Shown here piece after piece: positions 1-64,000 of a stretch of DNA of 64,000 nt; the stretch's first letter is position 1, and every line of letters begins with the position of its first letter. The DNA is taken from positions 124,001-188,000 of the forward strand of contig NZ_JACXAD010000004.1 of NCBI RefSeq assembly GCF_014699115.1, in the 5' to 3' direction. The notes beneath the pieces were generated by a model. It was given only the letters and a program-made list of their open reading frames with translations. It had not been told where the DNA came from and did no database searches. Both the position numbers and the translations under genes were made by a program. The stretch is from Hymenobacter montanus. Lineage in GTDB: Bacteria > Bacteroidota > Bacteroidia > Cytophagales > Hymenobacteraceae.

Positions 1-1
1 T

Positions 2-1243
2 GGGCGATTAAGGGCGCCAAAATCAGGAGACCAACCGGTGAAAGCCGACCAACCAACGGGAGCCGTTGCGCTCCGCGACTCAGTCGCCGTGAAGGCCGTT
101 GCTGCTCCCGACTCCGCTACCAAGCTGGCTATTCCCGAACCAGAGCCCGAGGAGATAGCCCGCCCCGCTCGCACCCGGCGAGCCCAGATTTCTTTCCTTG
201 GGCCCTTGGGCTCGAATGGCTTACGTAGCGGCCAGACCGTGAATAAATTGTCAGTGAATCTGCTGGGCGGCTACGCGGCTGGAGTCGACGGCTTTGAAGC
301 GGCAGGGTTATTCAACGTAGACCGCGACTCCGTGCGGGGCGTGCAGGTGGCGGGCCTGTTCAATATCGTGGGCCGTTATCTCAACGGCTTTCAGGGAGCT
401 GGCTTGCTCAACGTGGTGGGCGGCCCTGGAACTGGCTGGCAAGCCGCGGGCCTGCTTAACGTGGCTGCCCAGCGGGTGAGCGGGGTGCAAACAGCTGGCT
501 TGTTTAATTATAACGGCCCGGCAAAAATGACGGACGCCCCTGCCAGGGAGGCAAATGCGGCTTCCATCTCGCCCACCACCCAGAAGACCGTGCAGGCAGC
601 GGGCTTATTTAACGTGTCGTCCGGCGAAGTGCGAGGCGTGCAGGCGGCGGGCTTGTTCAACGTCGCTGGCAAGGTACAGGGCGTGCAGTTCGCCGGGCTG
701 CTCAACATTGCCGACTCGGTGGATGGCGTCAGTATTGCTCCCCTCAACTTCGTGCGCCACGGATACCATCGCGTCGAGGTGGTAAACACGGAGACGTGGC
801 CTTTGGGCGCCAGTCTGAAGCTGGGCGGCTCACCAGCCTTCTACACCTTTTTCGCCGGGGCCTACGACGGCTTCGGGAACGGTAAGCGGCGCTGGGCCCT
901 GGGCTATGGCGTTGGTGCGGAGTTTCTGACTCGCCACCGCGTTAATCTCAACCTCGACCTAGCAGCTCTGCATGTGAATGAGGAAGGCCGCAGCTGGACT
1001 GACGACCTTAACCTGCACAACCAGTTCCGCTTGCTGGTCGGCTTCGCTCCGTTCAAAGCAGGAGGGCACTTGCGCCTAGTAGCCGGCCCTACGGTGAGTG
1101 TGCTCGTTACGCAGCGCTACGACGCAGAGCGTGGGCAGGTCTACTCCAGCCTCGTGCAAGGCCGCCGTCTGTGGCTCGACGAGGGAAGCGCTACTACCCG
1201 TGTTTGGGGCTGGTTTGGCTACTGCGTGGGCCTTCGCTTTTAA
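2..1243 (+). CDS. Surface-repeat protein, 5' end cut by the window edge
   Basis: The frame is open to the left edge, so the GTG at 38 is unlikely to be the true start and the N-terminus lies outside the window. The visible 400 residues hold about seven degenerate repeats with the core AGLFNV or AGLLNV followed by GVQ (roughly residues 70-240), then a region rich in beta strands up to the C-terminus. These repeats resemble the LA_2272-type surface repeat family and the C-terminal part of Bacteroidota proteins that carry STN and carboxypeptidase-regulatory-like domains upstream. A cell-surface or outer-membrane location is inferred from that resemblance. No catalytic motif is visible. It converges on the next gene. 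Confidence 0.6.
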   Translation, partial: GRLRAPKSGDQPVKADQPTGAVALRDSVAVKAVAAPDSATKLAIPEPEPEEIARPARTRRAQISFLGPLGSNGLRSGQTVNKLSVNLLGGYAAGVDGFEAAGLFNVDRDSVRGVQVAGLFNIVGRYLNGFQGAGLLNVVGGPGTGWQAAGLLNVAAQRVSGVQTAGLFNYNGPAKMTDAPAREANAASISPTTQKTVQAAGLFNVSSGEVRGVQAAGLFNVAGKVQGVQFAGLLNIADSVDGVSIAPLNFVRHGYHRVEVVNTETWPLGASLKLGGSPAFYTFFAGAYDGFGNGKRRWALGYGVGAEFLTRHRVNLNLDLAALHVNEEGRSWTDDLNLHNQFRLLVGFAPFKAGGHLRLVAGPTVSVLVTQRYDAERGQVYSSLVQGRRLWLDEGSATTRVWGWFGYCVGLRF

Positions 1244-1269
1244 GGGCTGAAGTCCGCGTGATGCGGGCG

Positions 1270-1758
1270 TTATTTCAAGTTGGTGTTTCTGTTATTCAAT
1301 CTTAATACTTGCCCCGACCGCTTGCCGCTCCGCTTGATGCGCGCGCCGGGTTCCTGCTCCAACACCAAGCGCGGCAGGTTGCAATCGGTCAGGGCTACAT
1401 CTTGAGGGATGTACCCAGCTGCTCCAACCGTCACCTCCTGGCCGTCGTACACGGGGCCGGTAAACAGAAACATTCCTTCCGAATCGGTCACGTATACTTG
1501 TTGGGTGCCTTTTACATGCAGCGTAGCCCCGGCCAAAGGTCGGCCGTTCGGATCGAACACTTCACCACTAAGCGGTACGCAGGCCAGCCGCATCGGGCGG
1601 GTAGCTGCGGGAGCAGGTACCGGCGCATTTGTTTGGGTCGACAAAGTAATGCGGCCCTGAGTATCGACAGAATTATCTGACCGACTGGTGCTTTGAGCCA
1701 TGACCGATTGCGTGATGCCGGCACAAGTAATAGCTATGAGAAAAAGGAATAAGCGCAT
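1270..1758 (-). CDS. Secreted protein with carboxypeptidase regulatory-like domain
   Basis: A 162-residue protein with an N-terminal signal peptide (hydrophobic run to about residue 20, ending VMAQ). After a Pro/Ala/Thr-rich linker, residues 60-140 form one regulatory-like beta-sandwich: SGEVFDPNGRPLAGATLHV, then GTQQVYVTDSEGMF. The C-terminus is basic. Such domains are common accessory modules of Bacteroidota envelope proteins and have no activity of their own. The protein at 60493 has the same plan (signal peptide, linker, one such domain), so the two are probably paralogues. The exact function is unknown. Confidence 0.7.
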   Translation of the reverse strand: MRLFLFLIAITCAGITQSVMAQSTSRSDNSVDTQGRITLSTQTNAPVPAPAATRPMRLACVPLSGEVFDPNGRPLAGATLHVKGTQQVYVTDSEGMFLFTGPVYDGQEVTVGAAGYIPQDVALTDCNLPRLVLEQEPGARIKRSGKRSGQVLRLNNRNTNLK

Positions 1759-2220
1759 AATTCAAGGTGGGAATGATGGGCCAGGGAGGGATTGCCACAG
1801 GCCGTATAAGCTTCGCGCCGACGACAAACTCGCCTAGCGTGTATGTAAAACAAACTCTTATTTAATGAGGAACAGATGATAACGTGATACTTGGGTAGCC
1901 AGCTAGCGTAGCGCTCAATCAGAAACGGTACTACCACCGCTGGAAGCTATATCCACCAAGGCTTCGAAGCTACGAAAATCGGTGGTAAAAGCAAAGCTAA
2001 TGGCTGACAGCAAACCTTGTGCGTTAAGTCGTCTATCACCTTGTGTAATGGGCCTTTCTGCCGGTTGGACTCCCATTTCCAGGCGACCAAAGCTGATAAA
2101 GCACGACATGAGCACCCACCTAACCGTTGCTATGGCCCCGGTGAGGACGCGCTAATAAGTGCTACCTTTTCAGAAGTATCTTGGCTCAGTCGATACGCTT
2201 GCGCTGCTCACACCAGCCGG
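1759..2220. other. Gap without a recognisable gene
   Basis: Short open frames exist on both strands, but none has a recognisable motif or a plausible start. The stretch looks like decayed accessory sequence plus the upstream region of the gene at 1270-1758. Confidence 0.4.
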
Positions 2221-2577
2221 CTAAACACAGGCCTCTATGAAGACGATGCTGTTACCAAACGGGTCCGTGACTTCGGCTTGCATAACTCGCTCGCTCCAGG
2301 TTGTCTTCTCCAAACCAGGACGCCCAAACGGGTAATCTTTCTGGAGTAGCAACCGATGATAAGCCAGCAAGCCGTTGATCTCGGCCACTGCTTTTGAGCC
2401 GGGGCAGCTTTCACCCCAGTCCCCAATCAGGTGTAGCACAATGTCGCCACGCGATACCTGCATGTACATCGGCCCGGTATCAGACCGCTCTTCCCAGTCG
2501 ATGTGAAAACCCAGCCATCCAACGTAAAATTCACAGGCCTTATGATAATCGAAAATCCGAAAAATAGGAATAACCAT
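2221..2577 (-). CDS. VOC/glyoxalase superfamily protein
   Basis: A 118-residue single-domain protein of the vicinal oxygen chelate fold. Visible signatures are the N-terminal FRIFDYHKACEFYVGWLGF, typical of glyoxalase/bleomycin-resistance-like proteins, a central YMQVSRGDIVLHL strand, and the C-terminal TDPFGNSIVF. An upstream ATG at 2634 would give 19 more residues, but a promoter-like TAGATTTGC at 2601-2609 lies inside that extension, so the ATG at 2577 was chosen. The family includes antibiotic-binding and lyase or dioxygenase members; the substrate cannot be told from sequence. It stands alone. Confidence 0.72.
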   Translation of the reverse strand: MVIPIFRIFDYHKACEFYVGWLGFHIDWEERSDTGPMYMQVSRGDIVLHLIGDWGESCPGSKAVAEINGLLAYHRLLLQKDYPFGRPGLEKTTWSERVMQAEVTDPFGNSIVFIEACV

Positions 2578-2600
2578 AAAAAATACGACTATAATAGTTC

Positions 2601-2609
2601 GCAAATCTA
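2601..2609 (-). promoter_or_regulatory. Predicted -7 promoter box of the VOC gene
   Basis: TAGATTTGC on the minus strand fits the Bacteroidota TAnnTTTG(C) element. It lies 24 bases before the chosen start at 2577. No clear -33 TTTG is visible. Confidence 0.45.
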
Positions 2610-2639
2610 CACACTTAGAATATAACATGCTCACGCTTT

Positions 2640-3233
2640 AAATAATATAATCTCCTTAATGATGAGCGAATCTACTCAAATCACAGGTAATTAGCGGTAT
2701 AAGCACTCGGTTATTTTTCTGCACGTTACCTTTTTAGCTTCATAGCCGTTGCTTTTAGCCTAAGTGGTGCTCGGCAAATGAGGGGGTGCCTCCATTCAGT
2801 AGACGATTCTCGCTACCGAAGAAGGCCTGCCGGATGGTTTGGTTATGACCTTCGCCTTCACAGAGCTAACTTGCTGCCACTGCGCTGTGAGAGGCTGCCA
2901 TTGCTCGCGTTAAGAGCGTATAACCCTATAGAATTGCTCTGGTAATGGTGGGTTGCTCCGTTCATTGGCTACCCAACCAAATACAGTATTTCTCGCAGCT
3001 CGGAATCACCCACTACACGGGCCTCGCTCAAACCCACCCACAATGTCGAAAACGCTGATAGCTAGCTATCCCAGGTAGCCTGAACGCCAGCGGCTAGCTC
3101 ATCGAAAACAACGGCTGCCAGGCGTGGGTTATCGTGGCGCGGCTGCCCCTGGCTGATGAGACAACACCGGAGTTGCTGACGGTACTACAGCTGGAGCCAA
3201 CGTCTTCGTGAAGATCTGAAAAGCAATCAACAT
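2640..3233. other. Gap with one possible coding remnant
   Basis: No intact gene is visible. On the plus strand, 3098-3211 reads as 37 codons without an ATG start (beginning LIENNGCQAWVIVARLP, ending LEPTSS) with protein-like composition. It could be the 3' tail of a lost gene. The rest shows nothing recognisable. Confidence 0.3.
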
Positions 3234-3269
3234 AAAACTCCCACCCTGGCCTGCCAGAGTGGGAGTTTT
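3234..3269. terminator. Bidirectional terminator-like hairpin
   Basis: AAAACTCCCAC and GTGGGAGTTTT form an 11-bp inverted repeat with flanking A and T runs. On the minus strand it follows the lipoprotein gene ending at 3319. On the plus strand it would end any transcript of the decayed region before it. Confidence 0.75.
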
Positions 3270-3318
3270 GCTTCATAAGATACTTCAGGTGGAATATCTG
3301 CAAAGCAGAAGTCCTAAG

Positions 3319-3795
3319 TTAAAAGGCGGTCGAAATTCGGGTTTCCGTTCCCGCAACGCCACGAAAAGTAGTAGGTCTCGAGAGTGTAAGCGTGGATTCT
3401 GAGATGTCTACAACATCGAACAATTTACCAGAAGCAGTAGGTGACTCTCTAGTCGTCAACTTCGTGTCGTTGACCGTTAAATCCCATGACCCGGTAGTCG
3501 TTTGTGGGCTACTTGGGTCACACCTTAGTGGGCCTTTATCGAAAAGTAAAGATTTATTAGTATTAAATTTTACAAAGTCATCCTTTTCGCAAGCAGGTAG
3601 GAGCGCATATACATCTGTCGTGGTGGTACCAGCAACAAAACTGACAGCGGAAACACGCCAGTTTTTAGTCGTCAATAAATCCGTTCTGGATTTGAGTATA
3701 AACTCTTCCTTCTCTTCATCCTTTTCACAAGAAGTAAAGAGGCAGCAGCTAGCCACCATAGCCAATGTGAGCGCGTTCAGGGTAATGATTTTCAT
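3319..3795 (-). CDS. Lipoprotein with lipocalin-like domain
   Basis: A 158-residue protein starting MKIITLNALTLAMVASC, with a lipobox ending TSC near residue 23 followed by an acidic EKDEEKEE run; this is a signal-peptidase II site. The mature part (KNWRVSAVSF, then a Cys-containing loop and TGSWDLTV) matches the general pattern of small Bacteroidota lipoproteins with a lipocalin-like domain. The frame extends 28 codons upstream to 3879, but only the ATG at 3795 gives a proper lipoprotein signal. Surface or periplasmic anchoring is inferred. Function unknown. Confidence 0.68.
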   Translation of the reverse strand: MKIITLNALTLAMVASCCLFTSCEKDEEKEEFILKSRTDLLTTKNWRVSAVSFVAGTTTTDVYALLPACEKDDFVKFNTNKSLLFDKGPLRCDPSSPQTTTGSWDLTVNDTKLTTRESPTASGKLFDVVDISESTLTLSRPTTFRGVAGTETRISTAF

Positions 3796-3879
3796 GGAAG
3801 GGGGTAAAAGTTGAAAAATAGACATATCAACGCATAAAGGGTTAGAATGTTGTTTGAACAATGATAAATTGTACTGCAT

Positions 3880-4337
3880 AATGCAATTTGTTTAATAAGA
3901 TGCTGTAATAGAGTATTTTATATATTTGCAAATAGAGTGCCGCTGCTGGCTAGAGGAAGCTTGCTTCCGTGCAGCCGGTCTCGCATTCACAGTCGCGGCT
4001 TAGTTAGAATTCCCAGTGAAGCCAACTGATGGGGGCTCGACGACCCAGCGTATGGGATATGGACCAAGCCGCTCCGGCCCGCTAGCCTGGGTGCCGTTTC
4101 TAACCGCCAGCCGCAGTGGGGGCAGACCACTCGGCTGAGGGCTGACCACCGTAGCCATTATCGGCCCTCCCGGCGTTAAGGTGCACAGAACTGAATCGGC
4201 GGGACCTTTTAGTATGCAGAAGCTAACCGAGTCAAGGAGTAGTGCTTTTGTATAAGTGGTACTGGCCTGCTAATCCTGAGTTAGAGAACGACGGACACAA
4301 TAACCAAATAGAGCGCGCTCGGTTGGCCGAAGAGCAC
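3880..4337. other. Gap without a recognisable gene
   Basis: The first 50 bases are AT-rich and probably carry the promoter of the lipoprotein gene. The rest is GC-rich and may be decayed coding sequence, but no frame could be assigned. Confidence 0.35.
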
Positions 4338-4367
4338 AAAAGAGCCCGGCCGAGGCCGGGCTCTTTT
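4338..4367. terminator. Strong bidirectional terminator
   Basis: AAAAGAGCCCGGC and GCCGGGCTCTTTT form a perfect 13-bp stem with a 4-base loop. It sits 21 bases beyond the 3' end of the M36 pseudogene and shows where the former gene ended. Confidence 0.85.
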
Positions 4368-4388
4368 AAACGGGAAGCAGTGGCGGGT

Positions 4389-5384
4389 TTAGTGCTCGAT
4401 GGCCACCTTGGTAGTGAAGATACCGTCGCTGGTAGTCACGCGCACCACGTACAGGCCCGCGGCCAGGTGGCTGGTGTTCAGCTCCACGCCATTCTGCTGC
4501 ATCTGCGCGGCCGACACACAGGTGGGTGTCAGCACAGCTTTGCCCAGCAGGTCGAGCAGGGTCACTTCCATCGGCATGGTGCTATTGAGTTGAGTGGCGC
4601 ACAGTGAGCCGGCCCTGGGCCGGGTTGGGATAGGCTTCCAGGGCACTGCCGGCCACCACGCCGTGGTTGTTCAGGACAATAACCTGAGCCGCGGGCGGCA
4701 GGTCGAAGGCGGGAGTCAGGCCGGTAACGCGGGGCTTACCGTTGATTCGGTCGCCCTGCACGGCGCGGTAGCCCATACCACGGCGGGCGAACACGTTCCA
4801 GATCAGGCTGGCGTTGGCCGCGCGGTTAGTGAGCGTGTCAGCCCGCAGCAGCGCATCGCGTCCGTCGAGGAAACCGGGCTGGCAGACCTGCAGCTTGCAG
4901 CCGTCGAGCACGAGCTTGAGCATTTTGTTATTGCCGCCCGGGGCGCTGAAGAAGTCGGGTTTGTAGCCGTATTTGTAGATGAACTGCCAGCTCAGGTCCC
5001 AGAGCACCGTGTCCCTCACTTCCCCCACATTGTGGGTTTTCTGGTACTGGCCCGTGCCCATGCTGAGCTGCGAATACACGCAGTTATTCTTGGTGAAATC
5101 CGTGCTGTAGGGCTTCCGTCAGATGCCCGGGCCGTCGGCATAAGTATGCTTCAAAACGTAGATACTCACGTAGCAGCTAGTGCTTCTTACGTCGCCCGGG
5201 TGGTCATCCACAGGGCGAAGAAATCACTCCAGCCCTTGCCCATCGTTTGAGAGCCATCTGCGCTGTCTAGGCAGTTGTTATTACCGGGGCCGCCGGTCAC
5301 GTGGTTGCTGATGCCGTGGCCAAATTCGTGCGAAACCACGCCATTGTCAAGCGAGCCATCGATGTCCGGGTTGTCGATTCCCAA
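4389..5384 (-). pseudogene. Decayed M36 (fungalysin) metallopeptidase with T9SS tail
   Basis: Three frames together read as the C-terminal half of a secreted M36 zinc metallopeptidase. The first piece (5187-5384) has the zinc site HEFGH, followed by GKGWSDFF, where the family has GEGWSD; the third zinc ligand is therefore Lys. A frameshift near 5190 leads to a piece reading YVLKHTYADGPGI, an in-frame TGA near 5121, and RKPYSTDF. A long stretch (4582-5079) with GGNNKMLKLVLDGCK follows. A last frameshift near 4600 leads to a type A T9SS sorting tail ending TTKVAIEH. Propeptide and N-terminal catalytic half are missing; the remnant begins 3 bases after the stop of the neighbouring T9SS gene. Confidence 0.88.
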
Positions 5385-5387
5385 AAC

Positions 5388-8129
5388 TTACTTAACAATG
5401 CTCAGTCGGCTGGTCATGGTTTCTGCGCCGTTGCGTAGGCGCAGGGTATACAGGCCGGCCGGCAGGCGGCTCAGATCCAGTGGGTTGGTGAAGTTGTCGC
5501 GGGCCGAGCCCGTGTGCACCCGCTGGCCCAGGGCATTGCTGACGAGCACTTCCAGCCCTCCCTTGGCGTTGGCCCCGTGGATCTCAAGATCAAAGACCCC
5601 CGTCGCCGACGGGTTCGGGAACACGCTCACGGCGCGCAGCAGGGCCTCGGAGTTGGCCGCGCCGAGAATGGCCGTTACGGCAATGTTGTCGAGGTAGAGC
5701 GCGCCTTGATTGGCGGCGCTGTTCACGTGGAAGCTCACATACTGGGTACTGGCCCCGGCCGGCAGCAGCGCTACTACCGGGAGGGAGGCGCCATTGGCCA
5801 GCGCGTAGGTTGTGTTGGTGATGGCCGTGTTGGTGTAGAGCAGGTTGGTCTGCCCGGCTACCGTGGCGCTGGTGCCCGACCGGACCTCCAGGCGCTCGGT
5901 GAAGGGCGAGGGGCTGCCCGCGATGCCCTCGGCCCGATAGCGGAAGGCCACCTGGTAGCGGTTGTCGGCCGTCAGCACCAGGGGGGGGGTGAAGAGCCAG
6001 TCATCGGCTGCCACGTCGCTGACTGTCGCGCCATTGTAGCGGATGGCGCGTGGGCCGGAGAACGGGGTGGAGGTGGTCAGAGCCCAGGTAGCCGCGTCGC
6101 CATTGGCATTGAGGATGCTCATGCCGCAGGGCAGGGACGGGCCCGTGGGGACGTTGTCGAAGTCTTCGCTGTAGGGGAAGCTGCTGATGGGGCTAGTCAG
6201 CGGATCGCAACTGGTGCTGAAGGTCACGGGGCCGGCCGGCAAGGTCGTGCCGCCGTTCGTGCAGGCGGCGCGGATGTAGGCCTGGTAGCTGGTGTTGGGC
6301 TGCAGGCCCGTGATGGTAAAGGGCGAGGCCGGGGCCGTGACGGTGGTTCCGCCCGTGGTGGGGTCGAAGCCGGCCGGTCCGTATATCAGCTCCTGGCTGC
6401 TGGTGTTGCTGGAGACCGTGAAGGTGGCAGTAGCGGTCGTCGTCGTCGAGCCCGTGATGCCCAAATTCGTGGGCGCGGTGCAATTAGGCACGGAGGACAG
6501 GCCTAGCTCAATGGCCAAGCGACTCTGTGTTGGACTTAAAGCTAAGTCACTCCAGGGAGCTAGTCCATTACTAGAAGAGTAAAAAATCGCGTTTCGCAAC
6601 GGGGTCTCTCGTTGCGAGGCAATAAATGCCCCTGTGGTGCCAACTTCTTTCACCCCCACGTGGAAGGGACCATTGACCTGTACGTTGGGCAGGGTAATGG
6701 TGACGGGGCCCCCAGCGGCCGGCCGGTTCTGAGTGGGCGAGGTGTAAAGCACGTTACCCGGAACACCGCCCGCGCCCGTTGCATCATATACTATAACCTG
6801 AAAAGCGGTAGTGGGATTCGAAGGCACCGCGGCGAACGTGACGACCGCGTCGGTGAGTACGAGCAGACTCGGGACCGTATATTTTACGCTCAGTACGCCC
6901 CCGGCCGAGGCATTACTGTAATAGACAGCGGGGCCATCATTGGGTAAGGCGGGCTCGATATAGCTGATGCGGTTGGTAGTGACGAGCTGGGACACGGTCA
7001 CGGAGTTGTTCGTATTGTTGCCATCAGCCGCTACGGAGACGGTGACTGTGTTGGTGCCAGCATTGAGCGTGGCCGGCAGGTTGGCAAAATTTATCGTGCC
7101 CCGCGCCCCCGCGGGCAGAATAGCGAGGTTTTGGATGTTGGTAAAGGTATTGGCCCCCGTGATGGACAGCGTAACGACGACGCTATTCTGGGTGGCCGTG
7201 CCCACGTTGGCTATGATGGCTCGCACGGCCTGGGGCAGGGCGCCGGGGCTGGCGATTTTGCCCAGGGTGTAAACGGCCTGCACCGCGACGTCATTCGGAA
7301 TTGGCGGAATCGGCGTGAATCGAAACGTGCGCCCGGCAGTAGGCGGAGAGGCAGCGCTGGCGTTAAGAGTGTTGAGGGAACCAGCGGTCAGAACACTAGC
7401 AAATGTGGCCGCGCTCCAGGGATCCGTGGGCTGCTTCTTGGCTTGTAAAATTTGCCCGTCTGCGAAGGAGGTGCCTTTAAGTCCAACTTGCGTGGAGCGA
7501 AACGTCGCTGAAGCACTAGCGGTGGCAGGGCCATACACCAACTCGATCACGTTGGTGCCTTCGTAAAGGCGCACCTGAAAACTCATGTTGGTGTACTGCG
7601 TCGGGTTGACGCTGGCTTTGTCCCGCACGTTTTTCCACTGAATGGTGCAGATGCGGGAGCCGGAAGCCCCCGTGGTGGCCACCCGGTATTCGGTATTGCC
7701 GGCCGCGCCCGCGGTCAGGTCGATGTTAAAAGGCGCGATGATGTTGGCGTCGGCGCTTTGAAAGGGGTCAGTGCTGGGGGTACCAGGGGTTTCACTCAGG
7801 AACATGGCTGTACTCGAGGGGGCCAGGTTGCCCAGCTTGATGAAGCCGTTGGTGTTGAGCACGAACTGAGTGAAGGTCGCCCCATTATAGTTGAAGGTAA
7901 ACCCGATGGGCTGGGCGGCGGAATTAGCATCGTCGGTGTTGGCCGTGGCGATGGCCGTGCCCGTGGTAGTTAAGTCTGTATACGTGGTGACTACGTTAGT
8001 TGCCCCCGTAGTAATGTAGTTGAGCGCCTGCGCCTGTACCAGTACTGCGGAGCTGCCTACCAGCAGCGCGGCTAAGCCGACGTGCCGTAGACGACGGGGC
8101 AGTGTTCTCAAAACGTAGGAATTAACCAT
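5388..8129 (-). CDS. Secreted multidomain T9SS type A protein
   Basis: A 913-residue protein. The ATG at 8129 gives a signal peptide ending VLVQAQA; the frame's earlier ATG at 8183 would put 18 residues before it. The order is: a beta-rich N-terminal domain (FTFNYNGATFTQFVLNTNGF), a CARDB-like segment (NDVAVQAVYTLGK, near residue 285), a fibronectin type III domain (CTAPTNLGITG to QAYIRAACTNGG), a jelly-roll region (FPYSEDFDNVP) and a C-terminal type A sorting domain (VSVFPNPSATGVFDLEI, ending TSRLSIVK). It would be exported by T9SS and anchored at the surface. No catalytic motif is seen, so an adhesin or binding role is likely. The coding strand has a C9 tract at 5991-5999. Its stop adjoins the M36 pseudogene. 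Confidence 0.82.
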   Translation of the reverse strand: MVNSYVLRTLPRRLRHVGLAALLVGSSAVLVQAQALNYITTGATNVVTTYTDLTTTGTAIATANTDDANSAAQPIGFTFNYNGATFTQFVLNTNGFIKLGNLAPSSTAMFLSETPGTPSTDPFQSADANIIAPFNIDLTAGAAGNTEYRVATTGASGSRICTIQWKNVRDKASVNPTQYTNMSFQVRLYEGTNVIELVYGPATASASATFRSTQVGLKGTSFADGQILQAKKQPTDPWSAATFASVLTAGSLNTLNASAASPPTAGRTFRFTPIPPIPNDVAVQAVYTLGKIASPGALPQAVRAIIANVGTATQNSVVVTLSITGANTFTNIQNLAILPAGARGTINFANLPATLNAGTNTVTVSVAADGNNTNNSVTVSQLVTTNRISYIEPALPNDGPAVYYSNASAGGVLSVKYTVPSLLVLTDAVVTFAAVPSNPTTAFQVIVYDATGAGGVPGNVLYTSPTQNRPAAGGPVTITLPNVQVNGPFHVGVKEVGTTGAFIASQRETPLRNAIFYSSSNGLAPWSDLALSPTQSRLAIELGLSSVPNCTAPTNLGITGSTTTTATATFTVSSNTSSQELIYGPAGFDPTTGGTTVTAPASPFTITGLQPNTSYQAYIRAACTNGGTTLPAGPVTFSTSCDPLTSPISSFPYSEDFDNVPTGPSLPCGMSILNANGDAATWALTTSTPFSGPRAIRYNGATVSDVAADDWLFTPPLVLTADNRYQVAFRYRAEGIAGSPSPFTERLEVRSGTSATVAGQTNLLYTNTAITNTTYALANGASLPVVALLPAGASTQYVSFHVNSAANQGALYLDNIAVTAILGAANSEALLRAVSVFPNPSATGVFDLEIHGANAKGGLEVLVSNALGQRVHTGSARDNFTNPLDLSRLPAGLYTLRLRNGAETMTSRLSIVK
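5991..5999. repeat. Homopolymer of nine G (C9 in the coding strand)
   Basis: The tract encodes TPPL in the T9SS gene. Loss of one C leads to a TGA three codons beyond the tract. Confidence 0.9.
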
Positions 8130-8842
8130 AAAGAAAAGCAGGATGGAAAGTGAAAAACGAACGGAAAAGTCGCGCCGCCTCATCAGAAGGGAGGTAGGGC
8201 GACCTTAGGGGAGGCAATATGCAAATTTTGCACGGAATATTCTACAAATAGTTTATGCTGGCAACTGCGAAGTGCCTCTGAACTACGGCTTAGCCAAATT
8301 TTTCCAGTGCCTGTGGGCAATTGGTAAAAAGAGGAAAAGCAATGGGCGGTTAAGCCCGCGCAAGCCTCGCTCGATTCGTTGGGTCGAAGTTGGTATAGGT
8401 AGAGCGGCTGCGACCAGCATAGCAACTCTCCACTCCAGCTAGATCGATTTTCGCAATGCAAAACTGATTTTATCGCCTTATCGCAGTCGGTATGCGGGCC
8501 ATTCCAGGGAAACTGAGCAGAAAGCAGTAATGTAATTGACGACTTGCTTTAAAAAGTCCGATGCTCCTCAATAGACGGAGCTTGAAAAATAAATTTCCCT
8601 GATCCCGGACATCGGTTTCCACCCTACTCCTCCCCAGACCAGCGGTTTAGCAAAAGCACGTGACGAACCCAATAAGCACCGTATATGGGTTGGATTTATG
8701 GTTGATTGTCAAGCTTTTTTGTAAAATTATTAATAGAGTACTCCAGCTGCATAAAGCTGGCCCGGAGAGTTGGCATAGTAGGTAGCTAGAAAGGGCCCTG
8801 GTTATGCCAGTGTCCGGCCAAGGTTGCGAAAATCGCCGAGCC
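8130..8842. other. Gap between divergent genes
   Basis: About 700 bases between the T9SS gene (minus) and the small protein gene (plus). Two minus-strand open frames (8183-8461 and 8647-8943) lack recognisable motifs and were not accepted. It should hold the promoter of the T9SS gene, but no box could be assigned with confidence. Confidence 0.4.
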
Positions 8843-8878
8843 TTTGCGGTATGAATCGTTTGTGAATGTATAATTTGG
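8843..8878 (+). promoter_or_regulatory. Probable promoter of the gene at 8927
   Basis: TTTG at 8843-8846 and TATAATTTGG at 8869-8878, 22 bases apart, approximate the Bacteroidota -33/-7 pair. The -7 box is imperfect. Confidence 0.35.
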
Positions 8879-8926
8879 CCGCTCAAATACCTTCGTATTT
8901 TGAGTGCGGAGCCTGAGCTTACTTTT

Positions 8927-9343
8927 ATGGAGTTACACGCCATCGTTGATTCTCCCGGAATATTTATTGGATACGATGCGCAAAACCAGTGGCTTTATGC
9001 CGACTGGAAAGGAGAGCACGATCGGCATTCGGCACGGACAGGTTGTCGGCGGCTACTGGATGCCTTACGAGCGTGGCCGTGTCACAAGATTCTTAACGAT
9101 ACTTCTAACATCACCCACCTCACCATGCAGCCTACCCTGCGGGGCGCCTGGTGGCTGCATGAGATGCGCGAGGCCGGCTTACAGTACATTGCCTGGGTGC
9201 TGCCCAGCAACCTCGTGGCCCGACAAACCGCCGAGACCATTGCGCAAACCATCGAGAATCCGTACGTGGGCACGTTTGATGATGTTGCCTCCGCCTATGT
9301 ATGGCTACAACAGCAGCAGATAGCCGTCGATAGTCAGCAGTGA
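8927..9343 (+). CDS. Small SpoIIAA/STAS-like protein
   Basis: A 138-residue soluble protein. The ATG at 8927 (MELHAIVDSPGIFIGYD) was preferred over a TTG at 8900. The pattern is a beta-strand start, YADWKGEHD, a helix region with TGCRRLLDALRAW, then LNDTSNITH and a second half with YIAWVLPSN. This resembles STAS/SpoIIAA-like proteins common in Hymenobacter, where the HKILNDTSN segment replaces the central strand and loop. No catalytic residue is evident. It precedes the GH43 gene by 41 bases, but there is no functional reason to link them. Confidence 0.5.
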   Translation: MELHAIVDSPGIFIGYDAQNQWLYADWKGEHDRHSARTGCRRLLDALRAWPCHKILNDTSNITHLTMQPTLRGAWWLHEMREAGLQYIAWVLPSNLVARQTAETIAQTIENPYVGTFDDVASAYVWLQQQQIAVDSQQ

Positions 9344-9384
9344 TCCGTTATTAATTGCCCCGGTTAACTACCAACCGACCACTC

Positions 9385-10362
9385 ATGTACACCAATCCTA
9401 TCATCGACGATAATTTTCCGGATCCTACGCTCATTCGCGCCGCCGATGGCTGGTATTACGCGTACGGTACCCAAACTAAACGCGCCGGCCTCATTATTAA
9501 CCTCCAGGTAGCCAAGTCGCGGAATTTGATTAACTGGGAATACCTGGGCGAGGGCTTGCCTGATAAACCAACTTGGGCCAGGCAAAGCCAGAAAATATGG
9601 GCACCGCACGTCAGTGAGCACAATGGGCGCTACTTCCTCTATTATTCTGCCCGGCCCGATGGTGCCGACTACCTCAGCTTAGCCGTGGCGGTGGCTAGTT
9701 CGCCCGCTGGCCCGTTCGTCGATAGTGGGCACCCCTTGCTTGCTGGTCCCGGCTTCACCTGTATCGACCCCATGGCATTTGATGACCTCGCTACTGGCCG
9801 ACGGCTGCTGTACTGGGGTTCGGGCTTCGGGCCGATTTGGGTGCGCGAGTTAGCCGACGACCGACTTAGCTTCCAGCCGGGTAGTACAGCGCAAGCCGTC
9901 GTTTACCCCAGCGTTTCCGACGACCCCGACGATTACCACCGCCTGGTAGAAGCCGCCTGGGTGCATTACCATGATGGCTGGTACTACTTGTTCTTTTCGG
10001 GCGATAACTGCTGCGGGGCCCAAGCCCACTACGCCGTACTGGTGGCCCGGGCTCGTCAGGCCACCGGGCCCTTCGAAACCTACGCCGCCGCTACCGCCAA
10101 CCCGCATGCGGCTCTGCTGGCGGCTAACGCTCACTGGCACGCTCCCGGCCACAACTGTGTGGTGACCGACGCCGCCGGGCAGGATTGGCTGGCCTACCAC
10201 GCCATCGACCCCCGCCAGCCGACGTTCGATGCCATTGATGATGCCGAAGGGTACTCCCGCCGTATCTTGCTGCTCGACAAGCTCGAATACGCCGAGGGCT
10301 GGCCCATGGTGCGGGGCGGCTCGCCCTCCTGGCAGCCCCAGCCGGCGCCGGTGGGGCAGTAG
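9385..10362 (+). CDS. Glycoside hydrolase family 43 protein
   Basis: A 325-residue five-bladed beta-propeller enzyme of the GH43 type, which typically cleaves arabinan, arabinoxylan or xylo-oligosaccharides. The expected catalytic triad is visible: Asp13 in NFPDPTLI (base), Asp128 in CIDPMAF (pKa modulator) and Glu189 in VEAAWVHY (acid). IWAPHV and GHNCVV are also typical. The ATG at 9385 was chosen, since the upstream TTG adds an unconserved tail. There is no signal peptide, so it probably acts in the cytoplasm on imported oligosaccharides. The 325-residue length means no accessory carbohydrate-binding domain. The exact substrate cannot be told. Confidence 0.88.
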   Translation: MYTNPIIDDNFPDPTLIRAADGWYYAYGTQTKRAGLIINLQVAKSRNLINWEYLGEGLPDKPTWARQSQKIWAPHVSEHNGRYFLYYSARPDGADYLSLAVAVASSPAGPFVDSGHPLLAGPGFTCIDPMAFDDLATGRRLLYWGSGFGPIWVRELADDRLSFQPGSTAQAVVYPSVSDDPDDYHRLVEAAWVHYHDGWYYLFFSGDNCCGAQAHYAVLVARARQATGPFETYAAATANPHAALLAANAHWHAPGHNCVVTDAAGQDWLAYHAIDPRQPTFDAIDDAEGYSRRILLLDKLEYAEGWPMVRGGSPSWQPQPAPVGQ

Positions 10363-10528
10363 CAAGTACCGCCCGCAGCCTGGCTGCTCGGGGCCTAGTG
10401 TGGTTTCACCGCCCCCTCGGTGAGGGGTTGGCAAACGTTTTTCCGGGCTGGGAATTAGCTCACCTCAAGCATAAGCAGCCTTTTTACTTACCTTGACCAG
10501 AATCTGTACTGCCTCTCTTCTGCCATTC

Positions 10529-12664
10529 ATGCTGTCTACACTATCTTCTTTTCGATTTATTAGCTGTCGATTAGGGCTGGCCTTGGCCCTGGGTCTGGCT
10601 GCTGCCAGGCCGGCAATCGGCCAAGTGCCTGGTTCCGAAAATCACTGCCTAATGCAGCCCCTTGAGCCTGCGAGCCGGGCCCAGCAGTCGGCCTTGGTAG
10701 TTGAGGCCCAGGTATTCGATGCGCAGGGGTTTTGGGATGCGAGTCACCGTCGGCTGTTTACCCGGCACCGGCTGCGGGTGTTTGCACTCCTGAAGGGTCA
10801 GGTTGCCGATACCACGGGCCTCGTCCTCATTACGGAGGGGGGACGGGTGGGGCTCGACCAACAAATTCTCACCAATACCCTGCGGCTGGTGCCTGGGCAG
10901 CAGGGTGTTTTCTTCCTGACCCCCGCGCCGTGGCGCGACCTGCCGACTACCCCCGGCCGCGCCTGGACGCCTTTCGGCAGTGAGCAAGGCTTCATTCAAT
11001 ATAACCTCGCCGAGCGGACGGCCTCCGAGCCCTTCCGCCGCTACCCGGCCCTCGATGCGGCTTTTTACGCGGAGATAAGCCAGTTTACCGGCCAGTCGCG
11101 CCAAGTGCTTCAAGCCAATCCGGCCCTGGGGCCCGTTTCGGGTACGGCCCACCGGGGCACCCTGGCTCCCCTTATCTCCGGCTTCACGCCGCAAACCCTG
11201 CCGTCCGGAGCCGGGGCCGTGCTCACTATCAATGGTAGCGGCTTCGGCAACAGCCGGGGCAGTGGGTCGGTGGAATTTCGTAATGCTGACGACGGCGGGG
11301 CGACTCGCGTACAAGTCCGCAATGCCGACTACCTCAGCTGGACCGATACCCAGATTCAGGTGCGGGTGCCATCGGCTGCCAGTGGGGGCCTGCCCGTGAG
11401 TGGCGGCCACCCGGCGGGCTCAGGCCCCGTGCGCGTCACCACCAGCGACCAGCAAACTGCTGAAACGGCGGACCGGGTTACGATTATTTATGCCCTCACC
11501 AACGTAGAAAACACCGATGGCACCCTCGTGCAGCGGCCTAACCATATAGCCCAGAATAGCTCCGGGGGCATTACCTTCCTCTTCGGACCTAATCTGGCCG
11601 CCAATGCCGCGGCTGCGGCCTCGTGGCGGCGGGCGCTGAATACGTGGCGCTGCCAGACCGGCATGAACTGGGAAGTAGGCCCCCCCGCCACCACCAATGC
11701 CATTGGCGATGACGGCCGGAACGTGGTGGCCTTCGATGCCGGGCCGGAGTTGCCCGCCCGGGTTCTCGGCCGCACCACCAGCTACTACCGCGGCTGCTAC
11801 GACGCCGACAACCAAGTCGTGTTCTGGGTGAATGAAATAGACATGCAGTTCGACGACAACACCCTGTTTCAGTTTGGGCCCGCGCCAGCGGTTGGGGCAC
11901 TCAATCAGACTGATTTTGAAACCGTAGCGGTGCATGAGCTGGGCCATGCCCAACAGCTCAACCATCTCATCTTGCCCGGGGCGGTGATGCACTATGCTAT
12001 TGCGCGCGGACAAAACACCCGGGCGCTCAACCCCGCCAGCGACGTGGTGGGTGGGCGCCAGGTACTGCGGGTGCGCAGCTTTAAAAACCTGGGGTGTGGT
12101 AAACCAGCGTTGCTGCCAGCTCCACTCACCAGCTTTAACGCGCAGTTTGCGGCTGGGGTGGGAGTTACGCTGACCTGGGCCACGCGCGATGAGTGCTTGC
12201 TGAGCGGCTTCGTGGTGGAGCGTAGTGCGGGGGCCGACACCACGGCCTGGGTACAGCTCGGCACCATTACCCCCCTGCCGGCTACGGGGCAATACCAGTT
12301 TTTAGATGCCAGCAACCCCGAGGGACTGCTTTATTACCGCCTGCGGCTGATTCGGCCTGATGGCTCACGCGATGCTGTGGCCCCCATCGTATTAACAACT
12401 GAAGGCGGGACTGCCGCTTTCATTTTTCCCAACCCGGTATCCGGCAACCAACTGCTGCTCCAGTATCCGGCGGGGGTAGAAAGCACCCTCGTGTTTCGTT
12501 TTTATGACGTGCTGGGGCGGCAGATCCGAACTACTCGAGCCAGTGCGGTGGCGGGCCTGAACGTATTCCGGCTGGATGTGGCAGGGCTGGCGCCGGGCCT
12601 CTACGTGCTACGCTGGCAAGATGCCCAAGGTGGTACTGGGAGCCGCAAGTTTGTCCGGCAATAA
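10529..12664 (+). CDS. Secreted matrixin-like metalloprotease with T9SS type A tail
   Basis: A 711-residue exported protein. The signal peptide ends AIGQ. An IPT/TIG-like Ig domain follows (ISGFTPQTLPSGAGAVLTI, near residue 225). The protease domain carries HELGHAQQLNH at about residue 469 and a Met-turn-like VMHYA, as in metzincins. The usual Gly of HExxHxxGxxH is Leu here. The C-terminal 90 residues are a type A sorting domain (IFPNPVSGNQLLL, ending SRKFVRQ). The ATG at 10529 was chosen over the TTG at 10493, because that TTG lies in a promoter-like TACCTTGA at 10489-10496. It stands alone on its strand and would act outside the cell. Confidence 0.82.
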   Translation: MLSTLSSFRFISCRLGLALALGLAAARPAIGQVPGSENHCLMQPLEPASRAQQSALVVEAQVFDAQGFWDASHRRLFTRHRLRVFALLKGQVADTTGLVLITEGGRVGLDQQILTNTLRLVPGQQGVFFLTPAPWRDLPTTPGRAWTPFGSEQGFIQYNLAERTASEPFRRYPALDAAFYAEISQFTGQSRQVLQANPALGPVSGTAHRGTLAPLISGFTPQTLPSGAGAVLTINGSGFGNSRGSGSVEFRNADDGGATRVQVRNADYLSWTDTQIQVRVPSAASGGLPVSGGHPAGSGPVRVTTSDQQTAETADRVTIIYALTNVENTDGTLVQRPNHIAQNSSGGITFLFGPNLAANAAAAASWRRALNTWRCQTGMNWEVGPPATTNAIGDDGRNVVAFDAGPELPARVLGRTTSYYRGCYDADNQVVFWVNEIDMQFDDNTLFQFGPAPAVGALNQTDFETVAVHELGHAQQLNHLILPGAVMHYAIARGQNTRALNPASDVVGGRQVLRVRSFKNLGCGKPALLPAPLTSFNAQFAAGVGVTLTWATRDECLLSGFVVERSAGADTTAWVQLGTITPLPATGQYQFLDASNPEGLLYYRLRLIRPDGSRDAVAPIVLTTEGGTAAFIFPNPVSGNQLLLQYPAGVESTLVFRFYDVLGRQIRTTRASAVAGLNVFRLDVAGLAPGLYVLRWQDAQGGTGSRKFVRQ

Positions 12665-12730
12665 CGACCGCTAGCAAATAATCAAGAATACCAATCAGCC
12701 TCTCCACCGACTAATGCCCTTAGGAGCATC

Positions 12731-13273
12731 CTAACCGTGTTGTTGGCCAAGGGCCGTCGCGGCGGCTATTTCCGGTGCCACCGGATAGCTGGCTAACCGG
12801 GCTTCGTCGAGGTTGCCGTTAAACCATTCATCCTCAATCGATGCGCCCAGCTTTTTGTAGAAGGCAATGGCGGGCTCGTTCCAGTTCAATACCTGCCATT
12901 TCAGGCGCACGGCTCCGGTGGCCCGGGCTTCGGCTACCACCGCATCAAACAGCCGCTGGCCGAGGCCGCTGCGTCGGGCCGACTCCGTTACCACCAGATC
13001 TTCCAGGTACAGCATCCGGCCTTTCCAGGTGGAATAAGCGGTGTAGAACAAGGCCAGACCGATGATTTCGGCCGCGCTGTTTTCCAGCACGAAAAAGCTG
13101 AAAATAGGCGCGGGCCCAAACCCGTCGCGTCGCATGGCGGCAAGCGTATTCGTTACCGCTTCCGGCGCCCGTTCGTAGGCGGCCAGCTCTTGAATAAGGG
13201 CCAGTACCCGCGGCAGATCGGCTTCCACGCCGCGGCGCAAATTATAGTTGGCAGTCGTCGAAGTACCGGGCAC
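12731..13273 (-). CDS. GNAT acetyltransferase, diamine (SSAT)-like
   Basis: A 180-residue GNAT enzyme. LIQELAAYERAPEAV, followed by LFYTAYSTWKGRMLYLEDLVV, matches the spermidine/spermine N1-acetyltransferase subgroup; the acetyl-CoA site is RRSGLGQRLF, and NWNEPAIAFYKKLGA is the usual C-terminal helix. A role in acetylating polyamines or similar small amines is inferred from the family. No ATG is available near the expected N-terminus, so a GTG at 13273 is used. It converges on the metalloprotease gene. Confidence 0.82.
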   Translation of the reverse strand: MPGTSTTANYNLRRGVEADLPRVLALIQELAAYERAPEAVTNTLAAMRRDGFGPAPIFSFFVLENSAAEIIGLALFYTAYSTWKGRMLYLEDLVVTESARRSGLGQRLFDAVVAEARATGAVRLKWQVLNWNEPAIAFYKKLGASIEDEWFNGNLDEARLASYPVAPEIAAATALGQQHG

Positions 13274-13305
13274 GATTAGGAGTGAAAAGGGTGGTAATCA
13301 GTAAC

Positions 13306-13360
13306 AAAAAATGAGCAATGAAAGAGTCCTGTCGGCGCCCTGTTCATTGCTCATTGATAT
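13306..13360. repeat. Intergenic hairpin with period-7 arms
   Basis: AATGAGCAATGAA (13310-13322) and TTCATTGCTCATT (13343-13355) form a perfect 13-bp stem with a 20-base loop. Each arm repeats a 7-base word (AATGAGC/AATGAA and TTCATTG/CTCATTG). It is a short member of the hairpin family described in the findings. Confidence 0.75.
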
Positions 13361-13376
13361 AATTGCCAGCGGCCTA

Positions 13377-13607
13377 TTACATCTGCTGCTGCATCTTTTT
13401 GATGTCTTCGGTAGCATTCACCGAGTTCAATTCGCGAAACTGCTCGGGCTGCTTGGCACCCTTAGTGGTGTCGGGAGCGGCGGGCAAGGGAGGCAGCGCG
13501 GAGGTAGGAATGTCGTCGTCGCCTTCCGTGGCGGATGGGCCGCACGAGGGCAGCGTGAGCGACAGCAAAGCAGCGGCCAGCAGGCCAGGAAGAAGCGTTT
13601 TTTTCAT
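13377..13607 (-). CDS. Small lipoprotein
   Basis: A 76-residue protein: MKKTLLPGLLAAALLSLTLP then SC, a clear signal-peptidase II lipobox. The mature part is only about 54 residues, acidic and Pro-rich, ending in a Gln/Met-rich helix (DIKKMQQQM). No domain is recognised. It probably sits in the envelope as a short tethered peptide. The start gives a textbook lipoprotein signal, so the gene is likely real despite its size. Confidence 0.62.
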   Translation of the reverse strand: MKKTLLPGLLAAALLSLTLPSCGPSATEGDDDIPTSALPPLPAAPDTTKGAKQPEQFRELNSVNATEDIKKMQQQM

Positions 13608-13735
13608 GAGTGGGGAAACAATTGCGGGCGCAAGTTACGCACGGAGTGCGGCTTGCAAGGCGAAGAATAGCGACTCTTCCTACGGCAATATTTCAGCAAC
13701 TGTTGACCACTGGGCCCGCTGCCGACCCCCGCACC

Positions 13736-14935
13736 TCATTCTACCACCAAAAACCACGGTACGCCCAGGCGCCCGGGCAACAGCATAATAGTGATGGCCT
13801 GCCCCTCTTGGGTTTGCCGGTAGAAGTCGTGGCTTACCCTTACGTCTTCGGCTGAGGTCACTGGTCCCCAAGGGCTTACTTTGAGGTAGTAGGTCCTGTT
13901 GTTGTTTCTGCCGCTTGTGTAGTGCTTGCCTAGCACCTTGGTTCTGAACGTAGCACCCTCAGCCGTGTCGTATACTACATTAATGGTGGATGTAGCTCCA
14001 TAACCATACAGCAGTGCCAGTAACGCAATGGTAAGCGCAACGCTGACCCGTGAACACGCCCGAAACAAGAACTGCCGGCTGCCAATGGCCAGGGCTAGCG
14101 CGGCCCCCGTCGCAGCCGTACCTACCAGTGGCCACATGGGCGCATAGCTCGGCAATTGGTAATCAAATAGGGCCCGTATCAGCAATCCTAGGCATGGTAT
14201 TAAGGTAGCTATCAAAAGCGATGGATAGCCGCTATTGCTCTTTTGGTCGATGCGCAGCGTGTGTGGGAATCGCCACAGGGCTATCGTAGCTAGTATTGGC
14301 ACCAGCAAGCATGCTCCAATAACCCACTCGTAAGGAGGAAGATAAAAAATGGCCCAAGCGCCGGCTACGCCGCCGGCAATGTTGAGGATAAGCGCCGTAG
14401 TTTTGGCTTGCGTCAGGGCTTTAGCTCGCTCCTCGGGGGTGCGGCCAAGGTTGTGATCTTCCAAAATGAACGCAATGGCCCGGTCGGTATCCACTTGGTC
14501 GAGGTCAGGGTACTGTGCGGCGAGCCATTGCTGAAGCTCACGGTAGCGCTCGGTGGTGTTGCCGATTTTCAGGGTGGGCAGAGAAGGGCCTTTGGGAAAA
14601 ACGTGGGTGTAGTAAGCGCTAATTCGGTAGCCGGCTATTTCCTGTAAGAGCAGGGTTTTGATTTTGAATGCGCCTATCTGGGTTATCTCTCTAGCATTGA
14701 GAATGATGAGGCCCTTAACCGTTTCAATCAAACCATAGATGAAGAAAACAGCGAGGCCCACACCCAGGACGCCAAAGCCACTACTCACCACTAGCGATGG
14801 GTTCTTGACCTGCATCAGTAAGAAGGGCATCACCAGAGATAGTAGCGTTAGCGGTGGTATCAGCACGTATATGAGGATGCGTGCGATTTTAGCGGTGCGG
14901 TACTCTTGTGCGTCGGTGCCCTGTCTGGGAAGCAT
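13736..14935 (-). CDS. Multi-pass membrane protein of unknown function
   Basis: A 399-residue protein not recognised as a named family. Two N-terminal membrane segments (near residues 20-70) are followed by a cytoplasmic PH-like region (LIILNAREITQIGAFKIKTLLLQEI, given here only as its start LIILNAREITQIG) and a helix with ERYRELQQWLAAQYPDLD. Four or five more membrane segments span about residues 180-320. The C-terminal 80 residues are soluble and end WFLVVE. The protein is complete and in normal codon use. No partner gene is adjacent. Confidence 0.6.
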   Translation of the reverse strand: MLPRQGTDAQEYRTAKIARILIYVLIPPLTLLSLVMPFLLMQVKNPSLVVSSGFGVLGVGLAVFFIYGLIETVKGLIILNAREITQIGAFKIKTLLLQEIAGYRISAYYTHVFPKGPSLPTLKIGNTTERYRELQQWLAAQYPDLDQVDTDRAIAFILEDHNLGRTPEERAKALTQAKTTALILNIAGGVAGAWAIFYLPPYEWVIGACLLVPILATIALWRFPHTLRIDQKSNSGYPSLLIATLIPCLGLLIRALFDYQLPSYAPMWPLVGTAATGAALALAIGSRQFLFRACSRVSVALTIALLALLYGYGATSTINVVYDTAEGATFRTKVLGKHYTSGRNNNRTYYLKVSPWGPVTSAEDVRVSHDFYRQTQEGQAITIMLLPGRLGVPWFLVVE

Positions 14936-15026
14936 GCGGGTAGCGTCGAAGATGTGAAAATGTAAAGACGGGATGTGGCGGAAAAAGGTTTAAGGTCCAC
15001 CCGGCCGGAGCCCCGCCAAGTGCTAC

Positions 15027-15034
15027 TATCTTTG
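15027..15034 (+). promoter_or_regulatory. Predicted -7 box of the GT2-GT9 pair
   Basis: TATCTTTG matches TAnnTTTG. An ATG follows at 15038 but opens only a 24-codon frame that overlaps the GT2 start in another frame. Confidence 0.45.
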
Positions 15035-15065
15035 TCCATGACCAGCCAATTAGCCGGTTTTTTGC

Positions 15066-15830
15066 GTGGTTTCTCTTTCCGTCGTCGTCATCACTTTCAA
15101 CGAGGCAGCTAACATTGCCCGCTGCCTCGAAGCGCTGGGCGATGTGGCCGATGATGTCGTCGTCGTCGACTCTTTCTCGACCGACAACACGGTGGCAATC
15201 TGCGAGCAGCACGGGGCTCGGGTGATCCAGCATGCGTTTGCTGGCTACGTGGAGCAGAAAAACTACGCCACGGCCCAAGCTCGATTCGACCACGTGCTTC
15301 AGCTCGACGCCGACGAAGTGCTAACCAACGAGCTCCGTGAGTCCATTCGCACCGCGAAACACGATTGGCGGCACGCGGCGTACTCCCTGGCCCGCCTCAC
15401 CAACTACTGCGGCCACTGGGTGCGCCACGGCGGCTGGTACCCCGACCGCAAGCTGCGCCTCTACGACCGCCGCCTCGGCCGCTGGACGGGCCTGCTCCTG
15501 CACGAGCGCTACGAAGTCGATGAAGGCCAGACCACCGGCCACCTCGCTGGCGATGCCCTGCATTATTCGTACACCTCCATCGCGCAACACGTCAGTCAGC
15601 TCAACAAATTCACCAGCATCACGGCCCAGGAGCTGGCTTTGCGTGGTAAAACCAACGTCGGCTTGTTTCATCTGCTGCTGAAGCCCCTCTGGAAGTTTGT
15701 GCATGGCTACGTGTTCCGGCTGGGCTTGCTCGATGGCTTTGCCGGCCTGTGCATCGCCAGCATTTCGGCCTGGGGCGTGTTCCTGAAATTTGCCAAGCTG
15801 AAAACCCGGACCGAACGCGCAGAGGCATGA
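15066..15830 (+). CDS. Family 2 glycosyltransferase, WaaE/KdtX-like
   Basis: A 254-residue GT-A fold transferase. It begins VSLSVVVITFNEAANIARCL (nucleotide-sugar binding) and has VVVVDSFSTDNT and LQLDADE, the DxD-like metal site at about residue 80. YVEQKNYA, the conserved WYPDRKLRLYDR and HERYEV mark the subgroup that adds sugars to the lipopolysaccharide core. The C-terminal 60 residues are amphipathic and probably membrane-associated. The start is a GTG at 15066. Its stop overlaps the next gene's ATG (ATGA), so the two are translationally coupled. A role in LPS core or surface glycan synthesis is inferred. Confidence 0.85.
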   Translation: MVSLSVVVITFNEAANIARCLEALGDVADDVVVVDSFSTDNTVAICEQHGARVIQHAFAGYVEQKNYATAQARFDHVLQLDADEVLTNELRESIRTAKHDWRHAAYSLARLTNYCGHWVRHGGWYPDRKLRLYDRRLGRWTGLLLHERYEVDEGQTTGHLAGDALHYSYTSIAQHVSQLNKFTSITAQELALRGKTNVGLFHLLLKPLWKFVHGYVFRLGLLDGFAGLCIASISAWGVFLKFAKLKTRTERAEA

Positions 15831-16885
15831 GCCCTACTTTTCTCATTTCCCGGACCGATGCCATTGGCGATGTGGTGCTGACTTTACCAGTGGCGGGCCA
15901 GCTCAAGCAGCGGTTCCCGGCCTGTCGGGTGGTGCTGATTGGCCGCACCTACACCGCACCCGTCGCTGCTGCCTGCCCCTGGGTCGATGACTTTCTCAAC
16001 CTGGATGAGTTGCTGCAACTGCGTCCTTCCGCGCAGGTAGCAGCCCTGCGCGGGTACCAGGCCGCCGCCATTATCCATGTTTTCCCCAACAAGAACCTGG
16101 CTCGTCTGGCCCGGCTGGCCAGAATTCCCGTTCGCATTGGCACCCGCAACCGTTGGTGGCACTGGTTTACCTGCAACCGCCTCGTGGCCCTGAGCCGGCG
16201 CCATTCCTCCCTGCACGAGGCCCAGCTGAACCTGCAGCTCCTCCAGCCGCTGGGCTTCATCCACCCTTCCAGCTTGCCGGAGGTAGCCGAATTGGTCCGT
16301 CTGCGCTCACCCGAGGTGTTGCCGCCGCACGTGCAGCAATTATTGCAGGCGCGGCAGCCTGGCCAGCTCAACGTTATCCTGCACCCTCGCAGCCGCGGCA
16401 GCGCCCGCGAGTGGGGGCTTGCTAATTATGGCCAGCTTGCCAGCCAGCTACACCAGGCCGGCCACCGCGTCTTCATCACCGGCACGGCGGCGGAAGGGGA
16501 GGAGCTGGGGCCTTGGCTGGCCCAGCACGCCGCCTTTCTCACAGCCGACCTCACCGGGCAGCTTGGCTTGCCTCAGTTTATGGCTTTCATCGCCGCTGCT
16601 GATGGGTTAGTGGCCGGCAGTACGGGGCCGTTGCATCTCGCCGCCGCATTGGGCCGTCACGCGCTGGGGCTTTACCCACCCATTCGGCCCATGCATCCCG
16701 GCCGTTGGGGGCCGTTGGGCGCATTCGCCGAGTTCCTAGTGTTTGATAAGCCTGGCTGCGAGGATTGCCGAACTCAGCCTGCCGCTTGTACTTGCATTCG
16801 TGCCATCGCAGCCTCGGCCGTAGCTGCCCGTGTGCAGCAGTGGGCCCCGTTACTTTTCGGAAGAGTAGAGCCATCGGGGCGGTAA
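15827..16885 (+). CDS. Family 9 glycosyltransferase, heptosyltransferase-like
   Basis: A 352-residue GT-B transferase starting MSPTFLISRTDAIGDVVLTL, the N-terminal signature of heptosyltransferases of the LPS core. The C-terminal half has ILHPRSRGSAREWG and the nucleotide-sugar site VAGSTGPLHLAAALG. Cysteines near the C-terminus (CEDCRTQPAACTC) form a cluster typical of this Bacteroidota group. The ATG at 15827 lies inside the GT2 stop; the longer frame from 15749 is overlap and was rejected. With GT2 it forms a two-gene unit for surface polysaccharide assembly at the inner membrane. Confidence 0.87.
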   Translation: MSPTFLISRTDAIGDVVLTLPVAGQLKQRFPACRVVLIGRTYTAPVAAACPWVDDFLNLDELLQLRPSAQVAALRGYQAAAIIHVFPNKNLARLARLARIPVRIGTRNRWWHWFTCNRLVALSRRHSSLHEAQLNLQLLQPLGFIHPSSLPEVAELVRLRSPEVLPPHVQQLLQARQPGQLNVILHPRSRGSAREWGLANYGQLASQLHQAGHRVFITGTAAEGEELGPWLAQHAAFLTADLTGQLGLPQFMAFIAAADGLVAGSTGPLHLAAALGRHALGLYPPIRPMHPGRWGPLGAFAEFLVFDKPGCEDCRTQPAACTCIRAIAASAVAARVQQWAPLLFGRVEPSGR

Positions 16886-16924
16886 ACAATGGCGAATCCG
16901 CACCCTTAGAGCCGCGAGCCTTGG

Positions 16925-17107
16925 TCAGTAGCGCAACCTACTGAGCGCCGTAATCCGTACAGCGAGCAGTGCCTGACTGGCTAAGCGTAGCGGCAGGGGC
17001 AGTTTGCCGTTGAAAAAGGTAAGCTGGCCAGCCCGCGCACTAGTTGTTAGGTGCCAGTGGTCCTGACGGTCGAAGCGCTCGGTAGCCCACGCGGCCAACC
17101 AGTAGTT
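16925..17107 (-). pseudogene. 60-codon coding remnant without a start
   Basis: An open frame of 60 codons reads NYWLAAWATERFDRQDHWHL and continues with GQLTFFNGKLPLPLRLAS to LRY and a stop. The composition is clearly protein-like, but a stop codon (17108-17110) precedes it and no start is present. It looks like the 3' end of a lost gene, cut off by the promoter region of the sigma factor. The family was not recognised. Confidence 0.35.
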
Positions 17108-17112
17108 TTAGC

Positions 17113-17121
17113 TAAATTTGC
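17113..17121 (+). promoter_or_regulatory. Predicted -7 box of the sigma factor gene
   Basis: TAAATTTGC fits TAnnTTTGC and lies 60 bases before the ATG at 17181. No good -33 box is seen, which would suit activation by another factor or autoregulation. Confidence 0.45.
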
Positions 17122-17180
17122 ACCATTTCGCCATTATATTCGTAGGTTTCGGCCTATAATTCATTCCCCCGCCCACTTGT

Positions 17181-17825
17181 ATGAGCGATTCTCCCGAACG
17201 GGCTAAATTGAGCAAAGAGGAAAAAGACCGACGGTTCCAGGCTGAGCTGATGCCTGTGCTTGACCCGCTCTACAACTTTGCCTACCGGCTCACCCTCGAT
17301 GAGGATGATGCCAATGACCTCGTGCAAGAAACTTACCTCAAGGCGTACCGCTTTTTCGAATATTTCGAGCCGGGCACTAACGCTAAGGCCTGGCTTTTTC
17401 GCATCCTGAAGAATTCGTTCATCAACGACTTCCGCAAGAAAAGCAAGCAGCCGGCCAAGGTCGACTACAGCGAGATTGAGGGCTACTACAACCCCGACGA
17501 CGTCGAATCCGAAGGTGAGGTAGGCGCCTCCTCTTCCGACCTGCGCCAGCAGTCGGCCCGCGATTTAATTGGCGACGAAGTAGCCAGCGCCTTAAATTCT
17601 TTACCAGTGGATTTTCGCACCGTTATTATCCTGTGCGACCTGGAAGGATTTACCTACGAGGAGATGGCCAAAGTACTTGATATCCCGATAGGTACGGTTC
17701 GGTCGCGCCTGCACCGGGCCCGTAATTTTCTGAAGGATAAGCTGGAGAAATACGCTCAGTCAATGGGATATGGAAATGATGCAATGGATGACGAAACGGA
17801 ACTAACCGCGCTCGATAAGAATTAA
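17181..17825 (+). CDS. ECF RNA polymerase sigma factor
   Basis: A 214-residue extracytoplasmic-function sigma factor. Region 2 runs from LYNFAYRLTLDEDDANDLVQ to KAWLFRILKNSFINDFRKK (about residues 30-90); a variable acidic linker with DDVESEGEVG follows; region 4 has LPVDFRTVIILCDLEGFTYE and GTVRSRLHRARNFLK, the helix-turn-helix that reads the -35-like element. The C-terminal 30 residues are acidic. The small gene 75 bases downstream has a zinc-binding motif, as expected of an anti-sigma factor. A role in envelope stress is possible but not shown. Confidence 0.93.
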   Translation: MSDSPERAKLSKEEKDRRFQAELMPVLDPLYNFAYRLTLDEDDANDLVQETYLKAYRFFEYFEPGTNAKAWLFRILKNSFINDFRKKSKQPAKVDYSEIEGYYNPDDVESEGEVGASSSDLRQQSARDLIGDEVASALNSLPVDFRTVIILCDLEGFTYEEMAKVLDIPIGTVRSRLHRARNFLKDKLEKYAQSMGYGNDAMDDETELTALDKN

Positions 17826-17900
17826 CCAACCCAAGAAGAGCATGGCTCTGCTGGTCCGTTCGTCATTGTTGTCTTTCACTTCTTTCCCGGTTTCTCAATT

Positions 17901-18200
17901 ATGAATCTATCTGCTACTACACAAACCAATACGTCGGCCCCCGTTGTCACTACCCCTGACAATGGCCCCGACTGCGAACGCGTGAATACTGTATTAGACC
18001 AACTCATCGAAGGCCAGCCCGTGACGGCGGAAGAAGAGGACTATCTCTACGACCACGCCACCGATTGCTCTCCCTGCTTCGACGACATCCGGAAGCAGCG
18101 CATCTTCATTGACTTCCTGAATCAGCGCGTCTCCCGCCGGCCCATTCCGACCCACCTGCACGACGCCATCGTAGCCCGCGTAGCCGCCCAGGTAGCCTAA
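17901..18200 (+). CDS. Small zinc-binding anti-sigma factor candidate
   Basis: A 99-residue soluble protein with HATDCSPCF at about residues 57-65, the Hx3Cx2C motif of zinc-containing anti-sigma (ZAS) domains. A flexible Thr-rich N-terminus precedes a helix with CERVNTVLDQLIEG; a last helix carries PIPTHLHDAIVARV. It has no membrane segment, so it would act in the cytoplasm on the ECF sigma factor encoded just upstream. Zinc release by oxidation is the classic switch in this family; here it is inference. Confidence 0.72.
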   Translation: MNLSATTQTNTSAPVVTTPDNGPDCERVNTVLDQLIEGQPVTAEEEDYLYDHATDCSPCFDDIRKQRIFIDFLNQRVSRRPIPTHLHDAIVARVAAQVA

Positions 18201-18217
18201 TACCGAACACTACTGGT

Positions 18218-18226
18218 TAGCTTTGC
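18218..18226 (+). promoter_or_regulatory. Promoter box directly before gmk
   Basis: TAGCTTTGC ends 3 bases before the ATG at 18230. If used, transcription would begin at or near the start codon. Confidence 0.4.
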
Positions 18227-18229
18227 GCG

Positions 18230-18814
18230 ATGCAAGGCAAAATCATCGTGTTTTCAGCTCCGTCTGGCGCGGGCAAAACCACCATTGTGCATCGGCTCAT
18301 GGAGCGCGTGCCGGAACTGAGCTTTTCTATTTCGGCCTGCACCCGCGACCGCCGCGGCCGGGCCGAGGAGAACGGCAAAGACTACTATTTTATTTCGGTA
18401 CAAGAGTTCCAGGACAAGATTCGTCACGACGAGTTTGTGGAGTGGGAAGAAGTGTACGAGGGGGCCTTTTACGGCACGCTGAAATCAGAGATTGAGCGCA
18501 TCTGGGACAGCGGCAAGCATGCTATCCTCGACGTCGACGTGAAGGGTGGGCTCAGCATCAAGGAGTTTTACAAGGACCGGGCGCTAGCAATTTTTGTTCG
18601 CCCGCCTTCTATTGCCGTTCTCGAGCAGCGCCTGCAAGCCCGTGCTACCGACTCGCAATCCAGCATCTCTTCGCGGATATACAAAGCAAACTTCGAGCTG
18701 GCTTTCGAAGACCGGTTCGACGTGACCGTTGTCAACGATGACCTCGACGAGGCCACGGCCCAGGCCGAGAAGCTGGTGCGCCAATTCATCAGTGCTGGGT
18801 CGCCCATCGTATGA
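18230..18814 (+). CDS. gmk: Guanylate kinase
   Basis: A 194-residue enzyme that phosphorylates GMP to GDP with ATP. The P-loop SAPSGAGKTTIV lies at residues 7-18. SFSISACTRDRRGRAEENGKDYYFIS carries the GMP-binding residues (shown here as SFSISACTRD and YYFIS). FVEWEEVYEGAFYGT and DVDVKGGLSIK complete the family signature. Full length, no odd features. Its stop overlaps the ATG of nadD by 4 bases, so the two are coupled. Confidence 0.97.
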   Translation: MQGKIIVFSAPSGAGKTTIVHRLMERVPELSFSISACTRDRRGRAEENGKDYYFISVQEFQDKIRHDEFVEWEEVYEGAFYGTLKSEIERIWDSGKHAILDVDVKGGLSIKEFYKDRALAIFVRPPSIAVLEQRLQARATDSQSSISSRIYKANFELAFEDRFDVTVVNDDLDEATAQAEKLVRQFISAGSPIV

Positions 18815-19407
18815 GTGCCGCTCGGGTAGGGCTGCTGTTCGGCTCTTTCAACCCTATTCATACCGGCCACCTCATCCTGGCCGAGCACTTTGCTACGCGA
18901 ACCGATCTAACTGAAGTCTGGCTGGTGGTTTCGCCCCATAGCCCGTTCAAAGCTGCGGCCGACTTACTGCCCGAGGCGGAACGTCTGCGCCTGGTTGAGC
19001 TAGCCCTGGCCGGCAACCCCCGCCTCCGGGCCGAACCCATCGAGTTCAATCTGCCACGGCCCAGCTACACCATTGCCACGCTCGAGGCCCTGCGCCGGCG
19101 CCACCCCGCTCACGACTTCGTGTTGCTGATGGGTGCCGACAATCTCCCTGGCCTTCCCCGCTGGCAGGAAGCAGCGCGCCTGTTATCCGAGGTTGATATC
19201 TATGTGTATCCGCGCCCCGGTACCACCTTGCCGGACTTAACTCAGTTCCCCCGGGCCCAGGTTATGAATGCGCCCCTGCTGGACATCTCCGCCACCTACA
19301 TCCGCGAAAGCCTGCGGACTGGCCGGAGCATCCGCTACCTCGTGCCCGCTGCTGTCGAAGAAGTGCTCCTGGACCCGCGGACTCCTACCTGGCCCGCGGC
19401 GGACTAG
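18811..19407 (+). CDS. nadD: Nicotinate-nucleotide adenylyltransferase
   Basis: A 198-residue nucleotidyltransferase that joins ATP and nicotinate mononucleotide in NAD synthesis. LLFGSFNPIHTGHLILAEHF carries the (H/T)xGH site; FVLLMGADNLPGLPRW and the C-terminal ISATYIRESLRTGRSIRYLV are the usual ATP-binding signatures. Normal length. The gmk-nadD pairing is common in Bacteroidota. Confidence 0.95.
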   Translation: MSAARVGLLFGSFNPIHTGHLILAEHFATRTDLTEVWLVVSPHSPFKAAADLLPEAERLRLVELALAGNPRLRAEPIEFNLPRPSYTIATLEALRRRHPAHDFVLLMGADNLPGLPRWQEAARLLSEVDIYVYPRPGTTLPDLTQFPRAQVMNAPLLDISATYIRESLRTGRSIRYLVPAAVEEVLLDPRTPTWPAAD

Positions 19408-19431
19408 CGCGAGAAGCCAGGCTGCTAATGC

Positions 19432-19464
19432 AAAAGCCCCGCTGCCTAAGGCAGTCGGGGCTCT
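19432..19464. terminator. Terminator between convergent nadD and frr
   Basis: AGCCCCGCTGCC and GGCAGTCGGGGCT pair with one internal mismatch and a short loop. It serves both converging transcripts. Confidence 0.75.
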
Positions 19465-19484
19465 GGGGTGGGGGACCAGCCGAA

Positions 19485-20048
19485 TCAGATGGTCATAATC
19501 TCTGATTCTTTCTTGTTGAAGGCCTTTTCCACTTCGGCAATGTAGCTATCGGTGGTCTTCTGCACTTTTTCCTCGGCACTCTTAATCGCATCTTCCGAAG
19601 CTCCTTCTTTCAGCAGCTTCCGTAGCGACTCGTTCACTTCTTTGCGGATACCCCGCACCCGTACCTTACCGGCTTCCGACTCGTTCTTAGCCTGCTTCAC
19701 CAGTTCCCGCCGCCGCTCTTCGGTCATGGCCGGAATGTTGAGGCGCACCCCGTCGGCATCCGAAACCGGGTTCAGGCCCAGGTCGCTGTTCTTGATGGCT
19801 TTGGCGACTTCACCCACCATGTTCTTTTCCCAGGGCTTGATGAGCAGCGAGCGGGCATCCGGAGCAGTAATAGTCGCAATCTGGCTAATAGGCGTAGGAG
19901 AACCATAATAATCCACGCGCAGGCCGTCGAGCATCGCTGGCGAGGCTTTGCCAGCGCGGATGCGGCTCATTTCCACGCTCACGTGCGCTATCGCCTTGCT
20001 CATCGATTCAGCAAGCTCATCGAGGTAAAACTGAATTTCTTCGTCCAT
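19485..20048 (-). CDS. frr: Ribosome recycling factor
   Basis: A 187-residue two-domain protein that, with EF-G, splits the post-termination ribosome. IRAGKASPAMLDGLRVDYYG is the family signature; the C-terminal half has RRRELVKQAKNESEAGKVRV and IRKEVNESLRKL, the long three-helix bundle. Normal length. It follows pyrH by about 100 bases, an order kept in many bacteria. Confidence 0.97.
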   Translation of the reverse strand: MDEEIQFYLDELAESMSKAIAHVSVEMSRIRAGKASPAMLDGLRVDYYGSPTPISQIATITAPDARSLLIKPWEKNMVGEVAKAIKNSDLGLNPVSDADGVRLNIPAMTEERRRELVKQAKNESEAGKVRVRGIRKEVNESLRKLLKEGASEDAIKSAEEKVQKTTDSYIAEVEKAFNKKESEIMTI

Positions 20049-20059
20049 CTTCTTTAGGT

Positions 20060-20146
20060 TGGTCAGTTGTTTGGTTATCAGTTGTCAGGCCCGGGCATTC
20101 GTTTTGCGATGCAAACTAACAACCGACGGCCCGCCCCCGACAACTA
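20060..20146. repeat. Intergenic complementary-word repeat between pyrH and frr
   Basis: GTCAGTTGTTTGGTT (20062-20076) matches AACTAACAACCGAC (20114-20127) in inverted form with one gap and one change, and AGTTGTC (20080-20086) matches GACAACT (20139-20145). The arms show a loose 8-base rhythm. A weaker member of the period-7/8 hairpin family. Confidence 0.55.
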
Positions 20147-20150
20147 AAAA

Positions 20151-20951
20151 TTACGCTTGCTCCGGCTGATTACCCGCCAGCGGCTGCAGGGGAGTGAGAA
20201 TAGGCGCCATAACCGGCTTCTTGGTGCTATGGGTTCCCGTATCGCCCATGCTAACGAGCGTGCCCAGGGACTCCCCATTCAGCAAACGCTCTAAGTTGCC
20301 GGGTGTGTTCATGTCGAACACGACAATGGGCAAATTATTCTCCTTGCAGAGCGTGAAGGCCGTCATGTCCATCACGTTCAGGTTCTTATTTAGCACCTCA
20401 TCAAAAGTGATTGCGGTGTAGCGGGTGGCCGTGGGGTCCTTTTCCGGGTCAGCGGTGTAAATGCCATCCACTCGGGTGCCTTTCAACACTACGTCGGCCT
20501 CGATCTCAATAGCCCGCAACGACGCCGCCGAGTCGGTGGTGAAGTAAGGCGAGCCGATGCCCGCCCCAAAAATCACCACGCGTCCTTTTTCCAGGTGCCG
20601 CACGGCACGCCGCCGGATGTAGGGCTCGCACACCCGCTGAATGGTGAGGCCCGACAGCAGGCGGGTGCTTACCTCCAGCTTCTCCAGGGCGCTTTGCAGG
20701 GCCATGGAGTTAATTACCGTGGCCAGCATGCCCATGTAGTCGCCCTGGACCCGGTCGAGGCCGAACGCCTCGGCTTCGGCGCCCCGGTAGATGTTACCAC
20801 CCCCAATCACGACGGCTACCTGCACACCACTGGCGGCGACCGATTTTATTTCCGAGGCGTACTGCATCAGCCGCTCGGGGTCGATGCCGTACTGCTGCTC
20901 GCCCATCAGCGCTTCGCCGCTGAGCTTAAGAAGAATGCGGTTGTATTTCAA
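20151..20951 (-). CDS. pyrH: UMP kinase
   Basis: A 266-residue amino acid kinase-fold enzyme that makes UDP from UMP and [18 protein letters not shown] is the N-terminal signature; [24 protein letters not shown] and the nucleotide site [19 protein letters not shown] follow. About 30 residues longer than the usual 235, due to a Pro-rich C-terminal tail after SMGDTGT. It lies 41 bases downstream of the biotin carrier gene and upstream of frr, so the three probably share a transcript. Confidence 0.95.
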
Positions 20952-20992
20952 GTCAGAATAGTTGAGTAGTTCGGTATTTCGATAAAGGTGAG

Positions 20993-21496
20993 CTATGAAA
21001 ACTGCACCAGTACCTGGCCTTTTTGCACGTTGTCGCGCAGGGCTACTTTGAGGCTGCCCACGGTGCCATCGGCCGGAGCTTTCAAAATATTCTCCATTTT
21101 CATGGCTTCCAGCACCAGCAGCGGGTCGCCCTTCTGCACGGCTTGGCCCGGCGTTACCCGAATGTCGACGATGAGGCCCGGCATCGGGGCTTTGAGCTCG
21201 TTTACTTTCGCGCTGACGGCATTGCTCATGCCTAAGCGCTCAAGCAGCAAGTCGAAACGGTCTTTGGCATTCAACTCCACCCGTAGCCCGTTTACCTTGA
21301 GCACAATATTTTTTGTGGCGTAATCGACCGACACGACCTCGGCAGTAAAGGAGCGACCCTCGTGTAGCACATGGTATTGACCGCTTCCTAAATCCGCGAT
21401 ATCCCAGGTAAAAGGCTGACCATTAAGCGAGACGTCATTGGCGTTGCGGTAGTCAACTTCCCAGAGCTGGGCCGGGCCGGTGCTGATTTGAAACAT
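20993..21496 (-). CDS. Biotin carboxyl carrier protein
   Basis: A 167-residue protein with a C-terminal biotinyl domain: LEAMKMEN holds the lysine to be biotinylated, in the setting [21 protein letters not shown]. The N-terminal 90 residues ([18 protein letters not shown]) resemble the Bacteroidota free-standing carrier subunits of acyl-CoA carboxylases. Of the longer frame from 21694, only the part from ATG 21496 is family-like. The carboxylase subunits are not in the window, so acetyl- versus propionyl-CoA cannot be decided. It heads a carrier-pyrH-frr unit and is divergent from the M1 peptidase. Confidence 0.85.
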
Positions 21497-21593
21497 CTTA
21501 AGCGAGTAGGTTGCGAGGGAAGTGGAGGTTAAAGGTAGCCCAAATCTCAAATTAATTCGGAAATTGAAGCGTTTTTCGTCCGTTATTGTCGGC

Positions 21594-24182
21594 ATGAAGT
21601 ATCTGGTTTCGGGCCTTACCAGCCTGTTGTTATTTGTACACTTGCTGGCGACGGCCCAGTCGCCGTCGTCCACTACGGGCAAGCCCACTCCCAAGGCTCC
21701 CGCTCGTAAGAAAGCCGTTCCCGCGGCGGCCCCGGCGCCCGCGTCCGCGGGCCTGGTAGTGCCTTCCTGGCTGCCCGCCGACGCACCCTACCAACCCGCC
21801 GCGACCATCCTCACCGATGTGCTCGACACCAAGCTCGACGTGCGCTTCGACTACAAAAAGCAATACCTGTTGGGCACCGCCGTCCTCACGTTACGCTCTC
21901 ATTTCTATCCGCAGTCGGAGTTAGTGCTCGATGCTAAGGGTTTCGACATCCAGAAAGTGGAGCTGCTGGGGGATAAGAAAAACAAGACCCTCAATTACAA
22001 CTACAACCGGCGCAAGCTGGTCATCACCCTCGACCATGCGTACCCCCGAAGCACTTCCTATCAGGTGCGCATTGCCTACGTGGCCAAGCCGAATGAGCTG
22101 CCCCAGGGCGGCTCGGCGGCCATCCGGTCCGACAAGGGCTTGTACTTTATTAATCCGTTAGGACTCGAGAAAAATAAGCCGCGCCAAATCTGGACGCAGG
22201 GCGAAACGGAGTCCAGCTCCTGCTGGTTTCCCACGATCGATAAGCCCAATCAGCGCATGACCCAGGAAATCAGCATGACGGTGGAAAAGCAATTCAAGAC
22301 GCTTTCCAACGGCCTGCTGGTTTCTTCGAAAGCCAATACCGATGGTACCCGCACCGATACCTGGAAGCTGAGCGAACCGCACGCGCCCTACCTCGCCGCG
22401 ATGGTGGTGGGCGACTTTACGGTAATCAGTGAATCCTGGCACGGCAAGCCCGTTGAGTATTACGTCGAGCCGCAGTATACCGGTACCGTGCGAGCCGTAT
22501 TCGGACACACGCCCGAAATGATGGAGTTCTTCTCTAAAAAACTGGGCGTGGAGTATCCCTGGGCGAAATACGCCCAGGTAGCCGTGCGCGACTACATAAG
22601 CGGCGCCATGGAAAACACCACGGCCACCATTCACGGGGCGACCATTCAGGCAACGCGCCGCGATTTGATCGATGCCAACTACCAGACGGCCGAATCGACC
22701 ATTGCCCACGAGCTGTTCCACCAGTGGTTCGGCGACTATGTCACCACCGAGTCCTGGGCCAATCTGCCCCTGAATGAGTCTTTCGCGGATTATTCCGAGT
22801 ACCTGTGGGCCGAGCACAAGTACGGAGCCGCCGAAGCCAGCCTCCTGCAGGAAACCAAAATCAATAATTATTTAGAAGAGGCGCAGTCCAAGCGCGAGCC
22901 GCTTATTCGCTACCGGTACACCAACCGCGAGGACATGTTCGACCGCCACTCCTACGACAAGGGCGGGCGGGTGCTGCACATGCTGCGCAAATACGTGGGC
23001 GACGATGCCTTCTTTGCTTCCCTGAACCGTTACCTCGTCGAGAACAAGCAAACGGCCGTCGAAGTCTCCAAGCTGCGCGTAGCCTTTGAAGAAACCACCG
23101 GCGAAGATTTGATGTGGTTTTTCAACCAGTGGTTCATGCAGCGTGGACATCCCGAGCTGCGCATCACGCACAGCTACACTGGCGGCCAGGTAGCGCTGCG
23201 CGTGCAACAGGTGCAGGATACGGTGTTCCAGCCCATCTTCCGTCTGCCCGTTACGGTAAGTGTGTGGGCCAACGGCGCCGCGCCTACCGACCACCGCATC
23301 AACGTTACCAAAGCTGACCAGACCTTTCTGCTGCCGGCCAGCCAGAAGCCCCTTTTGGTGAAGTTCGACAGCCAAAGCCAGCTTTTGGCGCAGTTCAACG
23401 AAGAGCGGAGCCAGGATGAGCTGATCTTCCAGTTCTACCACGCCCAATCGTACCAGCAGAAATCAGAAGCCCTGGAATTGCTTCAAAACAAAACCGCTGA
23501 CTTAGGCGTGAGCAGCCTGATGCGCGCCGCGTTGAACGATAGGTTCTGGGCGGTACGCCGCGCCGCGCTCGACCACCTTCGCCATTACCGCGGCCCCGAA
23601 CCCGAAGGAGTACGCAAAGACCTGCAGCGCGTGGCCACCACCGACCCCAACTCCCGCGTCCGGGCCCAGGCCCTTACTACAATGGCGACGCTCCCCGACG
23701 GCAAGTACAGCCCCCTGTACAGCAAGGCGGTGGCCGACAGTTCGGCTTTGGTAGCGGCCGCGGCGGTTGAGATTCTCTCTAAGCGGCCCGAAGCCAACTC
23801 CCGCCAGCAGATTGCGGCGATTGATAATACTGCCAGCGGCCCCCTGTTGCTGGCAATAGCAAGTTTCTATTCCCTCAACGGGGGCCTCGACCAGTACCCC
23901 TGGTTCCTGCGTCGCCTGCCCGACGTGCCCGAAGCCGACCTGTACGTGTTTTTCCAGTCCTTCGGCACGCTGATGACGCACATCCCTCCGGTGGAGCGGG
24001 ATAAGGGGCTGAAGGTCCTGGAAGATTATGCCCGCAATGCTTCCCGGTACGAAGTTCGTTTAGGAGCCTACCGGGGCCTGGCCCTGCTTGCACCTACGAG
24101 CCCCCAGGTGAAAGCTCTGATGAAAAACATTCGGGAAAAGGAGACCGACGACCGGCTCAAGACTTTTTATAATCTGATGTAG
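21594..24182 (+). CDS. M1 family aminopeptidase
   Basis: An 862-residue zinc exopeptidase. The ATG at 21594 gives a signal peptide ending LLATAQ, so it is exported to the periplasm or beyond. GAMENTTA (near residue 337) is the substrate-anchoring motif, and HELFHQWFGDYVT (near 371), followed by NESFADYSEY, supplies the zinc ligands HExxH and Glu. The C-terminal 250 residues form HEAT-like helices (LRHYRGPEPEGV onward). It should trim N-terminal residues from peptides. No T9SS tail is present. The longer frame from 21522 was rejected because it would bury the signal peptide. Confidence 0.92.
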   Translation: MKYLVSGLTSLLLFVHLLATAQSPSSTTGKPTPKAPARKKAVPAAAPAPASAGLVVPSWLPADAPYQPAATILTDVLDTKLDVRFDYKKQYLLGTAVLTLRSHFYPQSELVLDAKGFDIQKVELLGDKKNKTLNYNYNRRKLVITLDHAYPRSTSYQVRIAYVAKPNELPQGGSAAIRSDKGLYFINPLGLEKNKPRQIWTQGETESSSCWFPTIDKPNQRMTQEISMTVEKQFKTLSNGLLVSSKANTDGTRTDTWKLSEPHAPYLAAMVVGDFTVISESWHGKPVEYYVEPQYTGTVRAVFGHTPEMMEFFSKKLGVEYPWAKYAQVAVRDYISGAMENTTATIHGATIQATRRDLIDANYQTAESTIAHELFHQWFGDYVTTESWANLPLNESFADYSEYLWAEHKYGAAEASLLQETKINNYLEEAQSKREPLIRYRYTNREDMFDRHSYDKGGRVLHMLRKYVGDDAFFASLNRYLVENKQTAVEVSKLRVAFEETTGEDLMWFFNQWFMQRGHPELRITHSYTGGQVALRVQQVQDTVFQPIFRLPVTVSVWANGAAPTDHRINVTKADQTFLLPASQKPLLVKFDSQSQLLAQFNEERSQDELIFQFYHAQSYQQKSEALELLQNKTADLGVSSLMRAALNDRFWAVRRAALDHLRHYRGPEPEGVRKDLQRVATTDPNSRVRAQALTTMATLPDGKYSPLYSKAVADSSALVAAAAVEILSKRPEANSRQQIAAIDNTASGPLLLAIASFYSLNGGLDQYPWFLRRLPDVPEADLYVFFQSFGTLMTHIPPVERDKGLKVLEDYARNASRYEVRLGAYRGLALLAPTSPQVKALMKNIREKETDDRLKTFYNLM

Positions 24183-24194
24183 GAGGGCTGGCGC

Positions 24195-24227
24195 GGACTT
24201 TTTTCAAAAAAGTCCAGGCTTTTTTTG
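24195..24227 (+). terminator. Terminator of the M1 peptidase gene
   Basis: GGACTTTT and AAAAGTCC form a stem, followed by a T-rich tract (24220-24226). Confidence 0.7.
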
Positions 24228-24236
24228 CCTTAGCGC

Positions 24237-24267
24237 TTGCCCGGTGTTAGAAAAGCCTTAATTTTGC
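24237..24267 (+). promoter_or_regulatory. Promoter of the tRNA-tuf operon
   Basis: TTG at 24237-24239 and TAATTTTGC at 24259-24267, 19 bases apart, fit the Bacteroidota consensus. tRNA-Tyr begins 86 bases downstream. Confidence 0.65.
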
Positions 24268-24352
24268 GACTCCTTACGAAACACTACTGCCCCGGCAGTG
24301 GTCGGAGCGAAGGGATTCTGCTTCTCGGCAATCGGCCAAAAAGCATCAAATT

Positions 24353-24432
24353 GGGGGTATCGCATAGCGGCAATTGCGGGTGACTGTAACTCACCTCCTT
24401 CGGGTTCATAGGTTCGAGTCCTGTTACCCCCA
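24353..24432 (+). tRNA. tRNA-Tyr (GTA)
   Basis: Acceptor GGGGGTA pairs with TACCCCC. Anticodon stem GGTGA/TCACC encloses CTGTAAC, so the anticodon is GTA. A long variable arm is present, as expected for bacterial tRNA-Tyr. The T arm has GTTCGAG. CCA is not encoded. Confidence 0.93.
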
Positions 24433-24433
24433 C

Positions 24434-24500
24434 TCGGTGAGTAAGTGAAAAGGTGAGTTGGTGCACCCACCAGCTTGCCAATCCACCACCTCACTTTCTT
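24434..24500. repeat. Period-8 complementary repeat between tRNA-Tyr and tRNA-Gly
   Basis: The left arm reads in 8-base units (GGTGAGTA, AGTGAAAA, GGTGAGTT). The right arm reads CCAATCCA, CCACCTCA, CTTTCTT. 24443-24461 matches 24478-24496 in inverted form at 14 of 19 positions. Confidence 0.6.
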
Positions 24501-24573
24501 GCGGGAGTAGCTCAGTTGGTAGAGCGGCAGCCTTCCAAGCTGCAGGTCGCGGGTTCGAACCTCGTCTCCCGCT
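24501..24573 (+). tRNA. tRNA-Gly (TCC)
   Basis: Acceptor GCGGGAG pairs with CTCCCGC. Anticodon stem GCAGC/GCTGC encloses CTTCCAA, anticodon TCC. The T loop is TTCGAAC. CCA is not encoded. Confidence 0.95.
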
Positions 24574-24626
24574 CATTATGTTGGTTATCGGCCTTTAGCT
24601 ATTCGCTATCGGGCGGAATATTTGAG

Positions 24627-24653
24627 AAGCTAACAGCAATTGGCTGTCAGCTT
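24627..24653. repeat. Hairpin between tRNA-Gly and tRNA-Thr
   Basis: AAGCTAACAGC and GCTGTCAGCTT pair with one A-C mismatch around a 5-base loop. It may guide processing of the tRNA precursor. The word AACAGCTAACAGCTTAAA, related to it, also occurs just before rpoC. Confidence 0.55.
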
Positions 24654-24665
24654 AAAAAGGTACCA

Positions 24666-24737
<72 letters not shown>

Positions 24738-24904
24738 CAGATTACAATTACTACTCGGCCGCCTGAAGCTTCAGGCAGCCGGCGCGGTTCTCTCCGGTAA
24801 GCGACGCACAGTTTTCTATTACGTAGGGGCTGAGTCTCGCTTTCTTGTTGTAGGGCCCGATTTACCTTCAACTTCACTTCACCACCTCTTTTTTACTCTT
24901 TACA

Positions 24905-26095
24905 ATGGCTAAAGAAAATTTCGACCGGTCCAAGCCGCACGTTAACATCGGCACCATCGGCCACGTTGACCACGGCAAAACGACCCTGACGGCTGCTATC
25001 ACGATGGTATTGGCAAACCAGGGCCTGGCCGAAAAGCGTGACTTCTCTTCGATTGACAATGCCCCCGAAGAAAAAGAGCGTGGTATCACCATCAACACTG
25101 CTCACGTCGAGTACTCGACCAAAAACCGTCACTACGCCCACGTTGACTGCCCCGGCCACGCCGACTACGTAAAGAACATGGTTACCGGTGCGGCCCAGAT
25201 GGACGGCGCTATCCTCGTGGTAGCCGCTACCGACGGCCCGATGCCCCAGACCCGTGAGCACATCCTGCTCGCTCGTCAGGTAGGGGTTCCTCAGCTGGTG
25301 GTGTTCATGAACAAGGTGGACATGGTGGATGACCCCGAGCTGCTCGAGCTGGTGGAAATGGAAATCCGTGAGCTCCTCTCGTTCTACGACTTCGACGGCG
25401 ACAACATTCCGGTCATCCAGGGTTCGGCCCTCGGCGGCCTGAACGGCGATGCCAACTGGGTTCCCAAAATCAACGAGCTGATGGACGCAGTTGACTCGTT
25501 CATTCCAATTCCCGCTCGTCTGACCGACCTGCCCTTCCTGATGCCGGTTGAAGACGTGTTCTCGATCACGGGCCGTGGCACCGTAGCCACCGGTCGTATC
25601 GAGCGCGGCATCATCAACTCGGGCGAGCAAGTTGACATCCTTGGTATGGGTGCCGCCGCCGGCCTGAAGTCGACGGTAACGGGGGTGGAAATGTTCCGCA
25701 AAATCCTTGACCGTGGCGAAGCTGGTGACAACGTTGGTCTGCTCCTCCGTGGTATCGAAAAAGAAGCCATCCGTCGCGGTATGGTTATCTGCAAGCCCGG
25801 TTCGGTAACCCCCCACCAGAAGTTCAAGGCTGAGGTGTACGTGCTCTCGAAAGAGGAAGGTGGCCGTCACACCCCGTTCTTCAACAACTACCGCCCGCAG
25901 TTCTACCTGCGTACCACCGACGTTACCGGCATCATCTCCCTCCCCGAGGGTGTTGAAATGGTAATGCCCGGCGACAACATCACCATCACTGTTGAGCTCA
26001 TCAACAAGGTGGCAATGGAGAAGGGCCTCCGCTTCGCTATCCGTGAGGGTGGCCGGACGGTAGGTGCTGGTCAGGTAACCGAAGTTCTCGACTAG
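24905..26095 (+). CDS. tuf: Elongation factor Tu
   Basis: A 396-residue GTPase that delivers aminoacyl-tRNA to the ribosome. [14 protein letters not shown] is the P-loop, [12 protein letters not shown] is G3, NKVDMVDD is G4, and GSALGGL is G5. Full length with the usual three domains. It is cotranscribed with the three tRNAs upstream and ends in a strong terminator. Codon use is strongly biased, as expected of a highly expressed gene. No other copy is seen in the window. Confidence 0.99.
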
Positions 26096-26117
26096 TTCTA
26101 GCGTAATCGCTGAATGT

Positions 26118-26149
26118 AAAAACGCCCCCGAGCAATCGGGGGCGTTTTT
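26118..26149 (+). terminator. Terminator of tuf
   Basis: AAAAACGCCCCCGA and TCGGGGGCGTTTTT form a perfect stem followed by T residues. Confidence 0.9.
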
Positions 26150-26385
26150 TATGTTCTTGTTTAGGCTAGATAGAGCATGACATTCTAATGGGCTCAAACA
26201 TGCTCGTTTCTGCGGCAGCTGTGCGGGTATTTTGCGACAGCGTGCAGGTCGCATAGGGTGGGTGGAAGTAGCCGGTAGGTACCGGTCAGGTAGCCGAAGC
26301 TTTCAACTAGGACCCAGCTTAACCATAAAAAAGCCGCGTCCCAAGGACCGGGAGCAGGTTTTTTATATTGGAACAGAAGGGCATA

Positions 26386-26417
26386 TTTGTTTTGTTCGCT
26401 GTTTCTCTTACCTTTGC
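26386..26417 (+). promoter_or_regulatory. Promoter of tRNA-Trp-secE-nusG
   Basis: TTTG (26386-26389), 19 bases, then TACCTTTGC (26409-26417): an exact match to the Bacteroidota -33/-7 consensus, 41 bases before tRNA-Trp. Confidence 0.8.
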
Positions 26418-26457
26418 ACTCCCTTTGGCGAAATGCGCTTAACGGGAATGTTGATCA

Positions 26458-26528
26458 ACGAGTGTAGTTCAAGGGTAGAATAGAGGTCTCCAAAACCTTT
26501 GATGGGAGTTCGAATCTCTCCACTCGTG
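26458..26528 (+). tRNA. tRNA-Trp (CCA)
   Basis: Acceptor ACGAGTG pairs with CACTCGT. Anticodon loop CTCCAAA gives CCA. The T loop is TTCGAAT. The 3' CCA is not encoded. Confidence 0.94.
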
Positions 26529-26592
26529 CAAGTTGGGCCAGTCGGTCCATTCCGTGTCGTTTTCAGTGGCAACGCTGTTTTTTCCTCAACCA

Positions 26593-26787
26593 ATGGACAA
26601 ACTGAGCAATTATTTCCGCGCTACCGTCGAGGAGATGCGCTACAACGTAACGTGGCCTTCGACGACGGAACTGCAAAAGAGTGCCGGCCTCGTGCTGATT
26701 GGTTCGTTGGTCTTTGCCATCGTAGTCGGCGTCATGGATATCAGCTTTGAGTCGATACTTAAAGCGTTTTATAACTCGTTTCGCTAA
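26593..26787 (+). CDS. secE: Preprotein translocase subunit SecE
   Basis: A 64-residue single-pass membrane protein that clamps SecY. An amphipathic N-terminal helix with YFRATVEEMRYNVTWPS (the conserved VTWP) leads into one membrane segment, GLVLIGSLVFAIVVGVMD. The ATG at 26593 (MDKLSNYF) was chosen; the upstream in-frame ATG at 26533 runs through the tRNA-Trp flank. It lies 12 bases before nusG. Confidence 0.95.
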   Translation: MDKLSNYFRATVEEMRYNVTWPSTTELQKSAGLVLIGSLVFAIVVGVMDISFESILKAFYNSFR

Positions 26788-26799
26788 TCAGAGTCGAAG

Positions 26800-27366
26800 A
26801 TGGGCGAATTGAAATGGTACGTGGTTCGCTCGGTGAGTGGCCAGGAGAAGAAAGCCAAAAACTACCTCGAAACGGAGCTCGGCCGGCATAACCTGACCGA
26901 GCTTGTGCCGCAGGTACTGATTCCGGTGGAAAAGGTGTTCGAGATGCGCAACGGCAAGAAGCGCGTCCGCGAGCGGAACCTCTACCCCGGCTACATCATC
27001 ATCCACGCCGACCTCGGCCACGGTGAAGTTGACCATATCATCACCAGCACGCCGGGCGTGATTGGCTTCTTGGGCGACAAAGACAAGAAAGACGCGGCTA
27101 ACAACAAGCCCGTTCCCTTGCACATCTCCGAAGTGAACCGCATCCTCGGCATCGTGGATGAAGCCGAGCAACAGACCACCGCTACCCTCGACAAGCCCTA
27201 CGTAGTGGGCGAGCTCGTGAAAGTAGTGGACGGCCCCTTCAACGGCTTCTCCGGCAACGTGGACGAAGTATTCGAAGAGCGCAAGAAGCTGAACGTAGTG
27301 GTGAAGATTTTCGGCCGCTCACAGCCGGTAGAGCTCAGCTATACTCAGGTGGAGAAAGAAGTGTAA
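26800..27366 (+). CDS. nusG: Transcription termination/antitermination factor NusG
   Basis: A 188-residue protein that binds RNA polymerase and links it to Rho or the ribosome. The NGN domain spans LKWYVVRSVSGQEKKAKNYL to NRILG, and the C-terminal KOW motif is GELVKVVDGPFNGFSGNVD. It has a small insert near residue 105 (DKDKKDAANNKPV), common in Bacteroidota. It is the last gene before a long hairpin and the rplK leader. Confidence 0.97.
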   Translation: MGELKWYVVRSVSGQEKKAKNYLETELGRHNLTELVPQVLIPVEKVFEMRNGKKRVRERNLYPGYIIIHADLGHGEVDHIITSTPGVIGFLGDKDKKDAANNKPVPLHISEVNRILGIVDEAEQQTTATLDKPYVVGELVKVVDGPFNGFSGNVDEVFEERKKLNVVVKIFGRSQPVELSYTQVEKEV

Positions 27367-27370
27367 TTAG

Positions 27371-27448
27371 AAGAGCTCAGATGTTAGAGCTTAGAACTTA
27401 GAGACGTTCTGGCTTCTATATTCTGAGCTCTACTATCTAAGCTCTATA
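27371..27448. repeat. 32-bp hairpin with period-7 arms between nusG and rplK
   Basis: The left arm is five 7-base units (AGAGCTC, AGATGTT, AGAGCTT, AGAACTT, AGAGACG; 27372-27406). The right arm is TTCTATA, TTCTGAG, CTCTACT, ATCTAAG, CTCTATA (27414-27448). Aligned 27372-27403 with 27414-27445 they give about 25 Watson-Crick and 3 G-U pairs in 32. No T run follows, so it is not a simple terminator. Confidence 0.85.
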
Positions 27449-27560
27449 AAAACAACCACGTCAGTTATTCACTCCGAACTGGCGGGGCTTCCAATCAGGA
27501 GTTTATACCAACTGAGGCGAGTACGAGTTACGACGTAGGAGCCACAGCCTAATCAATCAA

Positions 27561-28004
27561 ATGGCCAAAGAAATCAAAGGTTATCTGCGTTTGCAGATAA
27601 AGGGAGGCGCCGCGAACCCTTCGCCGCCGGTAGGACCTGCACTTGGTAGCAAAGGCTTGAACATCATGGAGTTTTGCAAGCAGTTCAATGCTCGCACCCA
27701 AGATAAAGCCGGCCAAGTTTGTCCTGTACTCATCACCATGTACACCGACAAGTCGTTCGACTTCGTAGTGAAGACGGCCCCGGCTCCGGTGCTGCTCATG
27801 GAAGCGGCCAAGCTGCAGAGCGGCTCGAAAGAGCCGAACCGTAACAAGGTCGGCTCCGTGACGTGGGACCAGGTCCGCACCATCGCCGAAACCAAAATGG
27901 TTGACCTGAACGCCTTCAAGGTGGAAGCCGCCATGAAGCAGGTAGCCGGTACGGCCCGCAGCATGGGTATTACCATCAAGGGCGACTCTCCTTTTGCTGA
28001 ATAA
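27561..28004 (+). CDS. rplK: 50S ribosomal protein L11
   Basis: A 147-residue protein of the GTPase-associated centre. The N-terminal [20 protein letters not shown] holds the Pro-rich thiostrepton-region signature, and the C-terminal domain binds 23S rRNA ([18 protein letters not shown], then [15 protein letters not shown]). Full length. The 194-base leader between nusG and rplK contains the long hairpin and may also hold an L1-binding autoregulatory site, which is not resolved here. Confidence 0.98.
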
Positions 28005-28022
28005 TTAAAAGGAAAACGACAG

Positions 28023-28721
28023 ATGGCAAAAATCAGCAAAAAGCGCAAGGAAGCCCTTGCCAAGCACGACCTGACGGAAGTGCGCAGCCTCCTGGAGGCC
28101 GCCAAAGTGGTGAAGGACATCACCTACACCAAATTCGATGCCTCGGTAGATATTGACGTTCGCCTCGGCGTGGACCCCCGCAAAGCGGACCAGATGGTTC
28201 GTGGCGTGGCCACCCTGCCCCACGGCACCGGCAAAACCGTTCGCGTGCTGGCCCTGGTTACTCCCGATAAGGAGGCCGAAGCCCTGGCCGCCGGCGCCGA
28301 CTTCGTAGGTCTGGACGACTACATCTCGAAAATCGAAAAAGGCTGGACCGACATCGACGTCATCATCACCATGCCGGCCGTTATGGCTAAAGTGGGTCGC
28401 CTGGGCCGCGTGCTCGGCCCCCGTGGTCTGATGCCGAACCCGAAGTCGGGCACCGTTACGACCGACGTAGCCAAGGCAGTACAGGAAGTGAAGGCTGGTA
28501 AAATCGACTTCAAAGTCGACAAAACCGGCATCATTCACTGCTCCGTGGGTAAAGTATCGTTCGACGAGAAGATGCTGGCCGAAAACGCTCTGGAGGTAAT
28601 CCAGACGCTGGGTCGCCTGAAGCCTTCTTCCTCGAAAGGCACCTACATCCGCAGCATCACCCTGAGCAGCACGATGTCGCCCGCCGTTCCGGTGGACAGC
28701 CAAGTCAATTCCGCTAACTAA
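28023..28721 (+). CDS. rplA: 50S ribosomal protein L1
   Basis: A 232-residue protein of the L1 stalk. Signatures are [20 protein letters not shown], the conserved [16 protein letters not shown], and [15 protein letters not shown]. Full length. In other bacteria L1 represses its own rplK-rplA mRNA; nothing contradicts that here. It lies 18 bases after rplK. Confidence 0.98.
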
Positions 28722-28736
28722 TTAACCCAACCAAAC

Positions 28737-29285
28737 ATGACCAGGGAAGAAAAACAAGCCCTCGTGGATGAGTTGAGCGGAAAATTCCAATCGCACAACT
28801 CGTTCTACATCGTCGATGCTTCGGTGATGACGGTGGCGAAAATCAACGAGTTTCGTCGTCTGTGCTTCAACCGCGGGATGGAATACAAGGTGTATAAGAA
28901 CACCTTTATCCGGAAAGCGCTGGACACCCTCGGCCACGATACCTCGGAGATGGATGCCGCGCTGAAAGGTGCTTCGGGCGTGTTGTTCTCGCAGGAGAGC
29001 GGCTCGGCTCCGGCCAAGCTGCTGCGCGACTTCTACAAAGCCCAGGCTTACCCCCGCGGGGTTGAGCCCAAGCCCGTGCTGAAAGGCGCTTACGTGGATG
29101 CCAGCATCTACCTCGGCTCGAACCAGCTGGAAGGCCTGACCACCATCAAAGGCAAGCAGGAGCTGCTCGGTGAGCTCATCGGCCTGCTGCAGTCGCCTGC
29201 CAAGAACGTTATCTCCGCTCTGTCGAGCGGTGGCAACAAGCTGGCTGGCATCCTCAAAACGCTTTCCGAAAAAGAGGCTGCCTAA
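28737..29285 (+). CDS. rplJ: 50S ribosomal protein L10
   Basis: A 182-residue stalk base protein that binds L7/L12 dimers through its C-terminal helix. Visible: YIVDASVMTVAKINEFRRLC, YKVYKNTFIRKAL, GASGVLFSQ, and LQSPAKNVISAL before the L12-binding helix. It lies 15 bases after rplA and 65 bases before rplL. Confidence 0.97.
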   Translation: MTREEKQALVDELSGKFQSHNSFYIVDASVMTVAKINEFRRLCFNRGMEYKVYKNTFIRKALDTLGHDTSEMDAALKGASGVLFSQESGSAPAKLLRDFYKAQAYPRGVEPKPVLKGAYVDASIYLGSNQLEGLTTIKGKQELLGELIGLLQSPAKNVISALSSGGNKLAGILKTLSEKEAA

Positions 29286-29350
29286 GCGCCCTGCTCTTTT
29301 TCGACTTCAACTTAAATTTTCAACAACACTTTTTTTAACAATCTACAGAA

Positions 29351-29734
29351 ATGGCAGATTTGAAAGCATTCGCTGAGCAGCTCGTAAACCTGACGGTGAA
29401 AGAAGTAAACGAATTGGCAGGCATCCTGAAGGACGAGTACGGCATCGAGCCTGCTGCTGCTGCCCCCGTAATGATGGCTAGCAGCGGCGCTGGTGCTGGT
29501 GCTGACGAGGCTCCCGAGGAAAAGACGTCGTTCGACGTAATCCTAAAGTCTGCCGGTGGCGCCAAGCTGGCGGTAGTGAAGCTGGTGAAAGACCTGACCG
29601 GTCTGGGCCTGAAAGAGGCTAAGGAACTGGTTGACGGTGCTCCCAAGCCCCTGAAAGAAGGCGTAGCCAAGGACGAGGCTGAGTCGCTGAAGAAGCAGCT
29701 CGAAGAAGCCGGTGCTGAAGTAGAAGTTAAGTAG
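29351..29734 (+). CDS. rplL: 50S ribosomal protein L7/L12
   Basis: A 127-residue acidic stalk protein. The N-terminal dimerisation helix ([20 protein letters not shown]) is followed by an Ala/Gly-rich hinge and the globular domain with [20 protein letters not shown] and [16 protein letters not shown]. Full length. Confidence 0.98.
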
Positions 29735-29778
29735 TTTCTGCTCCTGAAGCATCTCCGGACCCGCTTCAAATAAGGATT

Positions 29779-29806
29779 AGACCTGGCAACTTAGCCAGGT
29801 CTTTTC
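29779..29806 (+). terminator. Attenuator-like terminator between rplL and rpoB
   Basis: AGACCTGGC and GCCAGGTCT form a perfect 9-bp stem with a 6-base loop, then TTTCC. It would let only part of the rplL transcription reach rpoB, as in other bacteria. Confidence 0.75.
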
Positions 29807-29891
29807 CTGTTTGTAGCGTGTCAGCAGCGCGGGCTGGCTAGCCTGCGTTTTTGTGCGTCAGTATCGGTCTGATTTTCAGGCTGGTTGGGGT

Positions 29892-29912
29892 CGCGGACTT
29901 ACAGAGTCCGCG
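29892..29912 (+). promoter_or_regulatory. Hairpin in the rpoB leader
   Basis: CGCGGACT, TACAG, AGTCCGCG: perfect 8-bp stem, 70 bases before the chosen rpoB start, no T run. Possible processing or regulatory structure. Confidence 0.5.
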
Positions 29913-29981
29913 TTACTGACCTACCGCTTTTGGTGGTACCCATTTTTACGCTTCCGTGTCCATCTCTTAACTCCCATCGCA

Positions 29982-33881
<3,900 letters not shown>

Positions 33882-33883
33882 TA

Positions 33884-33957
33884 TTAGATGTTGGTTGCTT
33901 GTTGTCAGTTGTTAGCCTGGCGCAAAGACTTCCTGATAACGAGCAACTAACATTTAA
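33884..33957. repeat. 25-bp hairpin between rpoB and rpoC
   Basis: 33884-33908 and 33933-33957 pair over 25 positions with no mismatch: 21 Watson-Crick and 4 G-U pairs, loop 24 bases. The left arm has 8-base units (TTGGTTGC, TTGTTGTC), the right arm CTGATAAC and GAGCAACT. It begins 2 bases after the rpoB stop. Confidence 0.85.
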
Positions 33958-34297
33958 AATCCTGCTGGCAAGCAATAGGGAGGCGCTGATTGAGCGACTC
34001 CGGTAATAAAGGTGAGAAAACGCTTCGGTGAAAGAAGCTGGGGAAGCGGTTCCGAGATATGGTCAGTTCAGCACTAAAATTCCTCAAGTACCCTAATCGG
34101 AGGCCTTCTCACGATTTAGCTCTGCCAGTCAGACTTAATAATCCGACCTTTTAAAGGAGTTTTTGCCAAACATACCTATCTGTTCTGCAAAGGCACTTTT
34201 CTAAGTGTCAAACTGTTTGATTCTCTTGCGCTCTTCTGGCGAAGAGTGAGGAAACAAACAGCTCAAAGCCAACAGCTAACAGCTTAAAACCAATCAA
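33958..34297 (+). other. Long rpoC leader without a gene
   Basis: The 340 bases after the hairpin hold only short palindromes: CCTTTTAAAGG, CAAACTGTTTG and CTCTTCTGGCGAAGAG. No promoter box could be assigned. Such a long rpoB-rpoC spacer is unusual. Confidence 0.5.
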
Positions 34298-37200
34298 ATG
34301 GCTTTCGCAAAAAATAAGAAACTGGTTCAGGACTTCTCCAAAGTCACCATCTCCCTGGCCTCGCCCGAAGCAATTCTGGAGCGTAGCACCGGCGAGGTTG
34401 TGAAGCCTGAAACCATCAATTACCGCACCTACAAGCCCGAGATGGGCGGCTTGTTCTGCGAGCGGATTTTCGGTCCGGTAAAGGACTGGGAATGCCACTG
34501 CGGCAAGTACAAGCGCATCCGCTACAAGGGCATCATCTGCGACCGCTGCGGCGTGGAGGTGACCGAGAAGAAGGTGCGCCGGGAGCGCATGGGCCACATC
34601 GAGCTGGTGGTGCCCGTAGCGCACATCTGGTACTTCAAGTCGCTCCCCAATAAAATCGGCTACCTGCTGGGCCTGCCCACCAAGAAGCTCGACCAAATCA
34701 TCTATTACGAGCGCTACGTCGTCGTTCAGCCCGGTACGCTGGCTGAAGAAGGCGTGCAGGTGCTCGACTTCCTCACCGAGGACGAATACCTGGACATCAT
34801 CGACAAGCTCCCCCGGGAGAACCAGATGCTGCCCAATGAGGACCCCAACAAGTTCATCGCCCGCATGGGAGCCGATGCCCTGCACATGCTGCTGGAGCGC
34901 ATCAACCTGGACGAGCTGAGCTACTCGCTGCGGGACTCCGCCGCCCACGAAACTTCGCAGCAGCGGAAAGCCGAGGCCCTGAAGCGCCTGCGCGTGGTAG
35001 AAGCCTTCCGCGACGCCGCTACCCGCATCGAGAACAAGCCTGAGTGGATGGTTATCCGCATGGTGCCGGTTATTCCGCCGGAGCTGCGCCCCCTCGTGCC
35101 ATTGGATGGTGGCCGTTTCGCCACGTCTGACCTGAACGACCTGTACCGCCGCGTTATCATCCGCAACAACCGCCTCAAGCGCCTGATTGAAATCAAGGCG
35201 CCGGAGGTGATTCTGCGGAACGAGAAGCGCATGCTGCAGGAAGCCGTGGACTCGCTGTTCGACAACTCGCGCAAGGTGAATGCCGTGCGGGCCGAAGGCA
35301 ACCGCGCCCTGAAGTCGCTGTCCGACATGCTGAAAGGCAAGCAGGGCCGCTTCCGTCAGAACCTGCTCGGTAAGCGGGTTGACTACTCAGGCCGTTCGGT
35401 AATTGTGGTAGGCCCTGAGTTGAAGCTGCACGAGTGTGGCCTGCCCAAGAACATGGCGGCCGAGCTGTTCAAGCCCTTTATCATCCGCAAGCTCATCGAG
35501 CGCGGCATTGTGAAGACGGTGAAGTCAGCCAAGAAAATCGTGGACCGCAAGGACGCCGTGGTGTGGGACATCCTGGAGAACGTGCTGAAAGGCCACCCCG
35601 TGCTGCTTAACCGGGCTCCTACGCTGCACCGCCTGGGCATTCAGGCCTTCCAGCCGCGCCTCATCGAGGGCAAGGCTATCCAGCTGCACCCCCTCGTTTG
35701 TACGGCCTTCAACGCTGACTTCGACGGTGACCAGATGGCTGTGCACGTGCCCCTAGGGCCGGCCGCGATCTTGGAAGCCTCCATGCTCATGCTGGCCTCG
35801 CACAACATCCTGAACCCCGCCAACGGCGCGCCCATCGCGGTGCCGTCGCAGGACATGGTTCTGGGGCTGTACTACGTAACCAAAGGCAAGCGCAGCACCG
35901 AGAACGAGAAAATTCTCGGCGAAGGCCGGGTGTTCTACTCGGACGAAGAGGTTGTTATCGCCATCAACGAAGGCCAGCTCTCGAAGCACGCCTACATTAA
36001 AGTGCGTACCAAGGTGCGCGACGAGAACGACGACCTGGTAACTAAGGTCGTGGAGACCGTCGCGGGCCGGGTGCTGTTCAACCAGCTCGTGCCCGAGGAA
36101 GTTGGTTTCGTAGATGAGCTGCTGACTAAGAAGAAGCTCCAGCAAATTATTTCGCTGGTGTTCAAGCGCACGGGCATGGCCCGCACTGCGCAGTTCCTGG
36201 ACGACATCAAGACTCTGGGCTTCCAGTCGGCCTATAAAGGTGGCTTGAGCATGGGCTTGGGTGACATCCAGATTCCAAAGGAGAAAGATGAGCTGGTGCT
36301 GCAGGCGCAGAACGACGTGAAAGCCGTGACGCAGAACTACCAGATGGGTCTGATTACCGACAACGAGCGTTACAACCAGGTTATCGACATCTGGACGCGC
36401 ATCAACAACCAGATCACGGAAACGTTGATGGGCCGCCTGGAGCGCGAAAACCAGGGCTTCAACTCCATCTACATGATGATGCACTCGGGAGCCCGCGGCT
36501 CGCGTGAGCAGATCCGTCAGCTCGGTGGGATGCGGGGCCTGATGGCCAAGCCGCAGAAGTCGCTGCAAGGCTCGATTGGGGAGATTATCGAAAACCCGAT
36601 TCTGTCTAACTTCAAAGAAGGCCTGGACGTAATCGAGTACTTCATCTCCACCCACGGCGCCCGGAAGGGGCTGGCTGACACGGCTCTGAAGACGGCGGAC
36701 GCCGGCTACCTGACTCGTCGTCTGGTAGACGTTTCGCAGGACGTAATCGTGAACGAGCAAGACTGCGGGACCCTGCGCGGCATCGAGACTTTCGCCTTGA
36801 AAGACAACGAGGACATCGTGGAGCCGCTGTCGGAGCGTATCCTCGGCCGCGTGACCGTGCACGACATCATCGACCCGAACACTAACGAGGTGCTGCTGAC
36901 GTCGGGCTCGGAAATCAAGGAAGACCTCACGCGTCGCATCGATGCCGCTGGTATCGAGTCGGTGGAAATCCGCTCGGTGCTGACCTGCGAGAGCAAGCGG
37001 GGTATCTGCGCCAAGTGCTACGGCCGCAACCTAGCTTCGGGCCGCATGGTGCAGCGGGGCGAGGCCGTCGGGGTTATTGCCGCGCAGTCGATTGGTGAGC
37101 CCGGCACGCAGCTGACCCTGCGGACCTTCCACGTCGGTGGTACGGCTTCTAACATTGCCGTGGAGTCGAGCATCAAGGCCAAGTTCGCCGGTGTAGTAGA

Positions 37201-38650
37201 GTTCGAAGACGTTCGTACCGTGGCCACCACGCTGCCCGAGGGGCAGAAGGGAGCGGTGGTAATGGGCCGCTCGGGCGAAATCCGCATCGTGGAGAAAGGC
37301 ACCGGCCGCGTCTTCACTACCAACCACGTTCCCTACGGCTCGTTCATGCTGGTAGAGGAAGGACAGGAAGTGGAGAAAGGCCAGGAGTTGAACACCTGGG
37401 ACCCGTACAACGCCGTTATTTTGGCGGAGTTCGACGGTACCGTGCAGTTCGACGCCATCACCGAAGGTGTGACCTACCGCGAGGAGTCGGACGAACAGAC
37501 CGGCCACCGCGAGAAAGTCATCATCGAATCGAAGGCCAAGGACCAGAACCCGTCCATCATTGTGCGCCCCGGTAAGAAGGGTGACGTGGAAGGCCAGAAG
37601 GCGTACAGCATTCCGGTGGGCTCGCACTTGAACGTGGAGAACAACGAGAAAATCTCCGCCGGTCATATCCTGGCGAAGATTCCGCGCTCCGTGGGCAAAA
37701 CCCGCGACATTACCGGTGGTCTGCCCCGCGTTACCGAGCTGTTCGAAGCCCGTAACCCGTCGAACCCGGCCGTAGTATCGGAAATCGACGGCGTGGTAAC
37801 CTATGGCACCGTGAAGCGTGGCAACCGGGAAATCTTCGTGGAGTCAAAAGACGGCGTCAAGAAGAAGTACATGGTGCCGCTGTCGAAGCACATCCTGGTG
37901 CAGGACAACGACTTCATCCGCGCCGGCATGCCGCTGTCGGATGGCGCCATCACGCCTTCGGACATTCTGAGCATTCAGGGTCCCGGGGCCGTGCAGGAGT
38001 ACCTCGTGAACGAGATTCAGGAAGTGTACCGCTTGCAAGGGGTGAAAATCAACGACAAGCACATCGAGGTGGTCGTCCGCCAGATGATGCAGAAGGTGGT
38101 AATCCTCGATGCCGGTGACACCTCGTTCCTCGAAAATCAGGTGATTGACAAAATCATCTTCATGGCCGAGAACGACATGATTATCGACATGAAAGTGGTC
38201 ACCGATGCTGGCGACTCGACCAGCCTGAAGCCTGGTCAGATTGTAACGGCCCGCCGCCTCCGCGACGAGAACAGCAGCCTGAAGCGCCGCGACCTCGCCC
38301 TCGTGCAAGTGCGCGACGCCCAGCCCGCCGTTTCGCGGCCCACGCTGCAAGGCATCACGCAGGCGTCGTTGGGCACGGCCTCGTTCATCTCGGCCGCTTC
38401 CTTCCAGGAGACGACCAAGGTGCTGAGCGAAGCTGCTATCCGCGGCAAAGCCGACCAGCTCCTAGGCCTGAAGGAGAACGTAATCGTCGGTCACCTCATC
38501 CCGGCCGGTACTGGCTTGCGCGAGTACACGCGTCAGGTAGTAGGTTCGAAAGAGGAAATGGAGGCTGCCCAAGCTGCCCAGGCCGCCGAAGCTACCGCTC
38601 CCACCAAGCGGCCCAGCCGCGCTGGCAAACGCGAAATGCTGGCTGAGTAA
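34298..38650 (+). CDS. rpoC: RNA polymerase subunit beta prime
   Basis: A 1450-residue catalytic subunit. The zinc ribbon is at residues 66-90 ([17 protein letters not shown]); the catalytic [12 protein letters not shown] lies near residue 474; the bridge-helix/trigger-loop region follows [12 protein letters not shown]; the second zinc site is [13 protein letters not shown] near 905; and [14 protein letters not shown] is at about 930. The C-terminus has a low-complexity Ala-rich tail ending KREMLAE. Full length. It ends in its own terminator. Confidence 0.99.
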
Positions 38651-38671
38651 ACTGTTGTAGGTTTGTAATGG

Positions 38672-38706
38672 AAAAGCCGACTGGGGTAAACCGGTCGGCT
38701 TTTTCT
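38672..38706 (+). terminator. Terminator of rpoC
   Basis: AAAAGCCGACTGG and CCGGTCGGCTTTT pair with one wobble, followed by TTCTTTG. Confidence 0.85.
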
Positions 38707-38726
38707 TTGTCTAAATCTTCGTATAA

Positions 38727-39203
38727 ATGAAACTCCCGTTGCTTTTAGGCTTATTCATTCTTCTAACCGGCTGTTCTATGGATTCCAAACATTCATCATT
38801 GCGAGAAACTGTAAAGTCAAAGTATCAAGTGGGACAAGTATGGACATACACTACCCGCTCATCAGAGCCTGATGCAAAGTTGACGATTGTTAAAGTTGAG
38901 GGTCAAGACAGCATTGGCAACATTATCCACGTTTACGTGAGCAATGTGAAGATTAAAACGTCATTGGATCCTGATAAGTACAGTGAGACGATTTCGCATA
39001 TGCCTTTTTCTGAAGCTGCTATTGATTCAAGTGTGACTAAGCAAATCGGAACAGTAACTAAGCTTCCTGATTTCAAGGCAGGCTACGATGAATGGCGTCG
39101 AAGCTTCGATGCTGGCCATGCTGGAGTGTTTACCATTACAGTTGGAAAGGCAGTAGAATACATGGAAACAGCTGTGCTGAATGGGCATAAGACTAAGGAT
39201 TAG
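38727..39203 (+). CDS. Lipoprotein of unknown function
   Basis: A 158-residue protein with the lipobox LLTGC at about residue 16 (MKLPLLLGLFILLTGCS). The mature part begins with a strand-rich region, KYQVGQVWTYTTRSSEPDAK, and ends NGHKTKD. It is clearly more AT-rich and uses other codons than the ribosomal genes around it, suggesting recent acquisition. It is followed by a truncated DUF3467 copy and a toxin-antitoxin-like pair. No family was recognised. Confidence 0.65.
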   Translation: MKLPLLLGLFILLTGCSMDSKHSSLRETVKSKYQVGQVWTYTTRSSEPDAKLTIVKVEGQDSIGNIIHVYVSNVKIKTSLDPDKYSETISHMPFSEAAIDSSVTKQIGTVTKLPDFKAGYDEWRRSFDAGHAGVFTITVGKAVEYMETAVLNGHKTKD

Positions 39204-39236
39204 CCAATACATGACTGAAACTTCGTACAAGACATT

Positions 39237-39363
39237 GCTACGCAGCCAACTGACCAAAATCCTGACCCGAATGCCATCAACATTGAGCGAGGGCGAATAC
39301 GCTAACCTCGCCATGATTGCGTATAGCAACAGCGAGTTCGTAATTGACTTCATCCACAAGTAG
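39237..39363 (+). pseudogene. Truncated, frameshifted DUF3467 copy
   Basis: The stretch is a near copy of the 5' part of the intact gene at 40214. Both carry CCAACTGACCAAAA and TACGCTAACCTCGCCATGAT. The copy lacks 17 bases found in the intact gene after GAGC, which shifts the frame, and it stops at 39363 right after the region for NSEFVIDFI. No function is expected. Confidence 0.85.
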
Positions 39364-39397
39364 CAAGCTACTCAAACCAAAAAACTCTGGCCCGCGT

Positions 39398-39406
39398 TAC
39401 CTTTAC
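39398..39406 (+). promoter_or_regulatory. Promoter-like box before the antitoxin candidate
   Basis: TACCTTTAC resembles TAnnTTTGC, ending 3 bases before the ATG at 39410. Confidence 0.35.
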
Positions 39407-39409
39407 ACT

Positions 39410-39643
39410 ATGGCAACGTCATTCACCTTAAATCATTCTCGGCCTACCGCGTTCGTGGTGCGCCGCGTGCCCGGCAAGATAAACGCCAGCGCGGTGCGGC
39501 TGGTAAAGCCCGCCACGGCTCGTGGCATGGAGATGACAAAACAGGAAGCGGCCGTGTTCTTCGCAGCCTGCGAAGCACCGTTGCGAGCGGAGATAAACAT
39601 TTTTGAACACTTGCCCGAAGTGGCCCAATGGTTCAAGAAATAG
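39410..39643 (+). CDS. Antitoxin-like small protein
   Basis: A 77-residue basic protein starting MATSFTLNHSRPTAFVVRRV. It ends EHLPEVAQWFKK. It lies directly upstream of a GNAT gene and overlaps it by 16 bases, the arrangement of type II modules in which a small protein neutralises a GNAT toxin. It does not match the usual DUF1778 ribbon-helix-helix antitoxin closely, so the assignment rests on context. The frame's upstream ATG at 39344 overlaps the DUF3467 remnant and was rejected. Confidence 0.5.
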   Translation: MATSFTLNHSRPTAFVVRRVPGKINASAVRLVKPATARGMEMTKQEAAVFFAACEAPLRAEINIFEHLPEVAQWFKK

Positions 39644-40206
39644 ATGATGACAGACCGGGTCTGCCTGCGCAGATTCGCATCGAGCCGCTTGGTCCTCAGC
39701 ATGACCGGGCGGCTTTTGTTTGCTCCAAGCCCCATCTGACGCAATATTTTACTGGCGACTCGGCGGCCAAGCGTACCCTCGACCAAGATTTGAAGTATGG
39801 GCTGGCGCGCCCGTTTGTGTTGGTAGATGGTGGTAATGGGGAAGTGCTGGGCTATTTCACGCTCTGCAATCAGTCTATCTCCAAAGACTCATTACCCAAA
39901 AAAGTAGCGGCCAAGCTGGGCTACCGCGAAGTACCAACTGTTCTGCTTGGCCGGATGGCCGTGAGCGAAAAGCTGGCAGGGCAGGGTTTGGGTAGTAAGT
40001 TGCTGACCGCCGCCCTGCTCCAAGCCTACCAGATTACCGATGGTGGCAAAGGCTGCTACGCCGTAGTACTCGATGCGGGTGAGGAAAGCTTACTGCATTG
40101 GTACGGCAAGCGTGGGTTTGTGCCCGCGCCCACGGACCAGCAGCCCCGCCGTATGGTGATGTCGATGGCTATCATCCGCGAAGAAATAATTAACCGTTTA
40201 CCTTAA
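39628..40206 (+). CDS. GNAT acetyltransferase, TacT-like toxin candidate
   Basis: A 192-residue GNAT protein. VPTVLLGRMAVSEKLAGQGL followed by GSKLL is the acetyl-CoA site. VVLDAGEESLLHWYGKRGFV is the C-terminal pattern shared with TacT/AtaT toxins, which acetylate the amino group of aminoacyl-tRNA and block translation. DSAAKRTLDQDLKYGLARPF and LGYFTLCN also match that group. Overlap with the upstream small gene supports a toxin-antitoxin unit. A metabolic acetyltransferase is the alternative. Confidence 0.7.
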   Translation: MVQEIDDDRPGLPAQIRIEPLGPQHDRAAFVCSKPHLTQYFTGDSAAKRTLDQDLKYGLARPFVLVDGGNGEVLGYFTLCNQSISKDSLPKKVAAKLGYREVPTVLLGRMAVSEKLAGQGLGSKLLTAALLQAYQITDGGKGCYAVVLDAGEESLLHWYGKRGFVPAPTDQQPRRMVMSMAIIREEIINRLP

Positions 40207-40213
40207 CTACCTC

Positions 40214-40537
40214 ATGCACCCAACTGACCAAAACCCCGACCCGAACGCCATCAACATCGAGCTTTCCGAAGCTATGGCCGAGGGCGAATACGCTAACCTC
40301 GCCATGATTGCGCATAGCAACAGCGAGTTCGTAATTGACTTTATCCGCATGATGCCGGGCCTGCCCAAAGCCAAGGTGAAGGCGCGCATCGTCGTGACGC
40401 CCGAGCACGCCAAGCGGTTGCTGCAGGCACTAACGGAAAACGTCGAGCGGTTCGAGGCCGCCTTCGGGGCCATCAAAATGCAGAACGAAGCCCCAAGCTA
40501 CCCCATGAACTTCGGCGGCGCGGTCGGGGAGGCGTAG
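40214..40537 (+). CDS. DUF3467 family protein
   Basis: A 107-residue protein. EGEYANLAMIAHSNSEFVID, then FIRMMPGLPKAKVKARIVVT and EHAKRLLQAL, define the DUF3467 family, a small conserved protein near rpoC in Bacteroidota whose role is unknown. It starts 7 bases after the GNAT gene and may be cotranscribed with it now. A truncated copy lies upstream at 39237. The Asn-Ser-Glu-Phe centre is conserved in both copies. Confidence 0.85.
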   Translation: MHPTDQNPDPNAINIELSEAMAEGEYANLAMIAHSNSEFVIDFIRMMPGLPKAKVKARIVVTPEHAKRLLQALTENVERFEAAFGAIKMQNEAPSYPMNFGGAVGEA

Positions 40538-40561
40538 GCTGAACATCACACGCCCGCTGCG

Positions 40562-40596
40562 AAAGCACTTTCATTGAAGAATGAAGGTGCTTTTTC
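40562..40596 (+). terminator. Terminator after DUF3467 gene
   Basis: AAAGCACTTTCATT and AATGAAGGTGCTTT pair with one wobble, then TTC. Confidence 0.8.
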
Positions 40597-40604
40597 GTAT
40601 AGCT

Positions 40605-40745
40605 CACTTCGGGAACCTCACCCCTAACCTCCGGTTCGCTTTATGCGCGAAGCCACAGGAGAGGGGGCACCGGTCATGCACTGGTTGAAATCGTCAGGCT
40701 TCCCCTCTCTTGGGAGAGGGGGCCGGGGGGTGAGGTCCCGGCAGT
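40605..40745. repeat. Intergenic palindromic element (CCTCACCCC type)
   Basis: The outer arms ACCTCACCCC (40615-40624) and GGGGTGAGGT (40727-40736) enclose an inner hairpin CCCCTCTC/GAGAGGGG (40702-40721). Such CCTCACCCC/GGGGTGAGG elements recur between genes in many genomes and may be a non-autonomous repeat family. Here it lies between DUF3467 and the rpsL promoter. Confidence 0.7.
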
Positions 40746-40787
40746 GGGACTTTCGACAAGAAGCTAAAAATTAACATCCTCACTGTG

Positions 40788-40820
40788 TTTGCTATTGCAA
40801 TGAAATAATCTTACCTTTGC
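40788..40820 (+). promoter_or_regulatory. Promoter of the rpsL-rpsG-fusA-rpsJ operon
   Basis: TTTG (40788-40791), 20 bases, then TACCTTTGC (40812-40820): an exact consensus match, 46 bases before rpsL. Confidence 0.82.
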
Positions 40821-40866
40821 AAGCCAAATTTTAGGGGCAAACGGCTCCAAACAAACCATTCGCTAA

Positions 40867-41295
<429 letters not shown>

Positions 41296-41298
41296 TTA

Positions 41299-41389
41299 TT
41301 AGGGGCTTGGGGTCTTGGGGACTTAGGGACTTGGTTTTGAGCCAGGTTCAACACTAAGTCCCCAAGACCCCGAGACCCCAAGTCCCTAA
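41299..41389. repeat. 36-bp hairpin with period-8 arms between rpsL and rpsG
   Basis: The left arm (41299-41334) is TTAGGGGC, TTGGGGTC, TTGGGGAC, TTAGGGAC, TTGG. The right arm (41354-41389) is CTAAGTCC, CCAAGACC, CCGAGACC, CCAAGTCC, CTAA. Over 36 positions they give 31 Watson-Crick and 3 G-U pairs with 2 mismatches. The right arm ends 8 bases before the rpsG ATG. Confidence 0.92.
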
Positions 41390-41397
41390 CACCAATC

Positions 41398-41865
41398 ATG
41401 AGAAAGTCAAAACCGAAGAAGCGCATCTTGCTGCCGGATCCGAAGTACAAGGAGACGCTGGTAACCCGTTTCGTGAATTACATGATGTACGACGGCAAGA
41501 AAAACCTGGCGTACACCATCTTCTACGACGCCTGCGACCTCGTGGAGCAGCGCACCAAGGAGAATGGCCTCGAAATGTGGCGTAAGGCCTTGAACAACGT
41601 GATGCCCACCGTGGAAGTGAAGAGCCGCCGCGTAGGGGGCGCCACTTTCCAGGTTCCGATTGAAGTGCGCGCCGACCGCCGCATTTCGGTAGGTGCCAAG
41701 TGGATGATTCAGTACGCTCGTCGTCGTGGAGAGAAAACCATGAAGGACAAGCTGGCTGGTGAAATCATCGCCGCCGCCAAGGGAGAAGGTGCCGCCGTTA
41801 AGAAAAAGGACGACACCCACCGCATGGCCGAGGCCAATAAGGCCTTCTCGCACTTCCGTTTCTAA
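41398..41865 (+). CDS. rpsG: 30S ribosomal protein S7
   Basis: A 155-residue primary 16S-binding protein of the 30S head. Signatures are [39 protein letters not shown] and [15 protein letters not shown]. Full length. It is flanked on both sides by long period-8 hairpins. Confidence 0.98.
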
Positions 41866-41869
41866 CTAA

Positions 41870-41971
41870 TAAGTGACGAGGTAATGAGGTGATGGGGTAA
41901 TGAAGGAGGCCATTTTGATGTTGCCGACTTGATTTCTCCATCACCTCATTACTTCATTGTCTCATCACTAA
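41870..41971. repeat. 36-bp hairpin with period-8 arms between rpsG and fusA
   Basis: The left arm (41870-41905) is TAAGTGAC, GAGGTAAT, GAGGTGAT, GGGGTAAT, GAAG. The right arm (41936-41971) is CTCCATCA, CCTCATTA, CTTCATTG, TCTCATCA, CTAA. 27 of 36 positions are Watson-Crick and several others are G-U. The right arm ends 5 bases before the fusA ATG. Confidence 0.9.
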
Positions 41972-41976
41972 CCACC

Positions 41977-44115
<2,139 letters not shown>

Positions 44116-44153
44116 CACCGGTCACTAATTGGTCAATCGGACCAAAAACCCTA

Positions 44154-44459
44154 ATGAATCAGAAAATTCGCATCAAGCTGAAGTCCTACGACCACAACCT
44201 CGTGGACAAATCGGCCGAGAAAATCGTGAAAGCAGTGAAGGCCACCGGTGCCATCGTGAGCGGTCCGATTCCTTTGCCGACCCAAAAAGAGAAGTTCACC
44301 GTGTTGCGCTCGCCCCACGTGAACAAGAAGAGCCGGGAGCAGTTCCAGCTTTGTACTTATAAGCGCCTCGTGGATATCTTCTCGACTTCGTCGAAGACGG
44401 TGGATGCCCTGATGAAGCTGGAATTGCCCAGCGGCGTGGATGTGGAAATCAAAGTCTGA
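44154..44459 (+). CDS. rpsJ: 30S ribosomal protein S10
   Basis: A 101-residue protein of the 30S head that also joins NusG/NusB antitermination complexes. [20 protein letters not shown] and [20 protein letters not shown] are clear, followed by KKSREQFQL. It normally precedes rplC directly; here it is followed by a strong terminator and an 18-kb island. Confidence 0.98.
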
Positions 44460-44469
44460 TTTTTAGCGG

Positions 44470-44519
44470 AAAGCAATAAAAAAGCCCCTTAGCACGCTAA
44501 GGGGCTTTTTTATTGCTTT
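44470..44519. terminator. Very strong terminator after rpsJ
   Basis: A perfect 23-bp stem (44470-44492 with 44497-44519) around the 4-base loop CACG; the core is AAAAAAGCCCCTTAG/CTAAGGGGCTTTTTT. It ends the str operon and isolates it from the island. Confidence 0.95.
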
Positions 44520-45298
44520 ACAGTCTGGCTTCAGGTAAGTATTTCCCATGATACAAAAACAGCGACTACACAGCGGGTATTCGCGGCTCCCGGGAAGATT
44601 CGCCGCTTCGTTGTATGGTACAGAATAAGCAAATGGCCTTATGCTGAGGCATTGTTACGCCTGCTTTACAGCAATGAACTAACGGCAAGCAGGCCCACAG
44701 CTGAGAGGGCTACAGCTTACCACAGGGGACTTGCACGGATATAAGTTTAAGGATACATTTGTTAGCGAGGAGAAATACTTATGGTTAAATTTAGCAACAA
44801 AGAAAGTTAGTGTATAATAAAATTGTTCTGTTATTACTATAAACTTGATACTCTGAAACTTATGAGAACAACAGCGCCTGCTATTCAAATGATTAGCTTA
44901 CAACAAGCTTTTTAACGCTATTTACTGGTATAGATTCCAGTATTCAAAGCACCTTAGAATCGTCTATAATCACGAAATAGGCAGCATTAGATTTAAACCT
45001 AGCCTGGTAGGATGAATCTAAGCAGTGGGAATAGAGCCGATTCGGACCAATACGCCCACGCCCCGGTTTAACTAGTGTCTTCTGTTCCCAAAACTCACGT
45101 GAACAGAAACTGTGGGTGAGCATTGACAGCTTAAACCCCGCTCTTTAGACTGCCCAAGCTGGTATTGGGCGAATTACTATCCAGAACCTCCAGGGCCGGG
45201 GTAGCTTTGTAATAAGCTATTTGTACTATATCTATTTTCTGCTACCGCAGGATAAATTAAGAGTCTATCATTATTCTATTTTATAAATTTTTTTATAA
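44520..45298 (+). other. Long AT-rich upstream region of the giant adhesin gene
   Basis: 780 bases without a gene, more AT-rich than the rest. Two boxes fit the -7 element: TACATTTG near 44752 and TAGCTTTG at 45202-45209. TTCTGTTC and GAACAGAA (45080-45108) form a possible operator or hairpin. A T/A-rich stretch precedes the start codon. Its length suits complex regulation of a surface protein. Confidence 0.45.
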
Positions 45299-48200
45299 AT
45301 GGAGCATGTTCTACGCTTCACGGCAAGGTATGTCGGCTGGCCAATTTCTTCAGCATTTTCCTCTTTAGAATCGACCACTCGCAGGGAGATTTTAAGGGGC
45401 TTAGTGCCGCAACATATTTATAAGCCTATTAGATTTAAATCCCTGGCCCTTCTTTGGTCCCGGCTATGGCTCGTGCGATGTTTGAGCTGGCTAGGCATGA
45501 TTCTCAGCGTAGGCTTTGGGTCTGGAGTGGTAGGCCAAAACCTGGTGAAGAATGGCACCTTTAGTATTTATCGGGTTAGCAGCGACAATCCAAGCAGTAA
45601 CCCGGACGAAGAGCCGACGAGCTATGAGGCGGCTGGAGTCGACAACTGCCCGACCAACCTCGTTACCCTGCCCCCTGGCTCCGAGCTAGGGTACTTCTCC
45701 AGCAATAGCGTCTACGTGGGGGCTAACCAGCATCCGCAAGATAACGGGATCAGCATACAGTGTGGGATTCGTAGCTACGCAGGTGGAGCGGCACTGCAGC
45801 AGCCTTTTCCTGGCGACTCGCGCTATAACGTACCCGCGTCGGAAACCTGGCTCTACAGCAATGGAAACTCTACCGACGCGGCCTTCACGTTCTGGCAGCA
45901 AACGGTAAATGGCTTGAGCCCTAACACCGCCTACGCCTTCTCGTTATACACCTCTAATGCGATTGCGCCGACCACTTCGTTTGGTGTTAATCCCATCCTG
46001 GAGTTGCAGGTTTCTGATCAGGCGGGCACGGCATTCACTACGTACGCTTCTTTTCAGGTGTGGGAAGACAGCGACCCGCTTAGTGGCCATGAAGGAACCG
46101 ATTTATGGGACCGGCGCCAGGCAATCTTTGCTACCGCCCCCGGCCAGACCAGCGCCGTGCTGCGCGTACAGGATCTGGCCATCGGACCGTATGGTGACGA
46201 CCTGGGCATAGCGGCTATCGGGTTACGAGCCGTCAACAGTATTGCAGGAACAGTGTTTGAAGACCCCAACTACGGGGGGGGGGGCGGACGTCCGCTGAAT
46301 ACGAGCGGTACCACCCCGCTGGGTGGAGCTACTGTGGAGCTGTATAACGCCACTACCGGGGCTTTGATCGGGACCACCACTACCAGTACTACGCCGGGTA
46401 GTATTGGTCAGTACCTGTTCGATACCCTGCCTGCTGGCGATTATATAGTGCGGGTAGTGAGTAGCACGGTGAGTTCGGCCCGGCCCGGTTACGTGGCCGG
46501 GCTGCTGCCAATACAGACCTATAACGGCACTGCGGACCGGGTGGGCGGGGAGGCACCCGAGAAAGCGGACGCGCCGGCCAACACGGGGAGCCAGCGCTTG
46601 AGCGACTTGAACACGCCCACAACCGTGGCCCAGAGCGTGGCCGCCGTGACGGTGGGGGCAACTGGGGCCAGCGGGGTCGATTTCGGCTTCAACTTCTCGA
46701 CCATTGTTAACGCTAACCTCGACGGGCAAGGCTCCTTGCGCCAGTTCATTGCTAACGCCAACGCCTTGGGCGACGAAGCAAGCTTAGTGCAGAGCGGCAC
46801 GCGGCGGACTGCCACCGGGGGCCTGCAGCTGTTGCCGGCGGGTAAGGAAACCAGCATTTTCATGGTACCCAACGGGGGCACCACGGCCGCCGGCACCGTG
46901 CGTCCCGGCTTCCGGCCCTACGATGGTACCGCCCAGGGTGGGCCCAACAGTGGCTTAAATTCCAATGGGTTAGTCGACATTGTTTCGTCCGCGGCCTTTG
47001 CCACCATCAGTAGCCCGAACACGGTGGTGGACGGCACCACCCAAACGGCCAACATCGGGAATACCAATAATGTGGTGCTGGGCACGGGCGGCACCGTAGG
47101 CGTGCAGGATTCGGTGCTGGTGCAGCTCGACGGCCCCGAGGTGCAGCTACGCGGGGCGCGCGTTGGCAATGGGGTGGAGTTCAGCCAAACGGCTACTACC
47201 TCAGCCGTGCGCGGCCTGGCAATTTATGGCTTTAACATCAACGTGTTCGCCTCCGCCGGATTAAACAGCCAACAGGTGCTTATAGAAGGCAACGTGCTGG
47301 GTACACCGGCCACCTCATTCACTGACCCCGGCGCGGGCGTTCGCACGTCGTACAGCAACGTGATGCTGCAGGAGTCGGCCAACGATGTGGTGCGCCAGAA
47401 CCTGATTGGATTTGCTGGCGCGGCAGGGGTCTCGGTTATCACCGGAGGGACCGGGCACGTGGTACGCAACAATGAAATTCGCGGCAACGGTCTGGAGAGC
47501 GCCCGCCATGGCGATGGCATCGAAGTGAACGACCGCTCGGACCGCATAACCATAGTAGGTAACCTTTTTATCAACAACGCTTGCGAAGGAATCGATACGT
47601 TTAATAACGACGACCTCACCTGGGGCGGCAATAACACGTTGCGCAACAACACCGTCAGCAACAATGGTGTGGCTGGGCTCGAAGGTCAGGGCATCCATAT
47701 TTGGAGCAGTAACAACGCTACCACGCTCAACCGCATTACGGGTAACCGCTTTAACGGGGTGTTGGTTGGTACCGGGGCCACGGGCAACGTATTTTCCCAA
47801 AACAGCTTCGCCGCCAACGGTGGCCTGGGCCTGGACCTCGTACCGTTAGGCAACTATCTGGGAGATGGCCCGACGCTCAATGACCTGAACGACACCGACA
47901 CTGGCACCAACAACTTCCTTAACTTCCCGGTGCTGGCTACGGTCACTATAGCGGGGGGCAACCTGATGGTGCGGGGCTTCGCTCGGCCGGGTGCTTTGGT
48001 GGAGCTCTACGCGGCCGCAGTTGACCCGACGGGCTTTGGCGAGGGCCAGACTTATTTGTTCGCCGCCACCGAGGGCTCGGCCCAGGACACTGACAATACT
48101 ACCGGCGCTTACGGGCCAGGAGCCGTCAATGGGCTGGCCCAGGGCCGAGACAACACGAACAAGTTTGCCTTCAGCGTGCCGCTCAGCAGCTTGACGCCCG

Positions 48201-51200
48201 CCCAGCAGGCGGCCGTGACCGCGGCCGGGGCCCGGCTCACGGCCACGGCTACGCTGGGCGGCAACACGAGCGAGTTTGGGGGTAACGTGGCCGTGGGCGC
48301 GCTGCTTACGGGCGTCGTGTTCGAGGACGTAAACTACGGCGGCAGCGCCGGGCGCAGCTTGGCGGCCAGCGCGGGCGTGCCCCGGCCTGGTGCCACCGTC
48401 GAGTTATACGATAACACCGGCACTTTCCTGAGCTCGACGACGACCGACGCCGCGGGGGAGTACAGCTTCAGTGTGCCGGCGGGCACGTACACGGTGCGGG
48501 TGGTGAGCGGCACGGTGAGCAGCAGCCGGCCCGGTTACATAGCCGGGCTGCTGCCGGTGCCGACCTACAACGGCAGCCCGGACCGGGTGGGCGGGGAGGC
48601 ACCCGAGAAAGCGGACGCGCCGGCCAATACGGGGAGCCAGCGCTTGAGCGACTTGAACACGCCCACAACCGTGGCCCAGAGCGTGGCCACCGTGACGGCA
48701 GGGGCGCCCGGAGTTGACTTCGGCTTCAACTTTTCGACCATCGTTAACACTAACGACGCCGGCCAGGGCTCGTTGCGCCAGTTCGTGCTCAACAGCAACG
48801 CCTTGGGCGGTGAGGCAAATTTGGCGCAAAGCGGGTCGTACACCGACCTGGTGACTGGGGCAACGGTACCGTTGCCGACGGGCCAGGAAACCAGCATTTT
48901 TATGATTCCTGATGGCCAGGCTCACCCGGGCCTGCGGGCCGGCGTGGTCAATCAGCTTTCGGCTCAGGGTGTAGCCATTATTCGGCCGGGCAGCACCTTG
49001 CTCCTTACGGGAGCCAACGCGGCGGTAGACGGGCGCACCCAGACGTTCAATATCGGCAACACCAACAACGTAGTGCTGGGTACGGGCGGTACGGTGGGAA
49101 CTAACAATACGCCCATCAGCCAGCTCAATGGGCCCGAGGTGCAGGTGCAGGGCAACGCCAGCGGATTTGCGGGCTTGCAGTCGGGAGCCGGCGCTAGCGC
49201 GACATCCAACGGCTTACTGTTTGCCGGGCTGGCCGTGTATGGTTTCCAGGACGACATCTTGCTCTATGGACAGTCGAACACCGTGACGCAAATGGTAGTG
49301 GGTACGCCCGCTACGGCTTTCACCGACCCCGGCGCCAGCAGCCGCACCCTGCGCAACAACATTGGCGTGACGGGGAGTACCAACCGCTTAGCGCGCGTCG
49401 TGGGCAACCTGATCGGTTACGCGGGCATCGGCGGCGTTTACCTGGATGTCAACTCCAGCGGCTTGGTGGTGACGGGCAACGAAATTATCGGGGCTGGTGC
49501 CGCAACGGACTATGGCGACGCCTTAAGCTTGAACGGAGGCGACGCGACGGTAACCGGAAACTTCGTGCATGATAACAGCGGCCCGTGCTACGACGCCTAC
49601 AGCTCAAATGGTAAAGCGCCGCACATCATCACCGGCAACACATTTCGGGGTAAGGGCTCGGCCGGCAACCCAGCGGCCAACGAATCCATGAACCTGCGGG
49701 TAATGGCATCGGGCAGCGTAGTCCGGGAAAACATCATATCTGGCAGCGTGGGACCCGGCATCCTGATCGGGCCGCAAACCCAGAACGTGGTCATCAGCCG
49801 CAACAGCATGTTTGACAACGGTGGCCTCACCGGTCAGGTGGGCATTGACCTACTAACCGCTACTGATAACCTGGATAAGGGTACTGCGCCGTTCGTGACG
49901 CTCAACGACACGGGCGACGGCGACGCGGGGGCTAACGACCTGCTCAATTACCCGGTCATCACGTCGGCGGCAGTGAGTAACGGCCAGCTGGAACTGCGAG
50001 GATTTGCCCGCCCGGGGGCCCTGATAGAGTTCTTTCATGTGGGTTCCACCGCTAACTCCTCGGGTTTTGGGGAAGGCAAGACCTACCTGGTATCGCAAAC
50101 CGAAGGATCGGCCGACGATACCGACAGCAGTACGGGTGCCTATACAGGCCTGATTAACGGCTTGAACCAAGGCAGTGATAATACAAATAAGTTTAGCTTC
50201 AGCATTCCGCTCGCTACCCTGTCGGCCGCCCAGCAAGCGGCCCTTAATGCGTGCGGCGCTCAGCTCACGGCTACGGCCACCTTGGGCGGTACGTCGGAAT
50301 TTTCAGGCAACGTCACCATTAGCCCAGCTCCGGTTGTCATCCGCGTCACCGACCCGGTACCCGTGTGCGCAGGGGCTACTGTGCGCTTGAGCGCCGGCCC
50401 GCGCCCGGGCTATCTATTTACCTGGTACAACGGTGCAACAATAGTAAATGGAGGTGGTGCCGTGCTCAACGACAGCGTGTTTGTGGCCAGTGTCGCGGGC
50501 TCCTATCAAGTGCAGCTAACGGCCGTGGGCTGCGCTGGCGTCAGCACGACATCGCCGGCCGTTGCCATTACGGTGTTGCCTGCCATCAACCCCGGCAGTA
50601 TTGCCGCCGCCCAAATGCTGTGCGCCGGGGACCAGCCCGCACCATTCACGAGCGTAGCGCCCGCCGATGGCGGCACGGGCACTTTTAGTTATCAGTGGGA
50701 ATCGTCGCCGGACAACACCACCTGGACGGCCATCAGCAGTGCCACGGCCGCCGACTACGCCGCCGGTCCCGTGGCGGCGACCACCTACTTCCGCCGCCAA
50801 GCCATTTCGGGCAGTTGTACGCCAGTAGCATCAAATACCGTGGCGCTTACCGTCTCCCCGGTCCTAACGGCGGGGGCCATTGAAGCCGACCAGACGCTCT
50901 GTGCGGGCACCACGCCTGCTCCGCTCACCAGTACGACCGCGCCAAGCGGGGGCACGGGGACTTATACCTACCAGTGGGAATCGTCGCCGGATAATAGCGC
51001 CTGGACCGCTATCAGCGGCGCGTTGGCGGCGGATTACGCGCCGGCAGCGATTACGAGCACCACGTATTTCCGTCGGCGGGTGACCTCCGGCGCGGGTACC
51101 TGCGCGACGGCTGTTTCCAATGTAGTGACCTTAACTGTTGTGCCCGCCGTCACGGCCAGTACCATCGGCAGCGACCAGACCTTATGTGCCGGCAGCACGC

Positions 51201-54200
51201 CGGATCCGCTCACGAGTGTAGTGGCGGCTACGGGTGGTACCGGAGCCTACGCCTACCAATGGGAATCGTCTTTGGACAATACTACCTGGACGGCCATTGC
51301 CGGAGCCACTGGGGCCACCTACGCGCTGGGACCTTTGACGGCCACCACCTACTTCCGCCAACAAGTCAGTTCTGGCGGCTGCGTGCCAGTGACTTCCAAC
51401 ACCGTCACCCTTAGTGTAACGCCGGGGCTAACGGCGGGCACCATCGGTCGCGACCAAACCCTGTGCGCGGGCGCCACGCCGGAACCGCTCAGCAGCCTGA
51501 CTGCTCCTACCGGGGGCACGGGCACGTATGCCTACCAATGGGAAAGCTCGGCCGATAATACGGCCTGGACGAGCATCGTCGGAGCCACCAGCGCTGACTT
51601 CGCGCCGGGGCCGGTGAGCGCTACGACGTATTTCCGCCGCCAGGTAACTTCCGGTACGGGCAGCTGTGCCATTGTTGCTTCGGCCCCGGTTGTCCTGACA
51701 GTGCTGCCCACCCTGCTGGCTGGTAGCGTGGCTGCCGACCAAACGGTATGCGCGGGCGCAGTTCCAGCCCCGCTTACCGATACGGGTGCTCCGAGTGGGG
51801 GCACGGGTACCTATGCGTATCAGTGGGAATCCTCGCTCGACAACATCACCTGGACGGCCATTGCCGGGGCCACCAATGCCGGCTTTGCGCCTGGTCCACT
51901 TGCCGCTACCACCTACTTCCGTCGGCAGGTGATGTCGGGTACGGGTAGCTGCTCCACTGCTTACGCCAACACGGTCACGATTACCATCCTGCCGAGCCTG
52001 ACGCCTGGTAGCATCGCGGCCGACCAAACGCTGTGCGTTGGCGCCACGCCCGCTCCGTTTACTGGCACGTCGCCAAGTGGGGGCACGGGCACCTACGCTT
52101 ATCAATGGGAGTCATCAGCGGATAACGCTACCTGGACGGCAATTTCCGGTGCCACGGCCGCTGATTATTCGGCTGGACCCGTGTCGGCCACTACCTACTT
52201 CCGGCGGCAAGTAAGCTCCGGCAGTGGTTCCTGTGCGCCTGTTCTCAGCAACATTATAACCATCACCATTAGCCCCGCGCTGGCAGCGGGCCGCATTGCG
52301 GCCGACCAGCAGATTAATAGCGGGACTACGCCCGTGCCGCTCACCAGCACGGCCCCGGCTACGGGGGGCACGGGTTCCTACACCTACCAGTGGGAGTCGT
52401 CCGCAGACAACACGAATTTTACAGCTGTGGTGGGCGCCACCAGCCCAGGCTACGCGCCGGGGGCGCTGACTCAGACCACGTACTATCGTCGGCAGGTGAG
52501 TTCCGGTACGGGCACCTGCGCGACGGCGGTTTCTAACGTGGTCACCATCACCGTGGTCGCTCCCGGTGTGCTGACGGCGGGCAGCATCGCCGCTGACCAA
52601 ACGCTGTGCATTGGGGCCACGCCGGCCCCACTCACCAGCACGGCCCCCGCGGCCGGAGGGACGGGTACCTACGCTTATCAGTGGGAATCCTCGCTGGATA
52701 ACGTGACGTTTACGGCCATTGCCGGTGCTACGAACCCGGACTATGCCCCCGGCCCAGTAAGCCAGACCACGTATTTCCGTCGGCAAGTGACTTCCGGGGC
52801 CGGGGCAGGCAGCACCACTTACACGGCCGCGGTGACCATTACCGTTAGCCCGGCTCTGGTGGCTGGCCGCATTGCCGCTGACCAAACGCTGTGCGCGGGA
52901 GCTACCCCGGCTCCACTCACGAGCACAGCGGCCACCGGAGGCACGGGCACCTACACCTACCAGTGGGAGTCATCATTGGACAACACAAGTTGGACGGCCA
53001 TTAGTGGTGCTACGGCGGCCGATTTCGCTCCTGGCCCGGTAGTGGCCACTACCTATTTCCGCTACCAAGTATCGTCGGGCACCTGTGGGGCAGCCGTTTC
53101 CAATACAGTCGTTCTAACGGTCAGCCCAGGCTTGACAGCGGGCACCGTGGGCAGTGACCAAACACTCTGCGCGGGGACGTTACCGGCTCCCCTCACTAGC
53201 ACGACCGCGCCAAGTGGGGGCACGGGGACGTATGCTTACCAGTGGGAATTATCGACCGATAACAGCACCTGGACGGCGATCAACGGGGCAGTAGCGGCAG
53301 ATTACACGCCTGCGGCAATGACGAGCACCACGTATTTCCGGCGCCAGGTGAGCTCTGGAACAGGTGCCTGCGCGACGGCCACCTCCAACACAGTTACCAT
53401 CACCATTACGCCCGCGCTGGTGGCCGGCCGCATTGCCGCCGACCAGCAGATTAACAGCGGGACTGCGCCCGTGCCACTCACCAGCACGACCCCCGCCACG
53501 GGCGGCACAGGCTCCTACGCCTACCAGTGGGAATCGTCGGTGGACAACGCGACTTTTAGCACCCTAGCTGGCGCAATCAGCCCGGACTATGCGCCGGGAG
53601 CGTTGACTCAGACCACGTATTTCCGGCGTCAGGCAGTCTCTGGCACGGGCGCCTGCGCAACAGCGGTTTCCAACGTGGTCACGATTACGGTGGTCGCTCC
53701 CGGCGTGCTGACGGCGGGCAGCATCGCCGCTGACCAGACATTGTGCATTGGGGCCACGCCGGCCCCACTCACCAGCACGGCCCCCGCGGCCGGGGGCACG
53801 GGTACTTACACGTATCAGTGGGAGTCGTCGCTGGACAACGTGACGTTTACCGCTATTGCCGGTGCTACGAACCCGGACTATGCCCCCGGCCCAGTAAGCC
53901 AGACTACGTATTTCCGTCGGCAAGTAATCTCTGGTACCGGCACGGGCAGCACCGCTTATACGGCCGCGGTGACCATTACCATTAGCCCGGCTCTGGTGGC
54001 TGGCCGCATTGCCGCCGACCAGACCTTGTGCGCAGGAGCTACACCTGCCCCGCTCACCAGTCAAGCCCCGGCTGCCGGAGGCACGGGCACTTACACCTAC
54101 CAGTGGGAGTCGTCGGCAGATAATGCTACCTGGACGGCCATTGGTGGGGCCACAGCGGCTGATTTCGCTCCCGGCGCAGTGGCATCCACCACCTACTTCC

Positions 54201-57200
54201 GCCGTCAGGTATTGTCGGGCACCTGCGCACCAGCTGTTTCCAATACGGTCGTTCTGACGGTCAGCCCAGACTTGACTGCGGGCGCCATCGGCAGTGACCA
54301 AACGCTGTGCGCGGGGACGTCGCCGGCACCGCTCACGAGCACGACGGCGCCGACTGGGGGTACGGGGACCTATGCCTATCAGTGGGAATCATCACTGGAC
54401 AACGCCACTTGGACACTTATTGCGGGAGCAACCAGCTCTGGCTACTCACCCGGTTTGCTTGCTACTACCACCTACTTCCGCCGTCAAGTCTCGTCGGGAG
54501 CGAGCTGTTCGGCCACGTCCAATACCGTAACCATCAGCATTACCCCGGCGCTGGTAGCGGGCGGTATTGCCGCCAACCAACAAATCAACAGCGGCTCCAC
54601 GCCCGCTCCATTCACCAGCACAACTGCCGCCACGGGTGGTACGGGCACTTACGCCTACCAGTGGGAATCGTCGCTGGATAACGTGACGTTTACCGCCATT
54701 GCTGGCGCGACGGTGGCCACATACGCCCCCGGACCACTAACCCAGACCACGTACTATCGTCGGCAGGTAGCTTCTGGCACATGCCTGGCGGCGGTTTCCA
54801 ATGTAGTGACCATTACGGTGGTTGCTCCTGGCGTGCTGACAGCGGGCAGCATCGCGGGGGACCAAACGCTGTGTGCGGGGGCTGCGCCGGCCCCGCTCAC
54901 CAGCACCGCCCCCGCCACGGGGGGCACGGGCACTTACGCTTATCAGTGGGAGTCGTCGCTTGATAACGTGACGTTTACCGCCATTGCCGGCGCCACGAAC
55001 CCAGACTATGCCCCCGGCCCCTTAACGCAGACCACGTATTTCCGCCGGCAAGTAACCTCTGGTACGGGGGCAGGCAGCACGGCCTACACCGCGGCAGTGA
55101 CCATCAACATTAGCCCGGCGCTGGTGGCTGGCCGCATTGCCGCCGACCAGGCCTTATGCGCAGGAGCCACGCCAGCCCCCTTCACCAGTCAGGCACCGGC
55201 CACTGGGGGCACCGGTACCTACACGTACCAGTGGGAGTCGTCGGTAGATAATACAAGTTGGACGGCCATTAGTGGGGCCACAGCGGCGGACTTCGCTTCT
55301 GGCTCGGTAGTAGCTACCACCTACTTCCGCCGCCAGGTATCGTCGGGCACCTGTGCACCAGCCGTTTCCAATACGGTCGTTCTAACAGTCAGCCCAGGCT
55401 TGAGCGCCGGTACTGTGGGTCGTGACCAAAGCCTGTGCGCGGGGGCCTCGCCCGCTCCGCTGACCGGTACGACCGCGCCAAGTGGGGGCACGGGGACGTA
55501 TGCTTACCAGTGGGAATCATCGACGGATAACAGCACCTGGACGGCGATCAACGGGGCAGTGGCGGCGGATTACGCGCCCGCGGCAATGACGAGCACGACG
55601 TATTTCCGTCGGCAGGTGAGCTCTGGCACGGGCAATTGCGCGACGGCCACCTCCAACACGGTTACCATCACCATTACGCCGGCGCTGATAGCGGGCCGCA
55701 TTGCGGCCGATCAGCAGATTAACAGCGGGACTGCGCCCGTGCCGCTCACCAGCACAGCCCCCGCCACGGGCGGCACGGGTACTTATGCCTATCAGTGGGA
55801 ATCGTCACTGGATAATGTGACGTTTACGGCTATTACCGGCGCGACGGCAGCCATGTACGCTCCCGGTACACTAACCCAGACCACCTATTATCGTCGGCAG
55901 GTGACCTCCGGCACGGGCACCTGCGCGAGGGCGGTTTCAAACGCAGTTACCATCACGGTGGTTGCGCCAGGGGTGCTGACGGCGGGCAGCATCGCCGCTG
56001 ACCAAACCATCTGCAGTGGGGCCACGCCGGCCCCACTCACCAGCACGGCCCCCGCCGCCGGGGGCACGGGTACTTACACGTATCAGTGGGAGTCATCGCT
56101 GGACAACGTGACGTTTACCGCCATTGCCGGCGCCACGAACCTGGACTATGCTCCGGGCCTTCTAACGCAGACCACGTATTTCCGCCGGCAAGTAACCTCC
56201 GGTACGGGGGCAGGCAGCACCGCCTACACCGCGGCAGTGACCGTTACCATTAGCCCGGCGCTGGTGGCTGGCCGCATTGCCGCCGACCAGACCTTATGCG
56301 CAGGAGCTACACCTGCCCCGCTCACCAGTCAAGCCCCGGCTGCTGGAGGCACGGGCACTTACACCTACCAGTGGGAGTCGTCGGCAGATAATGCTACCTG
56401 GACGGCCATTAGTGGGGCCACCGGCGTCGATTTCGCTCCCGGCGCAGTGGCATCCACCACCTACTTCCGTCGCCAGGTATCGTCGGGTACTTGTGCACCA
56501 GCCGTTTCCAACACGGTCGTTCTGACGGTTAGCCCAGGCTTGAGCGCTGGCACCGTGGGCAGTGATCAAACGCTGTGCACCGGGGCCTCGCCGGCCCGGC
56601 TCACCGGCACGGCGGCCACGGGCGGCACGGGGACGTATGCTTATCAGTGGGAATCATCGACCGATAACAGCACCTGGACGGCGATCAACGGGGCAGTGGC
56701 AGCAGACTACACACCCGCGGCAATGACGAGCACGACGTATTTCCGGCGGAAAGTGAGCTCTGGCACGGGCAGTTGCACGACGGCTACCTCCAATACGGTT
56801 ACCATTACCATTACGCCGGCGCTGATAGCGGGCCGCATTGCGGCCGACCAGCAGATTAATAGCGGGACTACGCCCGTACCGCTCACCAGTACGGCCCCGG
56901 CTACGGGGGGCACGGGTTCCTACACCTACCAGTGGGAATCGTCCGCAGACAACACGAATTTTACAGCTGTGGTGGGCGCCACCAGCCCAGGCTACGCGCC
57001 GGGGGCGCTGACTCAGACCACGTACTTCCGGCGGCAGGCGGTCTCTGGCACGGGTATCTGCTCGACGGCGGTTTCTAACGTGGTCACTGTTACGGTGGTC
57101 GCTCCCGGCGTGCTGACGGCGGGCAGCATCGGCGCCGACCAAACGCTGTGCATTGGGGCCACGCCGGCCCCACTCACCAGCACGGCCCCCGCGGCCGGAG

Positions 57201-59287
57201 GGACGGGTACCTACACGTATCAGTGGGAATCCTCGCTGGACAACGTGACGTTTACCGCCATTGCCGGCGCCACGAACCTGGACTATGCCCCCGGCCCAGT
57301 AAGCCAGACCACGTATTTCCGTCGGCAAGTAACCTCTGGTACCGGCACGGGCAGCACCGCTTATACGGCCGCGGTGACCATTACCGTTAGCCCGGTTCTG
57401 GTGGCTGGCCGCATTGCTGCTGACCAAACGCTGTGCGCGGGAGCTATACCCGCCCCCTTCACCAGCCAAGCCCCGGCTGCCGGGGGCACGGGCACTTACA
57501 CCTACCAGTGGGAGTCGTCGGCAGATAATGCTACCTGGACGGCTATTAGTGGGGCTACTAGCCCCGGCTACGCGCCGGGCTCGCTGGCGGTGACTACCTA
57601 CTTCCGTCGATTGGTAACGTCCGGCACCGGCCCCTGCGCTACTGCCGCCTCCCAGGTGGTAACCATCAGTGTGCTGCCGGCCGTGGCGGCTGGCACCATT
57701 GGCGCTGACCAGACTTTATGCTCCAACACCACTCCGGCCCCCTTAACCAACATGAGCGGGGCTAGTGGGGGAGGGGGTACGTACTCTTATCAGTGGGAAT
57801 CGTCGTCGGACAATACTACCTGGATGGCTGTCAGTGGTGCTAGCGCAGCCACGTATGCTCCGGGCCCTCTAACCCAGACTACGTATTTCCGGCGCCGGGT
57901 TACGTCGGGTACGGGCGCTTGCGCAACGGCCGTTTCTAACGTAGCCATTCTAACGGTTGCTCCGGCCCAGACGGCCAGCATTGCTCTGGCTACCCCGGCG
58001 CCCCAGTGCGCCGGCTCGGCCCTGACGTTGACGCCGGTACTCACCAATGCCGGCCCTGCGCCCACCTTCCGCTGGTTCGTCAACAACGTGCTGGCGGCTA
58101 CCACCCCAACTTTCACTAGCGCTACACTAGCTAATAACGACCAGGTGCGGGTGGAAATGACACCTACACCGAACGCCTGCATCTCTGGGGTTCCCACGGC
58201 GGTGGTCACCGTCACGATTACGCCAGCCGTGGAGGCGAGCGTAGCCATCCGCGCTCTCGGGGCCGGGGGGCCGGCCTGTGCCGGTACCGTGCTCAGCTTC
58301 GATATCGACCGGGCGACCGGCGCCGGCCCAACTCCTCAGTACCAGTGGCTACTCAATGGCACGGCGGTGCCGGGTAGTACGGGACCAACTTTCTCATCGG
58401 CCACGCTACGCGACAACGACCGGATCCGCTTGCAAATGACGGCCAGCGCCAGCTGTGCCCGCCCCGCCGTGGTAACTTCCAATGAGTTGGTCATTAGCCT
58501 GCGCCCCGACGTTCTGCCTACCCTTAGCATCGTAAGCAGCGGGCCGGCCTGCAAAGGTTCCGCGGCCAGCTTCAGCATTGCGGGCAGCAGCAACTTAGGC
58601 ACCGCCCCAGCCTACCAATGGCGCGTGGACGGCGTTGATGTGCCGGGTGCGCAAGGCGTTACTTTTAGCAGTGCCACGCTGCGCGACGGGCAATTGGTAA
58701 CATTGGCGGTGCGTACTCTCACGGCCACTTGTAGCCAACCGGTTTCTGTGGTTTCGAATGCGGTGCCGGCCACTTTTATTGCGATGGTGGACGTAGAGGC
58801 GGGGCCGGATAAGGAAATTGTCGAAGGCGAGTCAGTGGTACTTGAGGGTACGGCCAACGGTGCTTACCCCGTCGAGTGGTCGCCCGACCGAGACCTTAGC
58901 TTCGTGGGTGGGAATCTGCTCCGGCCGGTAGTCGCACCCAAGAAAACGACTGTGTACACGCTCCGGGCCAATATCAATGGCTGCCAGGATGAAAGCCGCG
59001 TCACGGTGAAAGTGCTGCCAATCATCGGAATCCCGGATGCCTTCAGCCCCAATGGCGACGGCATTAACGACACTTGGGAAATCGACCGCATCGGCAACTT
59101 CCCCGGCAATACCGTGCAGGTGTACAACCGCTGGGGCAGCCAGATTTTCTCCACCACCAACTACGGCCGCACCAATGAGTGGAACGGCACCAGCCAGGGC
59201 CAGGCTATGCCCGTGGGCACTTACTACTACGTGATTACACTGGGCAATGGTAAAACGTACAGCGGTTCATTAACCATTGTTTATTAA
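45299..59287 (+). CDS. Giant T9SS type B surface adhesin with Ig-like repeats
   Basis: 4662 residues. The N-terminus is long before a hydrophobic signal segment ending GVVGQ (near 79). Two copies of an SdrD-B-like domain plus right-handed beta-helix region follow (about 314-1660; each has GSLRQF near the helix start). After one divergent Ig-like domain come 26 Ig-like repeats of about 93 residues (1760-4223), each with GGTGTYAYQWESS and TTYFRRQV-like cores; then three other Ig-like domains and a PKD-like domain. The last 85 residues (AFSPNGDGINDTWEIDRIGN, ending GSLTIVY) are a gliding-motility/CHU_C-type sorting domain. It should be exported by T9SS and act in adhesion or gliding, like SprB. 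A PorP/SprF-like gene follows 31 bases later. It contains a G11 tract (46274-46284). Confidence 0.92.
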   Translation: MEHVLRFTARYVGWPISSAFSSLESTTRREILRGLVPQHIYKPIRFKSLALLWSRLWLVRCLSWLGMILSVGFGSGVVGQNLVKNGTFSIYRVSSDNPSSNPDEEPTSYEAAGVDNCPTNLVTLPPGSELGYFSSNSVYVGANQHPQDNGISIQCGIRSYAGGAALQQPFPGDSRYNVPASETWLYSNGNSTDAAFTFWQQTVNGLSPNTAYAFSLYTSNAIAPTTSFGVNPILELQVSDQAGTAFTTYASFQVWEDSDPLSGHEGTDLWDRRQAIFATAPGQTSAVLRVQDLAIGPYGDDLGIAAIGLRAVNSIAGTVFEDPNYGGGGGRPLNTSGTTPLGGATVELYNATTGALIGTTTTSTTPGSIGQYLFDTLPAGDYIVRVVSSTVSSARPGYVAGLLPIQTYNGTADRVGGEAPEKADAPANTGSQRLSDLNTPTTVAQSVAAVTVGATGASGVDFGFNFSTIVNANLDGQGSLRQFIANANALGDEASLVQSGTRRTATGGLQLLPAGKETSIFMVPNGGTTAAGTVRPGFRPYDGTAQGGPNSGLNSNGLVDIVSSAAFATISSPNTVVDGTTQTANIGNTNNVVLGTGGTVGVQDSVLVQLDGPEVQLRGARVGNGVEFSQTATTSAVRGLAIYGFNINVFASAGLNSQQVLIEGNVLGTPATSFTDPGAGVRTSYSNVMLQESANDVVRQNLIGFAGAAGVSVITGGTGHVVRNNEIRGNGLESARHGDGIEVNDRSDRITIVGNLFINNACEGIDTFNNDDLTWGGNNTLRNNTVSNNGVAGLEGQGIHIWSSNNATTLNRITGNRFNGVLVGTGATGNVFSQNSFAANGGLGLDLVPLGNYLGDGPTLNDLNDTDTGTNNFLNFPVLATVTIAGGNLMVRGFARPGALVELYAAAVDPTGFGEGQTYLFAATEGSAQDTDNTTGAYGPGAVNGLAQGRDNTNKFAFSVPLSSLTPAQQAAVTAAGARLTATATLGGNTSEFGGNVAVGALLTGVVFEDVNYGGSAGRSLAASAGVPRPGATVELYDNTGTFLSSTTTDAAGEYSFSVPAGTYTVRVVSGTVSSSRPGYIAGLLPVPTYNGSPDRVGGEAPEKADAPANTGSQRLSDLNTPTTVAQSVATVTAGAPGVDFGFNFSTIVNTNDAGQGSLRQFVLNSNALGGEANLAQSGSYTDLVTGATVPLPTGQETSIFMIPDGQAHPGLRAGVVNQLSAQGVAIIRPGSTLLLTGANAAVDGRTQTFNIGNTNNVVLGTGGTVGTNNTPISQLNGPEVQVQGNASGFAGLQSGAGASATSNGLLFAGLAVYGFQDDILLYGQSNTVTQMVVGTPATAFTDPGASSRTLRNNIGVTGSTNRLARVVGNLIGYAGIGGVYLDVNSSGLVVTGNEIIGAGAATDYGDALSLNGGDATVTGNFVHDNSGPCYDAYSSNGKAPHIITGNTFRGKGSAGNPAANESMNLRVMASGSVVRENIISGSVGPGILIGPQTQNVVISRNSMFDNGGLTGQVGIDLLTATDNLDKGTAPFVTLNDTGDGDAGANDLLNYPVITSAAVSNGQLELRGFARPGALIEFFHVGSTANSSGFGEGKTYLVSQTEGSADDTDSSTGAYTGLINGLNQGSDNTNKFSFSIPLATLSAAQQAALNACGAQLTATATLGGTSEFSGNVTISPAPVVIRVTDPVPVCAGATVRLSAGPRPGYLFTWYNGATIVNGGGAVLNDSVFVASVAGSYQVQLTAVGCAGVSTTSPAVAITVLPAINPGSIAAAQMLCAGDQPAPFTSVAPADGGTGTFSYQWESSPDNTTWTAISSATAADYAAGPVAATTYFRRQAISGSCTPVASNTVALTVSPVLTAGAIEADQTLCAGTTPAPLTSTTAPSGGTGTYTYQWESSPDNSAWTAISGALAADYAPAAITSTTYFRRRVTSGAGTCATAVSNVVTLTVVPAVTASTIGSDQTLCAGSTPDPLTSVVAATGGTGAYAYQWESSLDNTTWTAIAGATGATYALGPLTATTYFRQQVSSGGCVPVTSNTVTLSVTPGLTAGTIGRDQTLCAGATPEPLSSLTAPTGGTGTYAYQWESSADNTAWTSIVGATSADFAPGPVSATTYFRRQVTSGTGSCAIVASAPVVLTVLPTLLAGSVAADQTVCAGAVPAPLTDTGAPSGGTGTYAYQWESSLDNITWTAIAGATNAGFAPGPLAATTYFRRQVMSGTGSCSTAYANTVTITILPSLTPGSIAADQTLCVGATPAPFTGTSPSGGTGTYAYQWESSADNATWTAISGATAADYSAGPVSATTYFRRQVSSGSGSCAPVLSNIITITISPALAAGRIAADQQINSGTTPVPLTSTAPATGGTGSYTYQWESSADNTNFTAVVGATSPGYAPGALTQTTYYRRQVSSGTGTCATAVSNVVTITVVAPGVLTAGSIAADQTLCIGATPAPLTSTAPAAGGTGTYAYQWESSLDNVTFTAIAGATNPDYAPGPVSQTTYFRRQVTSGAGAGSTTYTAAVTITVSPALVAGRIAADQTLCAGATPAPLTSTAATGGTGTYTYQWESSLDNTSWTAISGATAADFAPGPVVATTYFRYQVSSGTCGAAVSNTVVLTVSPGLTAGTVGSDQTLCAGTLPAPLTSTTAPSGGTGTYAYQWELSTDNSTWTAINGAVAADYTPAAMTSTTYFRRQVSSGTGACATATSNTVTITITPALVAGRIAADQQINSGTAPVPLTSTTPATGGTGSYAYQWESSVDNATFSTLAGAISPDYAPGALTQTTYFRRQAVSGTGACATAVSNVVTITVVAPGVLTAGSIAADQTLCIGATPAPLTSTAPAAGGTGTYTYQWESSLDNVTFTAIAGATNPDYAPGPVSQTTYFRRQVISGTGTGSTAYTAAVTITISPALVAGRIAADQTLCAGATPAPLTSQAPAAGGTGTYTYQWESSADNATWTAIGGATAADFAPGAVASTTYFRRQVLSGTCAPAVSNTVVLTVSPDLTAGAIGSDQTLCAGTSPAPLTSTTAPTGGTGTYAYQWESSLDNATWTLIAGATSSGYSPGLLATTTYFRRQVSSGASCSATSNTVTISITPALVAGGIAANQQINSGSTPAPFTSTTAATGGTGTYAYQWESSLDNVTFTAIAGATVATYAPGPLTQTTYYRRQVASGTCLAAVSNVVTITVVAPGVLTAGSIAGDQTLCAGAAPAPLTSTAPATGGTGTYAYQWESSLDNVTFTAIAGATNPDYAPGPLTQTTYFRRQVTSGTGAGSTAYTAAVTINISPALVAGRIAADQALCAGATPAPFTSQAPATGGTGTYTYQWESSVDNTSWTAISGATAADFASGSVVATTYFRRQVSSGTCAPAVSNTVVLTVSPGLSAGTVGRDQSLCAGASPAPLTGTTAPSGGTGTYAYQWESSTDNSTWTAINGAVAADYAPAAMTSTTYFRRQVSSGTGNCATATSNTVTITITPALIAGRIAADQQINSGTAPVPLTSTAPATGGTGTYAYQWESSLDNVTFTAITGATAAMYAPGTLTQTTYYRRQVTSGTGTCARAVSNAVTITVVAPGVLTAGSIAADQTICSGATPAPLTSTAPAAGGTGTYTYQWESSLDNVTFTAIAGATNLDYAPGLLTQTTYFRRQVTSGTGAGSTAYTAAVTVTISPALVAGRIAADQTLCAGATPAPLTSQAPAAGGTGTYTYQWESSADNATWTAISGATGVDFAPGAVASTTYFRRQVSSGTCAPAVSNTVVLTVSPGLSAGTVGSDQTLCTGASPARLTGTAATGGTGTYAYQWESSTDNSTWTAINGAVAADYTPAAMTSTTYFRRKVSSGTGSCTTATSNTVTITITPALIAGRIAADQQINSGTTPVPLTSTAPATGGTGSYTYQWESSADNTNFTAVVGATSPGYAPGALTQTTYFRRQAVSGTGICSTAVSNVVTVTVVAPGVLTAGSIGADQTLCIGATPAPLTSTAPAAGGTGTYTYQWESSLDNVTFTAIAGATNLDYAPGPVSQTTYFRRQVTSGTGTGSTAYTAAVTITVSPVLVAGRIAADQTLCAGAIPAPFTSQAPAAGGTGTYTYQWESSADNATWTAISGATSPGYAPGSLAVTTYFRRLVTSGTGPCATAASQVVTISVLPAVAAGTIGADQTLCSNTTPAPLTNMSGASGGGGTYSYQWESSSDNTTWMAVSGASAATYAPGPLTQTTYFRRRVTSGTGACATAVSNVAILTVAPAQTASIALATPAPQCAGSALTLTPVLTNAGPAPTFRWFVNNVLAATTPTFTSATLANNDQVRVEMTPTPNACISGVPTAVVTVTITPAVEASVAIRALGAGGPACAGTVLSFDIDRATGAGPTPQYQWLLNGTAVPGSTGPTFSSATLRDNDRIRLQMTASASCARPAVVTSNELVISLRPDVLPTLSIVSSGPACKGSAASFSIAGSSNLGTAPAYQWRVDGVDVPGAQGVTFSSATLRDGQLVTLAVRTLTATCSQPVSVVSNAVPATFIAMVDVEAGPDKEIVEGESVVLEGTANGAYPVEWSPDRDLSFVGGNLLRPVVAPKKTTVYTLRANINGCQDESRVTVKVLPIIGIPDAFSPNGDGINDTWEIDRIGNFPGNTVQVYNRWGSQIFSTTNYGRTNEWNGTSQGQAMPVGTYYYVITLGNGKTYSGSLTIVY
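46235..50340 (+). repeat. Tandem duplication of SdrD-B-like domain plus beta-helix
   Basis: Two units of about 2 kb (near 46235-48295 and 48296-50340) share order and parts at DNA level. The segments 46535-46640 and 48583-48688, which include GACCGGGTGGGCGGGGAGGC, are almost identical, while the helix parts have diverged. Confidence 0.8.
46274..46284 (+). repeat. G11 homopolymer in the adhesin coding sequence
   Basis: It encodes Gly 326-329. With ten G the frame meets TGA within nine codons; with twelve it meets TAA within about 26 codons. Confidence 0.93.
52280..57967 (+). repeat. Higher-order array of five four-domain blocks
   Basis: Ig-like repeats 7-26 follow a fixed order A-B-C-D. Blocks begin at 52280, 53417, 54551, 55685 and 56822, with periods of 1137, 1134, 1134 and 1137 bases and a last block of 1146. 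A units read ADQQINSG, B units end STAYTAAV, C units end APAVSNTVVLTV, D units carry TWTAINGAV. The last block's C and D domains are divergent. Repeats 1-6 (about 50586-52279) do not show this order. Confidence 0.92.
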
Positions 59288-59318
59288 TTAGTTATATGCT
59301 ATACGTCCTCCTTGTGTT

Positions 59319-60290
59319 ATGCAAAATATGAAACATTTTCTATGCCTTGCGCTCGTCTTGCTGGCTTGGGGAGCTGGGCACTCGGCGTCGGCCCAGCAAC
59401 TGGCTCAGCTTAGTCAATACATGAATAATAACTTCCTGATCAACCCAGCGGTAGCCGGCACAGAAGACTTTGTTGATATCAAAGTCAGCAACCGTACCCA
59501 GTGGGTAGGTCTCGAAGGAGCTCCGCGCACCTACTACGCTTCCATCCACACAGCGCTGGCAGAGAAGCGTCGCCGCCGTTCGCTGCGTCAGCGGCGCCGC
59601 ATCTTCAATGCTGTGGGGGGGCTGTTGTACGCCGACGTTACGGGCGCTACCAGCCGCACCGGGGCGTATTTCTCGTATGCGCACAACGTGGCGCTCACGC
59701 CCCGGCTGCGCGTTGGGTTGGGGATGTCGGCCGGGGTGCAGCAGTTTGCCATCGACGGCCAGCAACTGCACTTTCACGAACCGAATCCCAGTTCGGGTTC
59801 GGTGGCCGAATTTGTACCTGACGCCACAGTGGGGGTCTGGCTGTACGGGCCGAGTTTTTACGTGGGCGTCTCGGCCGCCCAGCTTCTGAATTCTTCGCTC
59901 AATGCCTCTTTTCAGCAAGCCGGGGCCGCCTCGCAGGCCAACGGCTTACAGCCGCATTACTTTCTTACCGGCGGCCTGCGTATTCCACTTACGCCCAACT
60001 GGGTGGTGGTGCCTTCAGCCCTAGTCAAGGTTACCTCTACCGCTCCCGCTGCCGTCGACCTTACCTTGCGGGTGCGCTACCTCAAAGTTATTTGGGCCGG
60101 GGCCTCCCTGCGCTTGGGCGATGCCGTCGCCGGCATGGTTGGAGTCAATGTTAGCCCGACCACCAGTCTGACGTATTCTTACGACATGGGCATCTCCAGC
60201 CTCAACCCTTACCACTCGGGCAGCCACGAAGTACTATTGGGGTTCCGCATCAAGCGCAAAATCCGGGTGCGGGATAATCGTTTCTGGTAG
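59319..60290 (+). CDS. PorP/SprF family T9SS-associated outer membrane protein
   Basis: A 323-residue outer-membrane beta-barrel protein. The signal peptide ends SASAQQ. LSQYMNNNFLINPAVAGTED followed by VSNRTQWVG is the family signature; alternating strands follow, with a basic insert (EKRRRRSLRQRRR) near residue 85. In Flavobacterium johnsoniae the related SprF is needed to export SprB, a giant adhesin encoded next to it. The same pairing here, 31 bases after a type B giant, supports a partner role. The ATG at 59328 is an alternative start. Confidence 0.92.
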   Translation: MQNMKHFLCLALVLLAWGAGHSASAQQLAQLSQYMNNNFLINPAVAGTEDFVDIKVSNRTQWVGLEGAPRTYYASIHTALAEKRRRRSLRQRRRIFNAVGGLLYADVTGATSRTGAYFSYAHNVALTPRLRVGLGMSAGVQQFAIDGQQLHFHEPNPSSGSVAEFVPDATVGVWLYGPSFYVGVSAAQLLNSSLNASFQQAGAASQANGLQPHYFLTGGLRIPLTPNWVVVPSALVKVTSTAPAAVDLTLRVRYLKVIWAGASLRLGDAVAGMVGVNVSPTTSLTYSYDMGISSLNPYHSGSHEVLLGFRIKRKIRVRDNRFW

Positions 60291-60450
60291 CCGGGGCCGG
60301 CAGAAAATGCCGCTCATCCAAACCGATTTATTTTCCGTAGGTAGCTCAATTAGTAAGCAGAGCAGTAAGTTTTCGGTGAACGTAGGGTAAAACTCTGCGA
60401 ATCAAAGACTGTTCTTCCTGTTTTATAGGTGATAGTTCTGATAATAGTCG

Positions 60451-60458
60451 TAGCTTTG
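60451..60458 (+). promoter_or_regulatory. Predicted -7 box of the gene at 60493
   Basis: TAGCTTTG fits TAnnTTTG, 34 bases before the ATG. It suggests this gene has its own promoter. Confidence 0.45.
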
Positions 60459-60492
60459 TTTATTAATTATCCTGCTAAATATATTATACGCT

Positions 60493-60942
60493 ATGAGGTT
60501 TATATTCGCCCCCCTCTCCCTTTATGCCCTGTTGACTTTATCCAGCACTGCGTACGGCCAAGCCAGAACCAGCTTCGACCAAAGCACTGCCATCGCTAGC
60601 ACCACCGAAATACCCCGGCCTACCACTACCAGTGCGGAAACGAGAACGCCCGGATCGGCGACCGTACTCCGGGGCACGGTAAAGTGCCCCGAGGGACTGT
60701 TGCCCGGCGCCGTAATCCACGTCAACGGCACGCGCACCTATGTGGTCAGCAATGCCACCGGCGATTTTGAGTTAACCATCCCGGACTCGACTACCAACAT
60801 TGAAGTTACGTGTAGCTTTGCGGGCTTTCGCGACGTCGTGCAGCACCTGCGCGTAAAGGCATCATCCCCCGCCACCATTGTCCTCGATAAAATTACCGAG
60901 CTCCCGCCGCCCGACCGTAGTGCCGAAACCGGTTGGTGGTAA
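60493..60942 (+). CDS. Secreted protein with carboxypeptidase regulatory-like domain
   Basis: A 149-residue protein: signal peptide ending TAYGQ, a Thr/Ser-rich linker, then one regulatory-like domain (LRGTVKCPEGLLPGAVIHVN, then VVSNATGDFELTI) and a tail rich in Pro and Asp ending GWW. It has the same plan as the protein at 1270-1758. It lies between the SprF-like and O-antigen ligase genes. Function unknown; an envelope role is inferred. Confidence 0.65.
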   Translation: MRFIFAPLSLYALLTLSSTAYGQARTSFDQSTAIASTTEIPRPTTTSAETRTPGSATVLRGTVKCPEGLLPGAVIHVNGTRTYVVSNATGDFELTIPDSTTNIEVTCSFAGFRDVVQHLRVKASSPATIVLDKITELPPPDRSAETGWW

Positions 60943-61071
60943 CCATTCCGGGGCGACCCTGCCTCCTTGTAACCAGTCTGCTTTCTCAAGCCGTCGAGCC
61001 CGCTTTTTCGCGGTGCTTGGCGGCTTTGTTTATTTACCTCGTCCTGCCGGCCCTCGTTACGGCCCCTTGCT

Positions 61072-62346
61072 ATGATGTCCTTCCTGACCCTGGACCGCCT
61101 GCACCGGGCCGCTTTTTTCTTTTGCGGCTGCGTCATCGTGGGCATTTTTGTGGCCAACTGGTTTCGGATTCTGCCCAGTATCGGCATGGCCGGCATCGCC
61201 CTGACGGGAATAACCTACGCGGTCGTGTACCGCCGCGTCGCCAACTGGCAGTTGTGGCCGGTGCTCGGCAGCCTGTTGCTGGTATTTCTGCTGCACCTGT
61301 TCCAGGGCTTCAACACCGAGCCGGCTAACCTGGGCGAGTATGGCCGCGACCTGGTACTAGAATTACCGTTTCTGGTGCTCGTACTGGGTTTTTGGCTGTT
61401 GCCGCCTTTGCCCGGCCGTTACCTGCGCGGGCTGTGGCTGCTGCTGATTGGGATGACCCTGCTGGCTGCCCTGGGTGCCACGATCAATTACCTGCTGCAC
61501 GCCCGCGAAATCAACGAAATGTACTTCCGCTCCAAGGTGATGCCCACCGAGCCGGATCACATTCGCTTTAGTCTGCTGATCACCCTGGCCATCGCGGCCG
61601 GTACGTTGCTGCTGGTCCACCGGGCCGTGCCCGCGGGGTGGCGCTCCGGGCTGGTGGCCGTGCTCGTAAGCCTGGCGCTGTTCCTGCACCTGTTGGCGGT
61701 GCGCAGCGGGGAGATGACCTTCTACGCGCTGGGTGGGCTGACCATCCTGTGGCTGGGGTTCCGCAAAAAGCAGTGGAAGCAAGCCGGGGTGGTGGCCCTG
61801 GTGCTGGTGCTGCTGCCGATGTTCAGCTTTCTGGCCTTTCCTACCTTCCGCAACAAGGTTTATAATACCCAGGAGGATGTGGGCAAGGTAAAGCAACGTA
61901 CGAGCTCGGAGGGCAAGAATTATTCCATTGCGGCGCGGGTGTACTCCTACAAAGCCGCGCTGGCCGTTTGGGAAGACAACCGGCTGATTGGAGTGGCGAA
62001 GCCCGACCTGGAAAACGAAATGGCTAAGCGCTACGCCAGGCTCTACCCCGAGATGACGGCCGAATTCTACATTATGCCCCACAACCAGTACCTCTACAAT
62101 CTGGCGGCTTACGGCGTCCTCGGCTTGCTGGTCTTTCTGGTCGGCTTATTCTACCCCGCGTGGTGGGCCCGGCGGAAGCCGGCGCCGCTGCTCCTGGCCC
62201 AGTACGTCAGCGTTGCGCTCTCCTTCCTGGTAGAGTACACGCTGGAGACGCAGATTGGCTTGGCCTTCGTGTTGTTTTTTCTGCTGCTGGCCTTGCAAGG
62301 CTCGCTGCCCGTGGCCGAGGACGACGCGAACTGGCGCCCCGCCTGA
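61072..62346 (+). CDS. O-antigen ligase family membrane protein
   Basis: A 424-residue protein with about ten to twelve membrane segments. A large periplasmic loop (about residues 265-340) holds SIAARVYSYKAALAVWEDN and MPHNQYLYNLAAYGVLGL, matching the RxxxW and HNxYL signatures of O-antigen ligases and polymerases. LAVRSGEMTFYALGG is the usual RSGxL-like site. Family members attach or polymerise O-polysaccharide on lipid A-core at the periplasmic face. Either of two adjacent ATGs (61072, 61075) may start it. It is the last gene of the island. Confidence 0.82.
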   Translation: MMSFLTLDRLHRAAFFFCGCVIVGIFVANWFRILPSIGMAGIALTGITYAVVYRRVANWQLWPVLGSLLLVFLLHLFQGFNTEPANLGEYGRDLVLELPFLVLVLGFWLLPPLPGRYLRGLWLLLIGMTLLAALGATINYLLHAREINEMYFRSKVMPTEPDHIRFSLLITLAIAAGTLLLVHRAVPAGWRSGLVAVLVSLALFLHLLAVRSGEMTFYALGGLTILWLGFRKKQWKQAGVVALVLVLLPMFSFLAFPTFRNKVYNTQEDVGKVKQRTSSEGKNYSIAARVYSYKAALAVWEDNRLIGVAKPDLENEMAKRYARLYPEMTAEFYIMPHNQYLYNLAAYGVLGLLVFLVGLFYPAWWARRKPAPLLLAQYVSVALSFLVEYTLETQIGLAFVLFFLLLALQGSLPVAEDDANWRPA

Positions 62347-62441
62347 AGCCCCTTGGCTTCCGCGCAGTAGGGGAGGTAGGCTGGGGAGAGCTCCCCTTGG
62401 CATAGCTAACCGCCTCACCTAGAAAATATTTCTGGTCCTTG

Positions 62442-62474
62442 TTGGGAATTTCCCCACAATTTCCCTAGCTTTGC
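62442..62474 (+). promoter_or_regulatory. Promoter of the rplC operon
   Basis: TTG (62442-62444), 21 bases, then TAGCTTTGC (62466-62474). It shows that rplC onward is transcribed independently of the str operon. Confidence 0.75.
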
Positions 62475-62485
62475 ACTCCCTTAGC

Positions 62486-62513
62486 GAAAACGGCACTCGG
62501 CCGTTTTCTTTTT
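62486..62513 (+). promoter_or_regulatory. Terminator-like hairpin in the rplC leader
   Basis: GAAAACGGC and GCCGTTTTC form a perfect 9-bp stem with loop ACTCG, directly followed by five T. It lies about 10 bases after the predicted start of transcription and 24 bases before rplC. A candidate attenuator. Confidence 0.6.
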
Positions 62514-62536
62514 GTGTTCATTAATTCATAAATAGA

Positions 62537-63157
62537 ATGCCTGGCATCATCGGTAAAAAAATCGGTATGACAAGCCTCTTCACTCCGGACGGGAAAAACA
62601 TTCCCTGCACGCTCATTGAGGCGGGTCCGTGCGTAGTGACGCAGGTTAAAACGGTCGCTAACGATGGCTACACCGCCATTCAAATCGGCTACGGCGAGAA
62701 AAAAGCCAAGAACACCACCAAAGCCTTGGTAGGTCACTTCGCGAAAGCCGGCACCACCCCCAAGAAAAAGCTGGTTGAATTCCGCCTCGACGCCGAGTCT
62801 ACCTATGTAGCAGGCGCCACCATCGATGCTACGCTCTTCGAGGAAGGCGAGTTCGTTGACGTGGTGGGTACTTCTAAGGGTAAGGGCTTCCAGGGCGTAG
62901 TAAAGCGCTACAACTTCCAGGGCGTTGGCGGCCAGACGCACGGCCAGCACAACCGCCTGCGGCACCCGGGTTCGATCGGTGCTTGCTCCTGGCCTTCGCG
63001 CGTATTCAAAGGAATGCGCATGGGTGGCCGCATGGGCAACGACCGGGTAAAAGTACAAAACCTGAAGGTGCTGCGCGTAGTGGGCGACAAAAACCTGATT
63101 CTGGTGAGTGGCTCGATTCCCGGCGCTAAGAACTCTTACGTGGTAATCGAGAAATAG
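62537..63157 (+). CDS. rplC: 50S ribosomal protein L3
   Basis: A 206-residue protein near the peptidyl transferase centre. [20 protein letters not shown] and [20 protein letters not shown] are the family signatures; [20 protein letters not shown] follows. Full length. First gene after the island; a new promoter and leader hairpin precede it. Confidence 0.98.
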
Positions 63158-63165
63158 ACGATACG

Positions 63166-63804
63166 ATGGAACTCTCAGTTTATAGCCTCAAAGGCGAAGA
63201 CACCGGCCGCAAGGTAACCCTGTCTGACGCCATCTTCGGCCTCGAGCCGAACGAGCACGTGATGTACCTGGACGTGAAGCAGTACCTGGCCAACCAGCGC
63301 CAGGGCACGCACAAGTCCAAGCAGCGCAACGAGGTGCACGGCACCACGAAGAAGCTCAAGAAACAAAAAGGTACGGGCGGTGCCCGTGCCGGCAGCATGA
63401 AGTCGGGCGTATTCGTAGGCGGCGGCCGCATGTTCGGCCCGCAGCCCCGCGACTACAGCTTCAAGCTCAACAAGAAGACCAAGCGCGTAGCCCGCCTCTC
63501 GGCCCTGTCGAGCCTGGCCAAGGACGGCAAAATCTCCCTCGTGGAAAACATTGCCTTCGACGCTCCCCGCACCAAGGACTTCGTCGCCATCCTGGACGGC
63601 CTCAAGCTGAACAATGGCAAAAAGACCATGCTCGTTACCGGCGCGGTAAACAAGAACGTGGTCCTCAGCGCCCGCAATCTGCAAAAAGTGAAAGTGTCGA
63701 CGCCCATCGGCCTCAACACCCACGACCTGCTGAACACGGATACGCTGCTGATTTCGGAAGACGGCATGGCCTCATTGGTTCAACTCTATAGCACCGCCGA
63801 ATAA
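63166..63804 (+). CDS. rplD: 50S ribosomal protein L4
   Basis: A 212-residue protein that lines the exit tunnel and in some bacteria represses the S10 operon. VKQYLANQRQGTHKSKQRNE and the tunnel loop KKQKGTGGARAGSMKSGVFV are clear, followed by GGGRMFGPQPRDYSFKL. Full length, 8 bases after rplC; its stop overlaps the rplW ATG by one base. Confidence 0.98.
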   Translation: MELSVYSLKGEDTGRKVTLSDAIFGLEPNEHVMYLDVKQYLANQRQGTHKSKQRNEVHGTTKKLKKQKGTGGARAGSMKSGVFVGGGRMFGPQPRDYSFKLNKKTKRVARLSALSSLAKDGKISLVENIAFDAPRTKDFVAILDGLKLNNGKKTMLVTGAVNKNVVLSARNLQKVKVSTPIGLNTHDLLNTDTLLISEDGMASLVQLYSTAE

Positions 63805-64000
63805 TGAGCACGCTGAAACGTCCTATCGTGACCGAAAAGGCCACCGGCCTCAACGAAAAAGGTCGCTACACTTTCGAAGTGGAGCGCACGGCCAATAAAG
63901 TGCAAATCAAGAAGGACATCGAAGCGCTGTACGGCGTGACGGTGACCGACATCAACACGATGCGCACCATTGGCAAAATGAAAACCAAGGGCACCAAGGG
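63804..64000 (+). CDS. rplW: 50S ribosomal protein L23, 3' end cut by the window edge
   Basis: About 65 codons are visible: STLKRPIVTEKATGLNEKGR, then YTFEVERTANKVQIKKDIEA and LYGVTVTDINTMR, the N-terminal two-thirds of L23, which surrounds the tunnel exit and docks trigger factor and SRP. It continues beyond the right edge. Confidence 0.95.
   Translation, partial: MSTLKRPIVTEKATGLNEKGRYTFEVERTANKVQIKKDIEALYGVTVTDINTMRTIGKMKTKGTK

Follow-up and report, generated by a model that had tools for sequence, protein, structure and literature searches.

The window, by which we mean the whole 64,000-nucleotide stretch of Hymenobacter montanus DNA analysed here, contains a giant gene with a higher-order repeat of Ig-like domains. 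One junction per repeat unit, that between domain types A and B, lacks a matched pair of cysteines. The higher-order repeat described in the first-pass annotation is real, and its domain count was somewhat too high. Across related arrays, one cysteine of a domain (Cys1 of domain n) and another cysteine of its successor (Cys2 of domain n+1) co-occur and covary, and from this we infer a ladder of disulfides between consecutive domains. We consider it fairly likely that the protein contains such an inter-domain ladder with a hinge at A|B, and that it was amplified as a rod-plus-hinge cassette.

The giant gene and the extent of the repeat

The gene (45299..59287, on the forward strand like all features given here) encodes 4662 amino acids without internal stops; its start was set at the first ATG and may differ from the true start. 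Head module 1 (46310..48295) consists of an SdrD_B-like part and a right-handed beta-helix. Head module 2 (48302..50320), 49% identical to module 1, adjoins the stalk and carries Cys1652 (50252-50254), the counterpart of which is Ala in module 1. An Ig_7 domain with two cysteines (50321..50587) lies between the head and a tandem array of 26 Ig-like domains, each 92-97 residues long with one YQWE[SL]S core. Domains 1-6 (50588..52282), each with Cys1 and Cys2, are followed by block 1 (A7, B8, C9 and D10; 52283..53419), block 2 (A11, B12, C13 and a chimeric D14; 53420..54553), block 3 (A15, B16, C17 and D18; 54554..55687), block 4 (A19, B20, C21 and D22; 55688..56824) and a partial block 5 (A23, B24 and roughly the first half of C25; 56825 to approximately 57580). 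The remainder of domain 25 and domain 26 (57581..57970) are not in the pattern. More Ig/PKD-like domains, split by eye, occupy 57971..59026; three of them have two cysteines each, and the last one has Cys2 only (Cys4562).

The very C-terminus is a CHU_C / T9SS type B sorting domain (59027..59278; residues 4577-4660), which scored 93.1 bits with PF13585 (cut-off 27) and 70.7 bits with TIGR04131 (cut-off 35). The next gene (59319..60290) encodes a PorP/SprF-family carrier (TIGR03519, 229 bits, cut-off 90.55) whose sole cysteine is residue 9, leaving the C-terminal tail cysteine-free. A small CarboxypepD_reg-like protein (60493..60942) is encoded by the third gene of the cassette, which is also kept in the related locus L040. 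Judged by its sorting domain and adjoining carrier, the giant protein is a T9SS type B surface protein, and with these two features "adhesin" appears a reasonable name for it.

The recurrence of the same type every fourth domain from domain 7 was borne out by nucleotide identity. Over domains 7-26, lag 4 gave a mean of 79.7%, lags 8, 12 and 16 gave 78-80%, and all other lags gave 62-66%; none of 20,000 shuffles of the domain order reached the lag-4 value. Identity was 79% within phases and 64% between phases. The block starts (52283, 53420, 54554, 55688 and 56825) are 1137, 1134, 1134 and 1137 bp apart, in agreement with the reported spacing of 1134-1137 bp. The domain tree, which had been expected to group domains by their position in the block, placed A (7, 11, 15, 19, 23), B (8, 12, 16, 20, 24) and C (9, 13, 17, 21, 25) each on one side of a branch with supports of 100/97, 100/98 and 96/89, respectively. 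For D it held in part, three of the five positions (10, 18 and 22) forming a group (98/95); a D clade with domain 14 added was not rejected (p-AU 0.236). In sliding comparisons with D, domain 14 showed 67-83% identity per 60-column step in its first half, then 48-55%, and 65-67% in the last step. Domain 26 was 57-67% identical to every other domain.

Domain 25 was C-like over its first ~180 columns only, and the pattern therefore ends at about 57,580 and not at 57,967. From 52,283 it spans 18 domains, 17 of them wholly true to type, plus half of domain 25. The description as five A-B-C-D blocks of 20 domains accordingly stands for A and B in all five copies and for C in all five (in the last for its first half), and for D in three of five. 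The statement that repeats 1-6 lie outside the pattern was partly right, the exception being domain 2, which is D-like and in D phase. It is sister to the D types (support 83/85), with 75-76% identity to domains 10 and 18 and 70% to domain 22, and the resemblance covers the greater part of the domain (60-90% per step in the sliding comparison).

Median Ks between same-type copies was 0.85 for A, 0.37 for B, 0.78 for C and 0.46 for D (domains 10, 18 and 22 only), and Ka was 0.06-0.13; between A copies, single Ks values reached 1.3. The values indicate old blocks on which purifying selection acts. Whole-block identities were 72-85%, and the longest exact match per block pair was 30-88 bp. Which blocks were closest depended on the position within the block: A and B of block 1 were nearest to block 5 (92-93%) and C of block 2 was nearest to C of block 4 (94%), with D of blocks 1, 3 and 4 at 84-87%. 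The flat identity over lags 4, 8, 12 and 16, together with these changes of nearest block, points to conversion or more exchange after the amplification. The tree and the unvarying block length support the earlier proposal that a four-domain cassette was amplified, to which this later conversion or exchange has to be added. As read from the sequence, the block array is an old amplification with later patchwork exchange, maintained under purifying selection. Easy change of length from strain to strain, which had been predicted, is not supported: the block identity of 72-85% weakens it, and the exact matches of 30-88 bp remain as a substrate for exchange. The genome collections used here contain one genome per species.

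The block was matched in 88 of 120 genomes of the genus, this genome included (E 1e-3 or better), and 29 of the 41 other frames in 40 fetched loci had 7-10 domains. Locus L040 resembles the present one in its C-terminal region (55% over 440 columns), its PorP/SprF gene (64%) and its small third gene (48%), and its array consists of only 6 tandem domains. Full descent of A-D from L040 was considered and was unsupported by the tree, in which only G6 joined domain 26 (89/80). The L040 domains mostly cluster together and not with A-D, so that a shared origin of the entire ABCD unit is unsupported. A period test was applied to 77 arrays (76 distinct) of at least 7 domains, with 500 shuffles each and uncorrected p values. 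The floor of p 0.002 was reached in nine arrays, namely at period 4 for the giant gene, the only one of the nine with that period, and at periods 5, 5, 3, 3, 3, 3, 2 and 9 for the others. Higher-order repeats of periods 2, 3, 5 and 9 in other arrays therefore indicate that such repeats recur in this domain family.

Cysteine pairs at domain junctions

Cys1 corresponds to alignment column 11 and Cys2 to column 76; domains with Cys2 only, Cys1 only or neither are written -C, C- and --, respectively. The C and D domains of the giant protein carry both cysteines, whereas A lacks Cys1 and B lacks Cys2 in all five blocks. The Cys1(n)/Cys2(n+1) pair is hence missing at every A|B junction, as it is at one junction of L040. 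The linker at the five staple-free A|B junctions of the giant protein reads VVAPGVL in each case, at 52553..52573 (A7|B8), 53690..53710 (A11|B12), 54818..54838 (A15|B16), 55958..55978 (A19|B20) and 57095..57115 (A23|B24). Counted from their positions, the 52 cysteines of residues 1652-4562 are all used, with none unpaired, when each Cys1 is paired with the next Cys2, the first partner being Cys1652 at the end of head module 2; pairing within domains leaves 12 without a partner. All 20 listed cysteines of L040 also pair under the Cys1(n)-Cys2(n+1) rule, and within-domain pairing leaves 4. Its one staple-free junction has a linker lengthened likewise.

A first scan took in 326 domains in 42 open frames, drawn from the window and from 40 loci of the genus. 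Both cysteines were found in 310 domains, Cys2 only in 7, Cys1 only in 8 and neither in 1, which lies at a broken-frame edge (L075). All six Cys2-only domains with a successor were followed by a Cys1-only domain. The same -C C- couples were detected beyond the genus, in Plebeiobacterium (L157) and a Porphyromonadaceae MAG (L131). The first junction count used 86 of 92 arrays, six cysteine-poor arrays being left out: Cys1(n) and Cys2(n+1) were both present at 511 junctions, both absent at 8 and mismatched at 1. Within the domains of the same arrays the corresponding numbers were 627 with both, 0 with neither and 25 mismatched. After the pairing idea had been recorded, 40 further regions (L163-L202; 31 and 9 from two hit lists) were fetched, giving 32 arrays of at least 3 domains and, after removal of one cysteine-poor array and one duplicate (L201 = L098), 30 arrays. 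Their junctions had both cysteines in 211 cases, neither in 13 and a mismatch in 2, compared with 257, 5 and 31 within domains.

When the 116 distinct arrays were pooled under one anchor rule, both cysteines were present at 753 of the 777 junctions, neither at 21, and a mismatch occurred at 3 (in L113, L164 and L186); within domains there were 901 with both, 5 with neither and 56 mismatched. Seven arrays, namely L107, L131, L145, L155, L158, L162 and L172, had been excluded as cysteine-poor (less than 30% of domains with both cysteines). With this filter off, the 816 junctions of 123 arrays comprised 754 with both, 45 with neither and 17 mismatched, and the 1,010 domains 901 with both, 34 with neither and 75 mismatched. 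The couple in L131, one of the excluded arrays, favours the idea of inter-domain pairing. L107, in which C- precedes -C, was taken up as a counter-example and dropped, as a one-rung ladder gives that pattern.

The staple-free junctions were confined to 7 of the 116 arrays, with 10 of the 21 in L190 alone. Three of the 13 in the later set belong one each to L194, L195 and L196, all from one genus. L190 contains the run -C -- -- -- C-, that is, four consecutive missing rungs, and all five -- domains of the 116 arrays sit in L190 in runs bounded by -C and C-. Pairing between neighbouring domains would explain this run. L190 has a best period of 9, and in its later couples the distance from one staple-free junction to the next is 5 domains in one case and 4 in another; L190 is perhaps a second case of a repeat unit carrying its own joints. 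At array ends the outward cysteine was missing more often, with C- in 9 of 113 first domains and -C in 7 of 115 last domains, compared with 18 of 734 for each inside the arrays. We read this trend as the lack of a partner there, although most end domains keep both cysteines.

Mean-field coupling analysis was carried out on 805 junctions and 1106 domains (effective number 630) from 124 arrays, including the cysteine-poor ones and one duplicate. The coupling between Cys1(n) and Cys2(n+1) was 6.16, ranking first among 8,649 inter-domain pairs, while the reverse pair Cys2(n)-Cys1(n+1) gave 2.80 and the within-domain pair 2.41, the sixth intra-domain value; the best intra-domain coupling was 4.91 (mean of both copies). 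Most of the other high inter-domain couplings were between identical columns and were taken for homogenisation. The intra-domain couplings 10-86, 9-87 and 12-89 involve columns flanking Cys1 and would put it next to where the last strand ends, close to the following domain. Cys2 is predicted to precede the last strand, at the opposite pole of the domain. A within-domain bond would then need to reach from one pole to the other, while Cys2 of the succeeding domain would be close by.

Each of the five A|B junctions, and the staple-free junction of L040, has a Cys2-to-Cys1 spacing of 30, compared with 28 as the median of the 722 stapled junctions. We rejected the view that staple-free junctions in general have longer linkers: it is true in the window and L040 and false at the eight other staple-free junctions measured, where the spacing was 27-28 (in L190, 28, below its stapled median of 31). 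The term "hinge" may therefore not hold elsewhere. AlphaFold modelling of four domains across A|B gave a pLDDT of 94.5 and a pTM of 0.63, with pLDDT 85 in the ten-residue block holding most of the linker, 92 in the next block and 94-96 at the other two junctions; four fully stapled domains gave a pLDDT of 95.3 and a pTM of 0.73. This is a single pair of models, whose two alignments had 122 of 123 rows in common, both omitting 6 rows that came from cysteine-poor arrays. Spacing and model scores, weak evidence when taken alone, agree with a freer predicted A|B junction.

The proposed ladder and its alternatives

The long Ig-like stalk would keep the beta-helix head off the cell, and the adjoining PorP/SprF-like protein would export and anchor the giant protein. 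Cys1, located where the first strand ends and close to the C-terminal pole of domain n, would bond with Cys2 of domain n+1, which lies at the N-terminal pole of that domain in the loop preceding its last strand. Consecutive domains would thereby be stapled into the disulfide ladder suggested by the covariation. The ladder would be unbroken apart from the A|B junctions, which lack both members of the pair and have linkers longer by two residues. With one such gap per block, the stalk would be composed of stiff B-C-D-A rods joined by hinges. An old cassette with one staple-free junction would have been amplified to five copies, and the higher-order repeat would be the route by which rod and hinge multiplied together. 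The meaning of the repeat is thus probably mechanical, with one four-domain rod and one joint per copy. The repeat, the cysteine pattern, its covariation and its conservation are seen in the sequences themselves; disulfides, stiffness, hinge motion, export route, anchoring and adhesion are what we infer.

We think it rather unlikely that the array is a plain higher-order repeat, in which recombination homogenised the copies of a duplicated four-domain cassette and the cysteine loss was a hitch-hiking accident with no mechanical role. The phase-specific clades and the mosaic relations among blocks are as this explanation predicts, and the periods 2, 3, 5 and 9 in other arrays show that such units form readily. 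However, in several lineages the two cysteines are lost together across a junction and not within a domain, and this loss is unchanged in all five copies despite Ks of up to 1.3 between A copies. An assembly artefact, with repeat copies joined wrongly, is very hard to credit: the repeat is long and the draft genome (5.37 Mb) is in 47 contigs, but the gene is a single open frame internal to a 288-kb contig, and the blocks are only 72-85% identical, with exact matches of at most 88 bp. Extra near-identical copies may have been collapsed in the assembly.

In another alternative, Cys1 bonds with Cys2 of its own domain, and the two cysteines left over in each -C C- couple, Cys2 of A and Cys1 of B, form a special disulfide with each other. 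Free thiols at A|B would be avoided in this way too, and both leftover cysteines are conserved in all five copies and in L040. This special disulfide was our first idea and was dropped on the whole-array pattern and the coupling scores. Within-domain pairing is decidedly improbable: the 116 cysteine-rich arrays contain no isolated -- domains, the coupling for Cys1(n)-Cys2(n+1) is higher than that of both alternatives, and Cys1652 and Cys4562 would be without partners. Only a little less improbable is the explanation that the four types are distinct ligand-binding modules and that the block was amplified for avidity. The consistent differences between types, visible in the identities between and within phases, speak for it. 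Against it, A and B are most visibly set apart by their missing cysteines and linker, and none of the four types reached a Pfam cut-off. The SprB repeat PF13573 (gathering 28) scored 19.8 bits for A7 and 16.3 for C9, with none listed for B8 and D10, and reached 104.7 bits on the whole protein with every single stretch below the cut-off. Ig_7 (PF19081, gathering 27.3) scored 18.2 bits for C9 and 15.6 for D10, with none listed for A7 and B8, and its cut-off was passed only by the flanking domain at 50321-50587 (27.9 bits).

If the inter-domain ladder is correct, the rigid and bendable junctions of many uncharacterised Bacteroidota stalks could be read from sequence, and the higher-order repeat would have a mechanical reason, the copied unit being a rod with its joint and not mere length. 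Whether T9SS stalks of Bacteroidota are generally disulfide ladders, in which missing rungs are placed joints and repeats multiply a rod-plus-hinge module, is a wider proposal that we judge evenly balanced.

Comparison with known systems

The giant protein has a type B sorting domain and a PorP/SprF-family partner in common with SprB of Flavobacterium johnsoniae. The Cys-X-Cys C-terminal tail of SprF is described as the coupling to the gliding track (PMC12635249). This motif was absent from the last 40 residues of all four PorP/SprF matches in the genome, including the present carrier, which, unlike the gliding-coupled SprF, has no cysteine in its C-terminal tail. Gliding by the SprF-track route would therefore be unexpected. 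The best PDB match was the RemA sequence 8gl6_D (E 1.8e-44 with the profile A2). RemA of F. johnsoniae has related repeats with cysteines, by eye, at similar places, which makes it a natural test protein. For RemZ, the text seen of PMC10994853 states that the CTD alone was well resolved, and repeats of the RemA/SprB type seem to be without an experimental structure.

The best bacterial fold match to the predicted four-domain models was GhpA, the grappling-hook protein of Aureispira (PDB 9fls, 9flu, 9g8b and others), with E 3.5e-12 in Foldseek for the A|B-spanning model. By VIA, the stapled model matched GhpA 9fls with Z 14.7 and rmsd 5.9 over 324 residues (GhpA fragments, Z 11.8-14.7). Other Ig rods, titin I65-I70 (Z 14.8) and Robo1 Ig1-4 (Z 14.7), scored like GhpA, so that the match would reflect a shared rod-of-Ig arrangement and is no evidence of kinship. 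GhpA chains were absent from the results of sequence searches with the domains.

Periscope proteins also consist of tandem folded domains whose number sets their reach. Their variation is ascribed to recombination among repeats of very high identity (PMC9704523), unlike the blocks here, which are 72-85% identical with well-diverged synonymous sites. In open-licence PMC literature, judged by titles and the beginnings of abstracts, no description of inter-domain disulfides in such stalks, or of this repeat, was found, and the portion seen of PMC8286594 on fibrillar adhesins does not mention "disulfide". The RTX adhesin MpAFP has a long, junction-stiffened Ig stalk resembling the one predicted here. 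The stiffness of its extenders is attributed to Ca2+ in the linkers (PMC7493085, PMC4083281), whereas stiffening here would come from predicted inter-domain disulfides with regular gaps. The giant adhesin of Mobiluncus mulieris, with 51 cross-linked Ig domains, likewise combines a giant Ig stalk with covalent cross-links; those are reported to lie within domains (PMC10619420), whereas the cross-links proposed here would lie between them.

The rpsJ-rplC interval

The genes for ribosomal proteins S10 (rpsJ) and L3 (rplC) were separated by 18,080 bp in the window (44460-62536), and this stretch contained the genes for the proposed adhesin, the PorP/SprF-family carrier, the small CarboxypepD_reg-like protein and a Wzy_C protein. 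Among the 120 genomes of the genus searched, 112 carried both ribosomal genes on the same contig and strand. The distance between them was at most 4,049 bp in the 111 of these other than the window genome. The three-gene cassette of adhesin, carrier and CarboxypepD_reg-like gene was retained in L040, the relative locus from a Hymenobacter MAG, and the L3 gene was not seen among the open frames listed for its 11.9-kb contig.

Upstream region and head of the adhesin

The stretch of approximately 840 bp at 44460-45298, bounded by a terminator-like hairpin 3' of rpsJ (identified by eye) and the adhesin start, was low in G+C and had no open frame of 100 aa. Inspection by eye also located a hydrophobic, signal-peptide-like stretch approximately 50 codons after the first ATG (within 45299-45560); the true start of the adhesin may lie downstream of this ATG. 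The head (46310-50320) was a tandem pair of modules of approximately 660 aa each, 49% identical to each other. In some relatives, three matches lay within a single open frame, as in the 3933-aa frame of G106:C15.

Related Ig-like arrays

The L190 array (genome G413), encoded in one 3780-aa frame, had two stretches free of the proposed inter-domain disulfide rungs, together with single rung gaps spaced 5 and 4 domains. Period-3 higher-order repeats were detected in L048 (domains 3-5 and 6-8), where identity between domain copies reached 100%, and in other Hymenobacter arrays. Both cysteines were present in every domain of L160, which has 24 domains, and of L141, which has 30, and the best period was 5 for both arrays. 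As the domain copies of L160 reached 99% identity, this array was perhaps amplified recently.
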